From: Melieria omissa
Taxonomy: Eukaryota > Arthropoda > Insecta > Diptera > Ulidiidae
Assembly: GCA_963971225.1 (NCBI GenBank)
Contig: OZ020267.1
Span: 121,265,891-121,329,890, forward strand
Direction of reading: 5' to 3'
DNA length: 64,000 nt
Part shown: positions 1 to 64,000 of the stretch, piece after piece
Layout: the number at the start of each line of letters is the position of its first letter
Numbering within the stretch: the stretch's first letter is position 1
The notes under the pieces: generated by a model
Told to the model about the DNA's origin: nothing
The model's database searches: none
Seen by the model: the letters and a program-made list of their open reading frames with translations, nothing else
Position numbers and translations under genes: made by a program

Positions 1-48
1 ACAGCGGCCAAGAAGCCAGTCGCTAAAAAAACGGCTGCCAAAAAGTAA
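1..48 (+). CDS. His1: Linker histone H1, C-terminal 15 codons (partial)
   Basis: The reading frame from base 1 gives the Lys/Ala-rich end of H1 and a TAA at 46..48. It is identical to the last 15 codons of the complete H1 genes further on (for example 6867..6914). The rest of the gene lies before the window. Its stem-loop is at 107..122. Confidence 0.95.
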   Translation, partial: TAAKKPVAKKTAAKK

Positions 49-106
49 GGTGTCAGTAATGGGACATTATCTATATATTTACATATATCTGAAATGATAT
101 ATAAAA

Positions 107-122
107 AGCCCTTTTCAGGGCT
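107..122 (+). terminator. H1 mRNA 3' stem-loop
   Basis: A 16-nt histone stem-loop with stem AGCCCT/AGGGCT and loop TTTC, 58 nt after the H1 stop. A purine-rich element (ACAAAGAGA) follows about 15 nt later. In metazoans SLBP and U7 snRNP use these two elements to cleave histone pre-mRNA without polyadenylation. Confidence 0.95.
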
Positions 123-204
123 ACAAAATCAATATACAAAGAGAATCGGAATATTTTCAAACGCTAAATATATTTTTAATAAATTGTTTAATTGCGACGC
201 GCGA

Positions 205-255
205 TTCCCGTCCGATCACAGCGTCGGGCGCGTTTAGTGGACCGCTTGGGAACAC
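205..255 (+). pseudogene. 5S rRNA relic with two 11-nt deletions
   Basis: These 51 bases align to nucleotides 32..104 of the intact 5S gene at 3502..3621. There are two substitutions and two deletions of exactly 11 nt each (5S nt 47-57 and 77-87). The deletions remove parts of the box A and box C regions of the internal promoter, so it should not be transcribed by Pol III on its own. Neither 5S end is recognisable in the flanks. It sits between the H1 stem-loop and the convergent H2B stem-loop in every unit. Confidence 0.85.
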
Positions 256-355
256 AATGGCGGTGGTTCTATTTGTTTTGCATATTACGATTAAGGAGCA
301 TAATAGGATATTTTTTAAAACAACATATAAAAATCTCTTTGTTTATATATTTTGT

Positions 356-371
356 GGCCCTGAAAAGGGCC
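356..371 (-). terminator. H2B mRNA 3' stem-loop
   Basis: On the minus strand the stem is GGCCCT/AGGGCC with loop TTTC, 39 nt after the H2B stop. The downstream element ACAAAGAGA follows in the mRNA direction. H1 and H2B are convergent and their processing signals are about 230 bp apart. Confidence 0.95.
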
Positions 372-410
372 TTTTGTTCTATTAACGTAGATGTTGTAGA
401 TTGAAATTGC

Positions 411-782
411 TTATTTGGAACTGGTGTATTTGGTGACGGCCTTAGTTCCCTCACTGACAGCGTGCTTCGCCAATTCACCGGGCAACAGCAGACGAACGGC
501 AGTCTGAATTTCGCGACTAGTGATTGTCGAACGCTTATTGTAGTGCGCCAGACGCGACGCTTCGGCAGCGATACGCTCAAAGATGTCATTCACGAAACTG
601 TTCATAATACTCATTGCCTTCGAAGAGATGCCAGTGTCCGGGTGGACTTGCTTCAACACTTTGTAAATGTAGATAGCGTAGCTTTCCTTCCTCTTGCGCT
701 TCTTCTTCTTGTCGTTTTTCGTAATGTTCTTTTGCGCCTTGCCGGCCTTTTTTGCCGCTTTACCACTCGTTTTAGGAGGCAT
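411..782 (-). CDS. His2B: Core histone H2B (unit 1)
   Basis: This 123-residue protein forms the H2A-H2B dimer of the nucleosome. It has a basic N-terminal tail (residues 1-33, run KKKKRKRK at 26-33), the histone fold (about 35-100) and the C-terminal helix. The conserved ubiquitin-acceptor lysine is K118 in AVTKYTSSK. It is the Drosophila length and, from memory of that protein, differs only at residue 23 (Asn instead of Thr). I chose the ATG at 782 (MPPK...). An in-frame GTG two codons upstream is not a plausible start. The gene is divergent from H2A with 243 bp between the start codons. The 5' leader carries AGTGAA on the minus strand (784..789) and a TATATT box (837..842). It has no intron, as expected for a replication-dependent histone. 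Confidence 0.98.
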
Positions 783-1400
<618 letters not shown>

Positions 1401-1431
1401 ACAATCGACTAATACAACAAATTACACAAAC

Positions 1432-1447
1432 CGTCCTTTTCAGGACG
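1432..1447 (+). terminator. H2A mRNA 3' stem-loop
   Basis: Stem CGTCCT/AGGACG and loop TTTC. ACAAAGAG follows about 14 nt downstream as the likely U7 target. Confidence 0.95.
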
Positions 1448-2034
1448 ACAAAATATTCGAACAAAGAGTTGAAAAATATGTTCAAACAAGAATTTATAAA
1501 AATATTTTGTCATGAAGTAAATTTTACAAAAGAAATGCTGTTGCTTGCATAGCCGAACATAGTCTCTAAGTAAACTTTTCTATTTGTCTGCATTTCGCCA
1601 TATTGTATATATATATAATATATATTGTGCCTATTGTAAAAGCTGTGCCATTAGGCAATCCTGCTCCTGTCAGCATACTCGCCGCGCCGCTACTCGTAAG
1701 TGTAGCAACGAGTAGCCGGCATAAGAAGGTAGTAGTAGAAGTGAAGCAATCGAGAACGGATCAAATAAAAGGCAGCGGCCATACAGCATTGTTAAATACA
1801 TACATTGTTAAATAGTTCTAAGTTAGTTTAGTAGTTTCTTAATTTTAAATTGAAATTTATTTAGGGAAGCTGTACACACACATATACATTAAAATACAAA
1901 GTACAGTACTTTTCGCTTAAAGCGAACTTCGAGAGACTTTGTTTAAAACGAAAAATAATCAAAATAGTTTATAAATCTTTCTGTAAATGTGTATAGTAAA
2001 ATAATTCTTAAATCTTTTTGTAAATGTATTTTGT
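1448..2034. other. H2A-H4 convergent spacer (long form)
   Basis: No gene seen. Contains an AT dinucleotide tract around 1604..1626, which is 9 bp longer here and in unit 2 than in the other units. Also contains a perfect 9 bp inverted repeat GCTACTCGT/ACGAGTAGC with a 10-nt loop (1689..1716) and a repeated CATTGTTAAATA (about 1788..1815). Any small ORFs here have no recognisable domain. Confidence 0.8.
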
Positions 2035-2050
2035 GGTCCTGAAAAGGACC
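2035..2050 (-). terminator. H4 mRNA 3' stem-loop
   Basis: Minus-strand stem GGTCCT/AGGACC with loop TTTC, 33 nt after the H4 stop. ACAAAAAGA follows in the mRNA direction. Confidence 0.95.
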
Positions 2051-2083
2051 GTTTTTCATTATTAATGTCGTCAATTTATGAAT

Positions 2084-3113
<1,030 letters not shown>

Positions 3114-3161
3114 GTCAATTTTTAAACGGTCGACACTTTCAAAAATAGCAAACAAACAATC

Positions 3162-3177
3162 GGTCCTTTTCAGGACC
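3162..3177 (+). terminator. H3 mRNA 3' stem-loop
   Basis: Stem GGTCCT/AGGACC and loop TTTC, 48 nt after the H3 stop. ACAAAAGAGA follows as the downstream element. Confidence 0.95.
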
Positions 3178-3501
3178 ACAAATTTCTATACAAAAGAGAT
3201 TATTGAAAACAATTTTAACTACTTTCGATATTATTATTAAGAAAATATAGTTGTTTTTTTTTTTTAGTTTTCATGCTAACAAACATTGCAATTCACAACA
3301 TAACATTTAATCAAAAAAACGTCGAAATATAAATTTTATTGCAAACATGCCAAAACATACATTGAAAGCGAATTATGCAAATTTTCTGATTCAGAAAAAT
3401 AATTCATCCATTTTGTTGAGAACATTCCCAAAAACAAAAAATATGCATTTGAATAGAAATGTACTGATATGATATGGAGGTGAATAGTCGAATAAGCATT
3501 C
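3178..3501. other. H3-5S spacer
   Basis: AT-rich, with no gene seen. Contains the H3 downstream element just after the stem-loop and a T12 run near 3254..3265. The last 40 bp before the 5S gene (around TATGATATGGAGG) would be the place for any upstream 5S promoter element. Confidence 0.7.
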
Positions 3502-3621
3502 GCCAACGACCATACCACGCTGAATACATCGGTTCTCGTCCGATCACCGAAATTAAGCAGCGTCGGGCGCGGTTAGTACTTGGATGGGGGACCGCTTGGG
3601 AACACCGCGTGTTGTTGGCAT
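3502..3621 (+). rRNA. 5SrRNA: 5S ribosomal RNA gene (unit 1)
   Basis: A 120-nt sequence beginning GCCAACGACCATACCACGC and ending GTTGTTGGCAT, which closes helix I (GCCAACGAC with GTTGTTGGC). The internal control region is complete, with box A around AAGCAGCGTCGGGCG and box C around GGATGGGGGACCGC. It appears to differ from the Drosophila 5S only by G for A in ACTTGGATGG and at the last bases. A T8 run lies at 3632..3639. It is on the same strand as H3 and H1 and is present once per histone unit. Confidence 0.95.
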
Positions 3622-3623
3622 TT

Positions 3624-3870
3624 GCCTAAACTTTTTTTTGCTCCCTCCTCCTTATTTCTTTTCAACACATTTTCATTTAATTCACATTTCGAGTTCAGTT
3701 TTTACTGAATGGTCTTTCTTATGTATGTTTCTTCTTCTTTTTTTAGAACATTTTGCCTAAACTTTTTTTTGCTCCATCCTCCTCCTTATTTCTTTTCAAC
3801 ACATTTTCATTTAATTCACATTTCGAGTTCAGTTTTTACTGAATGGTCTTTCTTATGTATTTTTTTTCTT
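3624..3870 (+). repeat. Tandem duplication of the 5S 3' flank (131 bp period)
   Basis: The block starting GCCTAAACTTTTTTTTGCTC at 3624 is repeated from 3755 with few changes (CTCCCTCCTCC against CTCCATCCTCCTCC). It continues through ATGGTCTTTCTTATGTAT in both copies. The first copy directly follows the 5S gene. The second has no 5S sequence, so it looks like a remnant of a 5S spacer. Confidence 0.85.
3632..3639 (+). terminator. Pol III terminator of 5S
   Basis: Run of eight T, 11 nt beyond the mature 3' end of 5S. Pol III stops in runs of four or more T. The copy of this flank starting at 3755 carries the same T8 run without a 5S gene before it. Confidence 0.75.
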
Positions 3871-4079
3871 CTTATTTTCAACATTTTATCATCTACAACG
3901 ATTTCATTTACGTATCAGCCCATAGCTTCATAATATGCTATATTAAGATATTGTATTACTGTTGTGAAAGATATAAGTTTTACATTTTTTAAGTCGTTTT
4001 AAGAAAATATCCCAGAACTAGAACGAAAAAAGCGTCAAATATGGTCCACGCAGTGTAGATAGAATGGGAGCACCGTATA

Positions 4080-4276
4080 ATGCAGACATACAAAATGCAG
4101 ACAAGACATATTGCAGACAAATTTTGTAAATGTAGACAGGACAAAATGCAGACAAGACAAAATACAGACAGGACAAAATGCAGACAAAACAAAATGCAGA
4201 CAAAACAAAATGCAGACAAGACAAAATGACGGCAAGACAAAACGCAGACAGGACAAAATGCAGACAAGACAAAAAC
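4080..4276 (+). repeat. Minisatellite arm, ~17 bp repeats
   Basis: About 12 imperfect copies of GCAGACAAGACAAAAT with variants (AGGAC, AAAAC). The long Cys/Leu-rich ORFs on the minus strand here are products of the repeat and not genes. Confidence 0.85.
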
Positions 4277-4913
4277 TAAATCCAGAAACATTAATTTTAA
4301 TATCGGAATGAAACTGCGTTATTAATTTAGAACAAAAGTTAGTTTATTTATGAAGATAGTAAATTAAAATTATTAATAGTATTTACATTTTTTTTTTTAA
4401 TGTATCCCAAAACTAAACTCCCATGAGGGTTATTTTTTGCAGTCCGGCCACCCAGGAAAAACTTATTGGCAAGAAAACTATGGATTTGAACAAAAAATAC
4501 TGTGCACACCTGACTGTTGCTTGATGTGGTGGTGACTCCCATGAGGCTTATATTTTTAGCGCCCGGCCGAAGGCCGGCCACTTGGGAAAAACTTATTGCC
4601 AAGAAAACTATGGCTTTCGGGAAAACTGTATGCACCTCTGGGATTGCGAAAAAAAGCGCGAATTTTAAACTTTGAGCGAAATTTTAAACCTTGGGCCTCG
4701 ATATCTCGAAAACGAAGCGAGATATCGAAAAATTGTATTCCTCATTTTCGACTTATTTTTGGTCAATGTATCTAAAGACACCCTCAAATGGCGGCGCCAC
4801 GGAAACCGTAGTCGTGCCTTTTTTTGCATACAAAATCATGCACTGAATAAATATAGCTTCAATAATTGTTTATTGATAAAAAAAATGTGTCTGTCATTTG
4901 TCTCCATTTTTCT

Positions 4914-4975
4914 GTATTCTGTATTTTGTCCTGTCTGCGTTTGGTCTTGTCTGCATTACGTCTTTCTGCAATTCG
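4914..4975 (-). repeat. Inverted minisatellite arm
   Basis: Reverse complement of the left arm: ATTTTGTCCTGTCTGCGTTT here pairs with AAACGCAGACAGGACAAAAT in the left arm (about 4239..4258). About four monomers remain. Confidence 0.85.
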
Positions 4976-4993
4976 TCATACACCCGATAGAAT

Positions 4994-6152
4994 ATATACA
5001 AAAACATGTACACATTGCAAAAACTCCATTTATTCAAGGGACAGCGAAATGGTCTGCAAGGAGTGTGCAAAATAAAAATGCTCAATGAATTTTCGATGTT
5101 ATTATTGCTTTTGAACCTTTTTAAACTTTTTAATACGTTTCTTAGTTTTAAAAACTTGAAGTTCTTACGAAAAAATACATATGTATGTATAAATAAGCCA
5201 CATTTTCACCTTTTGTATGGTTTCCGAAAAGACTTAATCATTTAAGCACATTTTTTTAAATCAATGAAATGTATTATATATAAACTTATTCTTTTCTTTT
5301 TTGTGTGCTATTATTTTTTGTTTTTAAATATGCATACATCGGTATTTAGAAACAATAAAAATACAAATACTCCATTTTATATGCCAACAAGTGAGCATAA
5401 CATACATAAAATTCTTGTGGGAAGACAGTTGACGCATTTGACAAAGAAAATACTATGAAATTAATGATTTTAATAGAATATTACTTCCAGTAAATAGTTT
5501 TGAATATTTAAATTATATTGAAAATTAAATATAGATGATTTTGTATGCTAATTATAAAAATCGAACCGAGTTGAGCTAAGATATTCGATTTGCAAAACGT
5601 ATACTTGGTAGACTTTCGGTAAGTTGAGAGCAATTGTAAAATATTTTTTTTAACTGTTGCATTCAATAAATGTGAATAAATTTCATTTAAATACTATGTA
5701 AATTGTTCAAAATCATATATAAATGCAACTTTAACTATTTATTGAATGTATAAGTGGTAAAATGTTAAGTTTTTTCTATGAAATTTCATAATAAATCAGG
5801 CAAAGTTTATGTTTGACTGCATTTAAAACTGTCATCATAACAAATATGAGGCAAATATATTAAAAATGCGAAAGATCAATATTTGGTAAATATTAATGGG
5901 TGATTTGTTTGAATGGAAATGGAAAAGTAATGTTTTAAAAAATTAAAATTCTATTTGAAGATGACTATTAGAAAATGTTCACAACTACTGACTGGTAAAT
6001 TATTATCATATATCCCTTCTACATGAGTCTCACTTTTTCAAGGGACTTAAACTTGTGTTCTGTGAGTCACTGAATTTTATTGAATTTGAATTGTGTTGCG
6101 TAGCGTTTTGTTACGAATTGAATTGGGAAAAAGTGTAAAGTGAAAAGGAGAA
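4994..6152. other. Spacer between Foldback-like element and H1, with H1 promoter
   Basis: 1,159 bp, AT-rich, with no gene recognised. An inverted repeat CATTCAATAAAT/ATTTATTGAATG lies at 5660..5671 and 5737..5748. The H1 promoter must be in the last ~150 bp. I see no canonical TATAAA there, only TATATC near 6010. In Drosophila the H1 promoter is TATA-less and uses TRF2. The leader has AGTGAA at 6139..6144, shared with the other four histone genes. Confidence 0.7.
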
Positions 6153-6914
6153 ATGTCGGAATCTGCTGTAATTGCTAATGCATCATCGCCGGTTGCTGCA
6201 GCGGGAGCTACGGCTGTTGCGGAGAAAAAGGTTGCTGCCAAGAAACCGGCATCGGCAAAATCAAAGAAACCCGCAGCTGCACCAACCCATCCGTCGACAC
6301 AGCAAATGGTCGATGCATCGATTAAAAATTTGAAAGAGCGCGGTGGCTCTTCACTGCTGGCCATCAAGAAATATATTAGTGCAACATATAAATGCGATGC
6401 ACAAAAATTGGCTCCGTTCATAAAGAGATATTTAAAGTCTTCGGTAGTCAGCGGTAAATTGATTCAAACTAAAGGCAAAGGTGCATCCGGATCGTTCAAG
6501 TTATCGGCAGCTGCAGCAAAACCGAAAAAAGTCGGCAGCAGTAAGCCAAAATCGTCATCTGTGGAAAAGGGTAAAGCAAAGAAGAAGAAGAGTGGAGCAT
6601 TGGGAGCTAGCAGTGCAGCCAAGAAGAAATCTTCATCGGCGATTGGCGCCAAGAAAACGAGCAGTGACAAGGCAGCTGTAAAGGTAAAGAAAGCAGCTGT
6701 GGCTACCAAAAAGACAGCCGAAAAAAAGAAGAGTGGAAAGGCAAAAGTGAAAAGTATCAAGAAGACTGGTACAGTTAAGGCGAAACCAGCAAAGGCAAAG
6801 CCAAGCGCCACCAAACCAAAAGCACCCAAGGTTAAAACATCTGCTGCCAAGCCAAAAAAGACTGCAACAGCGGCCAAGAAGCCAGTCGCTAAAAAAACGG
6901 CTGCCAAAAAGTAA
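6153..6914 (+). CDS. His1: Linker histone H1 (unit 1, Gly195 variant)
   Basis: This 253-residue protein binds linker DNA and compacts chromatin. It has an Ala-rich N-terminus (1-43), the winged-helix H15 domain (about 44-118, with [19 protein letters not shown] and [10 protein letters not shown]), and a long Lys/Ala/Pro/Ser tail (119-253) ending KKTAAKK. The N-terminus and domain closely resemble Drosophila H1. The start is the first ATG after the AGTGAA leader. Codon 195 is GGA (Gly) here but GAA (Glu) in all the other complete copies. The stem-loop is at 6973..6988. Confidence 0.97.
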
Positions 6915-6972
6915 GGTGTCAGTAATGGGACATTATCTATATATTTACATATATCTGAAATGATATATAAAA

Positions 6973-6988
6973 AGCCCTTTTCAGGGCT
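6973..6988 (+). terminator. H1 mRNA 3' stem-loop (intact)
   Basis: AGCCCT/AGGGCT with loop TTTC, 58 nt after the stop. This is the reference for the broken version in units 2 and 6. Confidence 0.95.
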
Positions 6989-7070
6989 ACAAAATCAATA
7001 TACAAAGAGAATCGGAATATTTTCAAACGCTAAATATATTTTTAATAAATTGTTTAATTGCGACGCGCGA

Positions 7071-7121
7071 TTCCCGTCCGATCACAGCGTCGGGCGCGTT
7101 TAGTGGACCGCTTGGGAACAC
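7071..7121 (+). pseudogene. 5S rRNA relic (unit 2)
   Basis: Same 51 bp relic as at 205..255, with both 11-nt deletions. Confidence 0.85.
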
Positions 7122-7276
7122 AATGGCGGTGGTTCTATTTGTTTTGCATATTACGATTAAGGAGCATAATAGGATATTTTTTAAAACAACATATAAAAAT
7201 CTCTTTGTTTATATATTTTGTGGCCCTGAAAAGGGCCTTTTGTTCTATTAACGTAGATGTTGTAGATTGAAATTGC

Positions 7277-7648
7277 TTATTTGGAACTGGTGTATTTGGT
7301 GACGGCCTTAGTTCCCTCACTGACAGCGTGCTTCGCCAATTCACCGGGCAACAGCAGACGAACGGCAGTCTGAATTTCGCGACTAGTGATTGTCGAACGC
7401 TTATTGTAGTGCGCCAGACGCGACGCTTCGGCAGCGATACGCTCAAAGATGTCATTCACGAAACTGTTCATAATACTCATTGCCTTCGAAGAGATGCCAG
7501 TGTCCGGGTGGACTTGCTTCAACACTTTGTAAATGTAGATAGCGTAGCTTTCCTTCCTCTTGCGCTTCTTCTTCTTGTCGTTTTTCGTAATGTTCTTTTG
7601 CGCCTTGCCGGCCTTTTTTGCCGCTTTACCACTCGTTTTAGGAGGCAT
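7277..7648 (-). CDS. His2B: Histone H2B (unit 2)
   Basis: 123 residues, identical to the copy at 411..782. Start ATG at 7648. Stem-loop 7222..7237 on the minus strand. The divergent promoter region shared with H2A is 7649..7891. Confidence 0.98.
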
Positions 7649-7861
7649 TTTCACTTAAATTCACAAAACACTCAAAACACAATTATGATGACTATGAACG
7701 CCAATATACACACTTATCTACAATTTACTGAACGAGTTTTTCATGTTACATAAAGAAGGTGAGCATTTTTTCTCTACCTGACAATCATGAGCCCAACAAA
7801 ACTATAAATACACAGCAGGCAGCTGTATCGTTAACATTTGTGTATAGTGTGTGACTAGTGA

Positions 7862-8266
<405 letters not shown>

Positions 8267-8949
8267 ACAATCGACTAATACAACAAATTACACAAACCGT
8301 CCTTTTCAGGACGACAAAATATTCGAACAAAGAGTTGAAAAATATGTTCAAACAAGAATTTATAAAAATATTTTGTCATGAAGTAAATTTTACAAAAGAA
8401 ATGCTGTTGCTTGCATAGCCGAACATAGTCTCTAAGTAAACTTTTCTATTTGTCTGCATTTCGCCATATTGTATATATATATAATATATATTGTGCCTAT
8501 TGTAAAAGCTGTGCCATTAGGCAATCCTGCTCCTGTCAGCATACTCGCCGCGCCGCTACTCGTAAGTGTAGCAACGAGTAGCCGGCATAAGAAGGTAGTA
8601 GTAGAAGTGAAGCAATCGAGAACGGATCAAATAAAAGGCAGCGGCCATACAGCATTGTTAAATACATACATTGTTAAATAGTTCTAAGTTAGTTTAGTAG
8701 TTTCTTAATTTTAAATTGAAATTTATTTAGGGAAGCTGTACACACACATATACATTAAAATACAAAGTACAGTACTTTTCGCTTAAAGCGAACTTCGAGA
8801 GACTTTGTTTAAAACGAAAAATAATCAAAATAGTTTATAAATCTTTCTGTAAATGTGTATAGTAAAATAATTCTTAAATCTTTTTGTAAATGTATTTTGT
8901 GGTCCTGAAAAGGACCGTTTTTCATTATTAATGTCGTCAATTTATGAAT

Positions 8950-9291
<342 letters not shown>

Positions 9292-9559
9292 TCACAAAGT
9301 ACAAAACACAACTGCGAATACTACACCCATTTGCTTCAACTTATATTTATACTAAACCGAGACGACGCTTGCAATGCATATTATCTACCTGTCCTCCTCT
9401 AACATATATGAGGGTTGTTTATAATGTTGAATTAGTGAAACGCTTTCGGATATTTAACTATAAAAGTGTTGTTTGGTACGTGCATATGGATTCATTAGCG
9501 TTCTCCTAGTGCTCAGTGTTAGTGTTGGTGTGAATAGAAGAAACAAGAAGAAGAAGTAA

Positions 9560-9979
<420 letters not shown>

Positions 9980-10367
9980 GTCAATTTTTAAACGGTCGAC
10001 ACTTTCAAAAATAGCAAACAAACAATCGGTCCTTTTCAGGACCACAAATTTCTATACAAAAGAGATTATTGAAAACAATTTTAACTACTTTCGATATTAT
10101 TATTAAGAAAATATAGTTGTTTTTTTTTTTTAGTTTTCATGCTAACAAACATTGCAATTCACAACATAACATTTAATCAAAAAAACGTCGAAATATAAAT
10201 TTTATTGCAAACATGCCAAAACATACATTGAAAGCGAATTATGCAAATTTTCTGATTCAGAAAAATAATTCATCCATTTTGTTGAGAACATTCCCAAAAA
10301 CAAAAAATATGCATTTGAATAGAAATGTACTGATATGATATGGAGGTGAATAGTCGAATAAGCATTC

Positions 10368-10487
10368 GCCAACGACCATACCACGCTGAATACATCGGTT
10401 CTCGTCCGATCACCGAAATTAAGCAGCGTCGGGCGCGGTTAGTACTTGGATGGGGGACCGCTTGGGAACACCGCGTGTTGTTGGCAT
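10368..10487 (+). rRNA. 5SrRNA: 5S rRNA gene (unit 2)
   Basis: Same 120-nt sequence as at 3502..3621, followed by the same duplicated flank and T8 run. Confidence 0.95.
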
Positions 10488-10931
10488 TTGCCTAAACTTT
10501 TTTTTGCTCCCTCCTCCTTATTTCTTTTCAACACATTTTCATTTAATTCACATTTCGAGTTCAGTTTTTACTGAATGGTCTTTCTTATGTATGTTTCTTC
10601 TTCTTTTTTTAGAACATTTTGCCTAAACTTTTTTTTGCTCCATCCTCCTCCTTATTTCTTTTCAACACATTTTCATTTAATTCACATTTCGAGTTCAGTT
10701 TTTACTGAATGGTCTTTCTTATGTATTTTTTTTCTTCTTATTTTCAACATTTTATCATCTACAACGATTTCATTTACGTATCAGCCCATAGCTTCATAAT
10801 ATGCTATATTAAGATATTGTATTACTGTTGTGAAAGATATAAGTTTTACATTTTTTAAGTCGTTTTAAGAAAATATCCCAGAACTAGAACGAAAAAAGCG
10901 TCAAATATGGTCCACGCAGTGTAGATAGAAT

Positions 10932-11851
10932 GGGAGCACCGTATAATGCAGACATACAAAATGCAGACAAGACATATTGCAGACAAATTTTGTAAATGTA
11001 GACAGGACAAAATGCAGACAAGACAAAATACAGACAGGACAAAATGCAGACAAAACAAAATGCAGACAAAACAAAATGCAGACAAGACAAAATGACGGCA
11101 AGACAAAACGCAGACAGGACAAAATGCAGACAAGACAAAAACTAAATCCAGAAACATTAATTTTAATATCGGAATGAAACTGCGTTATTAATTTAGAACA
11201 AAAGTTAGTTTATTTATGAAGATAGTAAATTAAAATTATTAATAGTATTTACATTTTTTTTTTTAATGTATCCCAAAACTAAACTCCCATGAGGGTTATT
11301 TTTTGCAGTCCGGCCACCCAGGAAAAACTTATTGGCAAGAAAACTATGGATTTGAACAAAAAATACTGTGCACACCTGACTGTTGCTTGATGTGGTGGTG
11401 ACTCCCATGAGGCTTATATTTTTAGCGCCCGGCCGAAGGCCGGCCACTTGGGAAAAACTTATTGCCAAGAAAACTATGGCTTTCGGGAAAACTGTATGCA
11501 CCTCTGGGATTGCGAAAAAAAGCGCGAATTTTAAACTTTGAGCGAAATTTTAAACCTTGGGCCTCGATATCTCGAAAACGAAGCGAGATATCGAAAAATT
11601 GTATTCCTCATTTTCGACTTATTTTTGGTCAATGTATCTAAAGACACCCTCAAATGGCGGCGCCACGGAAACCGTAGTCGTGCCTTTTTTTGCATACAAA
11701 ATCATGCACTGAATAAATATAGCTTCAATAATTGTTTATTGATAAAAAAAATGTGTCTGTCATTTGTCTCCATTTTTCTGTATTCTGTATTTTGTCCTGT
11801 CTGCGTTTGGTCTTGTCTGCATTACGTCTTTCTGCAATTCGTCATACACCC
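10932..11851. mobile_element. Foldback-like element (unit 2)
   Basis: Same 920 bp element with GATAGAAT on both sides (10924..10931, 11852..11859). Confidence 0.65.
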
Positions 11852-13018
11852 GATAGAATATATACAAAAACATGTACACATTGCAAAAACTCCATTTATT
11901 CAAGGGACAGCGAAATGGTCTGCAAGGAGTGTGCAAAATAAAAATGCTCAATGAATCTTCGATGTTATTATTGCTTTTGAACCTTTTTAAACTTTTTAAT
12001 ACGTTTCTTAGTTTTAAAAACTTGAAGTTCTTACGAAAAAATACATATGTATGTATAAATAAGCCACATTTTCACCTTTTGTATGGTTTCCGAAAAGACT
12101 TAATAATTTAAGCACATTTTTTTAAATCAATGAAATGTATTATATATAAACTTATTCTTTTCTTTTTTGTGTGCTATTATTTTTTGTTTTTAAATATGCA
12201 TACATCGGTATTTAGAAACAATAAAAATACAAATACTCCATTTTATATGCCAACAAGTGAGCATAACATACATAAAATTCTTGTGGGAAGACAGTTGACG
12301 CATTTGACAAAGAAAATACTATGAAATTAATGATTTTAATAGAATATTACTTCCAGTAAATAGTTTTGAATATTTAAATTATATTGAAAATTAAATATAG
12401 ATGATTTTGTATGCTAATTATAAAAATCGAACCGAGTTGAGCTAAGATATTCGATTTGCAAAACGTATACTTGGTAGACTTTCGGTAAGTTGAGAGCAAT
12501 TGTAAAATATTTTGTTTAACTGTTGCATTCAATAAATGTGAATAAATTTCATTTAAATACTATGTAAATTGTTCAAAATCATATATAAATGCAACTTTAA
12601 CTATTTATTGAATGTATAAGTGGTAAAATGTTAAGTTTTTTCTATGAAATTTCATAATAAATCAGGCAAAGTTTATGTTTGACTGCATTTAAAACTGTCA
12701 TCATAACAAATATGAGGCAAATATATTAAAAATGCGAAAGATCAATATTTGGTAAATATTAATGGGTGATTTGTTTGAATGGAAATGGAAAAGTAATGTT
12801 TTAAAAAATTAAAATTCTATTTGAAGATGACTATTAGAAAATGTTCACAACTACTGACTGGTAAATTATTATCATATATCCCTTCTACATGAGTCTCACT
12901 TTTTCAAGGGACTTAAACTTGTGTTCTGTGAGTCACTGAATTTTATTGAATTTGAATTGTGTTGCGTAGCGTTTTGTTACGAATTGAATTGGGAAAAAGT
13001 GTAAAGTGAAAAGGAGAA

Positions 13019-13780
13019 ATGTCGGAATCTGCTGTAATTGCTAATGCATCATCGCCGGTTGCTGCAGCGGGAGCTACGGCTGTTGCGGAGAAAAAGGTTG
13101 CTGCCAAGAAACCGGCATCGGCAAAATCAAAGAAACCCGCAGCTGCACCAACCCATCCGTCGACACAGCAAATGGTCGATGCATCGATTAAAAATTTGAA
13201 AGAGCGCGGTGGCTCTTCACTGCTGGCCATCAAGAAATATATTAGTGCAACATATAAATGCGATGCACAAAAATTGGCTCCGTTCATAAAGAGATATTTA
13301 AAGTCTTCGGTAGTCAGCGGTAAATTGATTCAAACTAAAGGCAAAGGTGCATCCGGATCGTTCAAGTTATCGGCAGCTGCAGCAAAACCGAAAAAAGTCG
13401 GCAGCAGTAAGCCAAAATCGTCATCTGTGGAAAAGGGTAAAGCAAAGAAGAAGAAGAGTGGAGCATTGGGAGCTAGCAGTGCAGCCAAGAAGAAATCTTC
13501 ATCGGCGATTGGCGCCAAGAAAACGAGCAGTGACAAGGCAGCTGTAAAGGTAAAGAAAGCAGCTGTGGCTACCAAAAAGACAGCCGAAAAAAAGAAGAGT
13601 GAAAAGGCAAAAGTGAAAAGTATCAAGAAGACTGGTACAGTTAAGGCGAAACCAGCAAAGGCAAAGCCAAGCGCCACCAAACCAAAAGCACCCAAGGTTA
13701 AAACATCTGCTGCCAAGCCAAAAAAGACTGCAACAGCGGCCAAGAAGCCAGTCGCTAAAAAAACGGCTGCCAAAAAGTAA
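13019..13780 (+). CDS. His1: Linker histone H1 (unit 2), broken 3' stem-loop
   Basis: 253 residues with Glu195, otherwise as the copy at 6153..6914. The coding region is intact, but the mRNA 3' stem-loop at 13834..13849 has lost 5 bp and can form only three of six stem pairs. Expression as a mature, non-polyadenylated H1 mRNA is therefore doubtful. Confidence 0.96.
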
Positions 13781-13833
13781 GGTGTCAGTAATGGGACATT
13801 ATCTATATATTTACATATATCTGAAATGATATA

Positions 13834-13849
13834 TAGCCTTTTCAGGGCT
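13834..13849 (+). terminator. Defective H1 stem-loop (unit 2)
   Basis: The sequence is TAGCCTTTTCAGGGCT instead of AGCCCTTTTCAGGGCT. A 5 bp deletion in the upstream arm leaves pairs T-A, C-G and C-G next to the loop, and the outer three positions mismatch (G-G, A-C, T-T). The loop and downstream purine element remain. Confidence 0.9.
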
Positions 13850-13931
13850 ACAAAATCAATATACAAAGAGAATCGGAATATTTTCAAACGCTAAATATAT
13901 TTTTAATAAATTGTTTAATTGCGACGCGCGA

Positions 13932-13982
13932 TTCCCGTCCGATCACAGCGTCGGGCGCGTTTAGTGGACCGCTTGGGAACAC
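13932..13982 (+). pseudogene. 5S rRNA relic (unit 3)
   Basis: Same 51 bp relic as at 205..255. Confidence 0.85.
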
Positions 13983-14137
13983 AATGGCGGTGGTTCTATT
14001 TGTTTTGCATATTACGATTAAGGAGCATAATAGGATATTTTTTAAAACAACATATAAAAATCTCTTTGTTTATATATTTTGTGGCCCTGAAAAGGGCCTT
14101 TTGTTCTATTAACGTAGATGTTGTAGATTGAAATTGC

Positions 14138-14509
14138 TTATTTGGAACTGGTGTATTTGGTGACGGCCTTAGTTCCCTCACTGACAGCGTGCTTCGCCAA
14201 TTCACCGGGCAACAGCAGACGAACGGCAGTCTGAATTTCGCGACTAGTGATTGTCGAACGCTTATTGTAGTGCGCCAGACGCGACGCTTCGGCAGCGATA
14301 CGCTCAAAGATGTCATTCACGAAACTGTTCATAATACTCATTGCCTTCGAAGAGATGCCAGTGTCCGGGTGGACTTGCTTCAACACTTTGTAAATGTAGA
14401 TAGCGTAGCTTTCCTTCCTCTTGCGCTTCTTCTTCTTGTCGTTTTTCGTAATGTTCTTTTGCGCCTTGCCGGCCTTTTTTGCCGCTTTACCACTCGTTTT
14501 AGGAGGCAT
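14138..14509 (-). CDS. His2B: Histone H2B (unit 3)
   Basis: Identical protein to the other copies. Stem-loop 14083..14098 on the minus strand. Divergent promoter 14510..14752. Confidence 0.98.
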
Positions 14510-14722
14510 TTTCACTTAAATTCACAAAACACTCAAAACACAATTATGATGACTATGAACGCCAATATACACACTTATCTACAATTTACTGAACGAGTTT
14601 TTCATGTTACATAAAGAAGGTGAGCATTTTTTCTCTACCTGACAATCATGAGCCCAACAAAACTATAAATACACAGCAGGCAGCTGTATCGTTAACATTT
14701 GTGTATAGTGTGTGACTAGTGA

Positions 14723-15127
<405 letters not shown>

Positions 15128-15801
15128 ACAATCGACTAATACAACAAATTACACAAACCGTCCTTTTCAGGACGACAAAATATTCGAACAAAGAGTTGAA
15201 AAATATGTTCAAACAAGAAATTATAAAAATATTTTGTCATGAAGTAAATTTTACAAAAGAAATGCTGTTGCTTGCATAGCCGAACATAGTCTCTGAGTAA
15301 ACTTTTCTATTTGTCTGCATTTCGCCATATATTAATATATATTGTGCCATATTGTAAAAGCTGTGCCATAAGGCAATCCTGCTCCTGTCAGCATACTCGC
15401 CGCGCCGCTACTCGTAAGTGTAGCAACGAGTAGCCGGCATAAGAAGGTAGTAGTAGAAGTGAAGCAATCGAGAACGGATCAAATAAAAGGCAGCGGCCAT
15501 ACAGCATTGTTAAATACATACATTGTTAAATAGTTCTAAGTTAGTTTAGTAGTTTCTTAATTTTAAATTGAAATTTATTTAGGGAAGCTGTACACACACA
15601 TATACATTAAAATACAAAGTACAGTACTTTTCGCTTAAAGCGAACTTCGAGAGACTTTGTTTAAAACGAAAAATAATCAAAATAGTTTATAAATCTTTCT
15701 GTAAATGTGTATAGTAAAATAATTCTTAAATCTTTTTGTAAATGTATTTTGTGGTCCTGAAAAGGACCGTTTTTCATTATTAATGTCGTCAATTTATGAC
15801 T

Positions 15802-16143
<342 letters not shown>

Positions 16144-16411
16144 TCACAAAGTACAAAACACAACTGCGAATACTACACCCATTTGCTTCAACTTATATTT
16201 ATACTAAACCGAGACGACGCTTGCAATGCATATTATCTACCTGTCCTCCTCTAACATATATGAGGGTTGTTTATAATGTTGAATTAGTGAAACGCTTTCG
16301 GATATTTAACTATAAAAGTGTTGTTTGGTACGTGCATATGGATTCATTAGCGTTCTCCTAGTGCTCAGTGTTAGTGTTGGTGTGAATAGAAGAAACAAGA
16401 AGAAGAAGTAA

Positions 16412-16831
<420 letters not shown>

Positions 16832-17211
16832 GTCAATTTTTAAACGGTCGACACTTTCAAAAATAGCAAACAAACAATCGGTCCTTTTCAGGACCACAAA
16901 TTTCTATACAAAAGAGATTATTGAAAACAATTTTAACTACTTTCGATATTATTATTAAGAAAATATAGTTGTTTTTTTTTTTTAGTTTTCATGCTAACAA
17001 ACATTGCAATTCACAACATAACATTTAATCAAAAAAACGTCGAAATATAAATTTTATTGCAAACATGCCAAAACATACATTGAAAGCGAATTATGCAAAT
17101 TTTCTGATTCAGAAAAATAATTCATCCATTTTGTTGAGAACATTCCCAAAAACAAAAAATATGCATTTGAATAGAAATATGATATGGAGGTGAATAGTCG
17201 AATAAGCATTC

Positions 17212-17331
17212 GCCAACGACCATACCACGCTGAATACATCGGTTCTCGTCCGATCACCGAAATTAAGCAGCGTCGGGCGCGGTTAGTACTTGGATGGGGG
17301 ACCGCTTGGGAACACCGCGTGTTGTTGGCAT
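17212..17331 (+). rRNA. 5SrRNA: 5S rRNA gene (unit 3), 8 bp upstream deletion
   Basis: The coding part is the same as the other 5S copies. Eight bases (GTACTGAT in units 1, 2 and 4) are missing about 33 bp upstream of the start, at 17179/17180. This could affect an upstream promoter element while leaving the internal control region intact. Confidence 0.95.
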
Positions 17332-17775
17332 TTGCCTAAACTTTTTTTTGCTCCCTCCTCCTTATTTCTTTTCAACACATTTTCATTTAATTCACATTTC
17401 GAGTTCAGTTTTTACTGAATGGTCTTTCTTATGTATGTTTCTTCTTCTTTTTTTAGAACATTTTGCCTAAACTTTTTTTTGCTCCATCCTCCTCCTTATT
17501 TCTTTTCAACACATTTTCATTTAATTCACATTTCGAGTTCAGTTTTTACTGAATGGTCTTTCTTATGTATTTTTTTTCTTCTTATTTTCAACATTTTATC
17601 ATCTACAACGATTTCATTTACGTATCAGCCCATAGCTTCATAATATGCTATATTAAGATATTGTATTACTGTTGTGAAAGATATAAGTTTTACATTTTTT
17701 AAGTCGTTTTAAGAAAATATCCCAGAACTAGAACGAAAAAAGCGTCAAATATGGTCCACGCAGTGTAGATAGAAT

Positions 17776-18695
17776 GGGAGCACCGTATAATGCAGACATA
17801 CAAAATGCAGACAAGACATATTGCAGACAAATTTTGTAAATGTAGACAGGACAAAATGCAGACAAGACAAAATACAGACAGGACAAAATGCAGACAAAAC
17901 AAAATGCAGACAAAACAAAATGCAGACAAGACAAAATGACGGCAAGACAAAACGCAGACAGGACAAAATGCAGACAAGACAAAAACTAAATCCAGAAACA
18001 TTAATTTTAATATCGGAATGAAACTGCGTTATTAATTTAGAACAAAAGTTAGTTTATTTATGAAGATAGTAAATTAAAATTATTAATAGTATTTACATTT
18101 TTTTTTTTAATGTATCCCAAAACTAAACTCCCATGAGGGTTATTTTTTGCAGTCCGGCCACCCAGGAAAAACTTATTGGCAAGAAAACTATGGATTTGAA
18201 CAAAAAATACTGTGCACACCTGACTGTTGCTTGATGTGGTGGTGACTCCCATGAGGCTTATAATTTTAGCGCCCGGCCGAAGGCCGGCCACTTGGGAAAA
18301 ACTTATTGCCAAGAAAACTATGGCTTTCGGGAAAACTGTATGCACCTCTGGGATTGCGAAAAAAAGCGCGAATTTTAAACTTTGAGCGAAATTTTAAACC
18401 TTGGGCCTCGATATCTCGAAAACGAAGCGAGATATCGAAAAATTGTATTCCTCATTTTCGACTTATTTTTGGTCAATGTATCTAAAGACACCCTCAAATG
18501 GCGGCGCCACGGAAACCGTAGTCGTGCCTTTTTTTGCATACAAAATCATGCACTGAATAAATATAGCTTCAATAATTGTTTATTGATAAAAAAAATGTGT
18601 CTGTCATTTGTCTCCATTTTTCTGTATTCTGTATTTTGTCCTGTCTGCGTTTGGTCTTGTCTGCATTACGTCTTTCTGCAATTCGTCATACACCC
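17776..18695. mobile_element. Foldback-like element (unit 3)
   Basis: Same 920 bp element between GATAGAAT copies. One private T-to-A change (TATAATTTTAGC near 18263) is shared with unit 7. Confidence 0.65.
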
Positions 18696-19862
18696 GATAG
18701 AATATATACAAAAACATGTACACATTGCAAAAACTCCATTTATTCAAGGGACAGCGAAATGGTCTGCAAGGAGTGTGCAAAATAAAAATGCTCAATGAAT
18801 CTTCGATGTTATTATTGCTTTTGAACCTTTTTAAACTTTTTAATACGTTTCTTAGTTTTAAAAACTTGAAGTTCTTACGAAAAAATACATATGTATGTAT
18901 AAATAAGCCACATTTTCACCTTTTGTATGGTTTCCGAAAAGACTTAATAATTTAAGCACATTTTTTTAAATCAATGAAATGTATTATATATAAACTTATT
19001 CTTTTCTTTTTTGTGTGCTATTATTTTTTGTTTTTAAATATGCATACATCGGTATTTAGAAACAATAAAAATACAAATACTCCATTTTATATGCCAACAA
19101 GTGAGCATAACATACATAAAATTCTTGTGGGAAGACAGTTGACGCATTTGACAAAGAAAATACTATGAAATTAATGATTTTAATAGAATATTACTTCCAG
19201 TAAATAGTTTTGAATATTTAAATTATATTGAAAATTAAATATAGATGATTTTGTATGCTAATTATAAAAATCGAACCGAGTTGAGCTAAGATATTCGATT
19301 TGCAAAACGTATACTTGGTAGACTTTCGGTAAGTTGAGAGCAATTGTAAAATATTTTGTTTAACTGTTGCATTCAATAAATGTGAATAAATTTCATTTAA
19401 ATACTATGTAAATTGTTCAAAATCATATATAAATGCAACTTTAACTATTTATTGAATGTATAAGTGGTAAAATGTTAAGTTTTTTCTATGAAATTTCATA
19501 ATAAATCAGGCAAAGTTTATGTTTGACTGCATTTAAAACTGTCATCATAACAAATATGAGGCAAATATATTAAAAATGCGAAAGATCAATATTTGGTAAA
19601 TATTAATGGGTGATTTGTTTGAATGGAAATGGAAAAGTAATGTTTTAAAAAATTAAAATTCTATTTGAAGATGACTATTAGAAAATGTTCACAACTACTG
19701 ACTGGTAAATTATTATCATATATCCCTTCTACATGAGTCTCACTTTTTCAAGGGACTTAAACTTGTGTTCTGTGAGTCACTGAATTTTATTGAATTTGAA
19801 TTGTGTTGCGTAGCGTTTTGTTACGAATTGAATTGGGAAAAAGTGTAAAGTGAAAAGGAGAA

Positions 19863-20624
19863 ATGTCGGAATCTGCTGTAATTGCTAATGCATCATCGCC
19901 GGTTGCTGCAGCGGGAGCTACGGCTGTTGCGGAGAAAAAGGTTGCTGCCAAGAAACCGGCATCGGCAAAATCAAAGAAACCCGCAGCTGCACCAACCCAT
20001 CCGTCGACACAGCAAATGGTCGATGCATCGATTAAAAATTTGAAAGAGCGCGGTGGCTCTTCACTGCTGGCCATCAAGAAATATATTAGTGCAACATATA
20101 AATGCGATGCACAAAAATTGGCTCCGTTCATAAAGAGATATTTAAAGTCTTCGGTAGTCAGCGGTAAATTGATTCAAACTAAAGGCAAAGGTGCATCCGG
20201 ATCGTTCAAGTTATCGGCAGCTGCAGCAAAACCGAAAAAAGTCGGCAGCAGTAAGCCAAAATCGTCATCTGTGGAAAAGGGTAAAGCAAAGAAGAAGAAG
20301 AGTGGAGCATTGGGAGCTAGCAGTGCAGCCAAGAAGAAATCTTCATCGGCGATTGGCGCCAAGAAAACGAGCAGTGACAAGGCAGCTGTAAAGGTAAAGA
20401 AAGCAGCTGTGGCTACCAAAAAGACAGCCGAAAAAAAGAAGAGTGAAAAGGCAAAAGTGAAAAGTATCAAGAAGACTGGTACAGTTAAGGCGAAACCAGC
20501 AAAGGCAAAGCCAAGCGCCACCAAACCAAAAGCACCCAAGGTTAAAACATCTGCTGCCAAGCCAAAAAAGACTGCAACAGCGGCCAAGAAGCCAGTCGCT
20601 AAAAAAACGGCTGCCAAAAAGTAA
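19863..20624 (+). CDS. His1: Linker histone H1 (unit 3)
   Basis: 253 residues, Glu195. The stem-loop is intact at 20683..20698. Confidence 0.97.
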
Positions 20625-20780
20625 GGTGTCAGTAATGGGACATTATCTATATATTTACATATATCTGAAATGATATATAAAAAGCCCTTTTCAGGGCTAC
20701 AAAATCAATATACAAAGAGAATCGGAATATTTTCAAACGCTAAATATATTTTTAATAAATTGTTTAATTGCGACGCGCGA

Positions 20781-20831
20781 TTCCCGTCCGATCACAGCGT
20801 CGGGCGCGTTTAGTGGACCGCTTGGGAACAC
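20781..20831 (+). pseudogene. 5S rRNA relic (unit 4)
   Basis: Same 51 bp relic as at 205..255. Confidence 0.85.
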
Positions 20832-20986
20832 AATGGCGGTGGTTCTATTTGTTTTGCATATTACGATTAAGGAGCATAATAGGATATTTTTTAAAACAAC
20901 ATATAAAAATCTCTTTGTTTATATATTTTGTGGCCCTGAAAAGGGCCTTTTGTTCTATTAACGTAGATGTTGTAGATTGAAATTGC

Positions 20987-21358
20987 TTATTTGGAACTGG
21001 TGTATTTGGTGACGGCCTTAGTTCCCTCACTGACAGCGTGCTTCGCCAATTCACCGGGCAACAGCAGACGAACGGCAGTCTGAATTTCGCGACTAGTGAT
21101 TGTCGAACGCTTATTGTAGTGCGCCAGACGCGACGCTTCGGCAGCGATACGCTCAAAGATGTCATTCACGAAACTGTTCATAATACTCATTGCCTTCGAA
21201 GAGATGCCAGTGTCCGGGTGGACTTGCTTCAACACTTTGTAAATGTAGATAGCGTAGCTTTCCTTCCTCTTGCGCTTCTTCTTCTTGTCGTTTTTCGTAA
21301 TGTTCTTTTGCGCCTTGCCGGCCTTTTTTGCCGCTTTACCACTCGTTTTAGGAGGCAT
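20987..21358 (-). CDS. His2B: Histone H2B (unit 4)
   Basis: Identical protein. Stem-loop 20932..20947 on the minus strand. Divergent promoter 21359..21601. Confidence 0.98.
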
Positions 21359-21571
21359 TTTCACTTAAATTCACAAAACACTCAAAACACAATTATGATG
21401 ACTATGAACGCCAATATACACACTTATCTACAATTTACTGAACGAGTTTTTCATGTTACATAAAGAAGGTGAGCATTTTTTCTCTACCTGACAATCATGA
21501 GCCCAACAAAACTATAAATACACAGCAGGCAGCTGTATCGTTAACATTTGTGTATAGTGTGTGACTAGTGA

Positions 21572-21976
<405 letters not shown>

Positions 21977-22650
21977 ACAATCGACTAATACAACAAATTA
22001 CACAAACCGTCCTTTTCAGGACGACAAAATATTCGAACAAAGAGTTGAAAAATATGTTCAAACAAGAAATTATAAAAATATTTTGTCATGAAGTAAATTT
22101 TACAAAAGAAATGCTGTTGCTTGCATAGCCGAACATAGTCTCTGAGTAAACTTTTCTATTTGTCTGCATTTCGCCATATATTAATATATATTGTGCCATA
22201 TTGTAAAAGCTGTGCCATAAGGCAATCCTGCTCCTGTCAGCATACTCGCCGCGCCGCTACTCGTAAGTGTAGCAACGAGTAGCCGGCATAAGAAGGTAGT
22301 AGTAGAAGTGAAGCAATCGAGAACGGATCAAATAAAAGGCAGCGGCCATACAGCATTGTTAAATACATACATTGTTAAATAGTTCTAAGTTAGTTTAGTA
22401 GTTTCTTAATTTTAAATTGAAATTTATTTAGGGAAGCTGTACACACACATATACATTAAAATACAAAGTACAGTACTTTTCGCTTAAAGCGAACTTCGAG
22501 AGACTTTGTTTAAAACGAAAAATAATCAAAATAGTTTATAAATCTTTCTGTAAATGTGTATAGTAAAATAATTCTTAAATCTTTTTGTAAATGTATTTTG
22601 TGGTCCTGAAAAGGACCGTTTTTCATTATTAATGTCGTCAATTTATGAAT

Positions 22651-22992
<342 letters not shown>

Positions 22993-23260
22993 TCACAAAG
23001 TACAAAACACAACTGCGAATACTACACCCATTTGCTTCAACTTATATTTATACTAAACCGAGACGACGCTTGCAATGCATATTATCTACCTGTCCTCCTC
23101 TAACATATATGAGGGTTGTTTATAATGTTGAATTAGTGAAACGCTTTCGGATATTTAACTATAAAAGTGTTGTTTGGTACGTGCATATGGATTCATTAGC
23201 GTTCTCCTAGTGCTCAGTGTTAGTGTTGGTGTGAATAGAAGAAACAAGAAGAAGAAGTAA

Positions 23261-23680
<420 letters not shown>

Positions 23681-24068
23681 GTCAATTTTTAAACGGTCGA
23701 CACTTTCAAAAATAGCAAACAAACAATCGGTCCTTTTCAGGACCACAAATTTCTATACAAAAGAGATTATTGAAAACAATTTTAACTACTTTCGATATTA
23801 TTATTAAGAAAATATAGTTGTTTTTTTTTTTTAGTTTTCATGCTAACAAACATTGCAATTCACAACATAACATTTAATCAAAAAAACGTCGAAATATAAA
23901 TTTTATTGCAAACATGCCAAAACATACATTGAAAGCGAATTATGCAAATTTTCTGATTCAGAAAAATAATTCATCCATTTTGTTGAGAACATTCCCAAAA
24001 ACAAAAAATATGCATTTGAATAGAAATGTACTGATATGATATGGAGGTGAATAGTCGAATAAGCATTC

Positions 24069-24188
24069 GCCAACGACCATACCACGCTGAATACATCGGT
24101 TCTCGTCCGATCACCGAAATTAAGCAGCGTCGGGCGCGGTTAGTACTTGGATGGGGGACCGCTTGGGAACACCGCGTGTTGTTGGCAT
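24069..24188 (+). rRNA. 5SrRNA: 5S rRNA gene (unit 4)
   Basis: Same 120-nt sequence, with the full upstream flank. Confidence 0.95.
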
Positions 24189-24632
24189 TTGCCTAAACTT
24201 TTTTTTGCTCCCTCCTCCTTATTTCTTTTCAACACATTTTCATTTAATTCACATTTCGAGTTCAGTTTTTACTGAATGGTCTTTCTTATGTATGTTTCTT
24301 CTTCTTTTTTTAGAACATTTTGCCTAAACTTTTTTTTGCTCCATCCTCCTCCTTATTTCTTTTCAACACATTTTCATTTAATTCACATTTCGAGTTCAGT
24401 TTTTACTGAATGGTCTTTCTTATGTATTTTTTTTCTTCTTATTTTCAACATTTTATCATCTACAACGATTTCATTTACGTATCAGCCCATAGCTTCATAA
24501 TATGCTATATTAAGATATTGTATTACTGTTGTGAAAGATATAAGTTTTACATTTTTTAAGTCGTTTTAAGAAAATATCCCAGAACTAGAACGAAAAAAGC
24601 GTCAAATATGGTCCACGCAGTGTAGATAGAAT

Positions 24633-25552
24633 GGGAGCACCGTATAATGCAGACATACAAAATGCAGACAAGACATATTGCAGACAAATTTTGTAAATGT
24701 AGACAGGACAAAATGCAGACAAGACAAAATACAGACAGGACAAAATGCAGACAAAACAAAATGCAGACAAAACAAAATGCAGACAAGACAAAATGACGGC
24801 AAGACAAAACGCAGACAGGACAAAATGCAGACAAGACAAAAACTAAATCCAGAAACATTAATTTTAATATCGGAATGAAACTGCGTTATTAATTTAGAAC
24901 AAAAGTTAGTTTATTTATGAAGATAGTAAATTAAAATTATTAATAGTATTTACATTTTTTTTTTTAATGTATCCCAAAACTAAACTCCCATGAGGGTTAT
25001 TTTTTGCAGTCCGGCCACCCAGGAAAAACTTATTGGCAAGAAAACTATGGATTTGAACAAAAAATACTGTGCACACCTGACTGTTGCTTGATGTGGTGGT
25101 GACTCCCATGAGGCTTATATTTTTAGCGCCCGGCCGAAGGCCGGCCACTTGGGAAAAACTTATTGCCAAGAAAACTATGGCTTTCGGGAAAACTGTATGC
25201 ACCTCTGGGATTGCGAAAAAAAGCGCGAATTTTAAACTTTGAGCGAAATTTTAAACCTTGGGCCTCGATATCTCGAAAACGAAGCGAGATATCGAAAAAT
25301 TGTATTCCTCATTTTCGACTTATTTTTGGTCAATGTATCTAAAGACACCCTCAAATGGCGGCGCCACGGAAACCGTAGTCGTGCCTTTTTTTGCATACAA
25401 AATCATGCACTGAATAAATATAGCTTCAATAATTGTTTATTGATAAAAAAAATGTGTCTGTCATTTGTCTCCATTTTTCTGTATTCTGTATTTTGTCCTG
25501 TCTGCGTTTGGTCTTGTCTGCATTACGTCTTTCTGCAATTCGTCATACACCC
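24633..25552. mobile_element. Foldback-like element (unit 4)
   Basis: Same 920 bp element between GATAGAAT copies. Confidence 0.65.
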
Positions 25553-26719
25553 GATAGAATATATACAAAAACATGTACACATTGCAAAAACTCCATTTAT
25601 TCAAGGGACAGCGAAATGGTCTGCAAGGAGTGTGCAAAATAAAAATGCTCAATGAATCTTCGATGTTATTATTGCTTTTGAACCTTTTTAAACTTTTTAA
25701 TACGTTTCTTAGTTTTAAAAACTTGAAGTTCTTACGAAAAAATACATATGTATGTATAAATAAGCCACATTTTCACCTTTTGTATGGTTTCCGAAAAGAC
25801 TTAATAATTTAAGCACATTTTTTTAAATCAATGAAATGTATTATATATAAACTTATTCTTTTCTTTTTTGTGTGCTATTATTTTTTGTTTTTAAATATGC
25901 ATACATCGGTATTTAGAAACAATAAAAATACAAATACTCCATTTTATATGCCAACAAGTGAGCATAACATACATAAAATTCTTGTGGGAAGACAGTTGAC
26001 GCATTTGACAAAGAAAATACTATGAAATTAATGATTTTAATAGAATATTACTTCCAGTAAATAGTTTTGAATATTTAAATTATATTGAAAATTAAATATA
26101 GATGATTTTGTATGCTAATTATAAAAATCGAACCGAGTTGAGCTAAGATATTCGATTTGCAAAACGTATACTTGGTAGACTTTCGGTAAGTTGAGAGCAA
26201 TTGTAAAATATTTTGTTTAACTGTTGCATTCAATAAATGTGAATAAATTTCATTTAAATACTATGTAAATTGTTCAAAATCATATATAAATGCAACTTTA
26301 ACTATTTATTGAATGTATAAGTGGTAAAATGTTAAGTTTTTTCTATGAAATTTCATAATAAATCAGGCAAAGTTTATGTTTGACTGCATTTAAAACTGTC
26401 ATCATAACAAATATGAGGCAAATATATTAAAAATGCGAAAGATCAATATTTGGTAAATATTAATGGGTGATTTGTTTGAATGGAAATGGAAAAGTAATGT
26501 TTTAAAAAATTAAAATTCTATTTGAAGATGACTATTAGAAAATGTTCACAACTACTGACTGGTAAATTATTATCATATATCCCTTCTACATGAGTCTCAC
26601 TTTTTCAAGGGACTTAAACTTGTGTTCTGTGAGTCACTGAATTTTATTGAATTTGAATTGTGTTGCGTAGCGTTTTGTTACGAATTGAATTGGGAAAAAG
26701 TGTAAAGTGAAAAGGAGAA

Positions 26720-27484
26720 ATGTCGGAATCTGCTGTAATTGCTAATGCATCATCGCCGGTTGCTGCAGCGGGAGCTACGGCTGTTGCGGAGAAAAAGGTT
26801 GCTGCCAAGAAACCGGCATCGGCAAAATCAAAGAAACCCGCAGCTGCACCAACCCATCCGTCGACACAGCAAATGGTCGATGCATCGATTAAAAATTTGA
26901 AAGAGCGCGGTGGCTCTTCACTGCTGGCCATCAAGAAATATATTAGTGCAACATATAAATGCGATGCACAAAAATTGGCTCCGTTCATAAAGAGATATTT
27001 AAAGTCTTCGGTAGTCAGCGGTAAATTGATTCAAACTAAAGGCAAAGGTGCATCCGGATCGTTCAAGTTATCGGCAGCTGCAGCAAAACCGAAAAAAGTC
27101 GGCAGCAGTAAGCCAAAATCGTCATCTGTGGAAAAGGGTAAAGCAAAGAAGAAGAAGAAGAGTGGAGCATTGGGAGCTAGCAGTGCAGCCAAGAAGAAAT
27201 CTTCATCGGCGATTGGCGCCAAGAAAACGAGCAGTGACAAGGCAGCTGTAAAGGTAAAGAAAGCAGCTGTGGCTACCAAAAAGACAGCCGAAAAAAAGAA
27301 GAGTGAAAAGGCAAAAGTGAAAAGTATCAAGAAGACTGGTACAGTTAAGGCGAAACCAGCAAAGGCAAAGCCAAGCGCCACCAAACCAAAAGCACCCAAG
27401 GTTAAAACATCTGCTGCCAAGCCAAAAAAGACTGCAACAGCGGCCAAGAAGCCAGTCGCTAAAAAAACGGCTGCCAAAAAGTAA
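26720..27484 (+). CDS. His1: Linker histone H1, 254-residue form (unit 4)
   Basis: One extra AAG codon lengthens the lysine run at residues 143-147 (KAKKKKKSG) in the C-terminal tail. This is a typical slippage change in a (AAG)n tract and is tolerated in this disordered region. Glu195. The stem-loop is intact at 27543..27558. Confidence 0.97.
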
Positions 27485-27640
27485 GGTGTCAGTAATGGGA
27501 CATTATCTATATATTTACATATATCTGAAATGATATATAAAAAGCCCTTTTCAGGGCTACAAAATCAATATACAAAGAGAATCGGAATATTTTCAAACGC
27601 TAAATATATTTTTAATAAATTGTTTAATTGCGACGCGCGA

Positions 27641-27691
27641 TTCCCGTCCGATCACAGCGTCGGGCGCGTTTAGTGGACCGCTTGGGAACAC
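27641..27691 (+). pseudogene. 5S rRNA relic (unit 5)
   Basis: Same 51 bp relic as at 205..255. Confidence 0.85.
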
Positions 27692-27846
27692 AATGGCGGT
27701 GGTTCTATTTGTTTTGCATATTACGATTAAGGAGCATAATAGGATATTTTTTAAAACAACATATAAAAATCTCTTTGTTTATATATTTTGTGGCCCTGAA
27801 AAGGGCCTTTTGTTCTATTAACGTAGATGTTGTAGATTGAAATTGC

Positions 27847-28218
27847 TTATTTGGAACTGGTGTATTTGGTGACGGCCTTAGTTCCCTCACTGACAGCGTG
27901 CTTCGCCAATTCACCGGGCAACAGCAGACGAACGGCAGTCTGAATTTCGCGACTAGTGATTGTCGAACGCTTATTGTAGTGCGCCAGACGCGACGCTTCG
28001 GCAGCGATACGCTCAAAGATGTCATTCACGAAACTGTTCATAATACTCATTGCCTTCGAAGAGATGCCAGTGTCCGGGTGGACTTGCTTCAACACTTTGT
28101 AAATGTAGATAGCGTAGCTTTCCTTCCTCTTGCGCTTCTTCTTCTTGTCGTTTTTCGTAATGTTCTTTTGCGCCTTGCCGGCCTTTTTTGCCGCTTTACC
28201 ACTCGTTTTAGGAGGCAT
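27847..28218 (-). CDS. His2B: Histone H2B (unit 5)
   Basis: Identical protein. Stem-loop 27792..27807 on the minus strand. Its own promoter (28219 to about 28300) is untouched by the retrotransposon. The element, transcribed away from H2B, now takes the place of H2A as divergent partner. Confidence 0.98.
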
Positions 28219-28404
28219 TTTCACTTAAATTCACAAAACACTCAAAACACAATTATGATGACTATGAACGCCAATATACACACTTATCTACAATTTACTG
28301 AACGAGTTTTTCATGTTACATAAAGAAGGTGAGCATTTTTTCTCTACCTGACAATCATGAGCCCAACAAAACTATAAATACACAGCAGGCAGCTGTATCG
28401 TTAA
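28219..28404. promoter_or_regulatory. H2B promoter plus orphaned H2A TATA box (unit 5)
   Basis: Corresponds to 783..968 of unit 1. The H2A TATAAAT is at 28373..28379. The H2A leader that should follow has been displaced to 33304 by the insertion. The TATA box now faces the first bases of the retrotransposon. Confidence 0.85.
28393..28404 (+). repeat. Target-site duplication, left copy
   Basis: CTGTATCGTTAA, identical to 33292..33303. The empty site is present once in units 1-4 and 6-8 (957..968 in unit 1). Confidence 0.95.
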
Positions 28405-28438
28405 TCATTCATTCAGTGATTCGCAATTGAGACGGTTC
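28405..28438 (+). promoter_or_regulatory. Retrotransposon 5' end: initiator and downstream promoter element
   Basis: The element begins TCATTC (28405..28410), a match to the insect initiator TCAKTY with A at 28407. GGTTC at 28434..28438 lies at +28 and fits the downstream promoter element RGWYV. Jockey-type elements use such TATA-less internal promoters at +1. The H2A TATA box at 28373 is 34 bp upstream of the A, almost the same spacing as in the native H2A gene (33 bp). Confidence 0.7.
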
Positions 28439-28615
28439 GTTTTTTGATTGAAGTGTCATTGATTGAGAAAAGACTTTTCGCTATTTAAACTCGGTCGTGC
28501 GCGATTGCGTAAGATCGTGCTACCAATTTTGAAGAAAAAAGAAACAATAAGAATAAGTAACATCAAACTTTTGCCGTCTGTGGACCAAAGCGCCTGCTCA
28601 AGGCTAAAGAATAAA

Positions 28616-30037
28616 ATGAGTTTCAAGGATGACAGCAATCCGATGAACATCTATGAAGACCTCAGCTTAGAAAGTGACTGCGAGACCAAAGGCACTGCAA
28701 AGGTGAAAAAGAAACGTAAGAGACAAGACGTCTCCTCCGATGGTTCGAGTACCAAAACCTCGAAACTCATTGACAAAATTAAAGAGCTCACAAAGGAAAT
28801 GAGCTCGCTGAAGGCGGAAATAAAACTACTCAAACAAGAACGAGAAATTTTGCAAAACAACAACCAAATGTTAACTAACAACGACGCTGCTATGGACCAA
28901 TTCCCGGCACTACCGAGTGATGCAGGACGAATACCGAAAATGCCCGTTAAGCCAGCAATGAAATTGAAGACCCCTAACCCGAAGAAGGAAGCTAGTAAGC
29001 CGCCACCTATCTTAGTATGCTACAATGTAGACCAAAAAATGCTTAACTTTAAGTTAGGTATCTTTTTAAAACATAAAAACTTTGCTGGTAAGCAAATCAA
29101 TAAGAATGTAGTTCACATTAGCACCTACACTTTGGAGGACTACACTAAGACTAAGAATTTTCTGATAAACAACTCTATTAAATTTTACACTTTCACTCCC
29201 CAAGAGGAAAAGCCATACACTCTGCTCATCAAGAAACTTCCATCCTCATATGAGGAAGAGGAAGTTATTAATTATATCATTGATTTAAAACTAAATGTAA
29301 ATGTACTTAAAATTAAAAAAATCGGTAATAAGTTCCTCATACAGCTATCCAAAGAGTCGGATATTGCTGAATTTAGGAAAATAAATTACATCCTCAATTG
29401 CAAAATTGAGTTTGCGGATTATAAGTCAAATTTCCCTATACAGTGCAAAAATTGCCAAAGGTTTGGACACGTTGCCAGTAATTGCAACATGCCTTACAGA
29501 TGCGTGAAATGTTTAGACTCTCACGGTCCCAAAGAATGCAAAGTGCCTCCAAAGGAGCTAAATACTGAGGAAATTGCGGTCGTTGATCCTCTTACTGGGA
29601 AATTAAACAAGCGGTTAGGTCTCCCAGTAAAATGTGTTAACTGCAACTTAGAGGGTCATACGGCTAATGCCAAAATATGCCCCAAGAGATTAGAGCTAAT
29701 AAGTAAGTTTAACCAACAAAAAAAGCCATCACTACCCCCACCCCCTCCGCCTTTGGCTTATATCCCTACAACCAGGACAAACAAGTCTTATTCTGAGGCC
29801 TTGAAAGCAAATAGTCAAGCTAATACTTCAAACTATCCCAAAGCTAGAACCACCCAAAGCACAGACTCAACATTCAACATGATCAGCAATGATTGCGAGA
29901 GGTTGCTAGGGCGAGATTTCTTTACTTGCCTTAATAAAGTAAAGGAATTCTCCACATACTATAATGCTCTCGTCAACGACGAAGACAAATCCAAGGCACT
30001 ATTTAAACTTTTCATAGACCTTCGCATTGACACCTAA
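28616..30037 (+). CDS. Retrotransposon ORF1, Gag-like nucleic-acid-binding protein
   Basis: 473 residues from the first ATG of the element; no ATG occurs in the 5' UTR. The frame is open further upstream from 28463 without an ATG. Features: a basic stretch VKKKRKRQ, a predicted coiled coil at about 49-86 (Leu/Ile/Lys/Glu heptads), and a PRE_C2HC-like region at about 199-269. Zinc knuckles lie at 277-290 (CX2CX4HX4C), 296-308 (CX2CX3HX4C) and 340-355 (CX2CX4HX6C), followed by a polyproline run at about 374-379. Such proteins package the element RNA. ORF1 ends in TAA at 30035..30037, inside the ORF2 open frame. Confidence 0.92.
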   Translation: MSFKDDSNPMNIYEDLSLESDCETKGTAKVKKKRKRQDVSSDGSSTKTSKLIDKIKELTKEMSSLKAEIKLLKQEREILQNNNQMLTNNDAAMDQFPALPSDAGRIPKMPVKPAMKLKTPNPKKEASKPPPILVCYNVDQKMLNFKLGIFLKHKNFAGKQINKNVVHISTYTLEDYTKTKNFLINNSIKFYTFTPQEEKPYTLLIKKLPSSYEEEEVINYIIDLKLNVNVLKIKKIGNKFLIQLSKESDIAEFRKINYILNCKIEFADYKSNFPIQCKNCQRFGHVASNCNMPYRCVKCLDSHGPKECKVPPKELNTEEIAVVDPLTGKLNKRLGLPVKCVNCNLEGHTANAKICPKRLELISKFNQQKKPSLPPPPPPLAYIPTTRTNKSYSEALKANSQANTSNYPKARTTQSTDSTFNMISNDCERLLGRDFFTCLNKVKEFSTYYNALVNDEDKSKALFKLFIDLRIDT

Positions 30038-32996
30038 GAATTTAAAATGTTTCTTCATAAATGTTTGTTCACTGGTTAGTAAGAGAAAGAGACACTCCTT
30101 CAACCTGTTTTTGAAACATCATAAGCCAGACATTGTTTTAATTGCAGAGCATAAATTGAATCACAGACACAAGCTGTCGTTCACTAATTATGAACTCATA
30201 AGGGATGATCGTACCTCTGGCAGAGGTGGTGGTACAGCAATCTGTATCAAAGACTCCTTCGTTTATCAGAAAGTCACATGCAACACTTGTGTAATTGAAA
30301 ATACCACCATCACAATTAATCTCAGCAACAACACAACAATAGCATTCATCTCAGCTTATAACAAACCTTCTAACACCCTTACAGAATCTGATTTAAACAC
30401 CTTAATCAGCTCCTCTAATACAGAGCAAATAGTCCTGGGTGGAGATTTTAACGCTAGACACCGCAATTGGGGAGACACGGTCTGCAATAGAAATGGGAAT
30501 ATTTTGTCTGAATGGCTTTTAAAAACCCCCTCCATGCAAATCAATCCAACTAAAAATCCAACGAGGAACAATTCATATTTAGACCTTTTCATCACCTCCT
30601 TACCAATTTGTACAAACTACCACACAGACTTCCTGAATACCCTCAGAACTTTTGACTTTGACTCCGATCATGACGCAGTTGAACTTCTAATAGTAACCAG
30701 TGATTTTCTACGAAAGTCACCGGAAACAACTCTAGATTGGAATAAAATTAATATAAAGTTGTTCAACAGCGTACTATATGAAAACCTTAATAGCCATGTC
30801 TTACCCAACAATAGAGTAGCATCTATAACTGAAATAGATAACTGTATTTCCTATATAAATCAATCTTTCCAAACTGCTATCGAAGCTGCTGTACCCAAAG
30901 TAAAAATTCAAAGAAAAGGTCAAATTAACCTCCCACAAAATATCTTGCATTATATCCAGGAAAAAAAGAGGCTACGTAGAGCGGCATATAGATGCGTCGA
31001 CCCGGACCGGAAAAACACCTTAAAAGCAATTATACGCAACATTGAAAAAATCGTCCAGGAGCTAATTCAGCTACACGAAGAAAAATACTGGGACAACTTC
31101 TTCAAAAAGATTAGAATGAATAATCAGACCTATAAGAAAATCAAAAACCTAAGTGGAACAAACAGCAAAATCGAATTGCCCACCATCGTGGATGACAATG
31201 GGAACACTCACACTGAAAATTTTCACAAAATAAATGTATTGGCTGATCGTTTTGAGAAAGTTCATTTAAGAGATCAAGATATGCCCAACCAGCCTCATGA
31301 TAATCTAGTCCGTAGCTCAATATCCGTTTTAAGAAACAACGTCCCAATCATTTCCTTTGATAATGAAATCACTGCGGACGGCGAATCTGATAAGTTGACA
31401 AACCATGCTCCCGACATCGTAGAAAATTACGCACATCTCACCACGTCAGAAGATATTGCCTTCGGTATCTATTTCACTAACAATAAAAAAAGTTATGGCG
31501 ACGATAGGATCCCGAACTTTCTACTAAGAAAAACTTCTGCTTTCTTTTGCGACTTCCTTGCAATTCTATTCAATCAGTCCTACAACATTGGCTATTTTCC
31601 TGAATCATGGAAATGTGCCAAAATTATCCCAGTCTTAAAACCAAAGTCAGATCCGAATTTAGCCAATAACTACAGACCAATTTCCCTGTTGTCTAATATT
31701 AGTAAATTATTTGAGAGGATTCTTCTGGGAAAACTTAAAACGCATATCGTGGAAAGTAAGATCTTAAAAGACAATCAATTTGGTTTTAAAACTCTTCACT
31801 CTACCAACCACGCCCTAACCGTGCTTTCTGACTTCATTACCACTAACTTAAACAAACGCCAAGCCACCATAGCAGTGGCATTAGATCTTGAAAAAGCTTT
31901 TGATACAGTTTGGATTGAAGGAATTATATACAAAATGTACAACACTTTCCAGTTTGACAAGCACATCTGTAGATTTCTCCTAAACTACTTAACAGATCGC
32001 TCATTCTATGTAACCCACAAGGACGAAAATTCCATAATAAAACCAATTGCGGCAGGTGTCCCCCAAGGATCCATTCTTGGCCCTATCCTATATAACATCT
32101 ACCTAGCTGACATACAGAACCCAGAACCCGAATCCAATAAACAAATAATCATATATGCTGACGACATTCTTATTCTTGGATCCAAACCTAGAATTTCAAT
32201 AATGAACAAAGAGATTAATCAATACCTCTCCGAGTTGTCCCCTTACTTTGAGAAGTGGAAACTAAAACTGAACACTGCCAAAAGCGAATGCGTCTTATTT
32301 ACAGGAGTTAAAAAGTACCTATACCCCAATGCCAGAAAATTCTCTCCTAACATTATGTTCAACCAATCTAGAATAGCCAACAAGGAACAAATTAAATACT
32401 TAGGTGTCGTTTTGCACAAATCTTTCAAGTTCTACCGGCACATGGACTACATTCTCTCTAAAGCCAAAAATTGTTTCCATGCTTATTATGGGATACTGAG
32501 GAGAGCTAAGAGCCTGAAAATGCGCATTAAACTAAATTGCTACAAACAACTCATTAGGCCAATTCTTACGTATGCCTTCCCCATATGGTTTGATATATCT
32601 TCGCACCAAATGGAAAGGTTACGCACGTTTGAACGAAAGATTTTACGCATCTGCTCCGGCACCACAACAACTTGGGTCAATGGCACATACAAATGCATAT
32701 CAAACTACAGACTTTATAAAAAATGCAAAACGGAAAGAATCGACTGTCACTTAGTAAAGGCAGCGGTAAGATTCCTAGATAATTTAGGAAGACTGGACAA
32801 TAATCTAGTCAAAAAATACCTACTAAAGGAACCAAATATACCTTTCCCATTTCAAGATAAATTCCTATCACCTATCCATCTGCGAATTTTGTTAAGAAAC
32901 AATCAGGTCTTCCGACAGGAAAAGCTTTTGTTCTACCACAGGCGATTCCGCACATTTAATATCAATGATCCAATTTACTGTACTCATCAATTCTGA
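30018..32996 (+). CDS. Retrotransposon ORF2, endonuclease-reverse transcriptase
   Basis: The frame is open from after a TAG at 30015..30017 to TGA at 32994..32996 (992 codons). Endonuclease domain: IAEHKL with the catalytic Glu at about 44, GGDFNARH at about 141-148 and SDHDAV at about 216-221. Reverse transcriptase: NNYRPISLLS, AFDTVW, GVPQGSILGPILYN and YADD at 713-716 (32154..32165). The C-terminal part has the jockey-type YLGVVL and ILTYAFPIW segments and no RNase H domain. The protein cuts target DNA and reverse-transcribes the RNA from the nick. There is no ATG for the first ~170 codons. ORF2 is in the +1 frame relative to ORF1 and overlaps it by 20 nt, so its translation must use a frameshift, re-initiation or a non-AUG start such as TTG at 30027. 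Confidence 0.93.
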   Translation, partial: TFALTPKNLKCFFINVCSLVSKRKRHSFNLFLKHHKPDIVLIAEHKLNHRHKLSFTNYELIRDDRTSGRGGGTAICIKDSFVYQKVTCNTCVIENTTITINLSNNTTIAFISAYNKPSNTLTESDLNTLISSSNTEQIVLGGDFNARHRNWGDTVCNRNGNILSEWLLKTPSMQINPTKNPTRNNSYLDLFITSLPICTNYHTDFLNTLRTFDFDSDHDAVELLIVTSDFLRKSPETTLDWNKINIKLFNSVLYENLNSHVLPNNRVASITEIDNCISYINQSFQTAIEAAVPKVKIQRKGQINLPQNILHYIQEKKRLRRAAYRCVDPDRKNTLKAIIRNIEKIVQELIQLHEEKYWDNFFKKIRMNNQTYKKIKNLSGTNSKIELPTIVDDNGNTHTENFHKINVLADRFEKVHLRDQDMPNQPHDNLVRSSISVLRNNVPIISFDNEITADGESDKLTNHAPDIVENYAHLTTSEDIAFGIYFTNNKKSYGDDRIPNFLLRKTSAFFCDFLAILFNQSYNIGYFPESWKCAKIIPVLKPKSDPNLANNYRPISLLSNISKLFERILLGKLKTHIVESKILKDNQFGFKTLHSTNHALTVLSDFITTNLNKRQATIAVALDLEKAFDTVWIEGIIYKMYNTFQFDKHICRFLLNYLTDRSFYVTHKDENSIIKPIAAGVPQGSILGPILYNIYLADIQNPEPESNKQIIIYADDILILGSKPRISIMNKEINQYLSELSPYFEKWKLKLNTAKSECVLFTGVKKYLYPNARKFSPNIMFNQSRIANKEQIKYLGVVLHKSFKFYRHMDYILSKAKNCFHAYYGILRRAKSLKMRIKLNCYKQLIRPILTYAFPIWFDISSHQMERLRTFERKILRICSGTTTTWVNGTYKCISNYRLYKKCKTERIDCHLVKAAVRFLDNLGRLDNNLVKKYLLKEPNIPFPFQDKFLSPIHLRILLRNNQVFRQEKLLFYHRRFRTFNINDPIYCTHQF

Positions 32997-33291
32997 TGTG
33001 TACTCCTCCATGTGTACAAAGTGTATAGTGTATATAGTGTTACTTAGTTTAAGTTAGAATAAGCTAATATAAACAAAATGAAAATGTGATTCCCTTTTTT
33101 ACATGCCCTTTTTAGGGAAATACTACAATGTAACAGATCTCAAATAAACAAACATAATGTGATATTTCACTACTTGAATGTAAACACTCCTAGATAAATA
33201 TTTTATGTGCTAGGAAATCATTAATGTACTTAATGTTAACTAGATTTAGTCTTACTTATGTACCAATGAAATAATGGGCAATAAATATCAT
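32997..33291 (+). other. Retrotransposon 3' UTR
   Basis: Contains a CCCT-TTTT-AGGG hairpin at 33106..33117, resembling a short histone stem-loop, and AATAAA at 33280..33285. The element ends ...AATAAATATCAT with no poly(A) or simple tail before the right target duplication. Confidence 0.75.
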
Positions 33292-33303
33292 CTGTATCGT
33301 TAA
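33292..33303 (+). repeat. Target-site duplication, right copy
   Basis: CTGTATCGTTAA, followed directly by CATTTGTGTATAG of the H2A leader. Confidence 0.95.
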
Positions 33304-33330
33304 CATTTGTGTATAGTGTGTGACTAGTGA

Positions 33331-33735
<405 letters not shown>

Positions 33736-34409
33736 ACAATCGACTAATACAACAAATTACACAAACCGTCCTTTTCAGGACGACAAAATATTCGAACAAA
33801 GAGTTGAAAAATATGTTCAAACAAGAAATTATAAAAATATTTTGTCATGAAGTAAATTTTACAAAAGAAATGCTGTTGCTTGCATAGCCGAACATAGTCT
33901 CTGAGTAAACTTTTCTATTTGTCTGCATTTCGCCATATATTAATATATATTGTGCCATATTGTAAAAGCTGTGCCATAAGGCAATCCTGCTCCTGTCAGC
34001 ATACTCGCCGCGCCGCTACTCGTAAGTGTAGCAACGAGTAGCCGGCATAAGAAGGTAGTAGTAGAAGTGAAGCAATCGAGAACGGATCAAATAAAAGGCA
34101 GCGGCCATACAGCATTGTTAAATACATACATTGTTAAATAGTTCTAAGTTAGTTTAGTAGTTTCTTAATTTTAAATTGAAATTTATTTAGGGAAGCTGTA
34201 CACACACATATACATTAAAATACAAAGTACAGTACTTTTCGCTTAAAGCGAACTTCGAGAGACTTTGTTTAAAACGAAAAATAATCAAAATAGTTTATAA
34301 ATCTTTCTGTAAATGTGTATAGTAAAATAATTCTTAAATCTTTTTGTAAATGTATTTTGTGGTCCTGAAAAGGACCGTTTTTCATTATTAATGTCGTCAA
34401 TTTATGACT

Positions 34410-34751
<342 letters not shown>

Positions 34752-35019
34752 TCACAAAGTACAAAACACAACTGCGAATACTACACCCATTTGCTTCAAC
34801 TTATATTTATACTAAACCGAGACGACGCTTGCAATGCATATTATCTACCTGTCCTCCTCTAACATATATGAGGGTTGTTTATAATGTTGAATTAGTGAAA
34901 CGCTTTCGGATATTTAACTATAAAAGTGTTGTTTGGTACGTGCATATGGATTCATTAGCGTTCTCCTAGTGCTCAGTGTTAGTGTTGGTGTGAATAGAAG
35001 AAACAAGAAGAAGAAGTAA

Positions 35020-35439
<420 letters not shown>

Positions 35440-35827
35440 GTCAATTTTTAAACGGTCGACACTTTCAAAAATAGCAAACAAACAATCGGTCCTTTTCAGG
35501 ACCACAAATTTCTATACAAAAGAGATTATTGAAAACAATTTTAACTACTTTCGATATTATTATTAAGAAAATATAGTTGTTTTTTTTTTTTAGTTTTCAT
35601 GCTAACAAACATTGCAATTCACAACATAACATTTAATCAAAAAAACGTCGAAATATAAATTTTATTGCAAACATGCCAAAACATACATTGAAAGCGAATT
35701 ATGCAAATTTTCTGATTCAGAAAAATAATTCATCCATTTTGTTGAGAACATTCCCAAAAACAAAAAATATGCATTTGAATAGAAATGTACTGATATGATA
35801 TGGAGGTGAATAGTCGAATAAGCATTC

Positions 35828-35947
35828 GCCAACGACCATACCACGCTGAATACATCGGTTCTCGTCCGATCACCGAAATTAAGCAGCGTCGGGCGCGGTT
35901 AGTACTTGGATGGGGGACCGCTTGGGAACACCGCGTGTTGTTGGCAT
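35828..35947 (+). rRNA. 5SrRNA: 5S rRNA gene (unit 5)
   Basis: Same 120-nt sequence, with the full upstream flank. Confidence 0.95.
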
Positions 35948-36391
35948 TTGCCTAAACTTTTTTTTGCTCCCTCCTCCTTATTTCTTTTCAACACATTTTC
36001 ATTTAATTCACATTTCGAGTTCAGTTTTTACTGAATGGTCTTTCTTATGTATGTTTCTTCTTCTTTTTTTAGAACATTTTGCCTAAACTTTTTTTTGCTC
36101 CATCCTCCTCCTTATTTCTTTTCAACACATTTTCATTTAATTCACATTTCGAGTTCAGTTTTTACTGAATGGTCTTTCTTATGTATTTTTTTTCTTCTTA
36201 TTTTCAACATTTTATCATCTACAACGATTTCATTTACGTATCAGCCCATAGCTTCATAATATGCTATATTAAGATATTGTATTACTGTTGTGAAAGATAT
36301 AAGTTTTACATTTTTTAAGTCGTTTTAAGAAAATATCCCAGAACTAGAACGAAAAAAGCGTCAAATATGGTCCACGCAGTGTAGATAGAAT

Positions 36392-37311
36392 GGGAGCACC
36401 GTATAATGCAGACATACAAAATGCAGACAAGACATATTGCAGACAAATTTTGTAAATGTAGACAGGACAAAATGCAGACAAGACAAAATACAGACAGGAC
36501 AAAATGCAGACAAAACAAAATGCAGACAAAACAAAATGCAGACAAGACAAAATGACGGCAAGACAAAACGCAGACAGGACAAAATGCAGACAAGACAAAA
36601 ACTAAATCCAGAAACATTAATTTTAATATCGGAATGAAACTGCGTTATTAATTTAGAACAAAAGTTAGTTTATTTATGAAGATAGTAAATTAAAATTATT
36701 AATAGTATTTACATTTTTTTTTTTAATGTATCCCAAAACTAAACTCCCATGAGGGTTATTTTTTGCAGTCCGGCCACCCAGGAAAAACTTATTGGCAAGA
36801 AAACTATGGATTTGAACAAAAAATACTGTGCACACCTGACTGTTGCTTGATGTGGTGGTGACTCCCATGAGGCTTATATTTTTAGCGCCCGGCCGAAGGC
36901 CGGCCACTTGGGAAAAACTTATTGCCAAGAAAACTATGGCTTTCGGGAAAACTGTATGCACCTCTGGGATTGCGAAAAAAAGCGCGAATTTTAAACTTTG
37001 AGCGAAATTTTAAACCTTGGGCCTCGATATCTCGAAAACGAAGCGAGATATCGAAAAATTGTATTCCTCATTTTCGACTTATTTTTGGTCAATGTATCTA
37101 AAGACACCCTCAAATGGCGGCGCCACGGAAACCGTAGTCGTGCCTTTTTTTGCATACAAAATCATGCACTGAATAAATATAGCTTCAATAATTGTTTATT
37201 GATAAAAAAAATGTGTCTGTCATTTGTCTCCATTTTTCTGTATTCTGTATTTTGTCCTGTCTGCGTTTGGTCTTGTCTGCATTACGTCTTTCTGCAATTC
37301 GTCATACACCC
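36392..37311. mobile_element. Foldback-like element (unit 5)
   Basis: Same 920 bp element between GATAGAAT copies. Confidence 0.65.
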
Positions 37312-38478
37312 GATAGAATATATACAAAAACATGTACACATTGCAAAAACTCCATTTATTCAAGGGACAGCGAAATGGTCTGCAAGGAGTGTGCAAAATA
37401 AAAATGCTCAATGAATCTTCGATGTTATTATTGCTTTTGAACCTTTTTAAACTTTTTAATACGTTTCTTAGTTTTAAAAACTTGAAGTTCTTACGAAAAA
37501 ATACATATGTATGTATAAATAAGCCACATTTTCACCTTTTGTATGGTTTCCGAAAAGACTTAATAATTTAAGCACATTTTTTTAAATCAATGAAATGTAT
37601 TATATATAAACTTATTCTTTTCTTTTTTGTGTGCTATTATTTTTTGTTTTTAAATATGCATACATCGGTATTTAGAAACAATAAAAATACAAATACTCCA
37701 TTTTATATGCCAACAAGTGAGCATAACATACATAAAATTCTTGTGGGAAGACAGTTGACGCATTTGACAAAGAAAATACTATGAAATTAATGATTTTAAT
37801 AGAATATTACTTCCAGTAAATAGTTTTGAATATTTAAATTATATTGAAAATTAAATATAGATGATTTTGTATGCTAATTATAAAAATCGAACCGAGTTGA
37901 GCTAAGATATTCGATTTGCAAAACGTATACTTGGTAGACTTTCGGTAAGTTGAGAGCAATTGTAAAATATTTTGTTTAACTGTTGCATTCAATAAATGTG
38001 AATAAATTTCATTTAAATACTATGTAAATTGTTCAAAATCATATATAAATGCAACTTTAACTATTTATTGAATGTATAAGTGGTAAAATGTTAAGTTTTT
38101 TCTATGAAATTTCATAATAAATCAGGCAAAGTTTATGTTTGACTGCATTTAAAACTGTCATCATAACAAATATGAGGCAAATATATTAAAAATGCGAAAG
38201 ATCAATATTTGGTAAATATTAATGGGTGATTTGTTTGAATGGAAATGGAAAAGTAATGTTTTAAAAAATTAAAATTCTATTTGAAGATGACTATTAGAAA
38301 ATGTTCACAACTACTGACTGGTAAATTATTATCATATATCCCTTCTACATGAGTCTCACTTTTTCAAGGGACTTAAACTTGTGTTCTGTGAGTCACTGAA
38401 TTTTATTGAATTTGAATTGTGTTGCGTAGCGTTTTGTTACGAATTGAATTGGGAAAAAGTGTAAAGTGAAAAGGAGAA

Positions 38479-39240
38479 ATGTCGGAATCTGCTGTAATTG
38501 CTAATGCATCATCGCCGGTTGCTGCAGCGGGAGCTACGGCTGTTGCGGAGAAAAAGGTTGCTGCCAAGAAACCGGCATCGGCAAAATCAAAGAAACCCGC
38601 AGCTGCACCAACCCATCCGTCGACACAGCAAATGGTCGATGCATCGATTAAAAATTTGAAAGAGCGCGGTGGCTCTTCACTGCTGGCCATCAAGAAATAT
38701 ATTAGTGCAACATATAAATGCGATGCACAAAAATTGGCTCCGTTCATAAAGAGATATTTAAAGTCTTCGGTAGTCAGCGGTAAATTGATTCAAACTAAAG
38801 GCAAAGGTGCATCCGGATCGTTCAAGTTATCGGCAGCTGCAGCAAAACCGAAAAAAGTCGGCAGCAGTAAGCCAAAATCGTCATCTGTGGAAAAGGGTAA
38901 AGCAAAGAAGAAGAAGAGTGGAGCATTGGGAGCTAGCAGTGCAGCCAAGAAGAAATCTTCATCGGCGATTGGCGCCAAGAAAACGAGCAGTGACAAGGCA
39001 GCTGTAAAGGTAAAGAAAGCAGCTGTGGCTACCAAAAAGACAGCCGAAAAAAAGAAGAGTGAAAAGGCAAAAGTGAAAAGTATCAAGAAGACTGGTACAG
39101 TTAAGGCGAAACCAGCAAAGGCAAAGCCAAGCGCCACCAAACCAAAAGCACCCAAGGTTAAAACATCTGCTGCCAAGCCAAAAAAGACTGCAACAGCGGC
39201 CAAGAAGCCAGTCGCTAAAAAAACGGCTGCCAAAAAGTAA
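38479..39240 (+). CDS. His1: Linker histone H1 (unit 5)
   Basis: 253 residues, Glu195. The stem-loop is intact at 39299..39314. Confidence 0.97.
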
Positions 39241-39396
39241 GGTGTCAGTAATGGGACATTATCTATATATTTACATATATCTGAAATGATATATAAAAAG
39301 CCCTTTTCAGGGCTACAAAATCAATATACAAAGAGAATCGGAATATTTTCAAACGCTAAATATATTTTTAATAAATTGTTTAATTGCGACGCGCGA

Positions 39397-39447
39397 TTCC
39401 CGTCCGATCACAGCGTCGGGCGCGTTTAGTGGACCGCTTGGGAACAC
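39397..39447 (+). pseudogene. 5S rRNA relic (unit 6)
   Basis: Same 51 bp relic as at 205..255. Confidence 0.85.
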
Positions 39448-39602
39448 AATGGCGGTGGTTCTATTTGTTTTGCATATTACGATTAAGGAGCATAATAGGA
39501 TATTTTTTAAAACAACATATAAAAATCTCTTTGTTTATATATTTTGTGGCCCTGAAAAGGGCCTTTTGTTCTATTAACGTAGATGTTGTAGATTGAAATT
39601 GC

Positions 39603-39974
39603 TTATTTGGAACTGGTGTATTTGGTGACGGCCTTAGTTCCCTCACTGACAGCGTGCTTCGCCAATTCACCGGGCAACAGCAGACGAACGGCAGTCTGAA
39701 TTTCGCGACTAGTGATTGTCGAACGCTTATTGTAGTGCGCCAGACGCGACGCTTCGGCAGCGATACGCTCAAAGATGTCATTCACGAAACTGTTCATAAT
39801 ACTCATTGCCTTCGAAGAGATGCCAGTGTCCGGGTGGACTTGCTTCAACACTTTGTAAATGTAGATAGCGTAGCTTTCCTTCCTCTTGCGCTTCTTCTTC
39901 TTGTCGTTTTTCGTAATGTTCTTTTGCGCCTTGCCGGCCTTTTTTGCCGCTTTACCACTCGTTTTAGGAGGCAT
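39603..39974 (-). CDS. His2B: Histone H2B (unit 6)
   Basis: Identical protein. Stem-loop 39548..39563 on the minus strand. Its offset from unit 2 is 32,326 bp, not 32,317, so this part of unit 6 lies before the higher-order repeat boundary. Confidence 0.98.
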
Positions 39975-40187
39975 TTTCACTTAAATTCACAAAACACTCA
40001 AAACACAATTATGATGACTATGAACGCCAATATACACACTTATCTACAATTTACTGAACGAGTTTTTCATGTTACATAAAGAAGGTGAGCATTTTTTCTC
40101 TACCTGACAATCATGAGCCCAACAAAACTATAAATACACAGCAGGCAGCTGTATCGTTAACATTTGTGTATAGTGTGTGACTAGTGA

Positions 40188-40592
<405 letters not shown>

Positions 40593-41266
40593 ACAATCGA
40601 CTAATACAACAAATTACACAAACCGTCCTTTTCAGGACGACAAAATATTCGAACAAAGAGTTGAAAAATATGTTCAAACAAGAAATTATAAAAATATTTT
40701 GTCATGAAGTAAATTTTACAAAAGAAATGCTGTTGCTTGCATAGCCGAACATAGTCTCTGAGTAAACTTTTCTATTTGTCTGCATTTCGCCATATATTAA
40801 TATATATTGTGCCATATTGTAAAAGCTGTGCCATAAGGCAATCCTGCTCCTGTCAGCATACTCGCCGCGCCGCTACTCGTAAGTGTAGCAACGAGTAGCC
40901 GGCATAAGAAGGTAGTAGTAGAAGTGAAGCAATCGAGAACGGATCAAATAAAAGGCAGCGGCCATACAGCATTGTTAAATACATACATTGTTAAATAGTT
41001 CTAAGTTAGTTTAGTAGTTTCTTAATTTTAAATTGAAATTTATTTAGGGAAGCTGTACACACACATATACATTAAAATACAAAGTACAGTACTTTTCGCT
41101 TAAAGCGAACTTCGAGAGACTTTGTTTAAAACGAAAAATAATCAAAATAGTTTATAAATCTTTCTGTAAATGTGTATAGTAAAATAATTCTTAAATCTTT
41201 TTGTAAATGTATTTTGTGGTCCTGAAAAGGACCGTTTTTCATTATTAATGTCGTCAATTTATGACT

Positions 41267-41608
<342 letters not shown>

Positions 41609-41876
41609 TCACAAAGTACAAAACACAACTGCGAATACTACACCCATTTGCTTCAACTTATATTTATACTAAACCGAGACGACGCTTGCAATGCATATTA
41701 TCTACCTGTCCTCCTCTAACATATATGAGGGTTGTTTATAATGTTGAATTAGTGAAACGCTTTCGGATATTTAACTATAAAAGTGTTGTTTGGTACGTGC
41801 ATATGGATTCATTAGCGTTCTCCTAGTGCTCAGTGTTAGTGTTGGTGTGAATAGAAGAAACAAGAAGAAGAAGTAA

Positions 41877-42296
<420 letters not shown>

Positions 42297-42684
42297 GTCA
42301 ATTTTTAAACGGTCGACACTTTCAAAAATAGCAAACAAACAATCGGTCCTTTTCAGGACCACAAATTTCTATACAAAAGAGATTATTGAAAACAATTTTA
42401 ACTACTTTCGATATTATTATTAAGAAAATATAGTTGTTTTTTTTTTTTAGTTTTCATGCTAACAAACATTGCAATTCACAACATAACATTTAATCAAAAA
42501 AACGTCGAAATATAAATTTTATTGCAAACATGCCAAAACATACATTGAAAGCGAATTATGCAAATTTTCTGATTCAGAAAAATAATTCATCCATTTTGTT
42601 GAGAACATTCCCAAAAACAAAAAATATGCATTTGAATAGAAATGTACTGATATGATATGGAGGTGAATAGTCGAATAAGCATTC

Positions 42685-42804
42685 GCCAACGACCATACCA
42701 CGCTGAATACATCGGTTCTCGTCCGATCACCGAAATTAAGCAGCGTCGGGCGCGGTTAGTACTTGGATGGGGGACCGCTTGGGAACACCGCGTGTTGTTG
42801 GCAT
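42685..42804 (+). rRNA. 5SrRNA: 5S rRNA gene (unit 6)
   Basis: Same 120-nt sequence, with the full upstream flank. Confidence 0.95.
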
Positions 42805-43248
42805 TTGCCTAAACTTTTTTTTGCTCCCTCCTCCTTATTTCTTTTCAACACATTTTCATTTAATTCACATTTCGAGTTCAGTTTTTACTGAATGGTCTTT
42901 CTTATGTATGTTTCTTCTTCTTTTTTTAGAACATTTTGCCTAAACTTTTTTTTGCTCCATCCTCCTCCTTATTTCTTTTCAACACATTTTCATTTAATTC
43001 ACATTTCGAGTTCAGTTTTTACTGAATGGTCTTTCTTATGTATTTTTTTTCTTCTTATTTTCAACATTTTATCATCTACAACGATTTCATTTACGTATCA
43101 GCCCATAGCTTCATAATATGCTATATTAAGATATTGTATTACTGTTGTGAAAGATATAAGTTTTACATTTTTTAAGTCGTTTTAAGAAAATATCCCAGAA
43201 CTAGAACGAAAAAAGCGTCAAATATGGTCCACGCAGTGTAGATAGAAT

Positions 43249-44168
43249 GGGAGCACCGTATAATGCAGACATACAAAATGCAGACAAGACATATTGCAGA
43301 CAAATTTTGTAAATGTAGACAGGACAAAATGCAGACAAGACAAAATACAGACAGGACAAAATGCAGACAAAACAAAATGCAGACAAAACAAAATGCAGAC
43401 AAGACAAAATGACGGCAAGACAAAACGCAGACAGGACAAAATGCAGACAAGACAAAAACTAAATCCAGAAACATTAATTTTAATATCGGAATGAAACTGC
43501 GTTATTAATTTAGAACAAAAGTTAGTTTATTTATGAAGATAGTAAATTAAAATTATTAATAGTATTTACATTTTTTTTTTTAATGTATCCCAAAACTAAA
43601 CTCCCATGAGGGTTATTTTTTGCAGTCCGGCCACCCAGGAAAAACTTATTGGCAAGAAAACTATGGATTTGAACAAAAAATACTGTGCACACCTGACTGT
43701 TGCTTGATGTGGTGGTGACTCCCATGAGGCTTATATTTTTAGCGCCCGGCCGAAGGCCGGCCACTTGGGAAAAACTTATTGCCAAGAAAACTATGGCTTT
43801 CGGGAAAACTGTATGCACCTCTGGGATTGCGAAAAAAAGCGCGAATTTTAAACTTTGAGCGAAATTTTAAACCTTGGGCCTCGATATCTCGAAAACGAAG
43901 CGAGATATCGAAAAATTGTATTCCTCATTTTCGACTTATTTTTGGTCAATGTATCTAAAGACACCCTCAAATGGCGGCGCCACGGAAACCGTAGTCGTGC
44001 CTTTTTTTGCATACAAAATCATGCACTGAATAAATATAGCTTCAATAATTGTTTATTGATAAAAAAAATGTGTCTGTCATTTGTCTCCATTTTTCTGTAT
44101 TCTGTATTTTGTCCTGTCTGCGTTTGGTCTTGTCTGCATTACGTCTTTCTGCAATTCGTCATACACCC
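43249..44168. mobile_element. Foldback-like element (unit 6)
   Basis: Same 920 bp element between GATAGAAT copies. Confidence 0.65.
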
Positions 44169-45335
44169 GATAGAATATATACAAAAACATGTACACATTG
44201 CAAAAACTCCATTTATTCAAGGGACAGCGAAATGGTCTGCAAGGAGTGTGCAAAATAAAAATGCTCAATGAATCTTCGATGTTATTATTGCTTTTGAACC
44301 TTTTTAAACTTTTTAATACGTTTCTTAGTTTTAAAAACTTGAAGTTCTTACGAAAAAATACATATGTATGTATAAATAAGCCACATTTTCACCTTTTGTA
44401 TGGTTTCCGAAAAGACTTAATAATTTAAGCACATTTTTTTAAATCAATGAAATGTATTATATATAAACTTATTCTTTTCTTTTTTGTGTGCTATTATTTT
44501 TTGTTTTTAAATATGCATACATCGGTATTTAGAAACAATAAAAATACAAATACTCCATTTTATATGCCAACAAGTGAGCATAACATACATAAAATTCTTG
44601 TGGGAAGACAGTTGACGCATTTGACAAAGAAAATACTATGAAATTAATGATTTTAATAGAATATTACTTCCAGTAAATAGTTTTGAATATTTAAATTATA
44701 TTGAAAATTAAATATAGATGATTTTGTATGCTAATTATAAAAATCGAACCGAGTTGAGCTAAGATATTCGATTTGCAAAACGTATACTTGGTAGACTTTC
44801 GGTAAGTTGAGAGCAATTGTAAAATATTTTGTTTAACTGTTGCATTCAATAAATGTGAATAAATTTCATTTAAATACTATGTAAATTGTTCAAAATCATA
44901 TATAAATGCAACTTTAACTATTTATTGAATGTATAAGTGGTAAAATGTTAAGTTTTTTCTATGAAATTTCATAATAAATCAGGCAAAGTTTATGTTTGAC
45001 TGCATTTAAAACTGTCATCATAACAAATATGAGGCAAATATATTAAAAATGCGAAAGATCAATATTTGGTAAATATTAATGGGTGATTTGTTTGAATGGA
45101 AATGGAAAAGTAATGTTTTAAAAAATTAAAATTCTATTTGAAGATGACTATTAGAAAATGTTCACAACTACTGACTGGTAAATTATTATCATATATCCCT
45201 TCTACATGAGTCTCACTTTTTCAAGGGACTTAAACTTGTGTTCTGTGAGTCACTGAATTTTATTGAATTTGAATTGTGTTGCGTAGCGTTTTGTTACGAA
45301 TTGAATTGGGAAAAAGTGTAAAGTGAAAAGGAGAA

Positions 45336-46097
45336 ATGTCGGAATCTGCTGTAATTGCTAATGCATCATCGCCGGTTGCTGCAGCGGGAGCTACGGCTGT
45401 TGCGGAGAAAAAGGTTGCTGCCAAGAAACCGGCATCGGCAAAATCAAAGAAACCCGCAGCTGCACCAACCCATCCGTCGACACAGCAAATGGTCGATGCA
45501 TCGATTAAAAATTTGAAAGAGCGCGGTGGCTCTTCACTGCTGGCCATCAAGAAATATATTAGTGCAACATATAAATGCGATGCACAAAAATTGGCTCCGT
45601 TCATAAAGAGATATTTAAAGTCTTCGGTAGTCAGCGGTAAATTGATTCAAACTAAAGGCAAAGGTGCATCCGGATCGTTCAAGTTATCGGCAGCTGCAGC
45701 AAAACCGAAAAAAGTCGGCAGCAGTAAGCCAAAATCGTCATCTGTGGAAAAGGGTAAAGCAAAGAAGAAGAAGAGTGGAGCATTGGGAGCTAGCAGTGCA
45801 GCCAAGAAGAAATCTTCATCGGCGATTGGCGCCAAGAAAACGAGCAGTGACAAGGCAGCTGTAAAGGTAAAGAAAGCAGCTGTGGCTACCAAAAAGACAG
45901 CCGAAAAAAAGAAGAGTGAAAAGGCAAAAGTGAAAAGTATCAAGAAGACTGGTACAGTTAAGGCGAAACCAGCAAAGGCAAAGCCAAGCGCCACCAAACC
46001 AAAAGCACCCAAGGTTAAAACATCTGCTGCCAAGCCAAAAAAGACTGCAACAGCGGCCAAGAAGCCAGTCGCTAAAAAAACGGCTGCCAAAAAGTAA
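45336..46097 (+). CDS. His1: Linker histone H1 (unit 6), broken 3' stem-loop
   Basis: 253 residues, Glu195. It carries the same 5 bp deletion in the stem-loop (46151..46166) as the H1 copy in unit 2, inherited through the 32 kb duplication. Confidence 0.96.
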
Positions 46098-46150
46098 GGT
46101 GTCAGTAATGGGACATTATCTATATATTTACATATATCTGAAATGATATA

Positions 46151-46166
46151 TAGCCTTTTCAGGGCT
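46151..46166 (+). terminator. Defective H1 stem-loop (unit 6)
   Basis: TAGCCTTTTCAGGGCT, as at 13834..13849. Three of the six stem pairs are lost. Confidence 0.9.
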
Positions 46167-46248
46167 ACAAAATCAATATACAAAGAGAATCGGAATATTT
46201 TCAAACGCTAAATATATTTTTAATAAATTGTTTAATTGCGACGCGCGA

Positions 46249-46299
46249 TTCCCGTCCGATCACAGCGTCGGGCGCGTTTAGTGGACCGCTTGGGAACAC
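46249..46299 (+). pseudogene. 5S rRNA relic (unit 7)
   Basis: Same 51 bp relic as at 205..255. Confidence 0.85.
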
Positions 46300-46454
46300 A
46301 ATGGCGGTGGTTCTATTTGTTTTGCATATTACGATTAAGGAGCATAATAGGATATTTTTTAAAACAACATATAAAAATCTCTTTGTTTATATATTTTGTG
46401 GCCCTGAAAAGGGCCTTTTGTTCTATTAACGTAGATGTTGTAGATTGAAATTGC

Positions 46455-46826
46455 TTATTTGGAACTGGTGTATTTGGTGACGGCCTTAGTTCCCTCACTG
46501 ACAGCGTGCTTCGCCAATTCACCGGGCAACAGCAGACGAACGGCAGTCTGAATTTCGCGACTAGTGATTGTCGAACGCTTATTGTAGTGCGCCAGACGCG
46601 ACGCTTCGGCAGCGATACGCTCAAAGATGTCATTCACGAAACTGTTCATAATACTCATTGCCTTCGAAGAGATGCCAGTGTCCGGGTGGACTTGCTTCAA
46701 CACTTTGTAAATGTAGATAGCGTAGCTTTCCTTCCTCTTGCGCTTCTTCTTCTTGTCGTTTTTCGTAATGTTCTTTTGCGCCTTGCCGGCCTTTTTTGCC
46801 GCTTTACCACTCGTTTTAGGAGGCAT
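46455..46826 (-). CDS. His2B: Histone H2B (unit 7)
   Basis: Identical protein. Stem-loop 46400..46415 on the minus strand. Divergent promoter 46827..47069. Confidence 0.98.
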
Positions 46827-47039
46827 TTTCACTTAAATTCACAAAACACTCAAAACACAATTATGATGACTATGAACGCCAATATACACACTTATCTACA
46901 ATTTACTGAACGAGTTTTTCATGTTACATAAAGAAGGTGAGCATTTTTTCTCTACCTGACAATCATGAGCCCAACAAAACTATAAATACACAGCAGGCAG
47001 CTGTATCGTTAACATTTGTGTATAGTGTGTGACTAGTGA

Positions 47040-47444
<405 letters not shown>

Positions 47445-48118
47445 ACAATCGACTAATACAACAAATTACACAAACCGTCCTTTTCAGGACGACAAAATAT
47501 TCGAACAAAGAGTTGAAAAATATGTTCAAACAAGAAATTATAAAAATATTTTGTCATGAAGTAAATTTTACAAAAGAAATGCTGTTGCTTGCATAGCCGA
47601 ACATAGTCTCTGAGTAAACTTTTCTATTTGTCTGCATTTCGCCATATATTAATATATATTGTGCCATATTGTAAAAGCTGTGCCATAAGGCAATCCTGCT
47701 CCTGTCAGCATACTCGCCGCGCCGCTACTCGTAAGTGTAGCAACGAGTAGCCGGCATAAGAAGGTAGTAGTAGAAGTGAAGCAATCGAGAACGGATCAAA
47801 TAAAAGGCAGCGGCCATACAGCATTGTTAAATACATACATTGTTAAATAGTTCTAAGTTAGTTTAGTAGTTTCTTAATTTTAAATTGAAATTTATTTAGG
47901 GAAGCTGTACACACACATATACATTAAAATACAAAGTACAGTACTTTTCGCTTAAAGCGAACTTCGAGAGACTTTGTTTAAAACGAAAAATAATCAAAAT
48001 AGTTTATAAATCTTTCTGTAAATGTGTATAGTAAAATAATTCTTAAATCTTTTTGTAAATGTATTTTGTGGTCCTGAAAAGGACCGTTTTTCATTATTAA
48101 TGTCGTCAATTTATGACT

Positions 48119-48460
<342 letters not shown>

Positions 48461-48728
48461 TCACAAAGTACAAAACACAACTGCGAATACTACACCCATT
48501 TGCTTCAACTTATATTTATACTAAACCGAGACGACGCTTGCAATGCATATTATCTACCTGTCCTCCTCTAACATATATGAGGGTTGTTTATAATGTTGAA
48601 TTAGTGAAACGCTTTCGGATATTTAACTATAAAAGTGTTGTTTGGTACGTGCATATGGATTCATTAGCGTTCTCCTAGTGCTCAGTGTTAGTGTTGGTGT
48701 GAATAGAAGAAACAAGAAGAAGAAGTAA

Positions 48729-49148
<420 letters not shown>

Positions 49149-49528
49149 GTCAATTTTTAAACGGTCGACACTTTCAAAAATAGCAAACAAACAATCGGTC
49201 CTTTTCAGGACCACAAATTTCTATACAAAAGAGATTATTGAAAACAATTTTAACTACTTTCGATATTATTATTAAGAAAATATAGTTGTTTTTTTTTTTT
49301 AGTTTTCATGCTAACAAACATTGCAATTCACAACATAACATTTAATCAAAAAAACGTCGAAATATAAATTTTATTGCAAACATGCCAAAACATACATTGA
49401 AAGCGAATTATGCAAATTTTCTGATTCAGAAAAATAATTCATCCATTTTGTTGAGAACATTCCCAAAAACAAAAAATATGCATTTGAATAGAAATATGAT
49501 ATGGAGGTGAATAGTCGAATAAGCATTC

Positions 49529-49648
49529 GCCAACGACCATACCACGCTGAATACATCGGTTCTCGTCCGATCACCGAAATTAAGCAGCGTCGGGCGCGGT
49601 TAGTACTTGGATGGGGGACCGCTTGGGAACACCGCGTGTTGTTGGCAT
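49529..49648 (+). rRNA. 5SrRNA: 5S rRNA gene (unit 7), 8 bp upstream deletion
   Basis: Same coding sequence and the same upstream 8 bp deletion as in unit 3. Confidence 0.95.
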
Positions 49649-50092
49649 TTGCCTAAACTTTTTTTTGCTCCCTCCTCCTTATTTCTTTTCAACACATTTT
49701 CATTTAATTCACATTTCGAGTTCAGTTTTTACTGAATGGTCTTTCTTATGTATGTTTCTTCTTCTTTTTTTAGAACATTTTGCCTAAACTTTTTTTTGCT
49801 CCATCCTCCTCCTTATTTCTTTTCAACACATTTTCATTTAATTCACATTTCGAGTTCAGTTTTTACTGAATGGTCTTTCTTATGTATTTTTTTTCTTCTT
49901 ATTTTCAACATTTTATCATCTACAACGATTTCATTTACGTATCAGCCCATAGCTTCATAATATGCTATATTAAGATATTGTATTACTGTTGTGAAAGATA
50001 TAAGTTTTACATTTTTTAAGTCGTTTTAAGAAAATATCCCAGAACTAGAACGAAAAAAGCGTCAAATATGGTCCACGCAGTGTAGATAGAAT

Positions 50093-51012
50093 GGGAGCAC
50101 CGTATAATGCAGACATACAAAATGCAGACAAGACATATTGCAGACAAATTTTGTAAATGTAGACAGGACAAAATGCAGACAAGACAAAATACAGACAGGA
50201 CAAAATGCAGACAAAACAAAATGCAGACAAAACAAAATGCAGACAAGACAAAATGACGGCAAGACAAAACGCAGACAGGACAAAATGCAGACAAGACAAA
50301 AACTAAATCCAGAAACATTAATTTTAATATCGGAATGAAACTGCGTTATTAATTTAGAACAAAAGTTAGTTTATTTATGAAGATAGTAAATTAAAATTAT
50401 TAATAGTATTTACATTTTTTTTTTTAATGTATCCCAAAACTAAACTCCCATGAGGGTTATTTTTTGCAGTCCGGCCACCCAGGAAAAACTTATTGGCAAG
50501 AAAACTATGGATTTGAACAAAAAATACTGTGCACACCTGACTGTTGCTTGATGTGGTGGTGACTCCCATGAGGCTTATAATTTTAGCGCCCGGCCGAAGG
50601 CCGGCCACTTGGGAAAAACTTATTGCCAAGAAAACTATGGCTTTCGGGAAAACTGTATGCACCTCTGGGATTGCGAAAAAAAGCGCGAATTTTAAACTTT
50701 GAGCGAAATTTTAAACCTTGGGCCTCGATATCTCGAAAACGAAGCGAGATATCGAAAAATTGTATTCCTCATTTTCGACTTATTTTTGGTCAATGTATCT
50801 AAAGACACCCTCAAATGGCGGCGCCACGGAAACCGTAGTCGTGCCTTTTTTTGCATACAAAATCATGCACTGAATAAATATAGCTTCAATAATTGTTTAT
50901 TGATAAAAAAAATGTGTCTGTCATTTGTCTCCATTTTTCTGTATTCTGTATTTTGTCCTGTCTGCGTTTGGTCTTGTCTGCATTACGTCTTTCTGCAATT
51001 CGTCATACACCC
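50093..51012. mobile_element. Foldback-like element (unit 7)
   Basis: Same element as in unit 3, with the private T-to-A change near 50580. Confidence 0.65.
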
Positions 51013-52179
51013 GATAGAATATATACAAAAACATGTACACATTGCAAAAACTCCATTTATTCAAGGGACAGCGAAATGGTCTGCAAGGAGTGTGCAAAAT
51101 AAAAATGCTCAATGAATCTTCGATGTTATTATTGCTTTTGAACCTTTTTAAACTTTTTAATACGTTTCTTAGTTTTAAAAACTTGAAGTTCTTACGAAAA
51201 AATACATATGTATGTATAAATAAGCCACATTTTCACCTTTTGTATGGTTTCCGAAAAGACTTAATAATTTAAGCACATTTTTTTAAATCAATGAAATGTA
51301 TTATATATAAACTTATTCTTTTCTTTTTTGTGTGCTATTATTTTTTGTTTTTAAATATGCATACATCGGTATTTAGAAACAATAAAAATACAAATACTCC
51401 ATTTTATATGCCAACAAGTGAGCATAACATACATAAAATTCTTGTGGGAAGACAGTTGACGCATTTGACAAAGAAAATACTATGAAATTAATGATTTTAA
51501 TAGAATATTACTTCCAGTAAATAGTTTTGAATATTTAAATTATATTGAAAATTAAATATAGATGATTTTGTATGCTAATTATAAAAATCGAACCGAGTTG
51601 AGCTAAGATATTCGATTTGCAAAACGTATACTTGGTAGACTTTCGGTAAGTTGAGAGCAATTGTAAAATATTTTGTTTAACTGTTGCATTCAATAAATGT
51701 GAATAAATTTCATTTAAATACTATGTAAATTGTTCAAAATCATATATAAATGCAACTTTAACTATTTATTGAATGTATAAGTGGTAAAATGTTAAGTTTT
51801 TTCTATGAAATTTCATAATAAATCAGGCAAAGTTTATGTTTGACTGCATTTAAAACTGTCATCATAACAAATATGAGGCAAATATATTAAAAATGCGAAA
51901 GATCAATATTTGGTAAATATTAATGGGTGATTTGTTTGAATGGAAATGGAAAAGTAATGTTTTAAAAAATTAAAATTCTATTTGAAGATGACTATTAGAA
52001 AATGTTCACAACTACTGACTGGTAAATTATTATCATATATCCCTTCTACATGAGTCTCACTTTTTCAAGGGACTTAAACTTGTGTTCTGTGAGTCACTGA
52101 ATTTTATTGAATTTGAATTGTGTTGCGTAGCGTTTTGTTACGAATTGAATTGGGAAAAAGTGTAAAGTGAAAAGGAGAA

Positions 52180-52941
52180 ATGTCGGAATCTGCTGTAATT
52201 GCTAATGCATCATCGCCGGTTGCTGCAGCGGGAGCTACGGCTGTTGCGGAGAAAAAGGTTGCTGCCAAGAAACCGGCATCGGCAAAATCAAAGAAACCCG
52301 CAGCTGCACCAACCCATCCGTCGACACAGCAAATGGTCGATGCATCGATTAAAAATTTGAAAGAGCGCGGTGGCTCTTCACTGCTGGCCATCAAGAAATA
52401 TATTAGTGCAACATATAAATGCGATGCACAAAAATTGGCTCCGTTCATAAAGAGATATTTAAAGTCTTCGGTAGTCAGCGGTAAATTGATTCAAACTAAA
52501 GGCAAAGGTGCATCCGGATCGTTCAAGTTATCGGCAGCTGCAGCAAAACCGAAAAAAGTCGGCAGCAGTAAGCCAAAATCGTCATCTGTGGAAAAGGGTA
52601 AAGCAAAGAAGAAGAAGAGTGGAGCATTGGGAGCTAGCAGTGCAGCCAAGAAGAAATCTTCATCGGCGATTGGCGCCAAGAAAACGAGCAGTGACAAGGC
52701 AGCTGTAAAGGTAAAGAAAGCAGCTGTGGCTACCAAAAAGACAGCCGAAAAAAAGAAGAGTGAAAAGGCAAAAGTGAAAAGTATCAAGAAGACTGGTACA
52801 GTTAAGGCGAAACCAGCAAAGGCAAAGCCAAGCGCCACCAAACCAAAAGCACCCAAGGTTAAAACATCTGCTGCCAAGCCAAAAAAGACTGCAACAGCGG
52901 CCAAGAAGCCAGTCGCTAAAAAAACGGCTGCCAAAAAGTAA
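52180..52941 (+). CDS. His1: Linker histone H1 (unit 7)
   Basis: 253 residues, Glu195. The stem-loop is intact at 53000..53015. Confidence 0.97.
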
Positions 52942-53097
52942 GGTGTCAGTAATGGGACATTATCTATATATTTACATATATCTGAAATGATATATAAAAA
53001 GCCCTTTTCAGGGCTACAAAATCAATATACAAAGAGAATCGGAATATTTTCAAACGCTAAATATATTTTTAATAAATTGTTTAATTGCGACGCGCGA

Positions 53098-53148
53098 TTC
53101 CCGTCCGATCACAGCGTCGGGCGCGTTTAGTGGACCGCTTGGGAACAC
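53098..53148 (+). pseudogene. 5S rRNA relic (unit 8)
   Basis: Same 51 bp relic as at 205..255. Confidence 0.85.
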
Positions 53149-53303
53149 AATGGCGGTGGTTCTATTTGTTTTGCATATTACGATTAAGGAGCATAATAGG
53201 ATATTTTTTAAAACAACATATAAAAATCTCTTTGTTTATATATTTTGTGGCCCTGAAAAGGGCCTTTTGTTCTATTAACGTAGATGTTGTAGATTGAAAT
53301 TGC

Positions 53304-53675
53304 TTATTTGGAACTGGTGTATTTGGTGACGGCCTTAGTTCCCTCACTGACAGCGTGCTTCGCCAATTCACCGGGCAACAGCAGACGAACGGCAGTCTGA
53401 ATTTCGCGACTAGTGATTGTCGAACGCTTATTGTAGTGCGCCAGACGCGACGCTTCGGCAGCGATACGCTCAAAGATGTCATTCACGAAACTGTTCATAA
53501 TACTCATTGCCTTCGAAGAGATGCCAGTGTCCGGGTGGACTTGCTTCAACACTTTGTAAATGTAGATAGCGTAGCTTTCCTTCCTCTTGCGCTTCTTCTT
53601 CTTGTCGTTTTTCGTAATGTTCTTTTGCGCCTTGCCGGCCTTTTTTGCCGCTTTACCACTCGTTTTAGGAGGCAT
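53304..53675 (-). CDS. His2B: Histone H2B (unit 8)
   Basis: Identical protein. Stem-loop 53249..53264 on the minus strand. Divergent promoter 53676..53918. Confidence 0.98.
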
Positions 53676-53888
53676 TTTCACTTAAATTCACAAAACACTC
53701 AAAACACAATTATGATGACTATGAACGCCAATATACACACTTATCTACAATTTACTGAACGAGTTTTTCATGTTACATAAAGAAGGTGAGCATTTTTTCT
53801 CTACCTGACAATCATGAGCCCAACAAAACTATAAATACACAGCAGGCAGCTGTATCGTTAACATTTGTGTATAGTGTGTGACTAGTGA

Positions 53889-54293
<405 letters not shown>

Positions 54294-54967
54294 ACAATCG
54301 ACTAATACAACAAATTACACAAACCGTCCTTTTCAGGACGACAAAATATTCGAACAAAGAGTTGAAAAATATGTTCAAACAAGAAATTATAAAAATATTT
54401 TGTCATGAAGTAAATTTTACAAAAGAAATGCTGTTGCTTGCATAGCCGAACATAGTCTCTGAGTAAACTTTTCTATTTGTCTGCATTTCGCCATATATTA
54501 ATATATATTGTGCCATATTGTAAAAGCTGTGCCATAAGGCAATCCTGCTCCTGTCAGCATACTCGCCGCGCCGCTACTCGTAAGTGTAGCAACGAGTAGC
54601 CGGCATAAGAAGGTAGTAGTAGAAGTGAAGCAATCGAGAACGGATCAAATAAAAGGCAGCGGCCATACAGCATTGTTAAATACATACATTGTTAAATAGT
54701 TCTAAGTTAGTTTAGTAGTTTCTTAATTTTAAATTGAAATTTATTTAGGGAAGCTGTACACACACATATACATTAAAATACAAAGTACAGTACTTTTCGC
54801 TTAAAGCGAACTTCGAGAGACTTTGTTTAAAACGAAAAATAATCAAAATAGTTTATAAATCTTTCTGTAAATGTGTATAGTAAAATAATTCTTAAATCTT
54901 TTTGTAAATGTATTTTGTGGTCCTGAAAAGGACCGTTTTTCATTATTAATGTCGTCAATTTATGAAT

Positions 54968-55309
<342 letters not shown>

Positions 55310-55577
55310 TCACAAAGTACAAAACACAACTGCGAATACTACACCCATTTGCTTCAACTTATATTTATACTAAACCGAGACGACGCTTGCAATGCATATT
55401 ATCTACCTGTCCTCCTCTAACATATATGAGGGTTGTTTATAATGTTGAATTAGTGAAACGCTTTCGGATATTTAACTATAAAAGTGTTGTTTGGTACGTG
55501 CATATGGATTCATTAGCGTTCTCCTAGTGCTCAGTGTTAGTGTTGGTGTGAATAGAAGAAACAAGAAGAAGAAGTAA

Positions 55578-55997
<420 letters not shown>

Positions 55998-56385
55998 GTC
56001 AATTTTTAAACGGTCGACACTTTCAAAAATAGCAAACAAACAATCGGTCCTTTTCAGGACCACAAATTTCTATACAAAAGAGATTATTGAAAACAATTTT
56101 AACTACTTTCGATATTATTATTAAGAAAATATAGTTGTTTTTTTTTTTTAGTTTTCATGCTAACAAACATTGCAATTCACAACATAACATTTAATCAAAA
56201 AAACGTCGAAATATAAATTTTATTGCAAACATGCCAAAACATACATTGAAAGCGAATTATGCAAATTTTCTGATTCAGAAAAATAATTCATCCATTTTGT
56301 TGAGAACATTCCCAAAAACAAAAAATATGCATTTGAATAGAAATGTACTGATATGATATGGAGGTGAATAGTCGAATAAGCATTC

Positions 56386-56505
56386 GCCAACGACCATACC
56401 ACGCTGAATACATCGGTTCTCGTCCGATCACCGAAATTAAGCAGCGTCGGGCGCGGTTAGTACTTGGATGGGGGACCGCTTGGGAACACCGCGTGTTGTT
56501 GGCAT
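56386..56505 (+). rRNA. 5SrRNA: 5S rRNA gene (unit 8)
   Basis: Same 120-nt sequence, with the full upstream flank. Confidence 0.95.
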
Positions 56506-56949
56506 TTGCCTAAACTTTTTTTTGCTCCCTCCTCCTTATTTCTTTTCAACACATTTTCATTTAATTCACATTTCGAGTTCAGTTTTTACTGAATGGTCTT
56601 TCTTATGTATGTTTCTTCTTCTTTTTTTAGAACATTTTGCCTAAACTTTTTTTTGCTCCATCCTCCTCCTTATTTCTTTTCAACACATTTTCATTTAATT
56701 CACATTTCGAGTTCAGTTTTTACTGAATGGTCTTTCTTATGTATTTTTTTTCTTCTTATTTTCAACATTTTATCATCTACAACGATTTCATTTACGTATC
56801 AGCCCATAGCTTCATAATATGCTATATTAAGATATTGTATTACTGTTGTGAAAGATATAAGTTTTACATTTTTTAAGTCGTTTTAAGAAAATATCCCAGA
56901 ACTAGAACGAAAAAAGCGTCAAATATGGTCCACGCAGTGTAGATAGAAT

Positions 56950-57869
56950 GGGAGCACCGTATAATGCAGACATACAAAATGCAGACAAGACATATTGCAG
57001 ACAAATTTTGTAAATGTAGACAGGACAAAATGCAGACAAGACAAAATACAGACAGGACAAAATGCAGACAAAACAAAATGCAGACAAAACAAAATGCAGA
57101 CAAGACAAAATGACGGCAAGACAAAACGCAGACAGGACAAAATGCAGACAAGACAAAAACTAAATCCAGAAACATTAATTTTAATATCGGAATGAAACTG
57201 CGTTATTAATTTAGAACAAAAGTTAGTTTATTTATGAAGATAGTAAATTAAAATTATTAATAGTATTTACATTTTTTTTTTTAATGTATCCCAAAACTAA
57301 ACTCCCATGAGGGTTATTTTTTGCAGTCCGGCCACCCAGGAAAAACTTATTGGCAAGAAAACTATGGATTTGAACAAAAAATACTGTGCACACCTGACTG
57401 TTGCTTGATGTGGTGGTGACTCCCATGAGGCTTATATTTTTAGCGCCCGGCCGAAGGCCGGCCACTTGGGAAAAACTTATTGCCAAGAAAACTATGGCTT
57501 TCGGGAAAACTGTATGCACCTCTGGGATTGCGAAAAAAAGCGCGAATTTTAAACTTTGAGCGAAATTTTAAACCTTGGGCCTCGATATCTCGAAAACGAA
57601 GCGAGATATCGAAAAATTGTATTCCTCATTTTCGACTTATTTTTGGTCAATGTATCTAAAGACACCCTCAAATGGCGGCGCCACGGAAACCGTAGTCGTG
57701 CCTTTTTTTGCATACAAAATCATGCACTGAATAAATATAGCTTCAATAATTGTTTATTGATAAAAAAAATGTGTCTGTCATTTGTCTCCATTTTTCTGTA
57801 TTCTGTATTTTGTCCTGTCTGCGTTTGGTCTTGTCTGCATTACGTCTTTCTGCAATTCGTCATACACCC
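56950..57869. mobile_element. Foldback-like element (unit 8)
   Basis: Same 920 bp element between GATAGAAT copies. Confidence 0.65.
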
Positions 57870-59036
57870 GATAGAATATATACAAAAACATGTACACATT
57901 GCAAAAACTCCATTTATTCAAGGGACAGCGAAATGGTCTGCAAGGAGTGTGCAAAATAAAAATGCTCAATGAATCTTCGATGTTATTATTGCTTTTGAAC
58001 CTTTTTAAACTTTTTAATACGTTTCTTAGTTTTAAAAACTTGAAGTTCTTACGAAAAAATACATATGTATGTATAAATAAGCCACATTTTCACCTTTTGT
58101 ATGGTTTCCGAAAAGACTTAATAATTTAAGCACATTTTTTTAAATCAATGAAATGTATTATATATAAACTTATTCTTTTCTTTTTTGTGTGCTATTATTT
58201 TTTGTTTTTAAATATGCATACATCGGTATTTAGAAACAATAAAAATACAAATACTCCATTTTATATGCCAACAAGTGAGCATAACATACATAAAATTCTT
58301 GTGGGAAGACAGTTGACGCATTTGACAAAGAAAATACTATGAAATTAATGATTTTAATAGAATATTACTTCCAGTAAATAGTTTTGAATATTTAAATTAT
58401 ATTGAAAATTAAATATAGATGATTTTGTATGCTAATTATAAAAATCGAACCGAGTTGAGCTAAGATATTCGATTTGCAAAACGTATACTTGGTAGACTTT
58501 CGGTAAGTTGAGAGCAATTGTAAAATATTTTGTTTAACTGTTGCATTCAATAAATGTGAATAAATTTCATTTAAATACTATGTAAATTGTTCAAAATCAT
58601 ATATAAATGCAACTTTAACTATTTATTGAATGTATAAGTGGTAAAATGTTAAGTTTTTTCTATGAAATTTCATAATAAATCAGGCAAAGTTTATGTTTGA
58701 CTGCATTTAAAACTGTCATCATAACAAATATGAGGCAAATATATTAAAAATGCGAAAGATCAATATTTGGTAAATATTAATGGGTGATTTGTTTGAATGG
58801 AAATGGAAAAGTAATGTTTTAAAAAATTAAAATTCTATTTGAAGATGACTATTAGAAAATGTTCACAACTACTGACTGGTAAATTATTATCATATATCCC
58901 TTCTACATGAGTCTCACTTTTTCAAGGGACTTAAACTTGTGTTCTGTGAGTCACTGAATTTTATTGAATTTGAATTGTGTTGCGTAGCGTTTTGTTACGA
59001 ATTGAATTGGGAAAAAGTGTAAAGTGAAAAGGAGAA

Positions 59037-59801
59037 ATGTCGGAATCTGCTGTAATTGCTAATGCATCATCGCCGGTTGCTGCAGCGGGAGCTACGGCTG
59101 TTGCGGAGAAAAAGGTTGCTGCCAAGAAACCGGCATCGGCAAAATCAAAGAAACCCGCAGCTGCACCAACCCATCCGTCGACACAGCAAATGGTCGATGC
59201 ATCGATTAAAAATTTGAAAGAGCGCGGTGGCTCTTCACTGCTGGCCATCAAGAAATATATTAGTGCAACATATAAATGCGATGCACAAAAATTGGCTCCG
59301 TTCATAAAGAGATATTTAAAGTCTTCGGTAGTCAGCGGTAAATTGATTCAAACTAAAGGCAAAGGTGCATCCGGATCGTTCAAGTTATCGGCAGCTGCAG
59401 CAAAACCGAAAAAAGTCGGCAGCAGTAAGCCAAAATCGTCATCTGTGGAAAAGGGTAAAGCAAAGAAGAAGAAGAAGAGTGGAGCATTGGGAGCTAGCAG
59501 TGCAGCCAAGAAGAAATCTTCATCGGCGATTGGCGCCAAGAAAACGAGCAGTGACAAGGCAGCTGTAAAGGTAAAGAAAGCAGCTGTGGCTACCAAAAAG
59601 ACAGCCGAAAAAAAGAAGAGTGAAAAGGCAAAAGTGAAAAGTATCAAGAAGACTGGTACAGTTAAGGCGAAACCAGCAAAGGCAAAGCCAAGCGCCACCA
59701 AACCAAAAGCACCCAAGGTTAAAACATCTGCTGCCAAGCCAAAAAAGACTGCAACAGCGGCCAAGAAGCCAGTCGCTAAAAAAACGGCTGCCAAAAAGTA
59801 A
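59037..59801 (+). CDS. His1: Linker histone H1, 254-residue form (unit 8)
   Basis: Carries the extra AAG codon seen in unit 4, and Glu195. The stem-loop is intact at 59860..59875. Confidence 0.97.
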
Positions 59802-59957
59802 GGTGTCAGTAATGGGACATTATCTATATATTTACATATATCTGAAATGATATATAAAAAGCCCTTTTCAGGGCTACAAAATCAATATACAAAGAGAATC
59901 GGAATATTTTCAAACGCTAAATATATTTTTAATAAATTGTTTAATTGCGACGCGCGA

Positions 59958-60008
59958 TTCCCGTCCGATCACAGCGTCGGGCGCGTTTAGTGGACCGCTT
60001 GGGAACAC
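59958..60008 (+). pseudogene. 5S rRNA relic (unit 9)
   Basis: Same 51 bp relic as at 205..255. Confidence 0.85.
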
Positions 60009-60163
60009 AATGGCGGTGGTTCTATTTGTTTTGCATATTACGATTAAGGAGCATAATAGGATATTTTTTAAAACAACATATAAAAATCTCTTTGTTTATA
60101 TATTTTGTGGCCCTGAAAAGGGCCTTTTGTTCTATTAACGTAGATGTTGTAGATTGAAATTGC

Positions 60164-60535
60164 TTATTTGGAACTGGTGTATTTGGTGACGGCCTTAGTT
60201 CCCTCACTGACAGCGTGCTTCGCCAATTCACCGGGCAACAGCAGACGAACGGCAGTCTGAATTTCGCGACTAGTGATTGTCGAACGCTTATTGTAGTGCG
60301 CCAGACGCGACGCTTCGGCAGCGATACGCTCAAAGATGTCATTCACGAAACTGTTCATAATACTCATTGCCTTCGAAGAGATGCCAGTGTCCGGGTGGAC
60401 TTGCTTCAACACTTTGTAAATGTAGATAGCGTAGCTTTCCTTCCTCTTGCGCTTCTTCTTCTTGTCGTTTTTCGTAATGTTCTTTTGCGCCTTGCCGGCC
60501 TTTTTTGCCGCTTTACCACTCGTTTTAGGAGGCAT
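60164..60535 (-). CDS. His2B: Histone H2B (unit 9)
   Basis: Identical protein. Stem-loop 60109..60124 on the minus strand. As in unit 5, the divergent partner is the retrotransposon, and the orphaned H2A TATA box is at 60690..60696. Confidence 0.98.
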
Positions 60536-60709
60536 TTTCACTTAAATTCACAAAACACTCAAAACACAATTATGATGACTATGAACGCCAATATACACAC
60601 TTATCTACAATTTACTGAACGAGTTTTTCATGTTACATAAAGAAGGTGAGCATTTTTTCTCTACCTGACAATCATGAGCCCAACAAAACTATAAATACAC
60701 AGCAGGCAG

Positions 60710-60721
60710 CTGTATCGTTAA
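60710..60721 (+). repeat. Target-site duplication, left copy (unit 9)
   Basis: CTGTATCGTTAA at the same position relative to the H2A TATA box as in unit 5. The right copy lies beyond the window. Confidence 0.9.
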
Positions 60722-60932
60722 TCATTCATTCAGTGATTCGCAATTGAGACGGTTCGTTTTTTGATTGAAGTGTCATTGATTGAGAAAAGACTTTTCGCTA
60801 TTTAAACTCGGTCGTGCGCGATTGCGTAAGATCGTGCTACCAATTTTGAAGAAAAAAGAAACAATAAGAATAAGTAACATCAAACTTTTGCCGTCTGTGG
60901 ACCAAAGCGCCTGCTCAAGGCTAAAGAATAAA

Positions 60933-62354
60933 ATGAGTTTCAAGGATGACAGCAATCCGATGAACATCTATGAAGACCTCAGCTTAGAAAGTGACTGCGA
61001 GACCAAAGGCACTGCAAAGGTGAAAAAGAAACGTAAGAGACAAGACGTCTCCTCCGATGGTTCGAGTACCAAAACCTCGAAACTCATTGACAAAATTAAA
61101 GAGCTCACAAAGGAAATGAGCTCGCTGAAGGCGGAAATAAAACTACTCAAACAAGAACGAGAAATTTTGCAAAACAACAACCAAATGTTAACTAACAACG
61201 ACGCTGCTATGGACCAATTCCCGGCACTACCGAGTGATGCAGGACGAATACCGAAAATGCCCGTTAAGCCAGCAATGAAATTGAAGACCCCTAACCCGAA
61301 GAAGGAAGCTAGTAAGCCGCCACCTATCTTAGTATGCTACAATGTAGACCAAAAAATGCTTAACTTTAAGTTAGGTATCTTTTTAAAACATAAAAACTTT
61401 GCTGGTAAGCAAATCAATAAGAATGTAGTTCACATTAGCACCTACACTTTGGAGGACTACACTAAGACTAAGAATTTTCTGATAAACAACTCTATTAAAT
61501 TTTACACTTTCACTCCCCAAGAGGAAAAGCCATACACTCTGCTCATCAAGAAACTTCCATCCTCATATGAGGAAGAGGAAGTTATTAATTATATCATTGA
61601 TTTAAAACTAAATGTAAATGTACTTAAAATTAAAAAAATCGGTAATAAGTTCCTCATACAGCTATCCAAAGAGTCGGATATTGCTGAATTTAGGAAAATA
61701 AATTACATCCTCAATTGCAAAATTGAGTTTGCGGATTATAAGTCAAATTTCCCTATACAGTGCAAAAATTGCCAAAGGTTTGGACACGTTGCCAGTAATT
61801 GCAACATGCCTTACAGATGCGTGAAATGTTTAGACTCTCACGGTCCCAAAGAATGCAAAGTGCCTCCAAAGGAGCTAAATACTGAGGAAATTGCGGTCGT
61901 TGATCCTCTTACTGGGAAATTAAACAAGCGGTTAGGTCTCCCAGTAAAATGTGTTAACTGCAACTTAGAGGGTCATACGGCTAATGCCAAAATATGCCCC
62001 AAGAGATTAGAGCTAATAAGTAAGTTTAACCAACAAAAAAAGCCATCACTACCCCCACCCCCTCCGCCTTTGGCTTATATCCCTACAACCAGGACAAACA
62101 AGTCTTATTCTGAGGCCTTGAAAGCAAATAGTCAAGCTAATACTTCAAACTATCCCAAAGCTAGAACCACCCAAAGCACAGACTCAACATTCAACATGAT
62201 CAGCAATGATTGCGAGAGGTTGCTAGGGCGAGATTTCTTTACTTGCCTTAATAAAGTAAAGGAATTCTCCACATACTATAATGCTCTCGTCAACGACGAA
62301 GACAAATCCAAGGCACTATTTAAACTTTTCATAGACCTTCGCATTGACACCTAA
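60933..62354 (+). CDS. Retrotransposon ORF1 (unit 9 copy)
   Basis: 473 residues, same protein as 28616..30037, with all three zinc knuckles. Confidence 0.92.
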   Translation: MSFKDDSNPMNIYEDLSLESDCETKGTAKVKKKRKRQDVSSDGSSTKTSKLIDKIKELTKEMSSLKAEIKLLKQEREILQNNNQMLTNNDAAMDQFPALPSDAGRIPKMPVKPAMKLKTPNPKKEASKPPPILVCYNVDQKMLNFKLGIFLKHKNFAGKQINKNVVHISTYTLEDYTKTKNFLINNSIKFYTFTPQEEKPYTLLIKKLPSSYEEEEVINYIIDLKLNVNVLKIKKIGNKFLIQLSKESDIAEFRKINYILNCKIEFADYKSNFPIQCKNCQRFGHVASNCNMPYRCVKCLDSHGPKECKVPPKELNTEEIAVVDPLTGKLNKRLGLPVKCVNCNLEGHTANAKICPKRLELISKFNQQKKPSLPPPPPPLAYIPTTRTNKSYSEALKANSQANTSNYPKARTTQSTDSTFNMISNDCERLLGRDFFTCLNKVKEFSTYYNALVNDEDKSKALFKLFIDLRIDT

Positions 62355-64000
62355 GAATTTAAAATGTTTCTTCATAAATGTTTGTTCACTGGTTAGTAAG
62401 AGAAAGAGACACTCCTTCAACCTGTTTTTGAAACATCATAAGCCAGACATTGTTTTAATTGCAGAGCATAAATTGAATCACAGACACAAGCTGTCGTTCA
62501 CTAATTATGAACTCATAAGGGATGATCGTACCTCTGGCAGAGGTGGTGGTACAGCAATCTGTATCAAAGACTCCTTCGTTTATCAGAAAGTCACATGCAA
62601 CACTTGTGTAATTGAAAATACCACCATCACAATTAATCTCAGCAACAACACAACAATAGCATTCATCTCAGCTTATAACAAACCTTCTAACACCCTTACA
62701 GAATCTGATTTAAACACCTTAATCAGCTCCTCTAATACAGAGCAAATAGTCCTGGGTGGAGATTTTAACGCTAGACACCGCAATTGGGGAGACACGGTCT
62801 GCAATAGAAATGGGAATATTTTGTCTGAATGGCTTTTAAAAACCCCCTCCATGCAAATCAATCCAACTAAAAATCCAACGAGGAACAATTCATATTTAGA
62901 CCTTTTCATCACCTCCTTACCAATTTGTACAAACTACCACACAGACTTCCTGAATACCCTCAGAACTTTTGACTTTGACTCCGATCATGACGCAGTTGAA
63001 CTTCTAATAGTAACCAGTGATTTTCTACGAAAGTCACCGGAAACAACTCTAGATTGGAATAAAATTAATATAAAGTTGTTCAACAGCGTACTATATGAAA
63101 ACCTTAATAGCCATGTCTTACCCAACAATAGAGTAGCATCTATAACTGAAATAGATAACTGTATTTCCTATATAAATCAATCTTTCCAAACTGCTATCGA
63201 AGCTGCTGTACCCAAAGTAAAAATTCAAAGAAAAGGTCAAATTAACCTCCCACAAAATATCTTGCATTATATCCAGGAAAAAAAGAGGCTACGTAGAGCG
63301 GCATATAGATGCGTCGACCCGGACCGGAAAAACACCTTAAAAGCAATTATACGCAACATTGAAAAAATCGTCCAGGAGCTAATTCAGCTACACGAAGAAA
63401 AATACTGGGACAACTTCTTCAAAAAGATTAGAATGAATAATCAGACCTATAAGAAAATCAAAAACCTAAGTGGAACAAACAGCAAAATCGAATTGCCCAC
63501 CATCGTGGATGACAATGGGAACACTCACACTGAAAATTTTCACAAAATAAATGTATTGGCTGATCGTTTTGAGAAAGTTCATTTAAGAGATCAAGATATG
63601 CCCAACCAGCCTCATGATAATCTAGTCCGTAGCTCAATATCCGTTTTAAGAAACAACGTCCCAATCATTTCCTTTGATAATGAAATCACTGCGGACGGCG
63701 AATCTGATAAGTTGACAAACCATGCTCCCGACATCGTAGAAAATTACGCACATCTCACCACGTCAGAAGATATTGCCTTCGGTATCTATTTCACTAACAA
63801 TAAAAAAAGTTATGGCGACGATAGGATCCCGAACTTTCTACTAAGAAAAACTTCTGCTTTCTTTTGCGACTTCCTTGCAATTCTATTCAATCAGTCCTAC
63901 AACATTGGCTATTTTCCTGAATCATGGAAATGTGCCAAAATTATCCCAGTCTTAAAACCAAAGTCAGATCCGAATTTAGCCAATAACTACAGACCAATTT
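62335..64000 (+). CDS. Retrotransposon ORF2, 5' part (unit 9 copy, partial)
   Basis: Endonuclease domain and the start of the reverse transcriptase (through NNYRPI). Truncated by the window edge before the YADD motif. Same +1 overlap with ORF1 and the same lack of an early ATG as the copy at 30018. Confidence 0.92.

Follow-up and report, generated by a model that had tools for sequence, protein, structure and literature searches.

A jockey-type retrotransposon that recurs at histone gene starts and at the TATA-box starts of LTRs in Melieria omissa

A non-LTR retrotransposon of the jockey type lies in sense direction at the start of a histone H2A gene of the fly Melieria omissa, and further insertions of its family occupy the starts of other histone genes and the TATA-box starts of two LTR families. 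The element is best read as a promoter-targeting retrotransposon whose main home is the histone genes. Several promoters, H2A among them, were entered at the same spacing from the TATA box, and this recurrent distance, the exact insertion sites, the target duplications and the orientation are all directly observed. We consider it probable that the insertions represent a small, young family that prefers RNA polymerase II (Pol II) starts, and plausible that the host promoter can transcribe the H2A copy described here. The analysis covered a window of 64,000 bp (C1:121265891-121329890) and a genome search of 490 Mb in 164 contigs; copies are designated by contig and position in Mb or, for C131, C145 and C156, which are short separate contigs, by the contig alone.

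The occupied H2A unit

The window is filled by a tandem histone array, the genes of which were named by their reading frames, with H1, H2B, H2A, H4 and H3 in each unit and a unit length of 6849-6866 bp. The H1 protein has its best match, a partial one, in Bactrocera (69% over 78% for B. tryoni and 76% over 54% for B. oleae). Nine H2A TATA boxes are present in the window, seven in empty units and two in occupied units, and at least 25 empty H2A units are present in the genome (40 of 91 candidates scored). At C1:121345160-121361060, two consecutive H2A spacings measure 7950 bp rather than the usual ~6860 bp, which indicates about 1.1 kb of additional sequence in those histone units. The occupied unit and its duplicate comprise the following features.

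28373..28379, + strand: H2A TATA box TATAAAT, now 5′ of the element
28393..28404, + strand: 5′ copy of the 12-bp target-site duplication CTGTATCGTTAA, identified by comparison with the seven empty units of the window
28405..33291, + strand: full-length jockey-type non-LTR retrotransposon, 4887 bp, ending GGCAATAAATATCAT with no poly(A) tail
28405..28410, + strand: initiator-like TCATTC, with A 28407 as the inferred +1
28434..28438, + strand: DPE-like GGTTC at +28 to +32, the same in 7/7 other copies compared
28616..30037, + strand: ORF1, 473 amino acids, with CCHC zinc knuckles
30018..32996, + strand: ORF2, 992 open codons, APE-type endonuclease and reverse transcriptase, with no ATG near its start
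33292..33303, + strand: 3′ copy of the target-site duplication
33361..33735, + strand: H2A coding sequence, separated from its own TATA box by the 4.9-kb element
60690..60696, + strand: TATA box of the duplicated occupied H2A unit
60722..64000, + strand: second element copy, cut by the window end, within an exact repeat 32,317 bp away

The 5′ copy of the duplication starts 20 bp past the T of the TATA box, at the inferred bottom-strand nick, and the element itself starts 32 bp past the first T of the box. The original prediction held that the element's own initiator had come to lie at a promoter-like distance from the histone TATA box, and this is correct to the base, with 34 bp from the TATA T to A 28407 of the element and 33 bp to the initiator A of an empty H2A gene. 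The two internal promoter motifs that it placed at +1 and +28 are also present (the second as GGTTC, a form of RGWYV); the chance frequency among window positions is 1.6% for RGWYV and 0.15% for TCAKTY. The first T of the element (28405) is absent from the other copies, and the ATTCATTC start is kept in six of seven of them, including copies with no upstream TATA box.

The same arrangement had been reported at 60690 as a recurrence. It is present there, but it is not independent, being carried by an exact repeat in which 8949..31683 equals 41266..64000 at 22,735 of 22,735 bases, the comparison running as far as the window does. The offset of 32,317 bp corresponds to about four histone units plus the element, and the two element copies are identical over all 3277 comparable bases. 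The second copy therefore reflects a single insertion duplicated, very recently, together with its neighbourhood, or else an assembly repeat.

Coding capacity and relatives

The element had been described as intact, and both ORF1 and ORF2 are indeed open, but the first Met of ORF2 occurs only at residue 173. ORF2 matches the Pfam families Exo_endo_phos_2 (1.9e-18) and RVT_1 (3.8e-38), and ORF1 matches zf-CCHC_6 with 22.7 bits (cut-off of 22), the match with zf-CCHC falling under its cut-off. At its start (30018..30061), ORF2 uses the +1 frame with respect to ORF1, whose last 20 bases it overlaps and whose stop reads ACC TAA G. Its start region (121 bases) is identical in six of nine other copies and has small changes in three, one of them a 2-base gap, and all nine copies are without the ATG of the relatives, five of eight of which have a Met just before the same ORF2 motif (P0001, P0002, P0003, P0006 and P0012; predicted starts). 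ORF2 is probably expressed by reinitiation without an AUG or by a +1 shift.

The nearest named protein is a Rhagoletis zephyria ORF2 described as jockey-like (50% over 81% of the query), and the label jockey-type rests on similarity to this protein so named. The closest full-length relatives of the element show 50-56% identity, and one viral_contigs scan yielded no relatives with flanking DNA. No poly(A) tail is present at the element 3′ end in any of the 23 3′-region loci examined; 20 of the 23 end AATAAATATCAT, L055 and L061 stop a few bases short and L059 ends earlier.

Insertion sites across the genome

The census used the last 242 bases of the element as query, and scoring of 22/22 candidates gave 23 rows representing 22 loci. 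Collapsing the duplicates (the window pair; C131 and C145, 100% identical over 2945 bp; and the H3 pair, 99.97%) left 19 insertions, comprising four at H2A (the window copy, C145, C156 and C1:120.68), one at H2B (C1:121.62), one at H3 (C1:121.22 with its duplicate), two at LTR-A (C2:114.0 and C1:120.66), two at LTR-B (C4:36.9 and C4:11.58) and nine elsewhere; the three duplicate copies and two 5′-only remnants (C3:54.91 and C2:49.69) were left out. A second search, with the end of ORF2 (150 of 1935 candidates scored), agrees with this census where copies keep the ORF2 end. Histone gene starts take 6/19 insertions and the TATA-box starts of the two LTR families 4/19, and all ten of these promoter insertions are in the sense direction. 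Nine of the 13 events at 99-100% identity are at histone or LTR promoters.

The expectation that the family would recur at H2A starts was borne out by independent insertions at the same H2A base elsewhere in the genome. Three different 5′ junctions occur at this base, with TC in the window copy, 15 extra bases in C145 and a 5′ truncation in C156, and the 3′ end of C156 also differs from that of the window copy. In LTR-A, two insertions share one site but not their 5′ ends, and the same is true of LTR-B. The C1:120.68 copy begins at element base 506 with non-histone sequence upstream, and is placed at H2A by its 3′ flank only.

LTR-A and LTR-B are called LTRs from what lies downstream of the TATA region, a poly(A) signal and, after it in one copy of each, a gag-like frame (by eye). 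An assignment of LTR-A as an hsp70 promoter was dropped, given the gag-like frame after the poly(A) signal in one copy. The LTR-A at C1:120.66 lies within a histone H3-H1 spacer, ~15 kb from the H2A copy C1:120.68, which brings the insertions in or at histone units to 7/19. Closeness to the histone locus could have contributed to this placement or to the targeting. Apart from C1:120.66, no occupied site was seen in histone units away from gene starts.

These two copies belong to a second histone block (C1:120.66-120.68 Mb; L018, L050 and L045), ~0.5 Mb from the main array, in which an H3-H1 spacer with the occupied LTR-A is accompanied by an open-frame H2A gene with another copy. The insertion at H3 is an old one; its 5′ part has diverged and the neighbouring H3 frame contains stops. 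It is found twice, at C1:121216737.. (L021) and C1:121519364.. (L020), 302,627 bp apart, and this pair flanks the listed H2A units on both sides. About 0.7 kb from the old fragment C1:47.89, positions 306..694 of L059 are 90-96% similar to the H3-H1 spacer, and part of the histone spacer may therefore be a dispersed repeat.

Distance from the TATA box to the nick

The distance from the T of TATAAA to the nick is 20 bp at H2A, H3 and LTR-A and 21 bp at LTR-B, with a doubt of 1-2 bp at H3, LTR-A and LTR-B owing to short microhomologies; for the second LTR-A and LTR-B copies it was read by eye. In 8/14 resolvable insertions TATAAA stands 19-22 bp before the inferred first nick, the statistic leaving aside five of the 19 in which the nick is unplaced (C4:13.12, C1:155.46, C1:67.34 and C1:47.89) or the 5′ side is missing (C1:120.68). 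Counted by distinct target, the box is present at this distance in 4/10 and absent in 6/10, compared with 112 of 26,012 control positions (0.43%) in the sequences flanking these loci; for four in ten targets at a rate of 0.5%, the binomial chance is ~1e-7. The target duplications at the TATA targets are 11-14 bp long, which places the second cut 31-34 bp past the T, where transcription should start, the host start positions being inferred from the TATA distance.

H2B is hit in its own start region, where the best box, GATAAG, has two mismatches to TATAAA. At the other five resolvable targets no TATAAA within one mismatch was found at 19-22 bp, a match that 4.3% of control positions reach. It follows from these six targets that a TATA box is not required, even though TATA starts are strongly preferred by the family. 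Two of the five targets other than H2B, C2:31.97 and C4:52.14, appear to lie inside the ORFs of other retroelements (by eye), and the nick at C4:52.14 is approximate because it has no clear duplication. A related family in the same genome, with 35% identity at the ORF2 C-terminus and a poly(A) end in 3/3 copies, has no TATAAA at 19-22 bp at any of the three sites examined.

Copy ages, 5′ ends and 3′ tails

In their final 1802 bases, the copies of the window, C145, C156 and H2B show a difference of 0-1 base; in the first 1.7 kb, the identity between C145 and the window copy is 99.5%. Groups of related copies mix targets, with C1:120.68 (H2A) grouping with C1:120.66 (LTR-A), C2:114.0 (LTR-A) with C1:63.84, and C2:31.97 with C4:11.58 (LTR-B).

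The A equivalent to 28407, which the original prediction took as +1, is the commonest 5′ end, in five of 12 other ends (L011-L022). One of the remaining ends lies one base before this position and one lies four bases after it; homology begins at element base 22 in two (C1:120.66 and C4:8.12, with another leader sequence) and at element base 62 in three, which are older copies. A non-homologous G precedes the start in five of eight ends, window included, and fits a copied cap, as would be left by a capped RNA starting at the 28407 A. The extra 5′ bases in C145 (L011 1216..1230) and C4:11.58 (L015) both contain GAACAGAA near their end, and the 15-base stretch of C145 occurs at one place in the genome, C145 itself.

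In most copies the element end AATATCAT is followed by a few bases and a second ATATCAT before the target begins; this second ATATCAT is missing in the window and H3 copies. Where the ATATCAT is doubled (L042-L052, L056-L058 and L062), 2-6 donor- or target-like bases lie between the two, as if reverse transcription had slipped at initiation. The tail bases are CTGTA in the H2B, C2:31.97 and C4:8.12 copies and CTGTAT in the H3 copy, identical to the start of the H2A flank, and CGTTA(A), CGTA, CTGA, ATCA or CA in other copies; given this variety, the element has no fixed tail of its own. The CTGTA(T) tails tentatively suggest, by a short match, read-through RNA from H2A-resident copies. C2:31.97 is weak as a donor case because its target itself begins CTGT.

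Proposed mechanism and alternatives

In the mechanism that we propose, the endonuclease would nick the template strand ~20 bp past the TATA T, and the cut in the opposite strand would lie 11-14 bp beyond this nick, at about position -2/-1. Target-primed reverse transcription from the nick would then leave the element 5′ end at or near the host start, in the sense direction. With the host TATA box 34 bp upstream of +1, the H2A promoter would be able to transcribe the window copy from its first base, and such transcription is plausible given the geometry and the youth of the histone copies. At a Pol II promoter, the melted DNA has its edges at about -12 and -1. The cuts, ~12 and 1 bp before the start, match these edges, which favours guidance by the initiation complex, and the nick may be guided by a TBP/TFIIB complex or by the melted start region. 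The H2A promoter may drive the element, and H2A-resident copies may have been the donors of other copies. The fullest version of this proposal is one that we regard as evenly poised between right and wrong: the Pol II initiation complex would guide the nicks at both melted edges, full-length copies would thus begin at host starts and could be driven by host TATA boxes, the element would thrive in the histone array, active in S phase, and the short 3′ tails, AATATCAT with a few bases of donor flank and often doubled, would record the parent promoter.

The chief rival to guidance by the initiation complex is sequence recognition, in which the endonuclease would read the sequence or shape of the H2A start, histone-specific as R1 is for rDNA, with the LTRs as look-alike off-targets and no part for the transcription machinery. 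H2A is the most frequent target (4/19), GGCAG^C at the nick is common to H2A and LTR-A, and C2:31.97 shares CTGT, all of which would be expected of such an enzyme. We nevertheless regard it as unlikely, because the H2B, H3 and LTR-B nicks have no visible motif in common with H2A (by eye) and the TATA distance is constant within ~1 bp across four targets. It is conceivable, though doubtful, that the position is targeted and yet transcription proceeds everywhere from the element's own internal initiator and DPE, the H2A TATA box adding little. The conservation of GGTTC and of the start, seen also in copies with no upstream TATA box, is in keeping with an internal promoter; on the other side, the window copy and C4:36.9 both have a host TATA box 34 bp before the element +1, and H2A-flank bases at other sites suggest productive H2A-resident copies. 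Against the proposed mechanism, the extra 5′ bases in C145 (15) and C4:11.58 (~48) put the element +1 of these copies off the TATA distance.

Two further explanations would dispense with targeting. Random insertion with survival only in multicopy sequences (the histone array and LTR retroelements) could mimic it, in that the promoter targets found are all multicopy and 9/19 insertions lie elsewhere. Survival gives no account of why one base within a 6.9-kb unit was hit repeatedly, or of why unrelated sequences show the same TATA distance, and the sole off-start insertion in a histone unit, C1:120.66, is at the TATA start of a spacer LTR; this explanation is very improbable. Hardly credible is a single chance entry of an ordinary jockey element into H2A, with unequal exchange and gene conversion in the array giving rise to the other copies. 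Spread of this kind does hold for the two window copies and for C131 and C145, and the C156 5′ end could also result from a deletion in a copy like that of the window, since TC is found in both, but the differing H2A 5′ junctions and 3′ tails exclude one event, and the H2B, H3 and LTR insertions, with flanks of their own, contradict it.

Implications and comparison with known systems

Non-LTR elements need a promoter of their own or a landing site behind one. If the proposed targeting is true, insertion at Pol II start sites solves this need by choice of target, and landing just downstream of a host TATA box could let the element borrow strong host promoters. Such a family would allow a test of whether target-primed reverse transcription can be steered by the open promoter complex or by a general transcription factor, which bears on tools for precise gene insertion. 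Histone genes would be the habitat of the family, with consequences for histone dosage where an occupied H2A unit is cut off from its TATA box.

In common with the jockey elements of flies, the element has two ORFs, an ORF1 with CCHC knuckles, an ORF2 with APE and reverse transcriptase domains and an initiator/DPE-like start; it differs from them in the absence of poly(A), in an ORF2 without an ATG and in recurrent insertion at promoters. HeT-A and TART are jockey-related, and the promoter used by HeT-A lies immediately 5′ of the copy. That promoter belongs to a neighbouring element, whereas here it would be that of a host gene. Among the matches listed from the open-licence literature (titles and abstract starts), there was no non-LTR element specific for histone or Pol II starts. 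LTR-type transposable element insertions are present in the D. melanogaster histone locus, and transposable element insertions serve as landmarks, according to the excerpted text of PMC12400953, and an excerpt of PMC6380962 mentions insertions in histone repeats in general terms.

In habitat, the nearest systems are R1/R2, Utopia and Keno, which likewise have a home in multicopy genes and some copies elsewhere. The targets named in the excerpted part of PMC4640811 are rRNA genes, snRNA genes and microsatellites, and histone genes are not mentioned in that part. The targets identified for the present element are histone genes and LTRs, and it differs from those families, as excerpted, in using the start of a protein-coding histone gene together with non-homologous promoters.

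In mechanism, the nearest system is TRE5-A of Dictyostelium, a non-LTR element that inserts upstream of tRNA genes and the ORF1 protein of which interacts with TBP, Brf1 and Bdp1 (PMC5911963 and PMC5006619, in the parts excerpted). As far as those excerpts describe it, TRE5-A is likewise an APE-type non-LTR element that keeps a fixed distance from the promoter, probably through the transcription apparatus; the corresponding distance here is 20-21 bp in four of ten distinct targets. TRE5-A differs, on the same excerpts, in its Pol III targets, its position 44-54 bp upstream and its opposite orientation, whereas the present element is found at Pol II starts with base precision and in the sense direction, its identified targets being Pol II genes and LTR promoters. 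If the proposed targeting is true, the family would be the Pol II counterpart of the Pol III-targeting TRE5-A.
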